In this document: piece after piece, positions 1 through 64,000 of the stretch | Layout: each line of letters opens with the position of its first letter | Position numbering within the stretch: the first letter of the stretch is position 1 | Assembly (NCBI GenBank): GCA_025617745.1 | Contig: CM046858.1 | Coordinates: 52,645,925 to 52,709,924 of the forward strand | From: Heliocidaris erythrogramma | Taxonomy: Eukaryota > Echinodermata > Echinoidea > Camarodonta > Echinometridae | DNA: 64,000 nucleotides | Direction: 5' to 3' | Made by a program: the position numbers and the translations under genes | Notes under the pieces: generated by a model | Seen by the model: only the letters and a program-made list of their open reading frames with translations | The model's database searches: none | What the model was told of the DNA's origin: nothing

Positions 1-689
1 AGAGTTTTGACTTCCTTTTAGAGAAGTTCTCTTTTTTGTTAAGAAAATTGACATTTCACTGACTATGAAAAACACCGAGGCTACTCGCGTAAAGATATCA
101 ATAATTCAAAAGAGATATACCCGAAACGAGATTGACAGGGGGGTTCCTTGAAATAATTAATTTTCCACCGGGTTTTTTTGTTGTTGTTTGTTATTTTCTA
201 ATAATAATTCCAATGACAAAATAATGTGTTGAATCTACTTATTTTATTTCTTCAACTATTTGCATTATTTTTTAAAAGTAATATTAACTTCCAGATGTTT
301 AAGTAAAATTTACTTGTTTTCCGCAACTCAATTACATTAAATTACATCAACTTAATTCAATTGAGTAAATTGAATTATTCATTGTAATTTATACATAAGA
401 GTAAGAGCTGAGGGGGGGGGGGGGGCTGCAGCCCCACCCCTAGCATACGTCAAGCACTAATATTCGAGCAAAATTCACATGATATTCGGGCAAGCTCCGC
501 TCATCTTTTTTTTTCTCATCTCACTTGCCAAAAATCACGAGGACCCAAATGTAATGAAATGACTGCACGAATATCAAAATGCCCGGCATGCAATTGCTTT
601 CCCACATTTATGCATAAAAGTTATTTCACAGATGGTGAAAGGTCGGCCAATCCCACGTATTCACGGAAATAATTGCCCGAAACTGCTTT
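1..689. other. AT-rich sequence without recognisable gene
   Basis: No coding frame, RNA gene or terminal-repeat element could be recognised. The stretch is AT-rich and has a poly-G tract near 410-425 followed by a short C-rich block, a combination seen at many MITE cores elsewhere in the window. A decayed element is possible but no ends are visible. Confidence 0.5.
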
Positions 690-1390
690 ATAGATCACTG
701 CCAAAATTTATAGCAATGATCGCCTGAATATTTACGAGTCGGGCAATCGTGAGAACTGATTCCTGTCCAAATTCATGGAAACTGCCCGGGTATTTACAAT
801 TCGGGCAATCACGGGAAGTTACAGCTTCCCAAATATATGGACACATTTGTCCGATCCCGCGGGAACTAAGCGACATTCAAACTCATGGAAATGGTCGCCA
901 GAATATGAGAGCCGGGCAATCACTAATCACTGTCGATATTTTAGGGAAATGATTGTCTAAAGAGAAAAAAAAGTTGGGAAATAAAATCTGCCTGAATTCA
1001 TGGAAATAATTTCCTCAACCAAAAGTCGGGCATCACAAAAACCATGTCTATGACTAGCTGCCCAAAAATTGTAGCAATGATTGCCCGATATATAAACCTC
1101 AGACAATCACGAGAACTTATACAGACTCTCAAATTTATAGAATCATTGCCTGAATATTGAACTAACTCGCTGCCCAGACGTATTGAAAATGCCCAAATAT
1201 CGAAAGATATGTCAATCACATAAAACATTATTGCCCGAACAAGCAATTGAAAACTGAAAAGTCGGGCACCAAGACCTAATCGCAGCCAAGACTTATGTGA
1301 AATATTGCCCGAACGAGGACAAGTTGGACAATCCAGAGAACTAAACACTGCCTCAATTCGTGCAAATTATTGCCCAATCTCCACCAGACT
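690..1390. repeat. degenerate ~63-bp tandem repeat with a hairpin in each unit
   Basis: Variants of TCGGGCAATCACGAGAACT recur at about 739, 801, 848, 912, 1026, 1099, 1209, 1261 and 1324, mostly one or two times 62-64 bp apart. Each unit also has the complementary block TTGCCCGA about 13 bases upstream, so single units can fold into a GCCCG/CGGGC stem-loop. Because of this symmetry, weak open frames appear on both strands; they do not resemble proteins. Copies have drifted considerably, so the array is old. Confidence 0.7.
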
Positions 1391-1561
1391 GACTGTATTG
1401 CGCTCATCTGAAAATGAAAAAAAAAATAGTTCGGCACAGACAAAACCTAAGTCGAGGGGTTTTTTATGGTGCTAATCGCTAAACTTTATGCTAAATAATT
1501 GTTTATATGTGACCGTGTATTTTGGCCTCCAAGACTTCCCGCGTGTTCTATGTTTTGTTAA

Positions 1562-1857
1562 ATGATGAATCCTGAATCCTCATCTGAGGACCAATATTCA
1601 GTTAATCATTCTTGTGAATATTTTACGATCGATCAATTTAACTCTAAATTTTGCTCTTTACTTGAAAATGATGAAAATTCCATTGATAAATATTTCAGCC
1701 TACTTCATATAAATGCACGAAGCCTGAGTAAGAACTTTGACAATTTTGAAATACTTTTAAAATCTCTTAATAATTTTGCCTTCTCTATCATAGGAATCAC
1801 AGAAACTTGGCTACATTCTACATCACCTCACATGTTCAATAATTATGATCTGAAAGA
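1562..1857 (+). pseudogene. non-LTR retrotransposon, N-terminal endonuclease fragment
   Basis: The frame opens with an ATG at 1562 and encodes an apurinic-endonuclease-type N-terminus. Visible motifs are LLHINARSLSKNFDNFEILL (residues about 47-66), the usual first block in CR1/L2-like proteins, and GITETWL, which carries the glutamate expected in this nuclease fold. Similarity stops after residue about 100 (near 1857) and the frame runs into unrelated sequence and a stop at 1921. No reverse transcriptase follows, so only the 5' end of the element is present. The sequence upstream of the ATG may be its 5' UTR. The clade cannot be decided from so short a piece. Confidence 0.7.
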
Positions 1858-2595
1858 ATTTCTGGTAACTTTTGCAGACAAAATCGTTCACTTCCAGTCA
1901 GACATGTATGCGTCAAAATAAAGCTCAGACCGCACCAGGAAGCCTCAGGAACCCCAAAGCTTCCAGGGCCCTTAACTCTTTATGTGCCACACACATAACC
2001 CCTCTGTGCCACATTATTTTAGGGTCGCACTTGGTAGAGGGGTTCCTAACGGAATGTGCTAATTCAAAGGGCTATAACCTTTTACTGGGTGATCATAATA
2101 AAAAGTGTTGTGTAGCGTTGTTGTAGAAAATAAAATGGGCTTTCTATTCATACCATATTTGTTTGATTTCCCTTATGACCTTTTTCAATAAACTTACGTA
2201 CATTTTGTCAGAGTATTTTTCTTTTCAACAGTGTTTTATAAGTCTGATACCTCTTATTTATATATAGTGTTTCATATTTAGACTTGATTTGCTGGAAAGG
2301 TGAACTCCTAAGCTTTATTTTCATACCCAGATCAAGTATACAGGAAGCAGAAAAGGTTGATATTTTTAGAAGAGAAAAAGAGCTTTCAATAGGGAGAGAC
2401 CTCTGAGTGTTTGGCTAAGCCACGCTTGACAATAGCGGTAATCTCCCCATTGACTCGCGGGGAGCAGACGGTCCATGAATGGTCTGTTCTATGGAGAGAC
2501 CTTTTTCAAGTACATGCAGTATCTTTTGTTGTTACTCATTGATCTTCTTCACTGATTAGGGTACAGTGAATAGATCGTTACATGTATCACCACTA
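1858..2595. other. intergenic sequence, nothing recognised
   Basis: No gene or clear repeat end was found. Around 2395-2510 the phrase GGAGAGACCT occurs twice about 110 bases apart and brackets a GC-richer stretch, which could be a small decayed element or RNA, but I cannot identify it. Confidence 0.4.
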
Positions 2596-2733
2596 CTAAA
2601 GCTGATGAGTAGGCAAGTGGGCATGCATGTCGGAATCCTCGGAATCAGAGTCCCTCCTCCACTCTTCCATCGTAACCAGCTCGCGAGCCTCCTCCAGACT
2701 GAAAACACGTTGCCGTTTCCGCTGAGGAGCCAT
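2596..2733 (-). CDS. 45-residue basic/acidic peptide resembling the N-terminus of piggyBac-type transposases
   Basis: A short complete frame runs from ATG at 2733 to TAG at 2596. It begins MAPQRKRQRVFSLEEARELV and ends with an acidic DSDSEDSD run. A basic start followed by a LEEA-type helix and a serine/aspartate stretch is common in N-termini of piggyBac-derived transposases, but no transposase core (DDBD) follows. It may be a leftover exon in a non-autonomous copy. Length is far below the family norm. This is resemblance in style, not a proven domain match. Confidence 0.3.
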   Translation of the reverse strand: MAPQRKRQRVFSLEEARELVTMEEWRRDSDSEDSDMHAHLPTHQL

Positions 2734-3129
2734 CGTATTAGGTGAAAAAACTGAGATAGTAAAACGCAAAATACTCCGATATTCCTTATGAGACCATATG
2801 ACGATACGAAGATGATAAGAACGCTAGCGGTGTATAGAACACAAACAATGCATACCGCAAATCAATGCCGCCCGTTACGAGCATTTATATGGCTGTGTGT
2901 TGGACTTGTGTATTATTGTGCAAATCGGCGAACGAAGCACGGTTACGGGCGTGCAGATCGGCGAACGAAGCAAACAAAGAGTTAAGAGGGCCCACACTGT
3001 AAGGGACTTTGCGCTTCGTGCACATTATCACCGGTGCTACACGTGATATTCAGGCAAAAGCCTTCAGCCTCCTTAAAAATTGAGCCCATACGCCCATGAA
3101 TTATGTATATATATATATATATATAAAGA

Positions 3130-3559
3130 AAGTGACCTATCCCTGTGGCAGACCCAGATGCAACACCTGCAAAGTCACCACTGCCACTACCACCATTAGG
3201 GGTCCCAAGTCTCAATGGGCCATCCATGGAAAGTTCTCCTGCACAACGGATGATTGCATTTATGCTATCCATTGCACCCAGTGTCTTCAGCTCTATACAT
3301 AGGAGAAACTAAGCGCCGACTAGCTGATCGTGTGACAGAGCATTTGAGGTCCATACGACTCAACACGCCTGGATTACCTGTGGCTGCTCACTTTAACTCA
3401 CACAACCATGACATCCAGAACTTTGAAGTGTGCATAGTACGCAGTTCTTTCAGCTCCGACCAGCTACGCAAGCAGGAAGAGGAACGTATGATTTTTCGCC
3501 TTGGCTGCCTCCAACCAAGAGGAATTAATGTTTCTTTCCGCTCATTTCCCATCACGTAA
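3130..3559 (+). pseudogene. Penelope-like retroelement, C-terminal GIY-YIG endonuclease fragment
   Basis: The first part (3130-3300) shows the cysteine-rich linker typical of Penelope-like elements (PCGRPRCNTCK, then CIYAIHCTQC). The second part (about 3285-3559) is in another frame and begins LYIGETKRRLADRVTEHL, the YIG half of a GIY-YIG nuclease with its arginine helix, followed by PVAAHFNSHNHD and an EEER helix, then the C-terminal LGCLQPRGIN. A single-base frameshift near 3285-3300 separates the two halves. The reverse transcriptase that should precede them is missing, so this is a 5'-truncated dead copy. In the family this nuclease nicks target DNA for reverse transcription. (TA)n lies just upstream (3103-3124). 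Confidence 0.8.
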
Positions 3560-3871
3560 TTTTCTTTCTTTATCTTTTTCTTTTTCTTGTCCCTTTCTCT
3601 TTTCTCTTTCCCTCTCTTTCCTCTCTCTCTTAGCTCTTCTTCTTTCTCTTGATGTATTGTTACGTCACTTCTGGCGCGTTCTTACTTCTTGTTTCTACGC
3701 GACCATTTTGCGCGTCTTTTACATCTTGTTTCTACGCGACCATTTTGCGCGTCTTTTATTTGCCCTTATTTTTGCTTGACGCTTAATAAATTTGTCATTC
3801 CTTGACAAAGGGCTATGCCCGAAATATCGGATAATTGACATCTCTACGGTTTTTTGATTTATATTTGTCTT

Positions 3872-3906
<35 letters not shown>
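3560..3906 (+). repeat. 3' region of the Penelope-like copy with 37-bp duplication, hammerhead-like motif and (TA)n
   Basis: After the GIY-YIG frame comes a pyrimidine-rich stretch, a direct duplication with a 37-bp period (units starting at 3688 and 3725, each containing CTACGCGACCATTTTGCGCG), and then TTGACAAAGGGCTATGCCCG followed by AAA at 3802-3824. The last part resembles a decayed hammerhead core (CUGANGA, stem II, GAAA). (TA)n at about 3877-3906 closes it. Penelope-like elements are known to carry hammerhead ribozymes; here two core positions differ, so activity is unlikely. Confidence 0.45.
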
Positions 3907-3908
<2 letters not shown>

Positions 3909-4057
3909 TGTAAGGAAATAACATATACAACAGCTTTGGCAAATCTCGTGGGAATAAATACAATGTGAAAGAAATGCGAGAATAACGTTGCGTAGCTCAA
4001 TCAAAGTTCCCCAGAGCTGTCCTCCCTTTTTGAAATTTTTGCAAAGGCTGAAAAAAT

Positions 4058-4128
4058 GTCTCCGCCGGGAATCGAACCCGGGTCGTTGGCTTAGAACGCC
4101 AATGCCTTAACCACTAGACCACGGAGAC
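4058..4128 (-). tRNA. tRNA, anticodon UCU (Arg by anticodon; body Glu-like)
   Basis: On the minus strand a 71-nt cloverleaf is visible. The acceptor stem GTCTCCG/CGGAGAC has seven perfect pairs, the D-arm contains the A box TGGTCTAGTGG, the anticodon stem TTGGC/GCCAA is perfect with loop GTTCTAA, and the T-arm is CCGGG/CCCGG with B box GGTTCGATTCC. Position 33 is T and 37 is A, which places TCT at 34-36. A run of six T lies a few bases after the gene, as Pol III termination requires. The D-arm and T-arm look more like animal tRNA-Glu than the usual Arg-UCU, so the identity could be an anticodon shift or a tRNA-like repeat. Confidence 0.7.
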
Positions 4129-4459
4129 GGGTTAGTGGTTTCGGCGACACCAGATTCAATTGACCGACAGATTTGACAAATCTTCGACCTTATTAATTAA
4201 TTCCTTTGTCGGGGGCAGGTGAGTTTTGAACAAAGACAAGCCGCGTGCCTCAGCTGGATCCAAGCGAATGCTTTGAGATACATGTATACATTAGAATAAT
4301 TATTAACAAGTGTAAGGAAATAACATATACAACAGCTTTGGCAAATCTCGTGGGAATAAATACAATGTGAAAGAAATGCGAGAATAACGTTGCGTAGCTC
4401 AATCAAAGTTCCCCAGAGCTGTCCTCCCTTTTTGAAATTTTTGCAAAGGCTGAAAAAAT

Positions 4460-4520
4460 GTCTCCGCCGGGAATCGAACCCGGGTCGTTGGCTTAGAACG
4501 CCAATGCCTTAACCACTAGA
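4460..4520 (-). pseudogene. truncated second tRNA copy
   Basis: Sixty-one of the 71 tRNA positions are repeated identically, but the last ten bases on the plus strand (the 5' half of the acceptor stem plus the adjoining bases) are missing because the unit is cut at 4520. Without the 5' acceptor strand it cannot form a tRNA. Confidence 0.8.
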
Positions 4521-4618
4521 CTCCTAATGGGTACATTAGGAGGACAGTTTTTGTCTCATTTCTATAGACAACTGTCGACCTAATGACACCAACTGTCTAC
4601 CTAATGTAGGGGTCGCTA
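4521..4618. repeat. left part of (TA)n-associated repeat, split by a foldback insertion
   Basis: The sequence contains several GTACATTAGG and GTCGACCTAATG words. Its reverse complement matches 16916-16955. Together with 5929-5985 it rebuilds one repeat copy that is uninterrupted at 16854-16955. Confidence 0.75.
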
Positions 4619-5928
4619 CACTGTTAGAACGTTGATTAAAATTTTTAATCATGTTGGTTAAAATTTTAATCAACCGAGGGTTACCAGGTGAACCACACAT
4701 TTGTAGGTTAAAACTTTAATCAACGGCCTGTTGATTAAAGTTTAACCTGTGGTCGATTAAAAGTTTTAATCATTTGTTGGTTAATTGTATTTTGCTCAAC
4801 GTTGGTTAAATTGGTGTTGATTAAACTAAAACATATTGTTGGTTAAATGTTTAACCATTTGTTGGTTAGTTTTATTTTGTTGGTTAAATGTTTAACCATT
4901 TGTTGGTTAATCATATTTTGCTCAACATTGGTTAAAATGGTGTTGATTAAACTTAAACAAATTGTTGGTTAAATGTTTAACCATTTGTTGGTTAGATTTA
5001 TTTGATGAGAAACTCCCCGGAGAAACTCTTTTCATATCTGTAATTGTTGTCTAGCTAGCCTTATAACGAAATAGATCTACTCAGTGATCTACTTTCAGCG
5101 GTTTGGTAAGTTCGACCTTCTCAGACCTGGACTAGACTTGACTAAGGCAGGCCCACCGGTAGACTACGCCTACGCCTACATTGGTGCTTATATCTTTTTC
5201 TCAAAAAACTGTTCTAGTTTCAGTGTTTGTCATATTGCCCTGTCCGCGAAATATGGACATGCGCGAAGTTGAACACACCGCCATACCGCCGGCGTCGCCT
5301 CCTCGCTACCATAGGCGCAGTCAGTAAATCTACCGGTGGGCCTGGCTTAGCCAGGTCTAGTCCAGATCGAGCAGGTCGAACTTGCTCCCAAGCCGTTTAA
5401 ATTAGAAAGAAAGAGCACACTGTAGATCTATTTCTTCCCAAGATTAAGCTGGACAACAATCACATATATGAATAATAGTTTCTCACCTTCAAACACGCCG
5501 ACAAACTCTTTGAAAGTCCCCACTCATTCAGCGACTTGAATGACAATGCCTTCCATTTTTATCGCAAACAATTTCTGTGATAGATTTGAGCGCAGCGAAT
5601 TTGTTCCAAATCCATATGCGCATGCGCTGTTCGGTCACGCGATTGGTATTTTAATCAACTTTGATCAAACTTTTAACCAACAAAAAGATAAAGTGTCTTG
5701 ACAGTTAGCACTATCAGTTTGGCGGGAAAGCAGAGAACACTGTTTTTAATCAATGTTGGTTACAAAGTAACCAACAAGAATAAAAACAATAATTTTAATC
5801 AACCAAACTTTTAACCCACGCAAGATTAAAAGTCATTTTTAACCAACATTCATTTTATAACCAATGTTGAGCGATTTTTAATCAACATTTTTTTAATCCG
5901 TAGTTTTTTAATACATGTTTTAACAGTG
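4619..5928. mobile_element. 1.31-kb foldback element with TA target duplication (CACTGTTA ends)
   Basis: The left end is CACTGTTAGAACGTTGATTA and the right end reads, reversed, CACTGTTAAAACATGTATTA. Each is bordered by TA (4617-4618, 5929-5930), and the same repeat without insert at 16916-16917 has one TA. The two halves are inverted copies through most of their length: a subterminal array of GTTGGTTAAATGTTTAACCA-like words, then AAATAGATCTAC, AAGTTCGACC and CAGGCCCACCGGTAGA in mirrored order on both sides of a centre near 5270. No credible protein is present, so it is non-autonomous. CACT ends plus subterminal repeats recall CMC/EnSpm, while the TA duplication also fits other groups. Confidence 0.85.
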
Positions 5929-5990
5929 TATTATGACGGAATAAACCGCATTGTTAGGTGTCGACCTAATGTACCCTTTAGTAAAATATA

Positions 5991-6036
<46 letters not shown>
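5929..6036. repeat. right part of the (TA)n-associated repeat and (TA)n tract
   Basis: TTATGACGGAATAAACCGCA to about 5985 matches the reverse complement of 16853-16915. It is followed by TGTG and a (TA)n run at 6000-6036. At 16.8-17.0 kb the same repeat is also bordered by (TA)n, which suggests it targets or generates such tracts. Confidence 0.75.
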
Positions 6037-6037
<1 letters not shown>

Positions 6038-6040
<3 letters not shown>

Positions 6041-6400
6041 TCAAAATAATGGATGACTGAAATGCATTGATTGCCAATTACAGAAATTTTATTCTCCACA
6101 TTTTCGGGGGTCCTCCCCCTTCGTCAGGGAAAACGTGAAGTGATTTCGACTGATAACAAACAACAATAAAATAAAAGCAAACGCAGTCTAAGCGTATATA
6201 ATTTTAACCCCAGCAACACTAGCGCATAATGCATTTGCAATATACGCTTAGACTGCGTTTGCTTTTATTTTATTATTGTTTGTTATCAGTCGAAATCACT
6301 TCACGTTTTCCCTGACGAAGGGGAGGACCCCCGAAAATTTGGAGAATAAAATTTCTGTAATTGGCAATTAATGCATTTCAGTCATCCTTTATTTTGATAT
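6038..6400. repeat. long palindrome, two 160-bp arms and 43-bp spacer
   Basis: Arms 6038-6197 and 6241-6400 are nearly perfect reverse complements, differing by a few single-base changes. Both arms contain CTGACGAAGGGGAGGACCCC followed by CGAAAAT (plus strand 6312-6338), with an AAATTT/AAATTT pairing after it. This looks like a hammerhead core with stems II and III, but a stem I cannot be drawn. (TA)n flanks it on the left and appears again at 6440-6458. The element may be a head-to-head derivative of a Penelope-like terminal repeat. Confidence 0.8.
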
Positions 6401-6745
6401 CATCATAGCCTATGCCAATACGTGTAACATTATGAATTTATATATATATATATATATAAGGGATCTTTTTTTATTCAATTAGGACCACTATATATTCGTC
6501 AGATTTTCACTGACACCACTTCAACTAAGATATGCTTAAGCACTATACCTGTCATGCCTGTCCTTATTGATGTACGCTACTGACATTTATATTTATAATT
6601 GATTGGTGCATCTTAAGTTGGAAAATTTCCTGCAACGTCAGTTACGCTTAATTTCGAATTTTCAAATGAGTGACTGTTCAATATTGCTCTTTTTTTGCTA
6701 AAATAAATTATACTACACACCTCATGAAAAAAAAAAATCTTGAAG
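6401..6745. other. AT-rich spacer
   Basis: (TA)n at 6440-6458 and about 290 bases of AT-rich sequence. No gene or repeat end was recognised. Confidence 0.4.
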
Positions 6746-7136
6746 CAGGGGCGGATCCAGGATTTTGTAAAAGAGGGGGCACAAAAATGAAAGTTTGTGA
6801 AAAGGTAGACCCTTACTTTTTTGGGTCTCGCCAGCTTCTCGAAAAGTCGCTCAGTGGGGGGGGGGGGGTAGGGAAGAAAAAAAAAAATTTCGCCAAACCT
6901 TCAAAATTCGCTTAGTAAGGGGTTATGGGGTCCAGTTTCCCTCCATAATTCCCTGACAAGCAAAAAAAAAAAAAAAAAAAAGGTCTTCACTCTAAAAGGG
7001 GGGGGGGGGGGCGGGGCACAATCGCGAAAATGGCCGATCGTCTATGGTAAAAATTCATACTTCTTTTCCAAAAGGGGGGGGGGCACGGGGGCAAGTGCCG
7101 GCTGTGGCCCCCCCCCCCCCCCCTGGATCCGCCAAT
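6746..7136. mobile_element. hAT-like MITE (CAGGGGCGGATCCAGG ends) with poly-G core
   Basis: It starts CAGGGGCGGATCCAGGATTT and ends CCTGGATCCGCCAATG, an inverted repeat. The interior has three long G or C tracts (about 6857, 7000 and 7110). The same start recurs at 54275 with an 8-bp target duplication, and an interior segment recurs at 57720-57880. Here the flanks (TCTTGAAG and ATTCAAGC) are not a direct repeat, so the target duplication has decayed. No transposase is present. Confidence 0.75.
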
Positions 7137-8192
7137 GATTCAAGCACAAAGAAATAACTGTTGTTTTAAAACATATTCACTGTACTTGCTCTTATTGAAT
7201 ATTCATGTATTATGTAAATCAGACGTTATTTGAAAAATGTTAGTGCATTCAATATAACTTTATAAGAAATTTGTATTTCTTAATTTGAAATAAAAATTAT
7301 TAATTGAAATGAGTTCGAATTACTTCAATTTTCTTATACGTACAAATATCAATTAAATTCCAATACACTGAAGTTTTGAGTTAGTGAGAATTAATTTGAA
7401 TGTGTGAGGGAAAATACCACGGGCGTAGACACGCATAATTATCAATTGTTTTTTTTTAAGTAAAAACTACAAAAGAAAATCAAGAAAATGTTACAAATGA
7501 GCGTGATATTTCTTACAGTCTAGTTGTGAAGCTTCATTACTCTATTTTAAAATAAGAGAGTTAATCTTCAGTTTTATTTGCCGGTGGGTAATCAATATCT
7601 CATGGAATATGTAAAACTATGTACATTTAGAATTATTGATCTTGCACTTGTTAATTTATCGTACAAATGCGATAATTATCGTACACCAGACAACGCTGTT
7701 AACGCTTTAAACGTATAGCCAAGGCAACTATTTACGCTCAAAAATATCGATCACCATCGCGCTGAAAGAACAGGAAGTGTATTGACAAGTTCTAGAGCTT
7801 AACCCAAGATCTATAGATATTGAATGGACTGTCGGCTGATTTGAAGACAATCATGAAGCGAACCAACATTGTCGGCATATTATTTTGAACTCGAGGATAG
7901 TAGCTCGGGGATTCTTGGAGTGAAAGAAAACAATAGGTGGATTTCTGCCCACTTGGTACGCACTTGTTACGATCTGCAGTGCAAAAACACATGTGTATTC
8001 GAATATAGTCAATGTTAACATTTGCATCCATTGAACTACTCTAGTCTTCGGTGTCACATATTTAAATGATTATTGTTGTCTATAAATCAGTATTATCAAA
8101 GAGTTTAAATACGAAGAGTGCTCAGTGCCGAAATAAAGCACGCGTATATTGTGGTACATGTCGATCGGCCCAGAGGGAAAGGTTATAGTCTT
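7137..8192. other. AT-rich sequence without recognisable feature
   Basis: Only short open frames without family resemblance occur. No inverted or direct repeats were spotted. Confidence 0.4.
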
Positions 8193-8356
8193 AATAATAA
8201 TAATAATAATAGTGGCCACTTATATAGCGCTCATATCCGTCACGCAGTGACGCTCATGGCGCTTAGACATTATTATTACCCTGGTTATAGCCGAGCTGCC
8301 AAAGTAACTAGCGCTCAAGCATATCAGGTACCCATTTACACCTGGGTGGAAGATGT
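8193..8356 (-). mobile_element. tRNA-derived SINE, 5'-truncated copy
   Basis: On the minus strand the sequence runs from a segment containing ACCCAGGTGTAAATGGGTAC to an (ATT)n tail at 8193-8210. It matches the 3' two-thirds of the fuller copy at 14255-14506 through shared words such as TAATAATG and the GGGTAC block. The tRNA-like head is missing. Mobilised in trans by LINE machinery. Confidence 0.65.
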
Positions 8357-8902
8357 TTGTATTTTTTTATTTCCTTTATTTCTTTCTTCTTTTTCTGGAC
8401 AGTGCTTTTGCCTTTTGGTAAAGCCGTAACTAAAGGGCATAATCTTGATATTGTCCCTTCAAATACAAACTTATGTCCCAAAACAGATAGGAATCAACTC
8501 TAACTGCACCAGGGAGGAGAGGGAGAGAGTTGGGAGGGGGCCTCGGACTAGATGTTTGTATTTTTCTTAAAGTTATTTGCTATGAAATTTCTATTAATAT
8601 TTATGTGATGATGGGGGGGGGGGGGTCCAGACATGTTCCCTGATATTAAGCTCTATATGAGCAAACACTGCGATATCTGACGGGAATGTCGAGAAAAGTT
8701 ATTTAAAAATAATAATGTGCTATCTTTATTTTTCTATTAAATCAGAATATTTCATTTGATATGATTTATGGAAATTATAGGACTATAAACCTGCAATGTA
8801 ATTTTATTAGCCTTATTCTTTTAAACTTCAAGACAGAAAAGGCTTTAATAAAATGAGATTGCGTGCGAACAATTCCTTACATAAACATAAAGATTACATT
8901 AA
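8357..8902. other. sequence without recognisable gene
   Basis: A purine-rich patch at 8510-8540 and a poly-G tract near 8614-8626 are the only conspicuous features. Confidence 0.35.
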
Positions 8903-9162
8903 GAGTGGCGTATCCAAGATTATATATCCAGGAATGTACGTGCCCCTATGTGCCAGCCAAAACCAAATCTGACATCTTAGTTACACATCGAATGAAAGGA
9001 AATGTGTACCCCCCCCCCCCCCCTGCACAGAAACAATCTGAAAACTGTGATAATTATTTGTCCTTGCTTGTCCTAAAATTCAAAATAGAATGCATCTGAT
9101 GATTTTTTTGTTCGTCAGGCGTGAGCCTCCCCCCTCTCCCTGCATTCCTGGATACGCCACCA
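8903..9162. mobile_element. short hAT-like MITE (GAGTGGCGTATCCA ends)
   Basis: The left end AGTGGCGTATCCAAGATT and the right end ATTCCTGGATACGCCACC are inverted copies. A poly-C tract lies in the interior near 9009-9023. TGGCGTA-type ends are common in hAT-derived MITEs. A clear 8-bp target duplication is not visible. Confidence 0.6.
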
Positions 9163-10207
9163 ATATAACCAACTTACGGTAAGTTATTTGTAATATTCTG
9201 CTGTAGAAATGTGAGACGACAGGCGAAGAAAACAGTATAGGGGCTTGCTCCGAAGCCATCACCAACGCAATAGGGCCTTTACCGATTGTACGAAAAGGGG
9301 GATGGCCTCCGTGTTTTGAATTGAATTAACTAATAACGAACAATATAGGATGATATAATTTATTTATTACCAGTCCTATTCTGTCTTTGTAGGAATATCT
9401 CATTACTTTTGCCCCAGCTCTCTTTGTCTCTCTCTCCTCCCCCTCTCATTTTTCTCATACTCTCTTTTCTCTCTTACAACCGATCTGTAAAAAATGACTC
9501 CAATAGAATTGAGGAAAAAATAATGATCTCTTATTTTTTTTATTTGTGTTTTTATTAGGAAATCAACAGAAATCACAACAATTACAAATGATTTATATGA
9601 TTAAAAACAAAATCACTGAGTCAAAAAAAACAACAACAACAAAAACAAACAGTAAAAATAAAGCAATTGGAACAAAATTTAAAAAATAAATAAATAAAAA
9701 TGATCTCTTATTGCTCCCCCCCCCCCCAATCTTTCAATTTAATGGGATCGACCACCAACACTATGCAATCATATTCTTCACATCCATGACAGAATAGCAG
9801 GTGCGGATCAAGAGGGGGCGAATCGGCCGCGGCCCCCTTCTTGAAACCCAAGTTGGCATATACGGGCTCTTGCCTAAATTGTGAAAAAACCCGGATCGAG
9901 CACCAAATTTAGTTTGGAAGCCCAAGAGGCTAACAATGTCGTTCTATTAACCCTCCAAGAAAAACTTGTAAAAAGGCCCACCCCGGAATTATGGAGGAAA
10001 ACTGGACTCATAAAATCTGATACCCTACACCCCTGCACTGAGCGACTTTCTGAGGGCTGGCGAGAAGAAAAAATACAAATCTCCTTTGACAGCCCTGCAT
10101 CAATTTTGTGCCCCCCTACCCTTTTACTACATCCCGCATTCGCCCTTGTCATAGAATGTCAGTGTCAGACTCATATCCATAACATGGTTCAGAAGCCCCC
10201 CCCCCCC

Positions 10208-10240
<33 letters not shown>

Positions 10241-10754
10241 CATTGTCGGTCCCTCGGGCTGTCGGTACCAAAGACAAGGAAACAACGAACAGCAAGCAAA
10301 AAACCTTGATGAGCCAAGTTTTGGCAAACTGACATATCATCGGCACTGCCACCGGCAACGCCACCACCTCGATCGGGATAGCAGAGGGGTAGACCAAGCC
10401 TAGATAGTGCTAGACACCTATCATGTCCATGCACCTATTCCGCTCAGCTATTCCATGCTGCTTGCATGAACATCAGCCATTAGGCTAGGCGTAATGCGGT
10501 GATAGAACATTGATTATACGAATTTATGAATTTAACACATTGAATTTTGCCTCTGGTACATTAGAAATATAATAGTGAACTGGAATTTTATAGTTAGATT
10601 TTCTTCTAACCGGCTAGGCTGGGTTTGCTTTCGGGCGGACGTACGTCTGCTACATGGTCGTCTGCTAGTGCACGATCTCATTGGATGTCGTCGACTCACG
10701 TGATCGGTACACGCCCACATTAGGTCATCGATAACAAATATTGGAATGCACGTG
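9163..10754. other. low-complexity rich interval, no supported gene
   Basis: Contents include CT-rich sequence (9410-9480), an A-rich stretch (9540-9700), poly-C at about 9716-9727, and poly-C followed by (AC)n at 10197-10239. A 142-codon frame at 9881-10309 crosses the (AC)n tract and a poly-C, has no family resemblance and overlaps frames on the other strand, so I do not call it. Confidence 0.5.
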
Positions 10755-11880
10755 TAGTATGGCAATTATACTCTTCCAGAGCTTTAAATTTCATGTAAAT
10801 CACATTTTTCATAATTTCAAATAAATACTAGGGGAATTAAAATCATTTCAAAACCCCTGTTTTCATGTGTTAACCAATGGGAGCTGGAAGGCCAAAAGCA
10901 TGCATATTCCCGGGGATTTATGGGGGGTTTATTGGACTCATCGAGCCTCAATTATACCCTTTCAGAGCTTTAAATTTCATGTAAATCACATTTTCATAAT
11001 TTCAAATAAATACTAGGGGAATTAAAATCATTTCAAAACCCCTGTTTTCATGTGTTAACCTATGGGAGCTGGAAGGCCAAAAGCATGCATATTCCCAGGG
11101 ATTTATGGGGGGTTTACTGGACTCATCAAGCCTTCATTATACCTTATCAGAGCTTTAAATTTCATGTAAATCACATTTTTTACATTTTCAAAGAAAAACA
11201 AAGGGAATTATAATCACCCTAAAATTCCTTGTTTTCGCGTGTTAACCTATGGCAGGCGAGATGTTTTTGGTCAAAAGCATGCATATTCCCGGGGATTTAT
11301 GGGGGGTTTACTGGACTCATCAAGCCTTAATTATACCTTTTCAGAGCTTTAAATTTCATGTAAATCACGTTTTTTATATTTTCCAGTCAATATTATGGGA
11401 ATTATAATCATACTAAAATTCCTTGTTTTCGCGTGTAAACCTATGGCAGGGGAGAGTTTTTTGGGTAAAAAGCATGCATATTCCCGGAGATTTATGCGGG
11501 GTCTATTCAACTAGTTGAGTCTTAATTATACATTTTCAGAGCTTTAAATTTTATTCAAGGCACATTTTTCAAAATTTTGATTTAATTCTGCGGGAATTAT
11601 AATCATTCAAAAATTCCCGTTTTTGCGTGTTAACCTATGGGAGATGGAAGGCCCAAAGCATGCATATTCCCGGGGATTTATGGGGGGTCCCTTGCACCTT
11701 TTGAGCCTTCATTAAGCCTTTTCAGAGTCTCAAATTACATGTAAGCCACATTTGCACTAAATTCAAGGTAATACTAGAGGAACTATAATCATTTTTAAAA
11801 TCCATGTTTTCACGTGTTAACCCTATGGCAGATGACTCTGTCAAAAAGCAGGCATGATCCAAGGGATTCATAGCGGCATT
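10755..11880. repeat. satellite-like tandem array, ~186-195-bp unit, six copies
   Basis: The phrase AGAGCTTTAAATTTCATGTA begins units at about 10779, 10965, 11150, 11344 and 11539, with a diverged sixth near 11725. Spacings are 186, 185, 194, 195 and 186 bp. Each unit also holds GTTAACCTATGG and GCATGCATATTCCCGGGGAT. The first two units are most alike and the last is most decayed, as expected for an array homogenised at one end. No coding frame persists through the units. Confidence 0.85.
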
Positions 11881-13839
11881 TATTGACAAAAAGGGTTCAA
11901 GAAATGTATTTTTAACTATCCATCCTTTTTCTCGTGCAAAAATCAGACTTCAAAAAGATAGAGTAAGATATGAAATATCAAGAAAAAGTGAGACATCTTT
12001 TCACGTGTTATACCTAATAATAGAGAACGTATTTTTCCGAGTCTGTTTTTAACACAGCAAATTATGCCTCCAAAATGTACTACGGAAGTAGGTCAGAGTA
12101 ATCTGTCTTGATACTATTTAAAGTCTTTGGTATTATCATCATCATCATCACCATAAATATATTGCATTTCTCCATATCCCTTTCCCTCTCTGTTTATCTC
12201 TCGGGGGGGGGGGGGGGGGAGGGGGTTGACTTTGTGTATATAAACATGACTTTTGTGTGCCAGCAGTCGGTCGACGTTGGTCACGAATGGGTGGAGCGGG
12301 GGGTGGGGGGGGGGATCCGATGAAATAGTGAATATTTAGGTGTATTTAGATGCAAATTATAGAGGAAGTGGTCGAAAATATTAGGATTTCAGCGGGAAAT
12401 CCACCAAACCACCGAGGAAAGAAAGAAATGGAAAGGAAGAGATTGAAAGGAAAGGAAGAGGAAATGGAAAGGAAGGACAAGAAAAGAAGAGAAAGAAAAA
12501 AGGGAGGAAAGGAGAAAAGAGAAAAATAAAATGTAAAAGAATATGAAAAGCGATAGAGAAAGAAAAAAAAGAGAGAATGTGAACAGGGACAGAAAAAGAA
12601 ACGGGCAAGAAGAAAGATGGAACTTCAGCGAAGAACAGAAAGAAGGTCGTGAACCTAAAGTCATTAAATGCTAAGATGCTTGCCCCCAACTGTAGCGAGT
12701 ATCAAAACCCATGCAGTTTCTGCTCAAATCATTAACAAGTAGCTCACACGGTACGCTCGCTCACCTAACTAGAATTGACTTTAGCGTTTTAAACGTGATT
12801 GTGCCCCCCCCCCCCCCCCGTACACTGCAGCAATAAACCAAGGTTACAAAAAGAGAGGTGAATTATTTTTCTTACTCGCAGAGATTTTTTTAAATTTTAT
12901 CTCAACATTATAATTATTAAACACCCGCCCCAACCTGTAGCAATTATCAGAACATATATGCAGTACTGCATGCTGAAAACAATTTACAAACATCTGGGTT
13001 TTTTAAGCTAGCTAGCTCACTAGGCTCTCTTTCCTAATAGAATAAGGTAAACAAAACAAAACAAAAATATGTCGCTATGATTATTAACAGAGAAGTCGCT
13101 CGCACGCTCTCTTTTTTTAAAATGAAATTGGCGCTAATCCCTAGTTGGGGGGGGGGGGGCGTGGATACATTCCTCTCACTTTTATCGAGGAAATGGCGTG
13201 TATAAATATTTTTTTAAGGAAAAATATCCTGCGATTATTTAATCATTAGGAGTAATGCTCTATTATAATATCATGAATGACGGTCATTTACATATACATG
13301 TATAGTGCAACTTGTTTTTGAAATGCTTTTTTTATAAACAAAAAGTGGCCTTTTCTCACCTGCTTGCAATATAATAGCAATGTAATATAACATGTGTGGG
13401 GTGTGCACAGGTGAGCAAGGATGTGAGCCAGGAGCGGCGATTTTAGGTTACGAGTGGGGGACGGTGCACCAAAGTTCACCACCCTGAATCTGTTTCGACA
13501 GGTAAAAGTGGGATAATTTATATTGAGTGAGCGAAGCGAGAGAGCTGAAAATTTTTTGCGAAACAATAATAGAAAAAGGGTAATTTTTGCCATCAAAATT
13601 GACTATTGTCCTATGAATTTAAAATGAAATAGCTAAGTGATTGTCCTAAAATTGGTATTTTGAATTAAAATAGAAAAAAAAATATAGGCTAGGGCCTACA
13701 TTAAGCTTTCAAATTTGAGGGGGGACTGTCCCCCAGAAAAAATCGAGGGGGGAACGTGTCCCCCCTCCCCCCGCTGAACTAAAATCAGCTAGCGGAAGAG
13801 AAGAGCTTCAGCACTCTTTGCCCAAATAAATTTGGAACG
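11881..13839. other. AT-rich and purine-rich sequence without supported gene
   Basis: It contains (ATC)n near 12135, poly-G at about 12203-12221, a long GA-rich tract 12410-12640 that gives spurious minus-strand frames, poly-C near 12805-12819 and poly-G near 13147-13159. No gene was recognised. Confidence 0.5.
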
Positions 13840-13842
13840 CGT

Positions 13843-14850
13843 GCCTGCTTAATGCTAGCCTTTACCAACGGCGAGTGAGCGCGATAATATTACCGTGGCT
13901 GCAAGGGAGACTAGCTGCAATGTGGGCAGCGTGCTGCTCACCGCCTTTATCCACCCGTAACGCGGGTTGTTGTTTTTTTTATCTTGATCATTGAAATCTG
14001 CCTCGTTTTCTGACGCAGAATTTTCATACATATTAAATTCCCTCTAGAGAAAGTAACCAATCACGAACACCGAGGTAAACTCATCATGCAAATTTTTTTG
14101 TCACGTGATTGATCGTGACGTTTCACCCTGCTTTATCCAAAATGGCGAGCTGCAATGTGGCGATCCAAAATGGCGAGCTCCACCAGCTTCGACGATCTTC
14201 TTCACGATAGTTTGAAATTCAAGGAATTACAGGAGACTGCGATAAGAAATGTTCTTAATAATAATAATAATACATTGCATTTATAATGCGCTTAATACAA
14301 ATGTTTCTAAGCGCCGAAGTATTATTACCCCGGCTGTAGCTAGGCTACCGAATTCGGTGCTCACAGCTTTTCAAGGAATAAATTCCTACCGGGTACCCAT
14401 TTACTACACCTGGGTAGAGAGTGGCAAATGTAGATTAATGTCTTGCCAAACCGCAAACCATGAGATCCACAGTCCGGTGACGTATCCACTAGACCACGAC
14501 ACCTCTACTATTTACGAAGCGATTCCTTTGTGTTGCGATTTCTTGCGGGGAAGGATTTATTCATAGCGCTACCCACTGGTTTTGGCAAAAGTGCCATTTA
14601 CGAAGCGATTCCTTTGTGTTGCGATTTCCTTCGTGAACGGCAGTACTTTGATGGTCCGGCCTTAGCCACCGGGTACGGAGGACGATGAATACATGAATAT
14701 TGATTGCGTTACGGGTGGATAAAGGCGGTGAGCAGCAAGCTGCCCACATTGCAGCTAATCTCCCTTGCAGCCACAGTAATATTATCGCGCTCCCTAATAT
14801 TATTGCGCTCACTCGCCGTTGGTAAAGGCTAGCTTAATGCGGGAATCCGT
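13843..14850. mobile_element. ~1-kb element with ~120-bp terminal inverted repeats, interrupted by a SINE
   Basis: The left arm 13843-13962 (GCTTAATGCTAGCCTTTACC to ATCCACCCGTAACGCG) is repeated inverted at 14703-14850 with small changes, including an extra block near 14785-14805. The interior holds the SINE at 14255-14506 and a 35-bp direct repeat starting ATTTACGAAGCGATTCCTTT at 14511 and 14596. No transposase frame is present, so it is non-autonomous. Confidence 0.75.
14255..14506 (-). mobile_element. tRNA-derived SINE with (ATT)n tail
   Basis: On the minus strand the head reads GTGTCGTGGTCTAGTGGATA, a Pol III A box, and a B-box-like GGTTTGCGGTTTG follows about 35 bases later. The body contains a CCAGGTGTAGTAAATGGGTA block and ends in an (ATT)n tail at 14257-14272. 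This is the longer of two copies in the window. Confidence 0.75.
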
Positions 14851-15169
14851 CGCTCAGCTTTTCAAAAGAAGGATTAGGATTAGCACGGCTTTCCCCCAAG
14901 TTAGGCCGATAGCGTGAAGTGCGCGAGCTTCGGGCCACTTGAATAGATCCAAGCTACCTAAGTAAAATGTTATACTCTTTCAAATACGTTGGTCCGCGGC
15001 ATATAGGCCTACAAGTCCACCCACCCCCATCTCTTTCTATCTCTCTCTCTCTTTCCTTCTCTCTCTCTCTTTATCTGTCTTTATTTCTCTCCGTCAACCA
15101 TTTTTTGTCATTCTCACCCCATTTCTCACTCCATTCCTCTCCCCCACTCTTGCTTTATATGTCTCCCTC

Positions 15170-15661
15170 TTAAAGGCCAAGTCCACCCTAATATCAAGTT
15201 GATTTGAATAAATAGAGTAAAATTAAACAAGTGAACCGATGATGTCACACACTCACTTTTCCTTATGTATTTTATTATATGAAATTTCAAATATTTCAAT
15301 TTTTATAGATGTGATAATAAAGAATCCCTTCCTTGTATGAAAATAAGTTACAATAATGATGATTTTACATGTTCCATTATGGAGTCAAACCATGTTTTAC
15401 ATTATTGAAGCAAAAAAATGAAATATATGATATTTCATATAAATAAAATACATAAGGAAAAGTGAGTGCATGACATCATCTGTTCATTCATTTGCATACC
15501 GCCCATGTTATGCATATCACTGTTTCATGAAATAATGCAAAACTTGAAAATGCCGTAACTTTCTTATTTTACATCCAATTTTAGTGAAATTTTCACTGTT
15601 ACGCTTGTTTAATTTTACTCTATTTATTCTAATTAACTTGATATTATGGTGGACTTGGCCT

Positions 15662-15665
<4 letters not shown>
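15170..15665. mobile_element. TTAA-flanked MITE (AGGCCAAGTCCACC ends), 496 bp
   Basis: The element lies between TTAA at 15170-15173 and TTAA at 15662-15665. The ends are inverted copies: AAAGGCCAAGTCCACCCTAA on the left, and the right end reversed reads AAAGGCCAAGTCCACCATAA, continuing through AATAAATAGAGTAAAATTAA on both sides. TTAA duplications point to piggyBac- or Kolobok-type transposition. Nothing is coded. Confidence 0.85.
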
Positions 15666-15694
<29 letters not shown>

Positions 15695-16825
15695 GCCCGA
15701 TCTTATATCACGAATATTTCTCTCTCTCTCTCTTTCAGCAACTGTATTTACACAGAAATATGAATGATTGGCTGTAGTAATGATAGAGCTCTGGTGATAT
15801 CAATAAATCAATAACAAATTAACTATATATTTTCACGTTTGACTACATTGGAATTGTTATTGATTATGATATCTACATTCGAAATTTTGAACGATGTATA
15901 CTTTGCAGTTTTAATGTTTATGGCAGATTTTTGCAGTATTATGGAATGAATGAATTCATTCATTCATTCATTCATATGGATTACAAGTAAATAGATGTAA
16001 TCTTACATTTGCGGCTAATCAAATCATTAATGGATACGGGTGATAATTATACTGCGGATTTTTTTTTTTCTTTTTTAAATGTAGTTAATTGCAGATTACT
16101 GTGAGCTTTCGCCAAGTATATAAATCACATCTGCGGATATGTACTGAACTCTTATTCATTTTTTTTTTGTTCAGGCATTATTTTTTCTCTTATAAGGTTA
16201 TATAATGTGTCTTTTCAAATAAATGACAATACTTAATCATTCAAACACCATTTCTTCTGTTACAAACAGGTTCGATGTTTGATGATTAATAAAAATATGT
16301 TAAATTCCATACATTGTCTTTTGTTTTGTTGTTGCTTTTGTGTATGTGTTTGTATTATTGAGCAGTAACTCAGACCTGAATCGAAATATGTTCATCCGTT
16401 TCGATCAAATACAATGAATATGGTGTATAACACAGATAAATTAATTTGTATTTACCAAAAAATAAAACGAAAATCGTATGATATTACTATGCGTTATCAA
16501 TACTCATTATATAGACCTTAGGCTTATATCATAATAGTTTCCTGATGGGGAGCAAAAGAAAATGTTCCAGTAAATACTTTGTTCTTACAGTTGTCATAAC
16601 ATGAACTAACATAACATGATTTTAAAACTTAGCTGCCATTTACAGAGAAACACATTGAGGACACTCCTATGCATTTCATACTGTTTTTGAAAGATTAAAT
16701 TCTTATGTGTGCGCGCTTGCTTGCAATAACCCTAATAATTCACATTTCACACTATTCGCCCTCGGGGTGTGTATATGCGTGCGATATTAATATATGCGTG
16801 GGTGTGTGTGTGTGTTGATTTGCAA
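15666..16825. other. AT-rich sequence with simple repeats
   Basis: It begins with a poly-C tract of about 30 bases (15666-15694). A (CT)n tract follows at 15719-15734 and an (ATTC)n palindrome near 15948-15975. The rest is AT-rich with no gene seen. Confidence 0.45.
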
Positions 16826-16987
16826 TATATATATATATATATATATATATTTGACTAACGGGTACATTAAGTCGACACCTAACAATGCAGTTTATTCCGT
16901 CATAATAGCGACCCCTACATTAGGTCGACAGTTGGTACATTAGGTCGACAGTTGAACAAAGAAAAAGAATGAGTGAACTTTATTTTA

Positions 16988-17028
<41 letters not shown>
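16826..17028. repeat. uninterrupted copy of the (TA)n-associated repeat between two (TA)n tracts
   Basis: (TA)n at 16826-16850 is followed by 16854-16955, which is the reverse complement of 5929-5985 joined to 4569-4618, and later by (TA)n at 16994-17028. At 16916-16917 the single TA marks the empty site of the foldback element found at 4619-5928. Confidence 0.8.
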
Positions 17029-17034
<6 letters not shown>

Positions 17035-17052
17035 TTGTATATCTATATGTGT

Positions 17053-17705
17053 GACCAGGCACCACAAAACCACCACAAAGTCGCCAGATATAAATTTTTT
17101 AGTTAACTTCAGATTCTGAAAGAGCAGATTCTCAGCTTTAAAATGATATATAACTCATTAGCATTGGATGTTCCTAACTCACTGTACAAAGAGAATAATG
17201 CACAGTCCCTCATAATGTTACTTCTGAGAAATAAGGGTTTAAAGTTTGCAGTCTATTGAAGCACTCTGACTTGCAAGGTGTTGTGCTAAGGTGACAAAAG
17301 GAGGATTAGAACTCAATGAAAATTTCTATGAAGGGATTATCAGATTGTCCTAAAACTTGGCATACTAATTAGTCATATCCTGTTCATCATAGTGCACAAG
17401 TATCAATGCAAGAACTTACTCCGTTTAAAATTTATGGGAGATCAAAATGAGACAAGTATTCAGGGTCGTAAAAAAGAATACAACAAAATCCAGAGAAGAC
17501 ACATATAAGTCTAATAAAAAACTGTCAAAAATACCACTTTTAGATTGTTTGGTGCCTCCAAATTTTTAGATTACTTAGAAAAAAGTATACTCTTTCAGGA
17601 AATACCCAAAACTAAAATTTGACCATGCCAACCACAAACACATTGATTGAGCTCTAACTGAAAATCACACAGTGGGACTTTTTGGTGGATTTGTGGTGCC
17701 TGGTC
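17053..17705. mobile_element. 653-bp element with 30-bp terminal inverted repeats (GACCAGGCACCACAAA)
   Basis: The left end is GACCAGGCACCACAAAACCA and the right end reversed is GACCAGGCACCACAAATCCA; similarity continues for about 30 bases. The target duplication is unclear (flanks TGTGT and AAATA). There is no coding capacity. Confidence 0.75.
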
Positions 17706-17916
17706 AAATAATATGTATTTATATTTTTATCGCTTTATATATTTTTCTTTTAAATATGTATGATTATTTTGTTAACATACAGCTAGTGTGCGAGCTGGCG
17801 CGCACGTCGTTATGAAGAGTTTTCTTAACAGTCCAGTCAGTGGACTAGCTTAGTTGCTGTATCAAGTACAATCAGAATATGGGGCTAAACGAATGACCTT
17901 GGATGCAAACTTGTAG

Positions 17917-18129
17917 ATGTACCACATTTATTTGAATTACACCTTCAAGATGCTATCGTATCGTGACAAAGTTAACATAATGAAAAACGTACGAAAAGTC
18001 CTCCACGGTGAAAACTATTATCTAACAGAGGACATGTCAAAGCATGATCTTGAGGCAAAAAAGAAACACACAAAGGAAGTACTTGCCTGGCGCGCGTCTT
18101 TTCAGAAACCGGAAACACGTAGTTCGTGA
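17917..18129 (+). pseudogene. possible retrotransposon ORF1-type fragment
   Basis: The 70-codon frame includes YRDKVNIMKNVRKVLHGENY followed by LTEDMSKHDLEAKKKHTKE. A pattern of a basic helix, a short link with the acidic xxTEDMS motif and another charged helix is seen in the C-terminal domain of LINE ORF1 (Transposase_22-like) proteins and their relatives. No reverse transcriptase adjoins. The assignment rests on style only. Confidence 0.3.
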
Positions 18130-18345
18130 CCGAAGTATAAAGTCGTTTCAAAACAGCTTTGCGTTTATCTCGCTTTTTGGAACCTGTTTCTGGCTGAAAC
18201 CTGTTTCGGAAAGCACAAATTTGCAACTTTCAAAAAGGCTTTCCGAACCCCATAATCAAAACAGCTTTGCGTTTATCATCTCTAAAAAAGAAACTGAAAG
18301 CCCTTTGGAAAACCTGTTTCTTCCGAAAGAAAGAGTTGATAAACG
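18130..18345. repeat. direct repeats of AAAACAGCTTTGCGTTTATC
   Basis: The 20-mer occurs at about 18150 and 18260 and related words (GATAAACGC) near 18338. Blocks with TTTCGGAAAG and CTTTCCGAA are mutually inverted. Probably a decayed MITE, but clean ends are not visible. Confidence 0.4.
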
Positions 18346-18555
18346 CACCCATAGATTCAAATGCATTCAGTATAATCCTTACTATAATTTGGCTAATGTG
18401 TGTCTATTTGAACAATAGAGAGAACAAAGGGAAAGACACGCAGGTATACCAGTGTGAGTATGTGCGCGCGCGTGTGTGTGTAGGAGACTGGATGACACAG
18501 TGTCCAGTGATAAGTCTTAGCTCAAGTGTGCATACGTCTTAAATTAATCATTATT

Positions 18556-21500
18556 TTAATCGCTCGTAGTCTGACATTGAATGGCATACGGCTTTACATG
18601 ACGTGTAAATATGTGCAATTGTTTTGGAGTACAGAAGGCTAGTTTGTCGGAAGCAATAACCTGGAAATAGTACCACCGCCTTCCTGAAAGGTCTATGGAT
18701 TCGTTCTTGTGAAGTATGTGCTTATTCTTCATGTGATTAGTGTACTGCACTATTTCGACATAGTTTTCCTCATGTGTTACCCATGCTACATATAACGATC
18801 CGTCATGTGAAACACCTGGATAACCCAAGTACCTTTTCCGTGACATTTCTGATATTTGTTTACCATTAATATCCATTATTCTGATATTCGGCCCGTTCAT
18901 GACAACAAGTTCTAAATTTTGCATCACTAAGATTTGTTGAGGATTAGAGTCTTCACAATGTATTTCTCGAATGGCCCTTCCACCTAACTTTGTGTACACA
19001 TATACCTTCTGAATATCCCTATAGCTTACATATACATCATCATTCCTGTCCACAGCTAGGTCACCATATCCCCCTGCTTCGTATCCTATTGTTTCAAATG
19101 AAACGTAGGACTGTTCGAAAGATGGTAGGTAAACAGAAATGCAATTTTCTATATTGCGTAATATGAGATTTCCATCATTGCTAAATGCCATTGCCATAAC
19201 ACATGTGTCTGTCAAGACGTCAATATGTTTCACTGGTCCGTTGTCACTGACAATTTCGATTCCTCCTTTAAAGTATCCAATAAATGTTCTGCCCTCCCGG
19301 TCTACAGCTGTGCAAGTCATGCTTTGCTCAGGATGTTTCAACAGTAATGAGTTCTGCACCCACTGGTAGTGCCTGAGCTCTCCAGTAAGGTTTTTGTCAT
19401 GTTCAGTATTACTTTCAAACCCCAACATGTCTAAATCCTGAACAATATTGTTAAATTCGTTTGCGATTTCCCTGCTTTGCTTCTTGATATCATCTATTGA
19501 CTTTTCTAATTCTTTAAATAATGACGAATTATTTGATGGTTCGTTTTTAAGTGGTAATTCTAAGATTTCATCAATTTTTGAATTAGCGTGGTTTAGCTCA
19601 GAATTGCACTTGTTGATAGTTGCGAGCAAGTCATCAGACATGTTTTCAAGTGTTTTCTTCTTATCTAAACATGGCTTGATGAGTGTACTTGTGTCCTCTT
19701 CGAGTCTTACCGTTGATTTTTTACATTCGTCATTGATTTGCGAAATAACCGTGTCAACGTGAGCGATTGTTTTCTGTTTTTGATATTGGCTTACCTGGGC
19801 CTGTGTTGACATCTCTCTCTTTATTGCCCGTATTTTTTCTTCTAGAGTAGTTGCCGTCGCATGTAATCCAATGACATACCGACTTATGCTTTGAACTTCG
19901 TGATGTCGGTTTGCATGAGTTGGTAAACATTTTTTACAAACAAAGCGGTTGCAAATAACACACATGTCACTACAAATTTCATTATCATGTGTAACACAGT
20001 AGTTATTTTCCCATGTTGAACTAGGCACTTTTCTGGTCCGTCGCGTAGTTACCAAGTGATTAGTATTTTCATCTTTTGATCTATGTTTTACCTTACATTC
20101 AGAACACATAGAGGTATTGCAATCGTAGCAATAGAACAGGCTACTTGGTTTTACAATGATGTGACAAACATCACACTTTCCATCTAGACTTGTTGCTTCG
20201 TTTAGAACTGATTTGAAAGCAAGATTGGTAGGTAACTTTGAAACATTACCGTCAATAATCTTAGTTTTAGCTCGACAAAGCGCACATGATATGGATTCGT
20301 CTTGGCATTCAATTTTAGACAAACATGGAAGGCAGAAGCTATGTCCGCACGACAGAGATTTGGGCTCCCTCATTAATTTGAAGCAAATTGCACACTGAAG
20401 GCTTGGTATCTGGTAGATGAGAGCACTGGGTGTTGATTTAGGATGGCCTATGCACATAAGAGAAACATGAGAAGGGAAGTTGTCAATATTAGGCCTCTTT
20501 GTTGCAGTGTTCTATTTCTTGCTTGAAAGCAAAAATATTTGATCTTACAAGGATGTAAAATGCAAGGATGTGTTGCCACTGTTGATCGTTTGTAATAGCT
20601 CAAAGGCTATAATTCGCCTCAAACTGAGGTTTTTACATTGTAGGGTTGAAGGATGTCAAATTTATTTGAAGCAAGTTTTTTAAGCCATTTCTAAGAATAA
20701 TTTTCTTACAACAGTTCTCTATGTATTTCATTGGATAGTCATTTTTCGAAAGTTCAAAGCCATTGAATATGTGTGTATCAGTAGTGAATGTATGGAAAAA
20801 CAATACCATTGTGTACCGCAATTGCCATTTCTGCCAACCCTTTGCTGACCAGTTTCATTAATGATTCCTGACTGTGGATTGAAAAGAAGTTCTGGAATTT
20901 GAGCTGCAATGCACAATCCAATTACTGATAGCCACACATTTTGTGGCCTTATTTTTTTTCAAAAGGTAAAAAATTAATGTAATTAAATATTTTATGAAAG
21001 TATTTTAAAATATCATAAAACTTGCCTTCAATGAATCTGACATTCTTCAACTTTACAATGCAAAAAGATCAATCTGATACGAGTTATAAGATATTAACGA
21101 TCAACAGTTTATTGATATAAGGAGGTACTAGGTGTTAAAAATTGAAATTTTTTAACACCTATATATCATAGTATCTGTAGAGCAATATTTTTTGTTATTC
21201 GTCGTTTGATCAGTCTCTCTCTCTCTCTCCCATTTAGTTGTTGTTTTTTGCCCCCCCCCCCTTTCCATCTCTCTCTCTCTCTCTGTGGCATGTTTTGATA
21301 TAAGGATGTGTAATATAAAGACGTGATCATGTGTAATAAAATACAGTAATTTCACCTTAACAATTAATCTATTTTCGTTGACGGCCCATTTAACACTGGG
21401 AATGTGATTATTGACATACATTTCATAATACAAAAATTAAAAAATGAAAATTAGTGTGCATAAAGTTAACAAGCAACATATTGAAATCAAAATAATTATA

Positions 21501-21646
21501 GAGATTAGGTGATTTTTAACTGAAAGCAAAAGAATACCAATTAAAAAAGCATAACATACATGGAAATTTACTAATTAATTAGACAAATTGTAATAAGTTG
21601 GTAATAATGTCCTGTGCTTACTTATATCCGGTCGTCTTGGGTCCAT
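18556..21646 (-). CDS. TRIM-like RING/B-box/coiled-coil protein with C-terminal propeller-like region, two exons
   Basis: Likely an E3 ubiquitin ligase. Exon 2 (20447-18556) encodes most of the protein. Using the open frame from 20457 for numbering, a C3HC4 RING lies at C22-C61 (C22, C25, C37, H39, C42, C45, C58, C61). A B-box 1 follows at C95-H134 and a B-box 2 at C154-H186, then a coiled coil at about 200-345. A region of beta-rich repeats (360-633) with GYGDLAVDRNDDVYVSY-like strands resembles the NHL/propeller ends of TRIM2/3/56/71 relatives. The in-frame ATG at 20457 sits on a splice acceptor (pyrimidine tract, then GTGCATAG). A short first exon at 21646-21622 begins MDPRRPDI and ends at a GTAAGC donor; its phase (one base) fits exon 2 (two bases). 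This gives about 638 residues with a 1174-bp intron (20448-21621). The frame is intact, unlike every transposon gene nearby. Ligase substrate unknown. Confidence 0.85.
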
Positions 21647-22440
21647 TTCGATGATAATCTTTGATCCTGCAGAATTCAAAACTTGACCAGATCGTTGTAA
21701 ATGTTCCAGTTATTTCTTCCTATAAGCAATCATGAAAGTGAGCGGACATTTATTTTCACCCTTTCTACTCAGTCTGTCATAACAAGTGTTTATTGGTGTG
21801 TCTAAAGATAGAACCCTTTCCCCCGTTTGATTTATTGAAAGTGCAACGGTAAAATATTTACAGAGTAAAGGCACCTTTTCACAGATTTTGTTTTATGTGA
21901 TTAAAACTTTGCCTGTCTTTGTGCCAAAACGAAATAGATATCTCTAGACATTCTATTTTTCAATTTTTCGAGGGTTGGAAAAATCGTGCCTTAAAACATG
22001 CTTTCGGATCTCCCCCTCCCCCTCCCCCCTTAGATATTACAACGACAATATGCATGGAATAATTACAATGATCGTTTCTCTCGTTATGTTTTTGCTATCC
22101 CTTTGATATTCTCTTTCTTTTTTTTAAAAGAACAATTATTGTTTTATATACAAAACAGCTGTCAGTCCAATATGTTTTAGTATTATGATTAATATACGAT
22201 GACGCAGACGTATACATAGTTTTCATTTTGTTTCATAAACAGGGATTTTAAATGCTAATTATGTCCCATAGGTTTCGTCTCCTGGCATGTATAGGGGAAG
22301 GTGTACATTGTAATATTACGTTTTTAACATATGACCCCTAATTAGTCCCATGTTGAATTTCCTTTTAAGAGCACAGTAAAATACATATGAATGTAATAAA
22401 CTGATGCAAGCTTCGATTTGTCTTATTTAGTTATCTATTT
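21647..22440. other. upstream region of the TRIM-like gene, no further feature
   Basis: It lies 5' of the TRIM start on the minus strand and may contain its 5' UTR and promoter. No TATA box or other motif can be assigned with confidence. A polypyrimidine/C-rich patch occurs near 22010-22030. Confidence 0.35.
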
Positions 22441-22620
22441 CCCATCTTTATTTAGGTTGGTCCATTCAGTAAAAACAAAATGGTCTATCACAGAGCCCTC
22501 CATACATCATTATAATGAAAGAAACAAAACATAATTACAATTAAAACTTTACAAAAACATAAAAATAACAATATATATATGTACAAACTATTAAGAGGCT
22601 CATGTGTAATATACATTTTT
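22441..22620 (-). mobile_element. probable LINE 3' UTR remnant
   Basis: On the minus strand the segment ends ACTGAATGGACCAACCTAAA followed by TAAAGATGGG. The order of words (GATAGACCA, then CCAACCT, then AATAAA) parallels the 3' UTR of the LINE at 32815-33210, which has GAAGACCACC, then CCAACCT, then ATAAAT. No coding portion was found next to it. Confidence 0.3.
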
Positions 22621-23397
22621 AAAAGTAGAGTCAACGATCAGGATATCTTAGCTTTCATTAAACTGATATGAAACAGGCCTTTAATTATCATTGTAATCAA
22701 AACTACATATAAAAGTGAGATTACGTCCACACACTGTATTACAAGATGTAAAAATTAAGATTCCATATTATTAACATTTGAATAAATATTTATGATGAAA
22801 AACAAAAATTATGTACCAGGTATTTTGCAAGATATTAGAAATTGAGATAAAATTTTGCAAGATATTAATCAAACTTAAGATTTAGATTAGAAGGATACCA
22901 ATCAGACTTATATTGATAATTAAAACGTAAGGCAATGGTAGAAGACTTTATATCAGACAATCAAATCAAAAATCATATTCGCCTAAGCACTCCAAACTGT
23001 TTCAGTTTCCTGAATTCCAACAACACTCATAATCATTTCCATTAACATGTAAATACCAATAGGTATGCAGAAAAGGGATATGTAACATGACAAACGATCT
23101 GTCAGAATGCAACTAAACAAATGTGTGAGAGAGTTACTAATAAGTCAACAAGAAAGCTTACCATTTTTTCTTTAAAATTAATTTTGATTAAAAAATATCA
23201 AAATCTAACACAAATTTAGCCTACCTACCTCAGTCAAAACGTAGACACATCGCTGCAATAATTTGGCTCTCAGGATGTGTAATCAATCATGCCTTGCACT
23301 AGTTGTCAACTGATATGGTAGTGGGGTCCAAATATATGACTGTGAGGAGTGTACACACAAGCACCGCAGCTGGGCGCATCCGTAATGCGTGTGCGGG

Positions 23398-23430
<33 letters not shown>

Positions 23431-23619
23431 GTCTTGAACATTTATCATAGAGCAGTATGCTGTATGTATACATGTAAAATGATGCCGCACCGGTGTTTAC
23501 ACACGGTTAGATATCAGGTATTTATTCATAACCCTCTTAGATAGTGACTAAGTTTGATACTGAACAATGACATCACTTTGGAGTGAATTCACACCACTGG
23601 TATGATATTTTCTTACAAT
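22621..23619. other. AT-rich sequence without gene
   Basis: No gene was recognised. A (GC)/(AC)n microsatellite at about 23397-23430 is the only distinct feature. Confidence 0.4.
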
Positions 23620-24947
23620 AAAAAGTTTAAGAGAGTTATTAATAAACAATATAATCAAGCAAAAAGAGCAATGTACAGTTGATTATAAAATCAAGGCAAC
23701 TGAGGTTGCCTTGTCGTGCCAATTCTTCTGTACGGAAGTGAAATTTGGGGACATGGAAATATTTCTCAGATAGAACTGTTGCAAGCCCAGTTCTGTAAAC
23801 AGGTTTTACGACTACGGAAGAACACACTCAATGGCATGGCTGTTGGAGAACTTGGAAGGATGGAAATGTCTCTAAATATTAAGGAACGAATGCTGAAGTT
23901 TTGGTTCCGAACTGTTAATAAAGAGGCTAAATTAGCAATACAGTTTGTAATATTTTGAAACTTTTACATGACAAAGCTATTTATTCTTCCCCATGGTTAT
24001 TATATATTGAACCTAGTCTCCATGATATTGGTATGTCTAATATATTTTATGACAACAGAAATTTTTCTTATTCATGGTTTAGTTCAGCGATTAGATTGAG
24101 ATTAAGAGACATTTATTCGCAAAATTGGAGAAGTGATATCCATGAAAGTACATATTGCACTAATTATAGAATTTTTAAGAACAATATTGGTCTTGAAAAC
24201 TACCTTATCAAATTACCTTTTTCAAATAGAGTTCATTTGTCGAAATTTCGTTGCTCGAATCATACACTTCCTGTTGAAACTGGTAGATATGTTAATATTG
24301 CAAGAAAAGACAGAATTTGTACGTTGTTCAGGCAAAATAAGATTGGGGATGAATTTCATTATATTTTGGAATGCTCGGCAACAGATGCTATGAGAAAGAG
24401 ATTTGTAAAAACCGAAACAGACCAAGTTCATTGAAAATGGAGCAATTGTTTAATTCTAAATAATTATATGAAGGTTTTAACTAATCTAGCGAAATTCTGT
24501 CAGGGGATAATGTCCCTCCATGCTTAAATATTGTACAATATATAATATTCAAATAATTATGTACATACAATATAATTTTTTTTATATACTGTTAGGTGCA
24601 CCTACTATATTTGGGTTGTTTTGTTGTAGTTTAGCTTTGTTCCATTGCTTCTTACACTTTTATTTAATTAATTTTATACATGTACATTGTTTGTAACAGT
24701 TATAGCCAGGCAATATTCCAGTTTCCATTACACCCACGTTACGGAATAAGTGTCTGTGCAAATCAGTGCATAATATGGTACTTTTGTTGTAGTTGTGGGG
24801 GGTTTTTTTAAGCAGACATACTGTAAATATTGTATATATTTGTATATAGTTGTTCATGTGTATACAAACTGATTGTGAATTATTGTTTCTCCAATACCCT
24901 GGAAGGGGTGACATGGGAAATAAAATCATTGCCATTGTCATTGGTAA
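23620..24947 (+). pseudogene. non-LTR retrotransposon C-terminus and 3' tail
   Basis: A short thumb-like piece (KRVINKQYNQAKRAMY, about 23620-23670) is followed after a deletion by PILLYGSEIWGHGN at 23716. A frame change near 23950 leads to a second piece up to 24434 containing SNHTLPVETGRY, RICTLFRQNKIGDEFHYILE and a following C, the cysteine/histidine C-terminal motif of several LINE clades. Stops and frameshifts make it dead. The 3' UTR ends with AATAAAATCATTGCCATTGT at about 24920-24947, whose ATTG-rich tail probably marks the 3' terminus. Endonuclease and catalytic reverse transcriptase are absent. Confidence 0.8.
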
Positions 24948-25377
24948 AATTTGGCGTGCTAATAGTTTTGTATAAGGTATTTTTAAATGTCCACAAATGT
25001 ATCATAATTGAATTGCGAGTATAATGAGGATTGTAAAGTCCGCCGCACACTGCACGAACCGACTGCAATCCGATTGCTCTGCGACTGTGAGCCCAATCAA
25101 ATCGCAGTCGCATGGCATCGCAGACTGTACGATTCCACTAAATCCCCTATATTCAGTGATCAGGGCCCATGTGCATAAAAGGCTACTAGGCCTAGTTGGC
25201 AACTAAAATGGACTTAAGTTGCTTACTAAGCCTAGATGATTACTAATTGTGATGCATAAAACCCAACTAGATATAGTAACATTCTAAAATTCTGGCAAAA
25301 GTTAGAGTTGATCTGGGGTACCTCTAAGTCACTAGATGACAACTAATCAGTCTGCCTTTGGACACCGTCCTGACAAC

Positions 25378-26392
25378 ATGGCTCGTAGAATCATGGATCT
25401 AGTTGAACTGCGTCGTCAAATAAGAAAAGAACGCGTCTTCCGAGACAGGAGAAATCCATTAGACTTCTTTGATGATGATAAGGTGTATGAGCGGTATAGA
25501 TTTACCCGTGAAGGCATAATGCACATTACTGACATAGTGGCACCAGACATTGAACATGACACTGTCAGAAACCATGCGCTGTTACCATATCAGCAAGTGC
25601 TAATTGCGCTGCAGTATTACGCAACTGGAACATTCCATAATGTAGTTGGTGATCCACTGTAGGTATATACACCGAAGTACTGCAAATCGCGCCATCCATC
25701 GTGTCACTAATGCATTATGTACGAGACTGGATGATTTTGTCAAGTTCCCTGATGAGAATACTATTGGCGAGATCAAGGATGGCTTCTTTAATATGAGACG
25801 CTTTCCAGGGGTCATTGGATGTGTTGATGGTACACACATATGGATTGAGCGACCCCATGAGAACGAGGTAGACTACGTGAACAGGAAAGGCTACTCCTCT
25901 ATCAACGTTCAAGTAATCTGTAATCATCGAGGACAGTTTACAAACATTGTTGCTAGATGGCCTGGTTCAGCTCACGACAGCAGAATTCTGAGAAGCAGCC
26001 AAGTCTGGGACATCATGGAGGGCGAAATGTTTCGTGGATATATCCTTGGTGATAGTGGTTACCCATGCCGCAACTGGTTAATGACACCACTCTTGAATGC
26101 CCATACAGCACAAGAACGACGCTACAACTCTGCTCATAAAGGCACTAGAGTATTGGTGGAGCAGACGATTGGAAGATGGAAGCGTCGGTTCCACATTTTG
26201 CATCTACAGAGTCGATTGAGAAGTGCTGAATCAACTTGCAAAGTCACAGCAGCAACAGCGGTGTTGCACAACATTGCAGTAGACAGAAATGAACCATTAC
26301 GACCTGGCATACCTCAGCCTGAAGAGGATGGCTACAATGGTGAACTCAATGGGCCAAGAGCTAGGGCAATGCTCATACGTAATAAGTTTTAA
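25378..26392 (+). pseudogene. Harbinger transposase (HARBI1-like), one frameshift
   Basis: The N-terminal part (from MARRIMDLVELR at 25378 to VVGDPL at 25662) is the helix-rich region with FTREGIMHITD. The frame then shifts by one base near 25655-25675. The second part starts at about 25675 with HRSTANRAI and holds the catalytic triad: first D in GCVDGTHIWIE, second D in ILGDSGYP, and the E in VEQTIGRWKRRF. LHNIAVDRN near the end is also typical. Combined length is about 335 residues, normal for the family. The enzyme would cut and join the element ends together with the Myb-like partner. Except for the single shift, the sequence is remarkably well preserved, which implies recent activity. 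Confidence 0.9.
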
Positions 26393-26890
26393 TGAAGCAC
26401 TATGTATATACATCCAAAGATGTGTGCATGGCAGTGACATTTATCATGTTTACCAGAAAGGAACAGTGACTCTTTTGTTAATTTGACTAGATTTGCCAAC
26501 GTGGCCATGATTTTATTTGTTATCTTATTCATGTGCCATCACAAAATGAACAAAGTACCGGCGTCAAAATACTTAAGGTTTTCAATTGATTTCAGAGATG
26601 ATTTTCTTAACTCAGAAAAAGGAAGCATTATGTTTGAATAATGTCATGCTTCTGTATATAATGTGTTATTATATCTAACTAAGCAAGTAATTATTTATTT
26701 GACGTTTTTGTTCCAAAGGAAATTCAATGTATAATTTGGTTTTTTATGTTAAATTATAATTATATAAGTATTGAAGTATTTTTCACTTGTTTTAATATAT
26801 CATCAACTTCTTTAAATATTATGAAACAGACCAGCCACATAAAGACACAGTAGACACATGTTCTTGTTGTTAGATTGAAGGTCCAACAGT

Positions 26891-27851
26891 TTACAAATTA
26901 AAATATACTGGATCATTACTGCTGCCACTTGTATTTGCAAGTTGTTGCTGCAATAGCGCAATTTGCAGCTTGAGTTTCTCTTGCTTTAGTAGCAAGTTTT
27001 CTTTTTTTAGAAGAGCATTTGACCGTTCAATGTCAATTAGAGCACTGAAGGATTCATGCTGCTTGGCCTTCTTCTCTGCCGGAGTTTTCTTCTGGGCTGG
27101 TGTTGAGGTTGGTGGATCACTTTCCTCATCTGAACCTGCCGGGTCATCTTCAAAGACATCGCCTGTAGAACAAAATTTAATAGCCCAAAAGATATGCTAT
27201 AAATATGTTGTTTAAATTGACAACATTTTAATACCATTGGTATATGCAAAATTAAGTGAAACTTAGGAAGGCAACAATAATAGCTTTTACATCAATTATT
27301 TTGTTTACAATAATATAAGTTCATGTAATAAGCACAGACGTGAAGTTCATATTTAGCAATCCAACAGTACAAAGAACAATTAATAAAGAACTTATATCCA
27401 CTCACCTAATTCTTCATCATGAACACTGGCCACTGGTGCTTCCCCTCGCTTATTTTTAGATGTCGATGCTCCAGATTCAGCCCCTTGCAGGCCTTTGAAA
27501 CCCGGTGTATCAGCACAAAGATCTAATATTTTCTGTTCAGCGGCAGCGGGACTTGGGTCCTTTGGGGGATTTCCTATGCCAGTAGCTGTCTTTGCTTTCT
27601 TCTGAGACATTACACATTCTCTTCCTGCAGTCCTTAATTTGCCAAGCTTGGTTTTCAAATCACTCAAAGACCTCTCCACTGTGAATCTAGCTTGATGTTG
27701 GTGTAAAATCTCAGCCCAAGATTCCTTCTTTTTTCTGTTGGTGTTCGCATCTTTATGTTGTGCATCTATGACATGTTTAAACATATTTGTCGGCCAAGAA
27801 CAGGTTTTTGTCTTGAGTAAAATTAATTTTTCTTGGACGCTTGAGACTCAT
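26891..27851 (-). pseudogene. Harbinger Myb/SANT-like partner protein (NAIF1-like), two exons, one frameshift
   Basis: Exon 1 starts with ATG at 27851 (MSLKRPRKINFTQDKNLF) and, after a one-base shift near 27780, continues KHVIDAQHKD and WAEILHQHQARFTV with a following LKTKLGKLR, an arrangement typical of Myb/SANT-like DNA-binding domains of this element type. It ends at a GTGAGT donor (27405). Exon 2 (27162-26891) begins after TTGTTCTACAG, keeps the phase (one base plus two), and encodes an acidic linker followed by a leucine-rich coiled coil (KENLLLKQEKLKLQIALLQQ) up to TAA. In the family this partner binds the element and brings the transposase to the nucleus. It is convergent with the transposase, about 500 bases away. 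Confidence 0.8.
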
Positions 27852-28545
27852 GGTTGTAGTTGTAACTTTATGTACTAGCTGTAGCAGCCTTGTATAGAGA
27901 ATTTATGAATTTCTACAAAATGTAAGTACTGGGCAGTAATGCAATGTTACAAAGACCCTTAGAAATGAGTTATGCTCATTTGGAATGTGGTTCGAAGCTC
28001 AAACACAATAATCTTGTCTACAAGCCTATTGTATCTGACATAATCACCTCCTCTCCAAGGCCATAGCACCAAAATCATTTACAAACCAAATTGTCGTAGT
28101 ATGCAACTAGTAAGCAATGTGCCTAGTGAGGTTTTATGCAACACAAATTAGTTGCCAACTCCGTAGGTATAAACTAGGGAATTTATAATCTTACTAAGCA
28201 CTAGTTGCCAGCTAAACTAGTAGCCTTTTATGCACATGGGCCCTGGGCAGCTAGTTGGCAGCTAGACCGAAATGGTATTGATAAAACCTGTCTAACCTTA
28301 GTTGGCTCCTAAATTTCATTGAAAATTTAGAGTTGATGTACAGTACCTATAAATCACTAGTTGGTAACTAAGCGTTATACATCGCCAGAGGAATGACATG
28401 GTCAGACATTTCATGGAAGAGAAGAGATTTGCTGGAAAAATGAAGAGGGTATATTTCGGAAGAGATAGGGATCACACATACATAATATGCAGATTTTCTA
28501 AAGTGCTGTAGATTTTCCCAAGAAAATGACTTTATCTAACATCAA

Positions 28546-28728
28546 CACGATAAAAACTACTTTCGAAAAATAAACTCAAGGGCAATTTCAAAGGCCTATT
28601 GCAGTGCCCATAGAAATCAGGTTCGGATTATGTAATACGCGATTGTAATGTTAGCACATTTCTAAAGGTGACAGACAGGGCTATTGAAATTGTCTTGAAT
28701 TTATTTTTCGAAAGTAGTTTGTATTGTG
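28546..28728. mobile_element. 183-bp MITE (CACGATAAAAACTACTTTCG), copy 1
   Basis: Ends are inverted copies: CACGATAAAAACTACTTTCG on the left, and on the right TTTCGAAAGTAGTTTGTATT followed by GTG. A second copy at 51956-52138 is nearly identical, so the family moved recently. Nothing is coded. Confidence 0.8.
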
Positions 28729-29126
28729 CTCATTATATAAATTATGATTTGTGTCAGAAATACCATCACCACAAAGAGAAAATAAATCATCTTGTTTCAG
28801 TCATTCTGAAAAATTAATTTTCAAACTTGCCTCCCTCCCCCATAAAGAAAAAAAATAGGTATCACACATTTGTCGGGGACACATATTAGTATTTTGAGGT
28901 AGATAGGTAGATATGTCTGAGGAACAATATCCTTAAAACATTGGAACCCTTTTGACAAAAAAGAAGAGGAAAAGAATGTGAAAGAAAGGTATAAATAGGG
29001 AAATAGAAGGGGGGAATGTGAAAAATTAAAAGAAATGGACACTAAGGAGAAAGAAAAAAAAGAGAGTAAAAAAAAGAATGATAGAAAATAAGGAAAAATG
29101 TGGGGGAAGACTAAGTTTGACTACAG

Positions 29127-29498
29127 TCTCCTGTATATCATAATTTTGTTCATACAGTAGTTTTATTTGAGATAGGTAGAGACTACAACAGAATTGTGGT
29201 TATTTGGTTGAGCAGCAGCTGGGGGAGGCAGATGGTCTTAGGATTGTTCGGTGTTTGATGCTGGGTTTTCGCCCTATATTTGATTATTGAGAAATACTTT
29301 TTTGCCACTTGTCTCTGCAACTATCTAATTTTAGTTATGCCTTTTTTATATTTTTTTTTCTTTTTTCACCTTTTTTTTTTTTTAAATATATATATATATT
29401 TCTTTTCTTTTTTTCTTTATTTTGCTTCAATCATTTGAATCGTATATGTGTTGTAATTTGACTCGATTTTTGTTTAATAAATACACAAATATAAAAAA
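29127..29498 (+). mobile_element. retro-inserted sequence with 14-bp target duplication and poly-A
   Basis: The 14-mer AAGTTTGACTACAG occurs at 29113-29126 and 29499-29512. The sequence between ends with an AATAAA signal (29475) and an A-run, and begins abruptly, as expected of a 5'-truncated product of target-primed reverse transcription. It contains a T-rich stretch (29340-29420) but no coding frame; the source LINE or transcript is not recognised. Confidence 0.75.
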
Positions 29499-29970
29499 AA
29501 GTTTGACTACAGCCATGTGAGATTCCTAAATCATTTATTCAAACCAAGTAAAAGGCATCGCTCAGTGGCTGTCAATATTTTGGGAAATAAAACCCGGGCT
29601 TTTTGGAAATTGGCCTGGCAGAGTATACAATCTACACATTTCCCCTTTCCACCAAGTCTATTCTACCCAAGGGCACAGCAGTCAATTCTCTAGTTGGCAA
29701 CTAATTCCTACCCTAGTTTGAAACTAATTGGCAAGATTCTATGTAAGGTTTCATGAATATCAATTTACTTGGCAACTTAGAAGTTGCAAACTAGACATAA
29801 AAGACAGTTTTGCACAAAGAATTATGTAAAGTAACCTTACAAAAGCCATGTACTCTCTGTTCATTCCTTCCACCCACGCTGACTCGACCAGAAGCAACTA
29901 GGGGGTTTTAGTTGCCAACTAGGGCCTAGTTGGCAACTAGCTTAGTAGGGTTTTATGAATATGGGCCCTG

Positions 29971-30264
29971 ATGATTATGTAGTGCGTACGCATTTCACAT
30001 GGAGTAACCATGTTTTAGCATGTCATGTCTCATATCAATTAAGAAAGTATCCAATCGGAAATTAACATTGCTTTACAAAACCAATGGGCTGTTTTACAAT
30101 CAGGAAAGGGTTGCTAGAGAGAGAGAGGGAGAGAGAAAGAGGGGCGGGGTGTAGAGATATCAAGTGGGAATGATAAAGATGGAGTAAAATAAAGAGTCAT
30201 ATGAAGGGAGTGAGAAAGAGTGAGCAAGATATGGAAGAGGTGAAAATAATGGTGAAAATGAAAC
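29971..30264. other. purine-rich spacer
   Basis: A GA-rich tract at 30115-30240 gives spurious minus-strand frames. No feature was recognised. Confidence 0.4.
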
Positions 30265-31055
30265 GAGTGGTGTATCTAAGGGGCAGGGGCATGTGCCCAG
30301 GGCAGCACTTGGAGGGGGCGCAAAAAACGCAAAGGAGAGAAAGAAAAATAGGGAGAAATTAAGACAAATCATAATCTTTATGGATAACGCACCCACAAAT
30401 CCGCAGGGTACATGCACTAGAAATCTAGTGTTTGAAGGTTTGAAATGCGAAAATTTTCCAAAGCTCGGTCGCTTTGCTCCCTCGCATAATTATTTTCTTT
30501 CAGGATCTCGTCATTTTGCTCCCCAAGTATATAGTTCTTAAATAGCTTAAAGGGTTCAAAAAGTTTGAAAAAATAAAGATGCAATTGCTTTGCTCACTAT
30601 ATCATGTAAGTTTCATAATTTATGACTCCTGCTAAATATTGCACTCCCAATATATGATAAAGTGTATAAAACAGCATTTGCAAAGGTTCAACTTTTGAAA
30701 GATATCTCAGCTTCAGGTCGCCTTGCTGAATTTCTCGACTCTTTCTCAAGCCTTTAGGGCTTTTGTCAGTTCTGCTCCCGATTGTAGAAGTGAGTGAATA
30801 GAAAACCGTTTATCAATGTATAAAATGCGAGCTTCTCTTCCGCTCAACTGCGGTTGTCAAATGCAAAATCTCCTGGGTAAAATGCACCAGAAAATGCGGG
30901 GGGTTTTTTTAGGGTTAAAAGTTTGAAGATTTGGCGCTCGGTCGCTTTGCTCCCTTGCTTGTACAATAATGTAGATAAGTTTGGGCACTCGGGGGGGGGG
31001 GGGCGCCAAATTTTATTGTTTGCCCCGGGCGCCATAATCCCTAGGTACGCCACTG
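30265..31055. mobile_element. hAT-like MITE (TGGCGTACCTAGGG ends)
   Basis: The right end ATAATCCCTAGGTACGCCAC followed by TG, read in reverse, is the inverted counterpart of AGTGGTGTATCTAAGGGGCA on the left. The interior has GCTCGGTCGCTTTGCTCC motifs and a poly-G tract near 30991. The target duplication is not detectable. The last 17 bases are included in the tandem duplication that follows. Confidence 0.6.
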
Positions 31056-33210
31056 GCTTCGCTCCCTCGCATGTGAAATGTTGCGTCCAAATAATTGAAA
31101 AGAAAAAATGTTGCGCTTCGCGCGGGAAGGGGGAAAATTCCCCCTGTTACATACAGTGCAGTATTGCGTCCAAAATAACTGAAAAGCAGCCAGGGCGGTG
31201 AACTAACATTTCGCCCCCCAAAAAGATGCTAAAACGCGCGGGAAGGGAGAAACTCCCCCTCCCTGCACCCACCCCTGTTACATACAGATTACGTCCAAAT
31301 AACTGAAAAGCAGTCAGGCGTCGAACTATAACTTTCCGCCAAAAAAAATTGTTTGCTACGAGCCGTTTATCTTTCTCTCAAATTTGCTAAAAATGTCAGA
31401 GCTTTCGCGCTTCGCGCGGGAAGGGGGGGGGGGGGGGGGAACTCCTCCTCCCAGCACCCACCCCTGTTACATACAGTGCAGTATTGCGTCCAACTATCTG
31501 AAAAGCAGCAGGGCATCGAACTAACTTTCGGCCTTTAAAAAGGTGTTACGAGCCGTAATTTGCTGTAAAATGTAAGAGCTTTCGCGCTTCGCGCGGGAGG
31601 GAGGAAACTCCCTGCTCCCTACACCCACCCCCTTGGGCGCACGCTTTGCGTGCTCATCACCAATTTTGCACTCCTAGCTTGCCCCACAACAGCCCCCCCC
31701 CCCCCCCCCTAAAATGAAATCCCAGCTATTTTTATTTATTTATTTATTTATTTATTTATTTCTGATATTTATACAGGTTGGCTCATATCACCAATTTGGT
31801 GGTCTTCCATGAGGCCCTGTTTGGTAACAATAAAACAAATAACATCAACAATAATCAATATATATAAATACACAAGCATAAACACGTATAATACACATTA
31901 ATCGGTATCCTCATTAGTTAAGTAATCATTCAGTAATATTCATTGACTATTTACAAGAATTTTCGAATCGAATTTTAAATTAAAGATTATTTATTAGCAT
32001 TGTAAACTGCGAAATAATCAAATTAAAATATGGATGATAACCACACATCAAAATGAGGGGAAAATAATTAATTAACAACACATATACCAAAGAACTTGCT
32101 ATGCATAATATCCCCATATAGTTCACCCTAGGTACGCCACTGGCTTCGCTCCCTCGCATGTGAAATGTTGCGTCCAAATAATTGAAAAGAAAAAATGTTG
32201 CGCTTCGCGCGGGAAGGGGGAAAATTCCCCCTGTTACATACAGTGCAGTATTGCGTCCAAAATAACTGAAAAGCAGCCAGGGCGGTGAACTAACATTTCG
32301 CCCCCCAAAAAGATGCTAAAACGCGCGGGAAGGGAGAAACTCCCCCTCCCTGCACCCACCCCTGTTACATACAGATTACGTCCAAATAACTGAAAAGCAG
32401 TCAGGCGTCGAACTATAACTTTCCGCCAAAAAAAATTGTTTGCTACGAGCCGTTTATCTTTCTCTCAAATTTGCTAAAAATGTCAGAGCTTTCGCGCTTC
32501 GCGCGGGAAGGGGGGGGGGGGGGGAACTCCTCCTCCCAGCACCACCCCTGTTACATACAGTGCAGTATTGCGTCCAACTATCTGAAAAGCAGCCAGGGCA
32601 TCGAACTAACTTTCGGCCTTTAAAAAGGTGTTACGAGCCGTAATTTGCTGTAAAAATGTAAGAGCTTTCGCGCTTCGCGCGGGAGGGAGGAAACTCCCTG
32701 CTCCCTACACCCACCCCCTTGGGCGCACGCTTTGCGTGCTCATCACCAATTTTGCACTCCTAGCTTGCCCCACAACAGCCCCCCCCCCCCCCCCTAAAAT
32801 GAAATCCCAGCTATTTTTATTTATTTATTTATTTATTTATTTATTTCTGATATTTATACAGGTTGGCTCATATCACCAATTTGGTGGTCTTCCATGAGGC
32901 CCTGTTTGGTAACAATAAAACAAATAACATCAACAATAATCAATATATATAAATACACAAGCATAAACACGTATAATACACATTAATCGGTATCCTCATT
33001 AGTTAAGTAATCATTCAGTAATATTCATTGACTATTTACAAGAATTTTCGAATCGAATTTTAAATTAAAGATTATTTATTAGCATTGTAAACTGCGAAAT
33101 AATCAAATTAAAATATGGATGATAACCACACATCAAAATGAGGGGAAAATAATTAATTAACAACACATATACCAAAGAACTTGCTATGCATAATATCCCC
33201 ATATAGTTCA
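31039..33210. repeat. near-identical tandem duplication, 1087-bp unit
   Basis: Unit A is 31039-32125 and unit B 32126-33210. Both start CCCTAGGTACGCCACTGGCT and end CCCCATATAGTTCA. Differences seen are a few single-base indels (for example AAGCAGCAGGGC versus AAGCAGCCAGGGC) and different lengths of the poly-G and poly-C tracts. Each unit contains three to four decayed subrepeats with CGCTTCGCGCGGGA and the 3' UTR of a LINE. The right boundary of unit B lies five bases past the LINE stop codon. Either a very recent duplication or an assembly artefact. Confidence 0.9.
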
Positions 33211-34187
33211 CAGCTTACATCTCCTCTGCAGATAACAGAGCTTTTAGAGTGTATTTGAAACTGTTTAAAGTAGGCAACATTTTTATAGAAGTTTCAAGTT
33301 GGTTCCATACTGCAATTCCAGATATAAGGGGACTATGTTTGTATGTGTCCGTCTAAATTTAGGTACACGCAATGTATCTCTTACAGCATGTCTTGTGCAG
33401 TGATCATGTAGAGAGCTGACATGTTGTAAATCTTGTTTTAAGTATTCTGGTGCCACGCCATGCATTGCTTTATACATCATCACTGCACGTCCAAACTGGA
33501 AACGTGTCTGAATAGGCATCCAACCTAACCGACTAAACATATCTTTTGAGGATACATCGAATCCTTCTCCCAACACTATACGGGCAGCCCGTTTTTGAAC
33601 CTTTTGTAGTTTAATAGTTTGTCTTTGAAATCTTTCGGACCAAACAGAGGAACAATAATCAAAATGAGGAAGGACGATGGAATTATATAGAAGTTTCAGA
33701 GACCTGGTTGGAACATAACTTTTTGCTCGCTTAATTACACTAATATTTTTTGAGCAGTCTTAATAACTTTTTCCACATGTTCCGTCCATCGCAACTCCTC
33801 ATCGATCATGACACCTAGACACTTGGCAACTTTAACTCTTTTCAGACAACTGCCGTTTAGTGTGACAGAAAAATCCTTTACACTATTAAGAATTGATCGT
33901 GGTCCAATAAGCATCACATTTGTCTTATCAGCATTAAGAACTAGACGGTTTTTTGTTACCCACGAAAAAACATTTTCTAAACCTTTTGTTAGCTTTCGCT
34001 CTACTTCTGCAACACTTCTTCCGTTAACTGTTAGAGTGGTGTCGTCGGCATACATATCAACAATACCTTCATCAATACATTTTGGTAAGCTATTAATGTA
34101 GATAGAAAAGAGAAGTGGCCTAAGAATTGAACCTTGTGGGACACCCATCACAATTTTTGAGGAACTTGAAGTGGTCCCTTTAAAAGG
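32815..34187 (-). pseudogene. 5'-truncated LINE (CR1/L2-like), reverse transcriptase half and 3' UTR
   Basis: Minus strand. It opens inside the reverse transcriptase: GVPQGSILRPLLFSIYINSL (about 34148-34090), then the catalytic block MYADDTTL, then LNADKTNVMLIGPR. A shift near 33745 continues with PTRSLKLLYNSIVLPHFDYC and LGWMPIQTRFQFGRAVMMYK. Another near 33315 leads to VWNQLETSIKMLPTLNSFKY and a stop at 33217-33215. The 3' UTR runs to an (AAAT)n-type tail at 32814-32846. The 5' end is lost near 34187, where a poly-C and a MITE fragment begin. Endonuclease is absent. The 3' UTR is also present in the neighbouring duplicate unit (31730-32120). Confidence 0.85.
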
Positions 34188-36539
34188 TTGGATGCGGTTG
34201 GATACTTCTGCCCCCCCCCCCCCCCCACCTATTGAAAAATCCTGGGTACGCCTGTGCCTGTAGACATTGCCTGATGGTTTGCACGGGATTGAACTTCAAC
34301 AAATCCATCCAAGCAATCGATTTCATGTGAGTATAACGTAAAATTGGAAGTTTAACATACATTTTAAATTAATTTTGTTCATTGTTTTTAGTGACATTGA
34401 GGGGTGTCGCAATGAAAGTCTATGTGTCTTTGTCAGACGGCTGCACGGCGTTTGGTCGGGCTACAGCTCCGGTACCAGATTGATAAGCCAAGGAGCTCGT
34501 ACAGCTAACGTAAACCCATGCTGGGTGTTCGGACAGGTTGGTTTACAGGACAGATCGTTTCCAACTACTAGTAGATCTGATCTGTAATTTTAAACATTTT
34601 TGCATTCAGTATTCGGGAAATCGCTTAAAATGTATGTTGGGCATTATCATGAATAAATATTTATCTTGGTTAGTGCTATTCCATGCATATTTTTTTAAAG
34701 AAATCCAATGGCAAACTTCAGTTATATGGACCCCCCCCCCCCCCTTCATGCTACTGAATGTAATTTTTTTTAAGTGTTTTTTTAATACTTTCCTGGATAT
34801 TCAGAAGGGCAGGGAGGTGTGGGCTGTTCACAGGTATATGTTTGCAGTAGATATATCTACAAACTCTTATTTTCAGTCTTTCATTCAGATCCGTATATAC
34901 TCGCCTAAGAAAACTGTGCGATAGTCTGTTATGGATACATTTGACTAGTCATTCAATTTTACTTGATGATGGAGCACACACAGTGATGCCAGAAACATGT
35001 AAATAGATCTACACTCACCTACAGGTAAGTATCCTCTTTCTTCACCCTCCATGTTTACTTGAGTGATGTGCAATTATAGAACAGGAATAAAACAAAGAAA
35101 TTTTGTATTTGGAGTTGTGACTATTTAACAAGTTATTAGAGTGATAGAGAGTACATGTAAAAAATAAAGAAATGAAGTATAACAAAAATAAAATGAAGCT
35201 TGTTTATTGCCGCTCAGGTCTATTCCATTAGAGTTTTTGTCATGCAAGAGCTTGACAAACAGGGGCATCGCTAGAACATTTTGAATGGGGGGGGGGGGGT
35301 TGTGACACCCAAATTTGCCAACAAATTTTTAGGATGTGATCATTTTGAGAAAATATACCACGAACACTTTGATGATTTACCGTAATGAAAATTTTTTTTC
35401 CCTTTTCAGATGATATGATAAGCTGATATGACTTAGATATTATCAAGCTTCCAGAATGTGAGGCTATAGCCCAATATTAAAAATGTCTTTAGAAAATAAA
35501 AAGAGAAAAAAGGAAAGAAGAAAAAAAGAAACCCCCAAACAAAAATCACTGACGTGAAGGGGTGGGGGCATGCCACACTCTTATGACAAGTATTACGTCT
35601 CCCCTAATCAATCCCCCGTCCAAGGAGACAAAATTAAATCTGTTCATTGCTTCATCAGTCTTCAATCGATAGCATGATCCTGCTATTCTGAAGATCCAAA
35701 AAGGCTTCTCCCCACCTTTCTCTGTCCTTCTCCCACATTAATTTTGTTATGTTGATCATATAAGTATATCATACTCATAGAGTACATGTACTGAACATTT
35801 TACTCTTCAAAGCACTTCTATGGTTTCACAGTGCCCCTCATTTGTCCGATTGTAGTATTGGAAATCTGTCTAACCATCCAACCGCATAGGCCTATACCCC
35901 GCCCCCGCACTATTCCCAGTACAGTGCATATCTTGACGACTATTAACCGAAATTAGTTTGGAAAATGTGACATGGGCGTAAGGGGATATTTTCGCTACTG
36001 GGGGTCCAAACATTGTCATGAATGATTGCATTTCCTCGAGAGCGAGAAATAAATTTATTGGACCTGCGGGCACTCCGCTGCCCGAAAAAAATGAGGCGGT
36101 GGCCCTTACCCGAAAATAAAAACAGAGTGGCGGGCGCTGAAACCAGCCCCTGCCTCGTACGGCAATAATTGTGAATGACGACAGGGCTGTATTTCCTCCA
36201 CTCCGATCTCTCTTCCTCCTTAGGCAACGTCTCTGGTGTAGAAAGCTGATCATATGGATTCGTTGTTTCGTCCATGATGTTACAAAATGTGCGACCTCCC
36301 CTCCCCCTTTTAAATGCCTTTTCATTTTGTTTCCTCTTTCTCTTTCTTTATTGTCAGGCAAAAACATTTGTTATTCATGTATGTAGGATTACCATGCCAC
36401 AATCAAAATTGACAATTGCACTGAATTCGGTCTACGTCGTCGATCGTATGTTTATTGTTGGTAATTCTACTCACACACGATGTCGTGACTACCAGTGACC
36501 GGCCGGCCGCCAGGCGCTCAAGCTCTCTCTAGCGCCCGT
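34188..36539. other. interval without supported gene
   Basis: Contents: a poly-C and a MITE-end fragment (ATCCTGGGTACGCCTGTG, 34205-34258), poly-C near 34731-34744, poly-G near 35287-35299, and otherwise mixed sequence. Minus-strand frames at 35870-36367 cross C-rich sequence, overlap others and show no domain. Confidence 0.45.
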
Positions 36540-36541
36540 TA

Positions 36542-38243
36542 CACTCTTAGAACAGGTGGTAAAATAACATGTGGTTAAACAGTTGTGGTAAGAATATGTG
36601 TCAAAATGTACACATATCTGTGTAGAAGCATGAAACAAGGGTACACAGCATGCGAGTTAAACGTTTACACCTGCACCGCGGTAAAAAAGAAACCCGATTC
36701 TGGTCAAACTTCGTCCACATGTCAAAATGTTACCCCATTTGTGGTAATCATCAACACACTTGGACACGATGACAAAAGAGAGTGGGCAAAATATACAGCT
36801 CCTCATTGTACCCTCCACAATTGTTCTGGTAGAAGAACATCCCTTCATTGCTATTATGTAAAATAAGTAGAACCGTGAATATGCATGTGACACCTGTTCT
36901 ACATTTTTTTTACATAATAGCATTAGCAATGAAGGGATGTTCTTTGTCTACCAGAACCAGTGTGGAAGGTACAATGAGGAGCTGTATATTTTGTCCGCTT
37001 CTTTGTTTGCCATGTTCATAGTTCTAGTGTGTGTGTATATAGGCGCGAAACGCGGCCGGGTACGATCACATGCAGTGCAGTGGTGAAGCTACACTACAGT
37101 TCATCGTCATCATGGAGTCGTTGCTGAGATCGTGGGGGATGCCAGCCGATGTCATCTCTTCATTTAATTGTAAAACATTCACATTTTCATTATATTAATT
37201 TTATTATTGCATCAGAATCTATGTTATAGACCCAGAGCACAAATCAGAGTTGATTGCACGGCGGAGGAGGAGCCGCGGGCGGAACTTCCCGATTTACACG
37301 TGTGCACCAATACTTTCATAGCCAGCCAAAAATGCAATGCAGTTAGCTCAATTTTTGTCCAGATTTATTCCTAAGTATCTATAGTGTGACGCCACCATTA
37401 TAATATAATTATGTCTAAATAATATGTAAATCATAATTTTGTTATGTGAAAATCAACCTTTCAGATCATGTTATATGGTTTGAAAGTCTGTTGTAACATT
37501 GCTTTGTAGTTTGTTTTGTTTTCCATTATTGAGATGCAAGTTTTAAGAGGAAATGCGTTTGTCAAAACTATATCAAAATGTTTGAAGTTAGTGTTTTTTC
37601 CAACAAATTCACAAAACAAGAAACATACATCCAGGTTTTCGCCCTTTTCTTTTGGAATATTGACCAAATTAAAAAAAAAAAGAAGCTTGTATATTGTTAC
37701 TTTTATTGTGATTGATCCACATTCCAGCATTTAGAGTATAATTATATGTAAATTATATGTAAATAATTCAACCTTTCTGATCATATTTAAATACTGTAGT
37801 TTAAAATCTGTTAACTTTTTTTGGAACTGCAAGTTTAACAAAACATAATTTTCATTGTGCATTTGTCTTGTAGTCTCAACTCATCCTGGTGTAGACATTT
37901 AGTGTAAAAAGTGACACATTGGGGTGTGGTAAAAAGTATGGGGTAAATTCTGTACCACTTAAGGGGTAAAATAATAACACAGCTGCGGGGTGAATTGTTA
38001 CACAGGCTGGTAGTGGTTAAAAGTTGCACAGCAAAAAGGGAACATGGTCGTTTTGGGGTAAGATGTTACCCCACCCTTTGGTGTTAACATTTTACACATT
38101 AGATGTGTAAAACATAACACATGTATCAAGCAAAATCTAACCACTCATGGTGTGTAATGGTTTACACCACAGACGACCATGTTCCCTTTTAACACATTTT
38201 GGTGTTATTTTTTAACACCAATGGGGTAACTTTTTTAAGAGTG
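36542..38243. mobile_element. 1.7-kb element with TA target duplication and CACTCTTA ends, carrying a SAM-type first exon
   Basis: It is flanked by TA (36540-36541, 38244-38245). The left end is CACTCTTAGAACAGGTGGTA and the right end reversed is CACTCTTAAAAAAGTTACCC. Near both ends are many words of the type GTGTAAAA, TGGTAAAAT and GGTGTTA in both orientations (subterminal repeats). An inverted repeat with arms of about 80 bases lies at 36785-36995. At 37112 a first-exon-like frame is homologous to exon 1 of the gene in the neighbouring 8.7-kb element. No transposase is visible. The ends and organisation match the elements at 4619-5928 and 38500-47243. Confidence 0.8.
37112..37169 (+). CDS. 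orphan first exon of a SAM-domain-type gene
   Basis: ATG at 37112 opens MESLLRSWGMPADVISSFN and a GTAAAA donor follows after one extra base (phase 1). The pattern E-x-L-x-x-W-G-x-x-A-x-x-S-x-F matches exon 1 of the gene at 43703-46976, which also ends in phase 1 at a GTGAGT donor. It is the expected start of a SAM domain (helix 1). A TATA-like TATATAGG lies about 80 bases upstream at 37033. Later exons were not found within this element, so it looks like a deletion derivative. Confidence 0.5.
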
Positions 38244-38245
38244 TA

Positions 38246-38497
38246 GTATTGCCAAGGAGTTATCACTCCTAATTGGTATTGCAAGCTCTGTCAACATTAC
38301 ACCCCACTGCGCAGGGCTAGTTTCTGGTGTGAATTCGGGGCAGGTTTCAAGCCACAACTGCAGGCCAATGTAAGTAGACGTATACGCTGTGCCGAAAGAG
38401 GGAGGTATGCCGACCGTTACAAACTGAAGCGTCATGGCGTACACTTAGGCGAGGCATCAAAAATGGCTATAACATGCTCGCTGCAGCCAGCTGCACT
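38246..38497. other. short spacer between two related elements
   Basis: About 250 bases of ordinary composition separate the two TA-flanked elements. No gene was recognised. Confidence 0.4.
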
Positions 38498-38654
38498 TAC
38501 ACTGTTAATCCTTCTGTGTAAATTTTTAAACAACCCGCTGTGATATATATGAACCTATCAACTGTTGTTTAAGAACTTAAACAACCCCGGTTGTGTAAAT
38601 TTTTAAATAGCGGTTGTTTAAATTTCTTTCACAATTATTGTGTAAAATTCAATT

Positions 38655-38947
38655 AAAACAACGGTTGTGTAAATATTTTACACATATATTGTTTAAATAT
38701 ACATTTAAACAACCCAGTTGTGTAATGATTTTACACATATATTGTTTAAATGTCAATTTAAACAACCCAGTTGTGTAATGGTTTTACACATATATTGTGT
38801 AAATATCAATTTAAACAACCCAGTTGTGTAGGTGTTTTTTCACAAAAGTTGATGAATACTTAAACATTAAATGTTGAAATTATACACAACTAGATGTGTA
38901 AGATATTTACACAATATATGTGTAAAACCATTACACAACTGGGTTGG
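38655..38947. repeat. subterminal array, ~53-bp unit in direct and inverted orientation
   Basis: Units beginning AACAACCCAGTTGTGTAATG lie at 38708, 38761 and 38814, with a diverged one at 38657. Each is partly self-complementary (TTACACATATATTGTGTAAA). From about 38880 to 38947 the same unit appears in reverse (ACCATTACACAACTGGGTTG). Such arrays probably serve as transposase binding sites, by analogy with other elements with subterminal repeats. Confidence 0.75.
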
Positions 38948-39981
38948 TGTCACAAATACACATACACACATACATACAAACAATATGAAGATTTTGCATG
39001 TAATCTCATTTATTTTCCTTCAGAAATTGCTTTTTAACATTTACAAACGTATTTACATGTGTGAAAACAATAGTTGATCCCCTACTGCATAGCACCAAAA
39101 ACAATAGTTGATCCCATACTGCATGGCACCATTTCATTATTCTCCCAAAATGGCATATAAAGTTCCTGCCATGGAGAAACATGTGAAATGAAGATTTGTA
39201 TAGTCTTTTGCATTACTTCTTTCCCCTCATGTCTCTTATACCTTTGATACCTTGGAAATTTTTAACTATTGTATGGATTTCTTATTCCTACTAATATGTA
39301 GCTGTTTAAGACTATCTTATTACAGACCTCAATAAACACAATACAACATATAGGAGATAGAAAAATGCATAAAAACACCAGTTAAATAAAATCTCGAAAT
39401 TTCAGGATTCTCAAATTATCATATATGCAAATATATAAGTTAAAATCAAATTACAGGAAATTTATCTTGTACATCACATTAATTATATTTGATCAAAAGA
39501 TAAAAAAAATCCAGAGCAAATAATTATTACACGTCCAAGTAGATCCTTGTCATTTGATTTGAGAATTGTTGGTCACACGATATGTAATAAGTACTCCATT
39601 CAACGAACTGTGCACTGTGGTTTAATTTTTGTGTGCAAGGTGCTTCCATTTGGTACCATACTGTGACAAAGATTTACTTTGAAAAATTAGAAAAAAAAAC
39701 ATTTGTTTTTTACAATGGTACAAATATTTTAATCGGTTGATATATATTTAATGTTCCATTCAAGTCAACTTTACTTTGTGGATTGGAACTTTCAAAATCT
39801 GTCACCTCATGAAAATATTTGTACCACTGATTTCATGAACATTCATTATTTGTATACCACTTTAGTCAAATGCTGAAACAACTATATTACAAAGATTTTC
39901 AGAAAATTTGCATGAGGTCATTAAATTGATTGTCAGAAAATAAGTAAAAACTAGATGGATATTCAACCAAACGAGGTCCAA

Positions 39982-40612
39982 ATATATGCCTCCGCATAGT
40001 GCATGATCTATAAAATTTGACCTTAAATATAGGGGGAAAAAGTTTGTCTTATCATACTCTACCCTCATACAAAGTTTGAAGTTCATATCTCCATTAGTAT
40101 GCAACATATGGCATAATAAAAAAAACATTTTTTTACAACATAATGAACTACATGACTTTTGACCTTGTGACCCCAAACTATTTGTTCACAATTTTGTATT
40201 CACATTACCATCATACCAAGTTATTAGAAGTTCATAAGTCCATTAGTAGGTAAAATATAGCATAAAAACCATATTTTTACAAAATATTGACCTCTGTGAC
40301 TTTTAACCTCGTGACCCCCAAAATATTTCTACAAATTTGTATTCACATAAACTACCATCATACCAAGTTAGAAGTTGATGTCAAATAGTAAGTAAGATAC
40401 CGCATAAAAAAACATATTTTCACAAAATGACCTCTGTGACCATTGACATTTGACCCCATGACCCCCAAATCCAATCAAACTATTGTCCACCCAGGACAAG
40501 TTTCATGTCAAACCATCATACGGTTTTTGAGATATCAACAAAAACAAAACGGACGGACGGACAGACGACCCAAAAACATAATGCCTCCAGCCACTTCGTT
40601 GATGGAGGCATA
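39982..40612. repeat. MITE-like repeat with ~120-bp internal units and GGAGGCATA ends
   Basis: It begins TATGCCTCCGCATAG and ends ATGGAGGCATAAAC, short inverted ends. Internally the block ATAGCATAAAAACCATATTT ... GTGACCCC is repeated at about 120-bp intervals (near 40100, 40255 and 40395). A (GGAC)n-like stretch, GGACGGACGGACAGACGACC, lies at 40549-40568. Confidence 0.6.
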
Positions 40613-40874
40613 AACAAAAAGCATGTAAATTGATTATCAGAAAATAAGCATAAAAGTACAAGCATGTACTTCTTCACATATTTACTCTATAACCTTACTA
40701 ATTTTTTTACGTCAAACAGACCAGCTGCACCAAGATCCTATATCCACCACCACCACAAGCTTGCAAAATAGCCAAAGAACATCAGGGTCAAGGTCTTTAC
40801 ATATTTTGTACCCCCAAAACAATTGAGATTACATACATCACTCAGTATAGCAACATTCAGCTCCATTGTATTAA

Positions 40875-41028
40875 CCCTAAAACATTATGGGGGGGGGGGG
40901 GGGGGTCTGATAGGTTGAATCAACCCCCCTCATTTCACGCAATAAATCCATAACGTGATACAGTCAACGGCCACGTCTGAAGGGGGGTTGATTTGATTCC
41001 CCCCCCCCCCCCCCCCCACCTCCCCAGG
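40875..41028. mobile_element. piggyBac-like MITE fragment (TTAA/CCCTA) with poly-G and poly-C
   Basis: It starts TTAACCCTAAAACATTATGG. The inner part CAATAAATCCATAACG resembles the family copy at 41877. The other end is not clear. Confidence 0.45.
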
Positions 41029-41876
41029 TCATAGAAAGACCAAAAAAGCAACCAAAATGTGCAATAGCATTTCATAAAATTAATCTATAGTATTTCATAA
41101 ATTTCAACATCAACACCATGTTTAACTTCTAGATACATGTAAATTTAGCACAGGAAGTATATGAAAACACGAATAAATTTCAATTTAGAACTTCAAATGT
41201 TGATACAAAAACAACTTGTTATCAATGTTGACACTTGACACATCTGCATTATGTAAACTAGATTTGATTTACGAACTCAACAATGTAAAATGTACAAACA
41301 CATTCATGTTAAGAACAATTATATGAAGGCCTCATTGAAAAATTGTACAAGTATAAAATGTGATTTCACACTGATCACTACTACGTATGAACATACAATG
41401 TAGTTTACACACATTCTTTCAAGTTAAAATTTTCCAATGAACTATTTGTAAGAGAATGTATCCTATAAAGCATCAAATTAAGCCCTTATCATACAGAAAA
41501 TGATGCAATTTTCTCATTAGCAACACTTTATTTTTCAATGAAACTACACTCGCAAACACGTATCAGTGAAGTAACTTTCAGCTATATACATTTTCTTATT
41601 TATACCATGTTAATGGGAGGGTTCCCCGACATCGGTATTGCTCAATACTATGGGCATGGTTGTGAAACAACTTGCCAAGTGTGTAAGCGCACTGCTTGTA
41701 TTTTCCAATGGAGAGGCACATACCACACGCTTCGTGCGCGCCTTTAAATAGCGTCCTCTTGAATGTCGGGATCCATTCCCTTTAAAGCACAGAGATAGTT
41801 TTGGTAAAACATTTTTTAGAATAACAGTTTTTCTGTACTTTCCCAACTATTTCTAAACAACTTGGCTTTAGTTTAA

Positions 41877-42396
41877 CCCTATTCAGCCCGGGGGGGGGGG
41901 GGGGGCTGAATCAGTCCCCCCTAGACGTTTCGCACGATAAATCCACAACGCGAAATGCTACCGCCGCGAGACTTCATGACTTTTTTCTTTCATTCATCGC
42001 GCAACTTTTGAGACCAAATTCAGCGCGCCCGGGCGTAAGGTCGCGAAGCTTATTTGTTTGTTGTATTTTAAAGAGATGTGTGAATAAACTTTGAACTTAA
42101 ACTTTGAACTTTGAAGTGCATCAAACTAAAGAAATCTGCCCAAAATCAGAAGGCTTGGAGTTGTTTCAAGTAATTTATAAAGGAAAGAATACATTTTTGC
42201 ATATATTAGCATAATTTAACTCATAAAATAAACAAAAGAAACAAAGACAAATCTAACAATACAATCTTGTAGAGTACATGTGCCTCTACCAACATGCGCG
42301 ATCGACGGCCGAGATCTTAGGGGGTGCTGAATCAGCTGAATCAGCCCCCCCCCCCCCCGCCTAGTCAACCTCCAAAATAGCCCGGGCAGAATAGGG
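41877..42396. mobile_element. piggyBac-like MITE, complete, TTAA-flanked
   Basis: TTAA at 41873-41876 and 42397-42400 border CCCTATTCAGCCCGGG and its inverted partner CCCGGGCAGAATAGGG (15 of 16 pairs). TTAA duplications and CCC-starting ends are hallmarks of piggyBac. The body contains the shared family segment GATAAATCCACAACGCGAAA and GGTCGCGAAGC. No transposase is encoded. Confidence 0.8.
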
Positions 42397-43702
42397 TTAA
42401 ACCTAAGTTAGATCATAAATTCACAACTATCCCTTGTAAAGTATAGCAGATAACATGCATAGCCTTGTTTGGAGGCCCTCCAATTAAAAAATAATTCAAT
42501 GGTATTCAGAGCAAACTCTTACTACTCGAAGAATTGCATTCATAATCCTGATCAATAATGCAAAGAAAATGTTAAGAAGTTTTTTTTTTCACATTTATCA
42601 AACTATCTTTGTGCTTCAAAGGTAAAGTCCAAGGTAAAAATCACCTCGGCCTTTTTTAATTCTTACAGAGTGTGACAAATTTTCATTAGTTAAGGGGAAA
42701 TTTCTTGAAGTGGCGAAGAATCTTTTGAGATTCACTAACGTTTTATAGATGTATGTTTGCGAAAATTGGGTATATGCCCGTCATTTGAGACATTAAGCGA
42801 TATGTTAGCAATATTTTACATGTAGTTGACGATTTTTAGCACTTGATCATTTGTTAATGTTAGTGATATCTTCTGTGAAGATTATAGTAGCAACTACTAG
42901 TATTTCCAAATTCTTTGCCACTATTTGTAAATATTTGGGACCTTTTGCAAACTCTTGCAAAAGTACTAGGTGAATCTGGTCACATGAAAAACCAAAGAAG
43001 GATGGGCAAACTCCAGATTTCTTCTGATCAGTGTCGAAAGAGGTTTCGATATGAAAAAAATGAACATACTTATAAAGGGTTTTTCTTATTTTTGTTATGC
43101 AAAATCATTCAAAAAAGTAGCATAATTCCCAGGAGGTGCAGTCAGTATATATTGGTGTACACATGCCCATCAATAAAAAAAGTAAAAAGGGCTACTTTTT
43201 CAGCGATGTACGCATAATGTGCATTACATGTTTAAGGGGTCCAAAAACTGAGATTTTCTGCAAAAAGTGGTCCTTTAGAAGGTTCAGAGCAAACAAGTTC
43301 AAGGATTAAATTTTGATATTCTGAGTCAACCTGTTTTAGCGGATTGATTTTGCCAAGAAGTCGGTGGCTACATCCTCCTTTAGAGGTGCTTTTTCATCAA
43401 GGTTCATTGCGGTTTTAGAGGGTAATTTTCAAACTCAGGGAAGTGCATGGGTACACTAAAATATAGTGACAACAATCAAAGTAAAATGTACCCTAACATG
43501 TAGCCCTGCATTTAAATTGTTACGTTGTATTTTGTATTAAAGCCCACAGCACAAAGTGATTTTTTTAAAAGATATTGTAATCATTCTTTGGGATCTGACG
43601 AAGGTTGATGTATATTTTCTATTGAAATCAGTGTGAAATTCAAATTTGAAAATTTTGCCCAAAGCTCTGTTAGAGATTTTGGTCCGGACTTGCCATGTAA
43701 GA

Positions 43703-46700
43703 TTACTCCTGATTCTCAATGTTCCCGAGCCACGTACGGAAATTAAGGAGACCAACTCCACTCAGGGTACCTGGTGGCATTTGGTAGACCAGGTGCTGAA
43801 GCATCTGCCACACAGGAGAGCATTGAGCTTGATAGTCTATGTCCAGTATGTACGTCAGCTTGAAACATACATCCACGGCTTGTGTAATGGAGGTGCATTC
43901 GACTGTGTTGCGTTCGATGATCACAAAAACCTGATTTGGTTTCCATCGTGAGCCCCCAATAATCAGTAGAAAAGGCTGGGGTCTTTCCTTCCCATCCAGC
44001 GCTTGAAGGTAATGGTCAAGGGAAGTTCCTTCCTGTGTTACAAGAGAATAGAGACGAATTATGCTAAAAAAAGGTCTGATAAATTCTGTGAAAAAGAAAA
44101 AACAATTGGTAAAAACAAAGAAATACATAAGAATTTACCAAACAATACAAAATGAAATATTTTGTGCACAAAATCATTTTAAAATACAAAGGGATTTTAT
44201 ACTTAAAGCGAGGAGATAGTTTTGGTAAATATCGGAAAACGTAATGGAAAGGTATAGCTTCCAATGTAGTTAACATGCAAGGATATATCATAACTTAACC
44301 CTATCTGGACTGGGGGGGGCTGATTTGCCCCCCCCCCCCCCCTCGACGTTTCGCGCAATAAGTCTGCAACGCGAAATGCTGCAGCCACAAGATTTTATGA
44401 CTTTTTTCTTACACTTATCGCGCAACTTTTGAGACCATTTTGGCACGCTCGTGTGTAAGGTTGCGAAGCCACGCCCGTTCGAAAATGTGATTAGCCCAAA
44501 TGTGATTAGCCTAAATGGTGTTAGGCTAACTGGTGATTGGACCAAGTGCAAATAGCTCAACCGATAATTCACCGAATAGATTTTAAGCAATACACAAAAT
44601 ACAATGAAGATTGGGCAATTTTCTTCCTTTTTTTGGGGGGGGGGGCGTTGTCACTCAGAAACCATACTTAAACATACAACATGAGGTATTCTGCAAATTT
44701 AATGAACCTTGTCCTCTGACTTTTTGTCCTACAGACTCCATATCTGAATACAAAACTTACAGGTTGGAAATCTATGAAGGACTTCAAGGCGGCCTGTACT
44801 GAACATTTTCCACGCATTCCCTTGCTACGTCCAGCGAATAATGTTGGCAATAGGCTGAAAGCTAATGTCTGACATTCACCTGTTGATTAAATTGGAATGT
44901 AAAAAACAAATATATATTACAAGTACATACTATACAAATAATGGATGTTCATGAGTTCGATGGTAGAAAATTATTGCATGAACTGAAAGATTTGTAATGT
45001 CCTATTGAACGACAGGGCTGCACTCTCCAAAATTTAGGGAGGGGGGGTACATGCCCCTTGTGCCCCCCCCCCCCTTGGATCCAGCCCTGCTAACAAGTGA
45101 AGCCAAGCATGCCTGACCACCCACTATCCATGGCATGCTGCGTGACTATTCTTTTGTGTGCATACATAGTAATTACATACCTATAGTTTTTGAAATAGCA
45201 CTGGCTTTGAGATGTACCAGTAAAAAAAGAACAGAAAAATCCTGGAATCTATGCAGTAAACAAGAAACAAAGTTGGTTATGTTATAAAATGTCTTTCATT
45301 CACATGTAGCTTCATTGTTAAATGTTCCCCTGTGTGTGTTCGTGTTGAGTCTACTAATGATTTTTTTATTTGAAGGGCCATATTTAATCCTAATGCCACA
45401 TACTGCACACAGACTTTACAACAAGCTTTCTTTGAAAAATACTGCTTCAGTTAGGATACTATTTTTCATCAAATGTTGAAAAAGTTTATGGTAACGTACC
45501 ATCAGACAACTCTGACTTGTCAACATCAGGAATGTGTGTGTGTAATTGGGTTTTTACAGACGTGTATCAATCAGATATGATTATTTACGTCTGGGACCGA
45601 CCTTTAACGTCACCATCCGAAAGACGTGACTCAGGAATGTGTCCACTCCACCCCTTTTCAATGTCTTCTGCGTAGTCAAAGATGCGTTTGGCCATACGTG
45701 GCCATACTGCATACAGATTCCCTTCGTTACCCATACTGATTGCTAGACGAAAGTCTTCTTGAATCTAAAATAAAAATGAAAGATGGATAATTATCTACCA
45801 GTAATCATTTAACATGAACAAGTTAATGAGTATTTGCATACAATGCGTGATAAGAACGTCCTCGACTCCTCGCCATCTGTTCTGCCATCTATGTATATTG
45901 GCACAATAAGTTCACAACACGAAATGTTACCAGCGCAAGAATTCACAACTTTTTTTTTTCATCGCACAACTTTTGAGAACAAAATTAGCATACCCGCATG
46001 TACATGTAAGATCGCGAAGCCATGCTAAGTGTTCTTGGCAAGAAATTATTCCTTATCATTTTGATTAGTTTTAGTCAAAATAATGCAATTTATGTGAATT
46101 TATTTCAAAATCAATATTTACATTGGATTTGTACAATAAATCAAGGTTTCGAGCAATTTGGATGAATTTTTTTATCGGGCGTGGCTTCGCAACCTTACGC
46201 GCAGGCGCGCTAATATTGGTCTCGAAATTTGTGCGTTGAGTGAAAGAAAAGACATGGAATCTCGCGGAGGTAGCATTTCGCGTTACGGACTTATCGCACA
46301 AATCCACTCTAATATCAAGGCAATTTAGCATTTTCGCAGGGTTAAAGACTGGTAAATTGGTGGGGTATTCTAAACTTGTTCCAATACATGTAAGTTAAAC
46401 TGTAGTAAATGTGCTTTCCGATGATTGTTTTTATTTGTTGTGATAATTAATTGTTGTTTGTTTACAAAATCGGCGATTAAACTTTTCGTGCGCGAAATTC
46501 CATGCCGCTATCATATACCGATAATGTTATGTACAAAGTAAATGTCCGAATTAATAAACATTGAATATTAAATGGTCATATTAAATGGTTAAAAAGACGC
46601 TCGTAGGCTTCGAGCTAGGCTAAGTTAACCAACTACGCTGTAGCCCCAGCGCTTGCGCTGGGTTCTCGCGTCCTGCGCCGGGGCTAGACCAGGCTAAGAA

Positions 46701-46976
46701 CACAGTACGTACGAGCTCCACGTACTTACACACACACACACACACTCGCCCATCACTCGGTGTTGCGAGTCTTGCGACGCGATCAGCACATTTGAAGCAC
46801 ATTTTTGTACCCCCGTTCTCATGCAGTTCAGTATAAAATGTAGGTTAAGTACAATCCACGCAATCTATACAACATTTTCCATCATAAAAAATACTTCCAG
46901 AAATTAACTCACCTTCGAATTTGCTGATGTTGGCTTCAAAGCCCCATTCACGGAGCCGCTCGATGACCGGTTCCAT
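43703..46976 (-). CDS. SAM-domain (SAMD3-like) gene within the 8.7-kb element; four exons seen, at least one missing
   Basis: Exon 1 (46976-46913) begins MEPVIERLREWGFEANISK, the start of a SAM domain, and ends in phase 1 at GTGAGT. Another exon (45764-45602), after TTTATTTTAG, encodes FRLAISMGNEGNLYAVWPRM and AKRIFDYAEDIEKGW and ends in phase 1 at AAAG/GTCGGT. The next (44879-44761) restores the frame, encodes TLAFSLLPTLFAGRSKG and SVQAALKSFIDFQP, and ends at GTAAGT. The last (44032-43703), after TTGTAACACAG, encodes PFLLIIGGSRWKPNQVFVII, ITQAVDVCFKLTYILDIDYQ and a stop. Phases of the last three exons fit each other. From exon 1 to the 45764 exon the phase does not fit, so an exon with the rest of SAM and the central region is lost or unrecognised; MITEs occupy that interval. 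CCAATCA and CATAAAAG lie upstream (about 47030 and 47018). The architecture resembles SAMD3-like proteins; function unknown. Confidence 0.65.
44299..44480. mobile_element. piggyBac-like MITE copy, one end, in an intron
   Basis: It starts TTAACCCTATCTGGACTGGG at 44295 and shares the family body (GCAATAAGTCTGCAACGCGA, CGCAACTTTTGAGACC, TTGCGAAGCC). The opposite terminus is not visible. It lies between the last two exons of the SAM-domain gene. Confidence 0.6.
45012..45089. mobile_element. 78-bp hAT-like MITE (CAGGGCTG ends)
   Basis: It starts CAGGGCTGCACTCTCC and ends GGATCCAGCCCTG, with a poly-G and a poly-C block between. The target duplication is not clear. Confidence 0.5.
45880..46025. mobile_element. 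piggyBac-like MITE fragment, plus orientation
   Basis: The segment CACAATAAGTTCACAACACG to GATCGCGAAGCCATGC aligns with the body of the 41877 copy. Termini are lost. It lies in the interval where an exon of the SAM-domain gene is expected. Confidence 0.5.
46140..46345 (-). mobile_element. piggyBac-like MITE copy, reverse orientation
   Basis: Reading minus, it starts TTAACCCTGCGAAAATGC (TTAA at 46342-46345) and contains TGCGATAAGTCCGTAACGCG and GTTGCGAAGCCACGCC. This is the fifth member of the family within 5.5 kb. Confidence 0.55.
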
Positions 46977-47245
46977 TTTGCAAATTTGATTATAAAAAAA
47001 AAGTCTGTCTAACTTTTATGAACGGTGATTGGCTGTGTCTAGTCACGTGGAATTTTTCTTTACACAACAATTGTTGACGGGGCCGCTTTGGCGGGATTTT
47101 AAAATCATAATGCTAAAACACGAACTTTTATGTTTACACAACCGGTTGTTTACCCAAAGATCGGGCGCATTAAACATGGTTGTGCAAAAAAAATACACAA
47201 CCTTTCTTACACAGCGTTTCCGTTACACAGCAGTCTAACAGTGTA

Positions 47246-48599
47246 TGCGTCCGGCTGCAATTATTTTTTTAAAAGCTCAGCTGGCTGCAGCCGGCGACAT
47301 GCCAGCGGCATGCCGGAAGGAAGCCGAGCCTCAGAAAAAGCTAGAAAACAAGTTTATCAACTTTTTGTATTCATTTATTGTGTATATATTTTGTTCATAA
47401 ATTTATTATTGTTGTTGTTATAATTTAGGCCAGTTATTAAAATCTCCCATACTCATATCTGGATTCACCAATGCAAGGCCCTTCTATTGCGTGATGTATT
47501 TATTTCTGTATTGAAACCCTCCTCTAAACGATTAGTGGGAAAATGTCAGCAAGTTTGATGTTTTTCAGTGGTAGTAAATTTATTTATATATTATGCCTTT
47601 TCTTTACGTAGCAATTACTGTATTTTTCCTCGGGGCCGAGATGGCAAATATCTTTCAGAAATTACAAACGGAAAAGAAAGAAAGAAGGGAAAGGAATTAC
47701 ATGTAGAGTGCTCTTTTTTGTGAGGCGAGGAATTAAAGCTCATAGCTTATGCCCCCCCCCCCCCCTTTCACGGAGCTTACTGTATTTTTTCTTCCAGTCA
47801 CCCATTGGTGTGTATCGTATCACAGTCCAACGAATCCGATTCGTTTTAGGATACTGTGAGATCAGTGCCAGACGTGTCAGGCTTGATTCGCTGGGGCGAG
47901 ATCGTCTGATGAGGGAACTAAGCTCACAGCTTAGTTCGCCATCGGACGTCAATTTCGGTAGGAAGTCGAAATGATCCAAATGGAATGATCCTAACGACAC
48001 ATTCTGTGATGTGATTTCTTCATGGATTTTTCTTTCTTCTCTTGGTTCTTCTTGTCTTCGTTTCTTCTTATTTTTCTTTTTCTTCTTCTTCATCTCTTTC
48101 TTCTTCTTCATCTCTTTATTTTCCTTCTTCCTCTTCCCTTTCTTTTTCTTCGTTTTCGTTTCCCTATTTTCTTCTCTTCTCACTTGGGAAAATATTATTG
48201 CTTATGAACGCAAGCCAGATGAAAAGGAAAAAAAAAACACACATTATGATAATATCACCTTTTCCCTCCCCTTTTGCTCTTACACCATTGCATTCTTCCG
48301 TCTCTTATCGATTATTCATGGTTTGGGGAGGGGGGGGGGGGGGGGTGATTGATTTCGAATATCGTCGGTCCGGGGTCCGGATGCAGAACATGAGAAAGGG
48401 GCCGAGGTGTAAGCAAAAAAGCATAGGGAATTATCTATTTGTGTTTGACACACCGTGCCCTTGACTTGGAAAGCATAATAATTGCATTGTTACATTCATT
48501 TTTTTTTGTAAGCACTTGCCCATTGAAATATTTCCGATGGCAACTACCCTGAAAGAACAGGAAATTCATGATTTTAGAAACTTTGTTGTGTAGAAGACC
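47246..48599. other. spacer with pyrimidine-rich and homopolymer tracts
   Basis: It contains GCTGGCTGCAGCCGGC near 47278 (an inverted match of the sequence left of the 8.7-kb element), poly-C near 47750-47765, a hairpin AGCTCACAGCTT near 47930, a CT-rich tract (48015-48180) giving spurious frames in all phases, and poly-G near 48326-48343. No gene was recognised. Confidence 0.5.
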
Positions 48600-51500
48600 C
48601 CTCATTTAACCAGTAGCCTCCATCACTGATGCAATGTCACCAGACCGAATTTATTGATCATGTTATAGACTCTATAGATATTATCCGTTCCCGACACCCT
48701 AGCGCCGGTATAGTCATCCTTGGCGACTTCAACAAGGTGAACACTGTTGAAATGTGCCATGCTTCTTCCCTCAAACAAATTGTGGATAAGCCAACGAGAA
48801 ACAACGCTATCCTTGACAAAATCCTGACAAATATCCATCCGTTTTAACCAAAAATGCGACATCAAGAGCCCCATTGGCAGTAGCGATCACAATACTGTCC
48901 TCTGGTGCCCACGTCTTGAATATGCTTGCCGTCCTAACATCACAACAGAACGCAGAATAAGACCAATGAAGGACTCCGACATTAGATCTTTTGGAAGATG
49001 GATATCATCCTACCCATGGGATGAAGTTCATAGCGCTAGGTCAACCAATGACAAATGCAACGCATTTTACGACACCTTACAACCAGCCATGGAGCAACAT
49101 TTTCCCCTGAAAACAGTGCAACAATCCCACAACAGGGATAAGCCGTGGGCACTCCTCTCATTAAATCACTTATTAATGAGAGACAGATCTTGTTCTACAC
49201 GGGCCCTGAAGAAAAGTGGAAAAAGTCCAGAGACAAAGTCCAGAACGCCATCAAAGATGCCAAGGAAGACTTCTATGAGCATCGAGTAAAGCGATTGAAG
49301 AAGGACGACCCGGCAGCGTGGTATAAACATATCAAGGTGATGACGTCGTCTTCGCAATCCTCATCGCAGCTCATCCACGTCCCAGATGGAGATCAGTCTC
49401 GCCCTGTAACCATCGCCAATGTAATAAATAAACGCTTTGTTGATGTTGCTGCAGACATCGATGCACTCGACCGAGACAAATTGCCAGCTTTTCTCCCATC
49501 CCGTAGACCACCAAGGATTCAACCTTGGGAAGTCTACAGTGAACTACGGAAGATTGTCCCTGGGAAATCTGCTGGCCCTGATGGTGTCCCGTCCAAGTTC
49601 ATCAAGCTATTTGCTGTCGAGTTAAGCACCCCCCTTTGTGATATATTAAATGCATCTTTTTCAGAAGGTGTTGTTCCGGATGAGTGGAGAAGGGCAATTG
49701 TAGTTCCTGTACCAAAGGAACAGCCCCCAACATTAGAGAAGCTACGCCCAATTGCTCTAACAGACCATTTTTCGAAGATCGCAGAGCAATTCATTGCCAA
49801 ATGGTTGTTGGCTGATATTGAAACTCTCCTTGACAAGAACCAGTTCGGAAGCCGTTCAGGCAGATCAACAACCCATTATCTTGTGGACTTGGTCAATTTC
49901 TTGTGCAAAAATGCTGATAGACGTGAGAAGATAACCTCATTGGTTGTTGCTACAGACTTCTCAAAAGCATTTGATAGGGTGGACCACTCTATAGTGATGA
50001 ATAAACTCATTCAAATGAACCCTCGTGAATTTATTGTTCAATGGATTGCTGATTTCCTCACAGGGCGCACCCAGCGTACTCGGTACCGGGGTCACTTTTC
50101 TGATGAAGTATCACTGACAGCCGGTGTCCCACAAGGCACCAAACTTGGTCCTATACTATTTTGATCCTTGCCAATGATGCTTTGTCACAGAGTGGTCTGA
50201 GTTATTGGAAGTATGTTGATGACATCACGATTGTAGAGTCAAGACGGCGGGGTGCGCCTAGTGAGGTTCAGCAGACCGTTGACTCGTTGTCCCAGTGGTG
50301 TGCAACAAACAGTATGAAACTGAACCCTACTAAATGTTTCATTATGCAGGTTGATTTTGGTAAATATAATCGAATCCCTCCCAATGTTGTTCTTGATAAT
50401 CACACATTAGTAAAAGTCGGTACAATGAAAATATTAGGAATCCTCATTCAGGTAAATCTGAAGTGGGATGACCAAGTCAATCAAATGGTCAGTAAGGCGA
50501 ACGGTCGAATGCACATGATTCGATCCCTCATCCTATTCAGACTTCCGGTGAAGGACTTGATACTGATATACAAAGGGTTTATACGGCCATTATTGGAATA
50601 TGGAGTACCTGTTTGGCATCCCGGCCTAACAAAAGCTCAGGCCACAGCAATCGAAAGGGTCCAAAAGAGGGTGTTGAAGTTGATTTTGGGTCCTTCCTAC
50701 ATTTCATATGATAATGCCCGAAATGTTTCGAGTACGGATATGCTAGAAACCAGACGTGATCAAGCCTGCCTCAAGTTTGGCAAATCATTGTTACATTCTA
50801 GTAGTTTCCGAGACTGGCTCCCTGAGATAAATGATCCTGGTAGACAGTTGAGAAATTTAAAGTTGTTGAAACCCATTAGATGTAGAACTGAAAGATACAA
50901 GTCTAGCCCCATTCCCTTCATTGTTAAAACTCTAAATGAAAATTTGAATGAGAATTAAATTATCATTACTTCCCGCCTCTTGCCGTAGAAAACCCACTGA
51001 ACATTGAATGTAATCAATAAATTAATATTTTAATCTTGCCAATAAATCTGACCGGATCTAGCCGAACGAAGCACTTGTGGGTGATAAAAAAAGATTCAGT
51101 TTGGATTCCCCCCCCCCCCTTTCGGTTAGTACTTGTTTTAGTTATGTACTTGTGTATAAATAATTGTAAATGCCTATGAGTGTTTGTATTTGCTGGATCC
51201 GGTCAAATTTCTTTTTAATTTTTAATTGTATAATTTGTTTCCATACATATATTTTAATACATTGATTGATATGATTAGATGTAAATGTTATGATTTTATT
51301 ACATTATATATATACATATATATGTTTGTTCACATTCATTAATATCCCTATGTTAATATCTGTCTTTGAATGTATACACTTTGAAATATTTTATAAAATA
51401 TAATACAATATGGTGTTAAATATTTATGTACATCAAGAAAATAATTCCCACTATTTTAGCCATGTTTTTCTCCAAACACTTTATTTTGATTCAAAATGGT

Positions 51501-51757
51501 CACAGTTTTTTTATCTGATACATCTCCATTGTAATTTAGTTTCCAAATTACCCCTCTCATCCTGTCAATTCCCCTTCTATTTCCCCCTCCCTTTCTTTTT
51601 CTTACCCCCCTCTCTTATTATAAAAGCCCTATGTAGTTTCTTATGTTATTTTGTAAATCTTTACTGCAATTCAGTATTACTGCGAATGTAAAGATCTTTG
51701 TTATATTGTTTTATGTCTTGTTTTTGAATCAATAAATACCATTATTATTATTATTAT
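48600..51757 (+). pseudogene. longest LINE copy: endonuclease end, full reverse transcriptase and (ATT)n tail
   Basis: It starts inside the endonuclease: AGIVILGDFNKV and LKQIVDKPTRNNAILDKI (48690-48830). After a frame change near 48848 comes an SDHNTVLWCP block and a linker. From about 49145 the frame encodes KPW-type linker, LRKIVPGKSAGPDGVPSKFI, LRPIALTDHFSKIAEQFI, ATDFSKAFDRVDHSIV and GVPQGTKLGPILF. A one-base shift near 50160 leads to the catalytic YVDDITIVE, LNPTKCFIMQ, KILGILIQVNLKW and the C-terminus ending at 50955. The 3' UTR ends AATAAATACC(ATT)n at 51733-51757. The three breaks make it dead. Nearest families are CR1/L2-type; clade not resolved. The (ATT)n tail is the same type as on the SINEs. 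Confidence 0.9.
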
Positions 51758-51955
51758 AAAGTAAACCGACGTTTTCAGTTCTGTAATAGCTTATCGTGTA
51801 ACAGGTGAGAAGATGGAGTTGGGGATTATCATGAAAGTGAATAAAACAATAGGTGGATTATCTGAACTGAAGGCTTGATCCCTTGCCATTGAAAACTTTC
51901 CTTTGGAATTGCTGCGTTATAATCTGTAATGAAAGAACAGGAAATCTATTCATAA

Positions 51956-52138
51956 GACGATAAGAACTACTTTCGAAAAATAAACTCAAGGGCAATTTCA
52001 AAGGCCTATTGTACTGCCCACAGAAATCAGGTTCGGATTATGTAATACACCATTGTAATGTTCGCACATTTCTAAAGGTGATAGACAGGGCTATTGAAAT
52101 TGTCTTGAGTTTATTTTTCGGAAGTAGTTTTTATCGTG
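51956..52138. mobile_element. 183-bp MITE, copy 2
   Basis: It matches 28546-28728 almost base for base (for example GCAATTTCAAAGGCCTATTG and CATTTCTAAAGGTGA in both). Ends are GACGATAAGAACTACTTTCG and, reversed, CACGATAAAAACTACTTCCG. Confidence 0.8.
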
Positions 52139-53506
52139 TTTCATGCTTTTGAAATTTTACACACGCTGAGTTAAGGTTATTGTCTGTTTCATAATGAGGA
52201 CAGGGGTGGGGTACGGCCTCTACGGAAGAGCACTTCTGCAAATGAAGCAACGAAAAAAAGGAGATCTTCGCAAAACGGTGAATTAAAAACACTACCATAA
52301 AGGAAATGAGGTTGTTTAAAGTGAAAGTTGATTGGGGGTAAGTTGATGTAGAAATGAAGAATTTCTTAGAATGTCTGCAATTGTAGGACATGGAAAGAAA
52401 TTACATTTTTTTTTTTATGTCGTTTAATTCCACTTCCAACAAAATAAAATATATACATAACTAATAATTGCAAATGGCGTATAGAGAGAATCATTGACTT
52501 TATTATAATGGGGCATATTCATTTGAAAAAGAATGAATAAAGGGTAAATAATTCACAGACGTCCTGTGCCTACTCGACATACATCAGCCCAATAGGAAGA
52601 GCTTCGCACCTTATTATTATGATTACTAGCAGGTTAGCAATCTCGTGTATCGAAAATCTAGATTTTTCCTTTTTCCAATTAATATAGAGAGTTCCAAGCC
52701 CCCTTTTTCTTTCATTTGCTTAATTTCTGACAGAGTCCTTTTTCATCCCTTTTCTCTTTTCTATTTCTTTGTTTCTCTTTTGATCTTTTTTTGTCCTTTC
52801 TCTCTTCCTTGCTATTATCCTTTTTGCTTTTGTTTTTGGTTTTTTTTTTCTCTCTGTCTCTTCCTTGTTATCGTTTTAGCGCTTGTTTTCTTTCCCTTTC
52901 TTGCCGTTATATTTGTTGTGCTTGATTCCTTTCTCTTATTCTTTCTCTCTTTTCTTCGTTGTTATTCTATTTGTTAGTTCATCACTTTATCCCCTTCTCT
53001 TGTAAAGTATCATCTGAAAAAAATTATGTCATTTCGGGATCCTTTCCCAAAAAGTGTGTGAATCATCGTTCTTGGGACGTTACCAGGGGTTTTCATTTCT
53101 TGCTGTAACATGGTTTTACAACTAGACCATTGTTCATTTTGTTACAAACGTACCTAGTAATGCTTACAAAAACAAGGTGCGATTCGGTGTGAAGAAGGTG
53201 CGATTATAAAACGCAACCGCTATCTCAACCGCGCTCAAAGCCACGTCTACACCTATTCGCCCCGTTTGCCCGAAACGTAGTGGTCCGTGGAATTGTTTTT
53301 TCCGCATTCATGTTTTGTTAGGTGTTGCTAAGTTTTTGGCAAGGTCTATCACGGTTTCCTCCCCCCCCCCCCCCCCCCCCCACCCCCCCCCCCCACCCCC
53401 ACAACCAGCCAGAACATGCCCCCTCATCGCCCGACATCCAGGCGTTGATCTCCCCAGACACCCAAGCTGCCTCCATGAAGGAGACGAGACATAATAAATT
53501 GCATAC
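52139..53506. other. T- and C-rich sequence without gene
   Basis: A pyrimidine-rich tract at 52730-52975 gives a spurious hydrophobic frame. A poly-C of about 30 bases broken by A lies near 53360-53400. No gene was recognised. Confidence 0.45.
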
Positions 53507-54250
53507 TTATGTAAACACTTTATATAATAACTGGCAAGCAGGCAGGCAGGGGGAAAAAAAATTATATATCAAATCTCCACTTCCGAAAATGTTGTGTTTC
53601 CTTTTTGCAATTCGATATTCAAGACCTTTACTGGTTGCAACATAAGCTTTAAAGGTTTCAAAATTTGGAGATTTACTTTGAAATTTGCATAAATAAATGT
53701 AATATTTAAGTAAAAGAAATAAGTATGTTGAAAATGTATCATTCTCATAACCGAACATTTTATCAAATTCTGAATGTGTTTTACAGCCCAGCATTCAATG
53801 AAACAATGAATTTCAGGGGGAGATTAATTTTTGCAAAAGAAACAACTTGGGGAATCTTTTATTTTTATCTTATACAAAAAAATCATTCAATGCTATAGCT
53901 TTATGGAATAGTTTAAAATAAATTTAACAAATACGTGTACTTATAGAGCATTTTAAGTTATCAATATGAAGTTAACTGGGTTTGGGTTAGCATAATCATT
54001 CCAAAAAATTAAATGTTTCTCAGGAATATATGAGGCTCCATCATTATACCGTAAACGAACTTAGGGATTTTCCACGTATTCACAACTTTAGTCTTTATTG
54101 TATCAAAAATAATCTCATGATCTAATTCTAACTTCAACCAATCATCTGGTATATTGCTCATTAAAAAAAAATATTTTTTCTCCTGTCCCTAGGGCTAACA
54201 CCAAAATCAAGAACAAGCTCTTCAAAAAGTTTGGAACCTGGATGATGATT
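53507..54250 (-). pseudogene. decayed L1/Tx1-like LINE, post-RT and C-terminal region
   Basis: Read on the minus strand from 54250, fragments in shifting frames show ELVLDFGVSPRDRRKN, KFVYGIMMEPHI followed by FWNDYANPNPVN, IYFKLFHKAIALNDF, and CFIECWAVKH. The last open part (53794-53507) contains FQSKSPNFETFKAYVATSKG and LEYRIAKRKHN. This order (linker helix, FxYKxLHR-like block, CxxC...HxxxxC motif, then a KY/KF tail) is that of L1-type LINEs beyond the reverse transcriptase. Many stops show that it is old. Confidence 0.55.
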
Positions 54251-54274
54251 AAGTAAATCACTAAAGTGTGTTCT

Positions 54275-54435
54275 CAGGGGCGGATCCAGGATTTTGTAAA
54301 AGAGGGGGGCACAGAGCCGGAAAAGTACACAATTAAGGGGGTAATTTCTTTCTTCATTCTGTACTTGAGGTATGCCAGTTGGGTTTCAAAAGAGGGGGCA
54401 CTGGCCGGTTTTCCCCCTATGTAGATCCGCCACTG
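54275..54435. mobile_element. 161-bp hAT-like MITE with 8-bp target duplication
   Basis: CAGGGGCGGATCCAGGATTT at the left and GTAGATCCGCCACTG at the right are inverted. The flanks TGTGTTCT (54267-54274) and TGTGTTAT (54436-54443) agree at seven of eight positions, the expected hAT duplication. It shares its left end with the element at 6746. Confidence 0.8.
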
Positions 54436-54570
54436 TGTGTTATCCAGTCTTGATAACAAAAAAAAGTGAACTTGCCAACAACTTGCTACATTACACTAAA
54501 AGGTGAATCGGACTTAAATATAGTCTTAAATAATAGTCTACAATAAAAATAGTGATTTTATAAGTAACAT

Positions 54571-54793
54571 AAGGGGGGGGGGGGTGTTACACAAAGAGTC
54601 AAGTTTGACTTAAAGTCGCACTTAAATTCCTAGTTGCGTGCGGTATATAACACATCACGGCATTTGTCAGATCATGCTCAGGGGACGTGCGCTATTTGAT
54701 AATCTACCAATGAGATTACGCGTTTAACACCGTATGCGCATTAGCACTTACGCATGACTTTAAATCAAACTTAACTCTTTATGAAACACCCCT
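54571..54793. mobile_element. MITE with GGGGTGTT(T/A)CA ends
   Basis: The left part GGTGTTACACAAAGAGTCAA followed by GTTTGACTTAAAGTC is inverted at the right (reversed: CAGGGGTGTTTCATAAAGAG then TTAAGTTTGATTTAAAGTC). The left terminus is partly expanded into poly-G. No coding. Confidence 0.7.
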
Positions 54794-55938
54794 GGATATG
54801 TAGTATGCGGGAGGGGGGGGGGGGGCCTTTTCTGTTTCAAAAGAAAAAAGATAATCTGTAATTGATGGGATTGTGATGACTGAAAACTGCTGTCTTCCTT
54901 TTGCAGATAAGCTTGTGTAATTCCATAATATAAACTATAGAGTTAAAAATATATTCACATGGAAATTTTGAATTCAATTTAAATATGATCTAACTGCAAT
55001 ATTATTTTTCACTGCATCAAATCATATTTTGGTATTCTGTTTAATTTACTGGATAATGAAAATAGCAAAGCATTCGTAATTGTAGTGTTCAGCCCCCGCA
55101 ATTCTAGCACAAAAAAAAATCCTCAAACTAATGCCTTTGATGAGGACCCTCTACCCACTAAGGGCAGCTGCAAAATATTAGAATTTAGATTTACTGCCTG
55201 ATTTATGTAGTAAGGATGAGTAGCACAGAATAGACAATTCTCCTCATCATATTTGTATTTTCAGCATTCCCGTCATAGTCAAATATTGCTTTTTCTGAAT
55301 TATTTTTATTCATCGTCCGTGACTGCAAATGTCTTCAGGGTCCTCCTTCAGGGTCCTCCTGTCAGTGCCAATGCCTCATCAATCTGTAGAGAAAATAATG
55401 AAAAGGTATTTTTACAAAGAATATTGCTATATATTACAAAGCTTCTATGACCTGAAAGTTGATTTGAATCTTGAAGAAAAAAATATTGTCTTATCTTATT
55501 TCATAGTGACGAATAAACAACATCTGAATTTGCATTGAACTCTTGAAACAAATTGTGCATAAATTGTGCATGATCAGGAAAGACAGGGACAATGTTAAAG
55601 ACGATAAGGGGAGGACATTGGCAAGGACAGTTCCCCTCCGCTCTGACTTGCCAAATACCCCCCCCCCCCCCAAAAAAAAAATAAAATAAAATAAAATAAA
55701 ATAAAAATGATAATAATAATAATAATAAAAATAATAATAATAAATAAATAAATTAAAAATAACAAATCAAAAATAAATAAATTAAAAAAAAAAAAAAATC
55801 AGAAAAAATTAAAAAAAAAAAAATCAAAGAGATTTTCAAACATATTCTTAAAAATTACTTGTCAATAATTACAGAGACATGCTTCTTTGAAGTCTTCTCG
55901 ACCCCAGCATTGTTAATACAATCGGTTCCTATTATAAT
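54794..55938. other. AT-rich interval with A-rich microsatellite
   Basis: Poly-G near 54814-54826 and, at 55660-55860, poly-C followed by (AAAAT)n, (AAT)n and A-runs. Short frames around 55250-55540 show no family resemblance. Confidence 0.45.
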
Positions 55939-56168
55939 ATACTATTAATACATGGTTGGTGCGATCTGGCAACACAAAGGTTTTTATCGTGGTGTACTAT
56001 ACGCACGAGGCGCAAGCCGAGTGTGTTGGACACCACGATAAAACCTGCGTGTTGCCGGATCGCACTAACGCACGAACTCACAACCATGTATTAATAGTTT
56101 TATAAAACCTGCATGTTGCCGGATCGCACTAACGCACGAAATCACAACCATGTATTAATACTTTTATA
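55939..56168. mobile_element. palindromic MITE (CTATTAATACATGGTTG) with partial tandem copy
   Basis: CTATTAATACATGGTTGGTG to TTTTTATCGTGGTGT is inverted in ACACCACGATAAAACCTGCG to ACAACCATGTATTAATAG (55939-56095). The right half is then repeated in direct orientation at 56098-56165. A third piece of the same family is at 63189-63262. Confidence 0.8.
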
Positions 56169-56527
56169 AAACTGGTCGGCAATATGATTATGATTAAAAA
56201 GCTCATAATTTGATTATGATTAAAAAGCAGATCCCTCCACATATCCTTTTGTCATCTTTCTATGTCATATCCATGTATTCTCTGTTTTTGCAGTGCTTGT
56301 AATTAGTACATATTGTTGTAATTTCATTGAAAATGTGGAATCAGAATAAAATAAAATCAATCAATAAAAATGGTTACAACCCCATAGAAGCGCCAAGAGT
56401 CGCACAGTCATGGAGGATGCCATTTGCTTTCCTGGATGACATCACATAAGCGCAGCCAACGAAAGTCATGCGCGTTTCAGTGCGCGCATGTAATCCCTGC
56501 GCTAAAATCACGTATTCACGTTTCAAT
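56169..56527. other. spacer without feature
   Basis: Mixed sequence. AATCAATCAATAAAAATGG near 56355 resembles a LINE 3' tail, but no element body adjoins. Confidence 0.3.
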
Positions 56528-56781
56528 GGCCCGTATTCTGAACTCCGGTTTAACTTAAACCGCGGTCTAAGTGTGGTTAAAAACCCAGTCTAAAACTGCC
56601 CTTTGAACCAGAGTTGTAGAAAATCACGTTCTGAAATCCAGTTTAACTTTAACTCCAGTCCAGTATGGCTTAGCTTTGTTCAGAAATGTAGACGGAACTT
56701 ACGGTTTAAGTCAGTTTTGATTAAAGCTCTGGTTTAACTTAGACTGGAGTTTAAGTTAAACCAGAGTTCAGAATACGGGCC
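56528..56781. mobile_element. 254-bp MITE (GGCCCGTATTCTGAAC) with AAT target duplication
   Basis: The left end GGCCCGTATTCTGAACTCCG and the right end reversed, GGCCCGTATTCTGAACTCTG, continue with GTTTAACTTAAAC on both sides. AAT flanks both ends (56525-56527, 56782-56784). A 3-bp duplication and this size fit PIF/Harbinger-type MITEs. Confidence 0.8.
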
Positions 56782-57660
56782 AATGGGTTTGACGCTGTCG
56801 CTCCATAGACAATAGAGGGCTCACTTCCGCGGGGCTGTTAAAATTCTACCGTGATCAATTTTCAGCTCGATGGCACTGACTCATCTAACGTCATCACCCA
56901 ACGAATACGTCTGTAGGAAATCCCAGAGTGGTTTCCAAATCTTCTTTAAATACAAATTAGATATCACCCATATCTTCTATCAGTACAAGAAATAACAACA
57001 GAAATATCAACGGAACAAAATATTGGCATGCATTTAATTTGACCATCAACACTTCCGGGTTTGTGTGAGTGATTGTACAGGCAATCACGATCGTGATTTT
57101 TGCATCAAAAAAGTTCTCCTAGATTTACAATTTCTCTATATTTGTTTACGGTTCGAGGGAAATGTTATTGAAATTATGAATACTTTTCTGACAAATACAT
57201 AGTGTTTCTGACCATCTTAAAGCTATTTGTGAAAGATTTTACGCCTTTCAAAATGACCACCTCGGGCACAGCTTCATCGAGTGCGCCTTTGCTTGCGCCT
57301 TTGCTACTTTGCTTGTGACTTAGTGTGATTTCCAGTGGGGTCCATTAATAAATCAGACGGGAATACATTAGGCTAGTCCCATTTGAATTTCATGAGACAG
57401 AAATAAAGCTGTAATTTATCATATCAAAATCAAAGTCCAAAGACATAAAAGATATTTAGACTCACAAACCGCAAGACAGTAGGTGAAACTGAGTCCACAA
57501 AACCGTCAGAATTAGATCACCAAATTTGTGCACTTGAGAAGAGTACAAGTTACAACCTTAATTAAATTTAAACCCTATGTCGTTCGCCTTGTTGGCCTCT
57601 GTAGGATTCTGTTATCCTTTTAATTAGACACTTAACTTACCCTAACCATTTTGTGGACGT
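56782..57660. other. sequence without recognisable gene
   Basis: Ordinary composition. No long frames, inverted or direct repeats were noticed. Confidence 0.35.
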
Positions 57661-57890
57661 GGGCATGTTGGGGGGGGGGAGGGGTACAATATAAAACTTC
57701 AGTTTAAAAAAAATGTACATGTTCATGGGGGGGGGGGTCCAGTTTCCCTCCATAATTGTCAGACAATCAAAAAAAAAGTTTTCATTCTAAAAATAGGGGG
57801 GGGGGGCACAATCGACAAAAGGGTGGATCCTTATGGTCAAAATGCATACTTTTCTTCCAAGGGGGGGGGGGGGGGCGCTCTCTGTCTAAT
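57661..57890. mobile_element. relative of the 6746 hAT-like MITE, ends lost
   Basis: GTCCAGTTTCCCTCCATAAT at 57739 matches the interior of the element at 6746-7136 (near 6931), as do GGGGGGGCACAATCG and AAATGCATACTTTTCTTCCA. Several poly-G tracts occur. Terminal repeats are not visible. Confidence 0.6.
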
Positions 57891-58092
57891 ATGTTGGAGT
57901 ACCTTGCAGACAGTGAAATCTAGATGGAACGGATGAGCGAGACTTTACATTTTGGCCCTCTTGTCTTTCGGCACTCTTGTCTCCAACCCCCCCCCCCCCC
58001 CCCCCCCCCCCCAGTGGTACATGTATCAATAAAAGCTTTAGGAGGACCTATTCATTACTCACTCCCAAAAATCAATTTAATACCTTTAGAGG

Positions 58093-58380
58093 TAAAGTAG
58101 TAATTTGGCATTGAATGAAAGTATTACAAATTTCGGCGATTTCGATCTTTTAGCTCGACAGGTGAAAAAAAGGAGCCATTTTAAAATGCCCAAAAAACAT
58201 ATTTCTAAGTCGAATTACGACTCACAAACTAGAGACATGATAGAATGATAATGAAACTACCCTATTTTCTATCAAAAACCAGAAAATCGACTGATCCAAG
58301 CAAATTTACTACTTTGGGCTGTTTGCTACATTGTGGTCCGTGCGACTTATTGTAGGTTTTGAGGCGGCGGGTCACATATC
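58093..58380. repeat. ~290-bp dispersed repeat, copy 1
   Basis: From GTAAAGTAGTAATTTGGCAT to GAGGCGGCGGGTCACATAT it matches 63350-63635 with small differences, mainly in a 30-base segment near 58133. The end GGCGGCGGGTCAC may be a terminus. A poly-C of about 30 bases lies just upstream (57985-58012). Confidence 0.75.
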
Positions 58381-58859
58381 TTTCTGAAAGAAACCAGGGA
58401 CTCAAATAGCGTAAGCCTGATTCCTTGAAAATAGGTACTTTCTGTGAATATACACTCAACAAGCAAAAAATCAGGTATCTGTCATAGAGCCCAATTTTAT
58501 GTAGCTTACACACAAAGTTGTCTTTGCTTTGTGGAAAATGTTCTTGGAAGTCTGCAAAATAGTAGGTCATTTTACTAATTTTCAAACCTGCGAATGATAA
58601 TGTGCTACACCTATTAATTGACACCACTTGGCCCTATCCCCCCCCCCCCCCCAAAAAAAAAAAGAACGATGCAAAGAACTTTAAAAACAAAAATGAAAAA
58701 TAAAGACTGTGATCAAGGAATTCCTAAGTCATCCTCAATATTAATAATAATCAAAATAATGAAGAATAAAGTCTTGTGCAAGTTAGGATCGTACATGTAT
58801 AATTGTTAAACACCAACATTTGCTGGTTGAAGTGGCATTCTGAAAATGGCATCATTCGG

Positions 58860-59936
58860 GTACGGGTATGGACGTCGGCGGCTGTTCCACTGCTGAAGCA
58901 CTGCCTAAGCACGGCTAACCACGTCCAGCCACGTGTAAGGCTAAAACAAGTACGCGGAAAAATCGATTTGTCAGTGATAAATCGCTAAACACACGCTATT
59001 TCCAGTGATACCAACGCGTAAAGCCCCGGTAACACAGCGCTTTACGGCTTAATCACGGCCAAAACCCGTCAAAAAGTGGTCTCCCGTGAAGCAGACGATG
59101 TTGTTCGCGTTGATGTCGAGTTTAAGACGAGCTACGGTCGATTTATAGACGTGGCAGGACGCGGGGAAAAATCGGAACGGCGTCGGACGCGGCAAAAAGT
59201 TTTGAACTGCTCAAAATTTTAGCCCGCGGACAACCACGGGCGGCACACGTGGTAAAGACGTGCAACACACGTGAAACACACGTGATAATCCGTGTTCCGG
59301 CAGTGATTAAAACTTGGGGAGACGCGGTAAGACGCGACAAATGGATTTTTCCGCGTACTTTTTTTAGCCTTACACGTGGCTGGACGTGGCTGGACGTGGT
59401 TAGCCGTGCTTAGGCAGTGCTTCAGCAGTGGAACAGCCGCCGACGGCCATACCCCGTACAAAGCACGGCCAAACCAAAATTGACCAAAAATTACCACTTA
59501 CGACCACGTCCACCAGATTTTCATAACTTTTTGTACGTGATTTAGACGTGGAGTGCTGTGTGACCGGGGCTTAACACCCGTCCGATGACCGTGCTCTGCC
59601 GTGACAGACCGCTAAACTTTCGCGTCTTACCGCGTCTCCCCAAGTTTTAATCACTGCCGGAACACGGATTATCACGTGTGTTTCACGTGTGTTGCACGTC
59701 TTTACCACGTGTGCCGCCCGTGGTTGTCCGCGGCTAAAAATTTGAGCAGTTCAAAACTTTTTGCCGTGTCCGACGCCGTTCCGATTTTTCCCCGCGTCCT
59801 GCCACGTCTATAAATCGACCGTAGCTCGTCTTAATCTCGACATCAACGCGAACAACATCGTCTGCTTCACGGGAGACCACTTTTTGACGTGTTTTGGCGT
59901 GATTAAGCCGTAAAGCGCTGTGTGACCGGGGCTTAA
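58860..59936. repeat. nested inverted-repeat complex (GCCCCGGT...ends)
   Basis: Two inverted pairs overlap. One pairs 59019-59338 with 59619-59936 and starts AAAGCCCCGGTAACACAGCG, ending CGCTGTGTGACCGGGGCTTA. The other pairs 58860-58972 with 59341-59450 (GTCGGCGGCTGTTCCACTGC and its complement). A second copy of the terminus, GCTGTGTGACCGGGGCTTAA, lies at 59551-59573. The pattern suggests two related elements, one inserted next to or within the other. The GC content and CACGTG-type words (GTGTTTCACGTGTG) stand out from the surroundings. Confidence 0.7.
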
Positions 59937-62012
59937 GAACGGTCATATTCTCTATAACTTTTTACACTCAACAAATCTCACCAAAAAATCCTGTCATTCC
60001 TAGAAAACATGAATTATGCTTAAGGAACTAGACCCCCCCCCCCCCCCCCCCCCCCATTACACAATTCTAGGGCTACCCCTAGGTATTAGTATTTTGATGA
60101 ATATAAGTCCATTATGGCTCATTTTCAGGCCAGGGCAGTAACTTATGATTTATGAATTCTTTCTTTCTTTCAAATCCACATGTTTTCTATGATACTACTT
60201 TGTGTGTACATCTCATTTTCTTTACTACATGTACAATGTATTTCAAACACCACATGGGTTTCTCTATGGTAAGAAATGTCAATAAATGTAATGTCTGCGC
60301 TATCAAGAATATCCTTTCAAGCTAACGGGGTAATTCGGAGAAACGATTAAGTAGAATGCAAATTAACACATACTTGCTTTTGTTGAACCAGGATCACAGA
60401 ATAATGCCTTTTTGGTCATCTCCTAGTCCTAGTGATAAAGCAAGCCAATGATGTCTGCTGCCATTTGTTGTAAGGTCAACCAAGAGGAGGCTTTGGAGAG
60501 CTCCTGCAGAATGGGCTGCCTCCTGCATGCAAAATATGAAAGAAAAAAAAAAGCAAATTAAAATCTGAACTGAGCACCCCGGCCCCTGTCTATCATGAAA
60601 CAATATCTATCCTGAATATTCACTTGATATCCTTACTATTCATTAAGACTGGTCAATTCTCAAGTTAAATACCTGTAACCTGAATTAAACAATTATTAAT
60701 CACCTAACACAAATCATATATTTTCTATTATTCTACTTTCCTGTTTTCTATTTTACTTGGTTTCAGAGAATCAACGAGACGCTCCCAACGCACCCTTTCA
60801 GCAAAACCTGGGAGGGGGCGGGGCTTTGGACGAATTAATGGTGGCGTTCAAGTCAACATGACGCGACGCTACCCACCCTTTCGGAACAAGCCCCTGGCCC
60901 CCTACAATCAACTGCACTCTCAAGAGAAAAAAAATCCAAGCAACACTACAGAACAAAACATTTTTAAAAATTGCTAAGAGTTAAGTCATGACCCCCCCCC
61001 CCCCCCCCCCCCCCCCGGCATAAGGGTAAGGCTAAAATATTTCACACAAGCATGTCATGAGGATCATCACCTAAAATCTAAATATGCCTAGATTTATTCT
61101 ATAAGACTACAGAGAGCACAAATCGTTTGCATAAGACACAATATCGAGTCAAAACGACCAAAGCAGCTCACAAGCGAGCCTTGCGTAACAGGGTGGGACT
61201 GGATCGCGTGGCCGACAACCACGGCGGAGGAACGTACGTCGCACCGTTGGAAATAGAATTCAGCGGCTCCCATAATCGAACGTGATTCGACATCTCCAAA
61301 ATAATATCAGAATAAGTAAATTGAACACGAGCATCAAAATCACATCACTTCAGACTATCATAATATACAAAATCTAACTTGTGTTGATTAATATACGTGA
61401 TATGACATCCATATTTTCATTGGGTCGTTGCTTAACCTTAAAAAAAATGAAAAATTAAGTCGAGAGCTCGTCCGATTTCAGGAAAAACTATGAAATCATA
61501 TGTTATTATAATGACGTCTATATCCTCGTTCATATATCTGAAACAAAAATTATTTACACAACAAATTTAAAAAAAAAATTACATTATTTTCCCAAAACCA
61601 TATATTTTACTCTAAATTTTACCAATTTTGTGAAAAAAATCATAACTAGGGATTAGTCGATATTATGAATTTTCTTACCCTAAGAATTGAATAAAACTAC
61701 TTGCAAGTTCAGCATATGAATATTCATTGTAGGGGACGGCACATATTTTTCATAATTTCTCTTCTTTTTTGTGATTGGTCACAAAATGAATTTAGGTTAA
61801 ATTTCATTTGCATAATTTATGACTTAGCTATTGTTTACAAGCGTTAATCACCTACGTCACAAACAAAATGTCTGCGCGCGTAACATATGTGAAATGACAA
61901 TTAAACTACGCGATATCATTGCGTTTTAAGTTTGCACGCACCAGAGGTATGCGTACGCGCAGCTCAGCCGTGATTTAGAGCCTTTTTGCCGTGCGTTAGT
62001 GTTTTTTTGCAC
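59937..62012. other. interval without firm gene; one exon-like segment
   Basis: It contains poly-C tracts at about 60033-60055 and 60993-61016. On the minus strand near 60529-60400 a pyrimidine-rich stretch and GCATGCAG precede an open frame EAAHSAGALQSLLLVDLTTN followed by GSRHHWLALSLGLG. It reads like an internal exon, but no donor with correct position was found and I do not recognise the protein. The remainder shows nothing. Confidence 0.35.
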
Positions 62013-62144
62013 GGTCACGTGGTGTTATTTGACCAATCAGGATGGCTACATTCTTGAACCCGTTTTATAATTTATATTATAAAACGGGTTCAAGAATGTA
62101 GCCATCCTGATTGGTCAGATAACACCACGTGACTGTGCAAAAAT
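62013..62144. repeat. near-perfect 130-bp palindrome
   Basis: GCACGGTCACGTGGTGTTAT to TTGAACCCGTTTTATAAT is followed with almost no spacer by its reverse complement, ending ACACCACGTGACTGTGC. Arms are about 62 bases with two or three mismatches. Each arm holds CCAATCAGGATGGCTACATT (or its complement). It could be a pair of MITE ends joined head to head. Confidence 0.85.
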
Positions 62145-62171
62145 AAAGTGATAACATACAGCAAAAGGGAA

Positions 62172-62228
62172 CTGTTGCACATGTAAACATGTAAACATGT
62201 AAACATGTAAACATAAACATGTAAACAT
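62172..62228. repeat. 8-bp microsatellite (CATGTAAA)n
   Basis: Five to six units of CATGTAAA. Confidence 0.8.
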
Positions 62229-62323
62229 TTATGTAGCGCAGACGATACGACTCGATTTTGCTATATGTTTTACACGCTATACCGTATACGCTATCGATAT
62301 CGCGATATCGATCGTCGCGCTAA

Positions 62324-62357
62324 TGTCAACAAATCAACAAATCAACAAATCAACAAA
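62324..62357. repeat. 8-bp microsatellite (TCAACAAA)n
   Basis: Four units of TCAACAAA just upstream of the exon-like ATG at 62453. Confidence 0.8.
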
Positions 62358-62452
62358 ATTACAGCTGTAGCGCTACCGCGGTCGGATCGTTGCAATTCAG
62401 TACCGAAAATGAAAGTTTAAGTTTAATTTTTGACGATAGAAGCGTGTAAAAA

Positions 62453-62626
62453 ATGGCTGTATCTTCGAATCTCAGTTTTGCACCTCTCACGGAGGAAGAA
62501 CTCGACGATCTACTGAATGGGAAGGATTCCAACAGTACGAAAAGAGCAGTGAAATTTGGATTTTCAAAGCTTGCCTTGAACGTTTCGCTAAACTCAGTCG
62601 CACGGACCTATCCACCATCAGGCTAG
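62453..62626 (+). CDS. probable first exon, TEEELDDLL-type N-terminus (KIAA1958/QRICH1-like), frameshifted
   Basis: ATG at 62453 opens MAVSSNLSFAPLTEEELDDL then LNGKDSNSTKRAVK. In the next frame, from about 62552, the sequence continues IWIFKACLERFAKLSRTDLS and reaches a strong GTGAGTAAG donor at 62627. A motif TEEEL-x-x-LL-x-x-KDSxxTK followed by a helix with F-x-x-x-L is typical of N-termini of KIAA1958/ZMYM/QRICH1-like proteins and their Crypton-related kin. A single-base shift near 62550 breaks the frame. No downstream exon is recognised before the window end. Confidence 0.4.
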   Translation: MAVSSNLSFAPLTEEELDDLLNGKDSNSTKRAVKFGFSKLALNVSLNSVARTYPPSG

Positions 62627-63188
62627 GTGAGTAAGTACGGTAAGCTGTTATTGTTGAGCCATATGCAGGCATATATCAGAAAAGCGGATGAACGGACAAC
62701 ACAAAGAACAACTGTGCCAAGTGATTCCTCCTCCGAGTCCTATTCCTACTAGTGCTAGTAGGCCTACTAGTCCTGTTCCTACTACTTGTACTAGTCATTG
62801 GTGGTACCTTGTCTTCATCTTCAGGCTTCAATATAAGCTCAAATTCGAACATGCTCAGCCATGCTCAAGGAAGTGAAAATACATGATCGGTGAACCAGAT
62901 TCAATACCACTTCCATTACACATTACTAACAAATAGGTCTAAGACGAGGCCTAAACGTTGTAAATAAACATGTGCAGGCCTATAATACGTTCGCAACGGT
63001 CTAGACTAGACCTAAACATTGTAAATAAACATTGTACGTTTGCAACACTAGTCTAGACTCTAGGCCTACTAGTAGTACAGGCCTAGGGCTACATCATGTT
63101 TTGCTGAGCAGGATTCACGCATGGGACATGCCATGACAGTTTGAGGTAGGCTAAGTGAAAGCACTAAGATTGTAGACCCGTTTTATAA
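62627..63188. other. sequence with CTAGT-rich low complexity, no further exon seen
   Basis: The region 62735-62800 and 63040-63075 is rich in ACTAGT and TAGGCCT words. No exon was identified. Confidence 0.35.
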
Positions 63189-63262
63189 AACTGTTAATAC
63201 ATGGTTGTGAGGTCGTGCATTAGTGTGATCCGGCAACACGCAGGTTTTTATCGTGGTCTCTA
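63189..63262. mobile_element. half copy of the palindromic MITE family
   Basis: AACTGTTAATACATGGTTGT to GCAGGTTTTTATCGTGGT matches one arm of 55939-56095. Confidence 0.65.
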
Positions 63263-63349
63263 ACACTTGCTGAACAATCCAGCTTGCGCACAAAGCTATG
63301 CCGACGATCAATTCTCAATTATGTCCGGGGCCAGAAGCTAGTAGATGTT

Positions 63350-63635
63350 AGTAAAGTAGTAATTTGGCATTGAATGAAAGTATTACAAAAGCTCTCCAAA
63401 CATTCATTAGCTCAACAGGTGAAAAAAAGGAGTCATTTTAAAATGCCCCCAAAACATATTTCTAAGTCGAATTACGACTCACAAACTTGAGACATGATAG
63501 AATGATAATGAAACTACCCATTTCTATCAAAAACAGAAAATCGACTGATCCAAGCATATTTACTATTTTGGGCTGTTTGCTACGTTGTGGTCCTTGCGAC
63601 TTATTGTAGGTTTTGAGGCGGCGGGTCACATATTT
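63350..63635. repeat. ~290-bp dispersed repeat, copy 2
   Basis: Same orientation as 58093-58380, from GTAAAGTAGTAATTTGGCAT to GGCGGCGGGTCACATAT. It differs by a small segment near 63390 and scattered changes. Confidence 0.75.
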
Positions 63636-64000
63636 TGTTTCAGTCAATTATTACCAATTAATACAGACTGATACAAATCAAATCAAAATATATTTATAGG
63701 GAAACTAAAATACTTTTTTTTAAAATGACCGATGATCCTTTTTTTACCCCCCCCCCCCCTGTATACTTAAATCTGAGAGAAATATATTGCAATGTGAATA
63801 TCTTCATGACAGGTAAGGTGACATGTAAAGATATTATATATTATAATTTCATTAATTTCATAAATGGAATTTGTATGGAAATATGTATCAATGAATATCA
63901 GACCATAATATCGATAATAATGTTGAACTGCAAAATTTTGGCTCCATGAAATGGAACTCGTTTGTGACGATGTTCACATTCATTCCATAAGTTCTTGAAT
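63636..64000. other. AT-rich end of window
   Basis: A poly-C tract near 63750-63761 is the only distinct feature. Confidence 0.4.

Follow-up and report, generated by a model that had tools for sequence, protein, structure and literature searches.

Elements at the locus and their SAM-type first exons

Three elements could be delimited in the window (the whole 64-kb stretch of DNA that was analysed), all of them flanked by TA. E1 was located on the forward strand at 36540..38245 including the TA (element 36542-38243, 1702 bp), as determined from its TA flanks, ends and subterminal repeats. E2, read on the complementary strand, occupied 38498..47245 including the TA (element 38500-47243, 8744 bp) and was delimited by its TA flanks and by a 24.4-kb relative. 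The third element, E3, lay at 4617..5930 including the TA (element 4619-5928, 1310 bp, no strand assigned) and carried TTGRTTAA subterminal repeats. E1 and E2 each carried a perfect 8-bp terminal repeat (CACTCTTA / CACTGTTA) with TA at either side, and their terminal motif was CACT(C/G)TTA (CACTSTTA). E1 with its TA ends at 38245 and the TA of E2 starts at 38498, a spacing of 0.25 kb and not the 1.4 kb given in an earlier note on this DNA.

At the distal end of E2 (38500..38950), a palindromic array of TTGTKTAA / TGTGTAAA repeats was organized in 53-bp tandem units, and further subterminal repeats were present at the gene-proximal end (46794..47243). TTGTKTAA occurred 19 times in the terminal 900 bp of E2 compared to once in its internal 7.8 kb, and 22 times in the terminal 900 bp of the 24.4-kb relative compared to 5 times in 23.5 kb. 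The clustering at the E2 ends bore out the palindromic subterminal repeats described earlier. The repeats of E1 were of the TGTGTAA / TGG(K)0-2TAA type and were restricted to its ends, with an inverted repeat of 53-nt arms and a 113-nt spacer (36781..36999) between the element end and exon 1.

Both elements contained a short SAM-type first exon. Exon 1 of E2, the first half of a SAM domain, was found at 46976-46913 on the complementary strand (MEPVIERLREWGFEANISKFE, phase-1 donor G/GTGAGT), 268 bp from the right end, and the gene reads inward. Exon 1 of E1 was found at 37112-37169 on the forward strand (MESLLRSWGMPADVISSFN, phase-1 donor T/GTAAAA), 571 bp from the left end. A position-specific scoring matrix was built from four proteins from outside the window (P0003, P0006, P0007 and P0009), and all 1042 ATG-led peptides of 17 residues or more on both strands of the window were scored with it. 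E2 exon 1 (30.0) and E1 exon 1 (27.2) ranked first and second, and the next peptide scored 13.5. None of 1000 first-order Markov sequences of 64 kb reached 27.2; the simulated maximum was 26.25, falling to 23.75 when a phase-1 GT was required. The presence of a SAM-type phase-1 first exon in both elements, as claimed in the earlier note, was thereby confirmed. The profile check proposed for these exons was informative with the custom matrix, which placed both at the top, and uninformative with Pfam, which gave nothing useful on the single exons or on the echinoderm proteins. For E3, the 25 top-scoring peptides of the profile scan included no SAM exon.

The similarity of the E1 exon covers 19 residues with a one-residue gap in the alignment, and no further homologous exon was seen inside the element, as would be expected if E1 were a short element of other origin that has ends of the same kind and an exon resembling a SAM by chance. 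Considering the second rank among 1042 peptides under a profile made from outside the window, the 1000 simulations with none as good, and the phase-1 donor in place within an element of like ends, such a coincidence appears highly improbable. Exon 1 is the single feature that would place E1 in the same lineage as E2. A blastn comparison of E1 with the E2-family copies gave no match, and E1 probably derives, by deletion, from a different family than E2.

The 24.4-kb relative and the E2 gene

A search of the window's own 1.06-Gb genome identified the 24.4-kb copy, and the blastn blocks and the junction revealed that E2 is an internal deletion of this element. The 24.4-kb copy carried the whole SAM coding sequence, SAMD3-like exons and a transposase frame located inside the gene. 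Its exon 1, with the first half of the SAM, is placed 270 bp from one of the ends and is directed inward. It is followed by a long exon, which contains the second half of the SAM and then, in frame, zinc-finger-like motifs and the transposase. The transposase frame comprised 966 codons, and the predicted spliced SAM-transposase was 936 aa long without an internal stop. The SAMD3-like protein is encoded by the downstream exons, among which the linker exon contains an ATG of its own, like P0002.

Nine E2-family copies with both ends, including that of the window, could be compared. Exon 1 was present in all nine with an identical protein sequence. The target duplication was always 2 bp in these nine copies (TA in 6, TG in 2 and CG in 1), so that the TA duplication noted earlier held at E1 and E2 and did not hold as a strict rule. 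In three longer copies of the E2 family, a 4-kb piece each, taken where the transposase would lie if the spacing is conserved, gave no transposase match, and neither E2-type ends nor a transposase match were found in the 30 kb read at the 86% locus (C12:29.2 Mb).

Three SAMD3-like exons remained in E2, all on the complementary strand. Exon A (IQEDFRL..., 45764-45614) and exon B (GECQTLAF...FQP, 44879-44761) were assigned from their splice sites and tblastn matches to P0001 (E=1e-8 and 4e-13, respectively). The last exon, C (EGTSLDHYL...ENQE and stop, 44032-43703), matched the same protein with E=5e-57 and 77% identity, and was 100% identical over 330 nt between E2 and the 24.4-kb copy. The stretch from exon 1 to exon A (45765..46912, complementary strand) contains the deletion junction, as placed by the blastn blocks. 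The transposase and the middle exons, approximately positions 904-16538 of the 24.4-kb copy, are missing from E2. The E2 exons were akin to predicted proteins of L. pictus (Lytechinus) and A. rubens (Asterias), and the predicted A. rubens protein begins with an exon 1-like stretch. The L. pictus model, P0001, starts in a stretch like the 3' end of the transposase exon read in another frame, indicating the same exon order in L. pictus. Ten open frames of E2, all located in its distal 5 kb, gave nothing useful with Pfam, and a sequence search of the last exon against PDB gave no match.

Transposon class and diverged families

The transposase region showed the motifs YSDD, GDN, CREC, HFLVH/HHMVH and R(Y/F)EGKHK in two families that were 52% identical over the region. 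Judged by motif, this would correspond to the D, D, CxxC, HxxxH, E pattern of CACTA-type transposases, with presumptive catalytic residues. HVTDNH was also tried as the H(3-4)H motif and was rejected because it does not occur in a second family, whose transposase is 45% identical to that of the E2 family. In this second family, two weak hits below the curated cut-offs, one to Transposase_21 (E=0.038) and one to DUF4218 (E=0.033), stood in the right order; the 24.4-kb copy gave a weak DUF4218 match below the cut-off (E=0.064) and no Transposase_21 hit. The transposase had no match in a sequence search of PDB, and its core structure model was of low confidence (mean pLDDT 38).

The TA duplication at all three window elements could suggest Tc1/mariner- or ISL2EU-type elements. 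The target duplication of Tc1/mariner is strictly TA, and other E2-family copies carry TG and CG instead. According to the available text of PMC4482050, ISL2EU (PHIS) elements have AT duplications and usually GG ends, as opposed to the CACTSTTA ends and the TA, TG and CG duplications here. With duplications and ends that do not fit and a transposase of the CACTA-type pattern, both assignments were rejected as scarcely credible. The CMCT clade is characterized, in the available text of PMC12730594, by CA..TG ends, a target duplication of 2-5 bp, and a transposase with D, D and E in which the C(2)C and H(3-4)H motifs separate the second D from the E. CACTSTTA ends with a 2-bp duplication were observed in 9 of 9 copies. 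E1 and E2 are very probably internally deleted, non-autonomous members of an animal CACTA/EnSpm-like (CMCT) lineage whose gene encodes a SAM domain.

The second family demonstrated the same order of SAM, transposase and downstream SAMD3-like region, with a predicted spliced SAM-transposase of 942 aa and no stop; its last exon was found at seven places. In a third family (transposase 39% identical), the second SAM exon, with a consensus donor, lies directly upstream of the transposase, and a SAMD3-like match lies 22 kb downstream of the latter. Across the genome, the transposase matches included one at 100%, one at 78% (in two pieces) and the rest at 47% or less. Of the transposase loci, 11 separate ones, which the analyst grouped into about seven families, had a SAMD3-like match downstream on the same strand, where random placement of the matches gave a mean of 0.09 paired rows; for 37 of the 51 transposase matches, no SAMD3-like match was found within 40 kb downstream. 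For a 52% subfamily, no SAM exon or transposase was found in the 9.2 kb (L030) and 5.0 kb (L033) upstream, the exon 1 matrix and transposase query being applied to L030 and the SAM peptides to both. At L030, a transposase match occurs 35 kb upstream of the gene on the same strand. A scan of viral contigs revealed no relative.

The identity of the SAM domain was assessed by several comparisons. The second half of the SAM matched P0009, a sea cucumber relative, with E=7e-10 in the 24.4-kb copy and E=1e-11 in each of the second and third families. The SAM of the second family gave Pfam SAM_1 at E=0.0027 (18.5 bits, under the curated cut-off of 23) and matched the Bicaudal-C SAM in PDB (E=0.0044). 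P0009 gave SAM_1 at 20.1 bits, under the cut-off (E=8e-4), and PDB SAM chains with a best E of 0.005, and P0006 gave SAM_1 at E=0.0011. The E2-family SAM had no Pfam SAM_1 or SAM_2 hit, and its PDB SAM chains (E 0.23-0.73) ranked behind an unrelated chain at 0.19. The SAMD3-like regions could be aligned among P0006, P0008, P0009 and echinoderm proteins; a sequence search of alignment A3 against PDB gave just three weak unrelated matches. The name SAMD3 is a tentative one that follows one UniRef label ("Sterile alpha motif domain-con..."). A structure model computed for the SAMD3-like protein was of low confidence (mean pLDDT 51), and a PDB fold search with it gave no match with E <= 0.001. Searches of NCBIfam and PHROGs gave nothing useful.

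The splice sites examined in the E2 family give no in-frame junction between the SAM and the SAMD3-like linker exon, hence the SAM could be confined to the transposase in that family. Together with the single open frame of SAM and transposase in the 24.4-kb copy and the ATG of the linker exon, this would fit a SAM that is a transposase-only domain, with the SAMD3-like exons forming a separate downstream gene in which the SAM is optional. In the third family, however, SAM and transposase are separated by a stop, and the SAM is followed immediately by a GTAAGT donor, whose phase is that in which the E2-family linker exon starts. Moreover, the SAM is continuous with the SAMD3-like region in the predicted proteins P0006 and P0009, as it is in P0007 judging by alignment only, and P0003 links exon 1 with that region. 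A transposase-only SAM is considered rather unlikely.

Possible role of the SAM-domain gene

CACTA elements capture genes, a precedent that could favour host SAMD3-like exons having been taken once by a transposon whose copies then spread, and echinoderm and insect annotations also list SAMD3-like proteins as ordinary genes. Such a chance capture is disfavoured, being very unlikely against three families (that of E2 and those at 45% and 39%) in which SAM coding adjoins the transposase, and 11 loci that pair the transposase with a downstream SAMD3-like match. E1 and E2, furthermore, have no blastn similarity, yet both carry an inward-reading exon 1 near one end. The adjoining SAM coding and the paired loci support the SAM-domain gene as a component of the transposon lineage, and both elements apparently carry SAM-type gene pieces because the gene is a standard part of it. 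The earlier proposal that the gene belongs to the lineage gained further from exon 1 in 9/9 copies, the full gene of the 24.4-kb copy and the like layout of the 45% family, and from the second SAM exon and downstream SAMD3-like match of the 39% family.

Spm/En elements of maize have CAC..GTG ends and a 3-bp target duplication. They share with the present lineage the clustered subterminal repeats, non-autonomous deletion derivatives, and one large gene with the transposase frame inside the accessory-protein gene (available text of PMC2613891). The frame in Spm lies within an intron, and TNPD and TNPA are produced from the one gene (PMC2613891). The lineage here differs in its 2-bp duplication, SAMD3-like second region and SAM domain. 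By analogy, predicted alternative splicing may yield two products, a transposase that could include or lack the SAM and a SAM-plus-SAMD3-like protein, corresponding to TNPD and TNPA of Spm. The SAMD3-like protein would bind the subterminal repeats, and SAM-SAM contacts would bring both element ends together with the transposase in a single complex. The SAM would thereby have a role in assembling the transposition complex, the SAM protein acting as a TNPA-like partner. The role in countering host silencing that was raised earlier gained no support from these data. Derivatives of the E1 and E2 type, in which the ends and the nearby exon 1 are retained, could be mobilized in trans.

Several other elements can be compared, each as far as described in the available text of its source. 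SmTRC1 of Schistosoma is also from an animal, has direct repeats of 2 bp flanking the ends in 7 of 14 copies, a transposase CxxC and alternatively spliced transcripts, and its box A, D-X-L/M-H-X3-L-G, is partly matched here by DLMHDLYEG; it differs in ends that start CCC, and that text describes no SAM/SAMD3-like part (PMC1636069). ESTA and other fungal CMCT elements share EnSpm-like transposases, TA duplications (ESTA), mostly CA..TG ends, and C(2)C and H(3-4)H motifs, whereas the ESTA families of that source are fungal and carry TET/JBP, with no SAM described in that text (PMC12730594). The 20.5-kb soybean CACTA element Tgmt* is likewise very large, with a many-exon gene giving a transposase and smaller products, and differs as a plant element with a 3-bp duplication and an accessory protein of another kind (PMC2613891). 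The results listed by searches of an open-access library included no account of a DNA transposon with a SAM or SAMD3 gene.

Predicted insect and sea cucumber SAMD3-like proteins have an N-terminal SAM followed by the same C-terminal region; they are annotated as genes, mostly uncharacterized, and no link to transposons was found for them in the searches. It is tentatively suggested that animal SAMD3-like proteins, perhaps including vertebrate SAMD3, are accessory proteins of a CACTA-type lineage or their domesticated descendants, and that a shared SAM lets transposase and accessory protein polymerise on the end arrays. If true, this would represent an animal counterpart to plant TNPA/TNPD. For animal CACTA elements, the SAM-domain gene provides a concrete second component with a recognisable interaction domain, across families down to about 40% transposase identity, and many multi-copy animal genes labelled SAM-domain or SAMD3-like are predicted to be transposon genes. 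The near-identical copies suggest recent transposon activity and make the roles of a putative SAM polymer and the subterminal repeats in gathering the ends testable.

SAM-type first exons of two neighbouring elements

The elements E1 (36542–38243) and E2 (38500–47243) each carried perfect 8-bp terminal repeats with TA on both sides. The TA duplications and CACTSTTA ends that the earlier note had claimed for both elements were thereby confirmed in the sequence, while the spacing between them, given there as 1.4 kb, measured 0.25 kb. The exon 1 regions of four predicted proteins from outside the window (P0003 of Asterias rubens, P0009 of a sea cucumber, P0006 and P0007) served to derive a position matrix, with which 1042 ATG-led peptides from both strands of the window were scanned. 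E2 exon 1 ranked first with a score of 30.0, the matrix being slightly circular as the query that retrieved P0003 included this exon (21 of 388 residues). E1 exon 1, part of no query, ranked second with 27.2, a score depending on the one-residue gap permitted in scoring; the third-best peptide reached 13.5. In a simulation of 1000 sequences, each 64 kb long and generated by a first-order Markov model, no sequence attained 27.2, which upholds the proposed SAM-type first exon in each element, and a phase-1 GT terminated exon 1 in both. E1 probably belongs to the same lineage as E2, as indicated by this one exon.

E3 (4619–5928; 4617–5930 with the TA duplication), a third element of this type, had CACTGTTA ends; its subterminal repeats, TTGGTTAA and TTGATTAA, were densely packed, and the 25 top-scoring peptides of the matrix scan included no SAM exon from it. 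Within E2, an insert-like stretch at 41866–42407 was bounded by inverted AACCCTATTCAGCCCGGG ends and contained long G/C runs, and similar G/C-tract stretches were present elsewhere in E2.

The SAMD3-like gene and the full-length E2 copy

The three later E2 exons (A, B and C, minus strand) matched P0001, a predicted protein of Lytechinus pictus, with 77% identity for exon C and 67% and 44% for the other two, and their predicted splicing gave an open frame of 199 codons. Because the junction from exon 1 to exon A was out of frame, the gene is broken in this copy by loss of middle exons. In A. rubens P0003, the N-terminus MADVPELLEQWGFGDLVEVF was joined to sequence of the same gene, and sea cucumber P0009 contained a SAM domain followed by a region shared with the E2 gene. 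The name SAMD3 is provisional and follows one database label.

The closest annotated relatives of the window point to an echinoderm, and a search of its genome (1.06 Gb, 26 contigs) with P0001 returned 94 scored matches (298 candidates). The terminal 200 bp of E2 was located at 20 places including the window, 14 of which were 100% identical and shared the top score. Ten genomic regions were compared with the window; exon 1 was present in 10 of these 11 regions with identical protein sequence throughout, and E2-type ends were not found in the eleventh, where the last exon was 86% identical. Both ends could be located in nine copies (24375, 11398, 7936, 11444, 9054, 9050, 8635, 8499 and 8744 bp), flanked by duplications of TA (six), TG (two) or CG (one), and one further copy had a single intact end.

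In the 24,375-bp copy, exon 1 (270–333) was followed by a long exon (5374–8120) containing the second SAM half (ENEVDEDSFQLLDDELIKELFPKVGPRSKFIMKYREY), zinc-finger-like motifs and the transposase, then by a linker exon (end at 8618) and another seven SAMD3-like exons up to 19084. Predicted splicing of exon 1 to the long exon gave 936 amino acids with no internal stops. The transposase motifs YSDD, GDN, CREC, HFLVH and RYEGKHK occurred in this order, a series consistent with the C(2)C and H(3-4)H motifs that PMC12730594 gives as the rule for CMCT transposases; Pfam matches were weak and below threshold. TTGTKTAA occurred 22 times in the 900 terminal bp versus five times in the remaining 23.5 kb. 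The E2-family SAM alone had no Pfam hits, and its best SAM chain in PDB had only E=0.23, ranking below an unrelated chain (E=0.19); its probable SAM identity derives from its relatives. Structure models were of low confidence.

Exon C of the 24.4-kb copy was identical in six of nine other copies and differed by one mismatch in three. Compared with this copy, the shorter ones were internal deletions with three main junctions (1039 to 16381 in six copies, approximately 940 to 13936 in two, and 903 to 16539 in the window), several having additional gaps or inserts. A genome search with the E2-family transposase gave 51 matches (139 candidates), of which only one was listed at 100%; the next, split into two pieces, stood at 78% and the rest at 47% or lower; thus, there was one E2-family transposase copy among the matches listed. 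Pieces of three longer E2-family copies, taken from the position expected for unchanged spacing, contained no transposase match. Residues 1–19 of P0001 aligned, in a different reading frame, to the 3' end of the transposase exon in the 24.4-kb copy (tblastn E=4e-4); the match implies that L. pictus has this exon order too. Thus, one annotated sea urchin gene at least (L. pictus LOC129263337) seems to be a transposon gene.

Pairing with transposases and related families

A SAMD3-like match within 40 kb on the same strand lay downstream of 14 of the 51 transposase matches and upstream of two, compared with a mean of 0.09 rows (maximum 2) under uniform random placement in 2000 trials. With split matches counted once and C4:20.90 Mb omitted (its SAMD3-like hit being shared with a nearer transposase), 11 distinct loci were paired; same-family copies are not independent, and identity values grouped these loci into about seven families. 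Among the long transposase matches, 11 of 24 were paired. Pairing is evident for the nearest clade and unproven further out, since 9 of 15 were paired at 39% identity or higher versus 2 of 9 below, one of the two being the doubtful C4:20.90 Mb row. Distant SAMD3-like genes may have been missed with P0001 as the query. Besides the 24.4-kb copy's own, five matches started at query position 8 or 9 and so covered part of the second SAM half, one of them in a second-family copy.

That copy (C4:20.91–20.93 Mb) had exon 1 with a matrix score of 34.0, a 973-codon frame joining the second SAM half to a transposase 45% identical to that of the E2 family over 911 residues, and SAMD3-like exons after this frame. 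A shorter copy on C10 had the same exon 1, and the last exons of the family were 46% identical at seven places in the P0001 search. Its SAM matched Pfam SAM_1 below the cut-off (E=0.0027) and the Bicaudal-C SAM in PDB (E=0.0044), and its transposase weakly matched Transposase_21 and DUF4218, in order. Two copies shared the end TA|CACAGAGAAAACACTGTTTAAA, with exon 1 beginning approximately 270 bp inside; no opposite end was located for them. In a comparison of the E2-family and second-family transposases, identity was 58%, 73% and 39% at codon positions 1, 2 and 3, with synonymous sites saturated, a pattern as expected under purifying selection.

The third family (39% identical transposase; C2:61.02 Mb, 1.1 kb) had a second SAM half matching P0009 (E=1e-11) with a GTAAGT donor immediately 3' of it. 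An in-frame stop separated its SAM exon from the zinc-finger and transposase frame (L038:600–800), whereas the E2 and second families had no such stop.

Possible roles of the gene products and other features of the window

According to PMC2613891, one maize Spm gene yields TNPD (frame in intron 1) and TNPA, a subterminal repeat binder, and transposition needs both. SmTRC1, an animal relative, has 2-bp repeats and alternative splicing. The layout in the present lineage is similar, with a SAM exon near one end, a transposase frame inside the gene, exons further downstream that encode a second protein, and end repeat arrays. The SAMD3-like protein is probably the TNPA-like partner, and SAM contacts would bring the complex together. 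Polymerisation is known for the SAM domains of Bicaudal-C and ANKS, related chains of solved structure. SAM and transposase shared one frame in the E2 family, where the checked splice sites gave no in-frame path from SAM to the linker exon, but not in the third family. The protein carrying SAM may differ between families, or both proteins may carry it. Spliced genes with several products are already known from CACTA elements; the literature searched gave no report of a SAM domain and SAMD3-like partner common to an animal CACTA lineage.

Elsewhere in the window, frames recognised by eye resembled a PIF/Harbinger transposase (25646–26392, plus strand) and its Myb/MADF-like partner (27392–27847, minus strand), a RING/B-box TRIM-type protein (651 codons; 18556–20511, minus strand) and LINE reverse transcriptases (48828–50958, plus strand; 33283–34295, minus strand). 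A pair of tandem arrays at 31731–31903 was present again at 32816–32988, 1085 bp away, which suggests local duplication.
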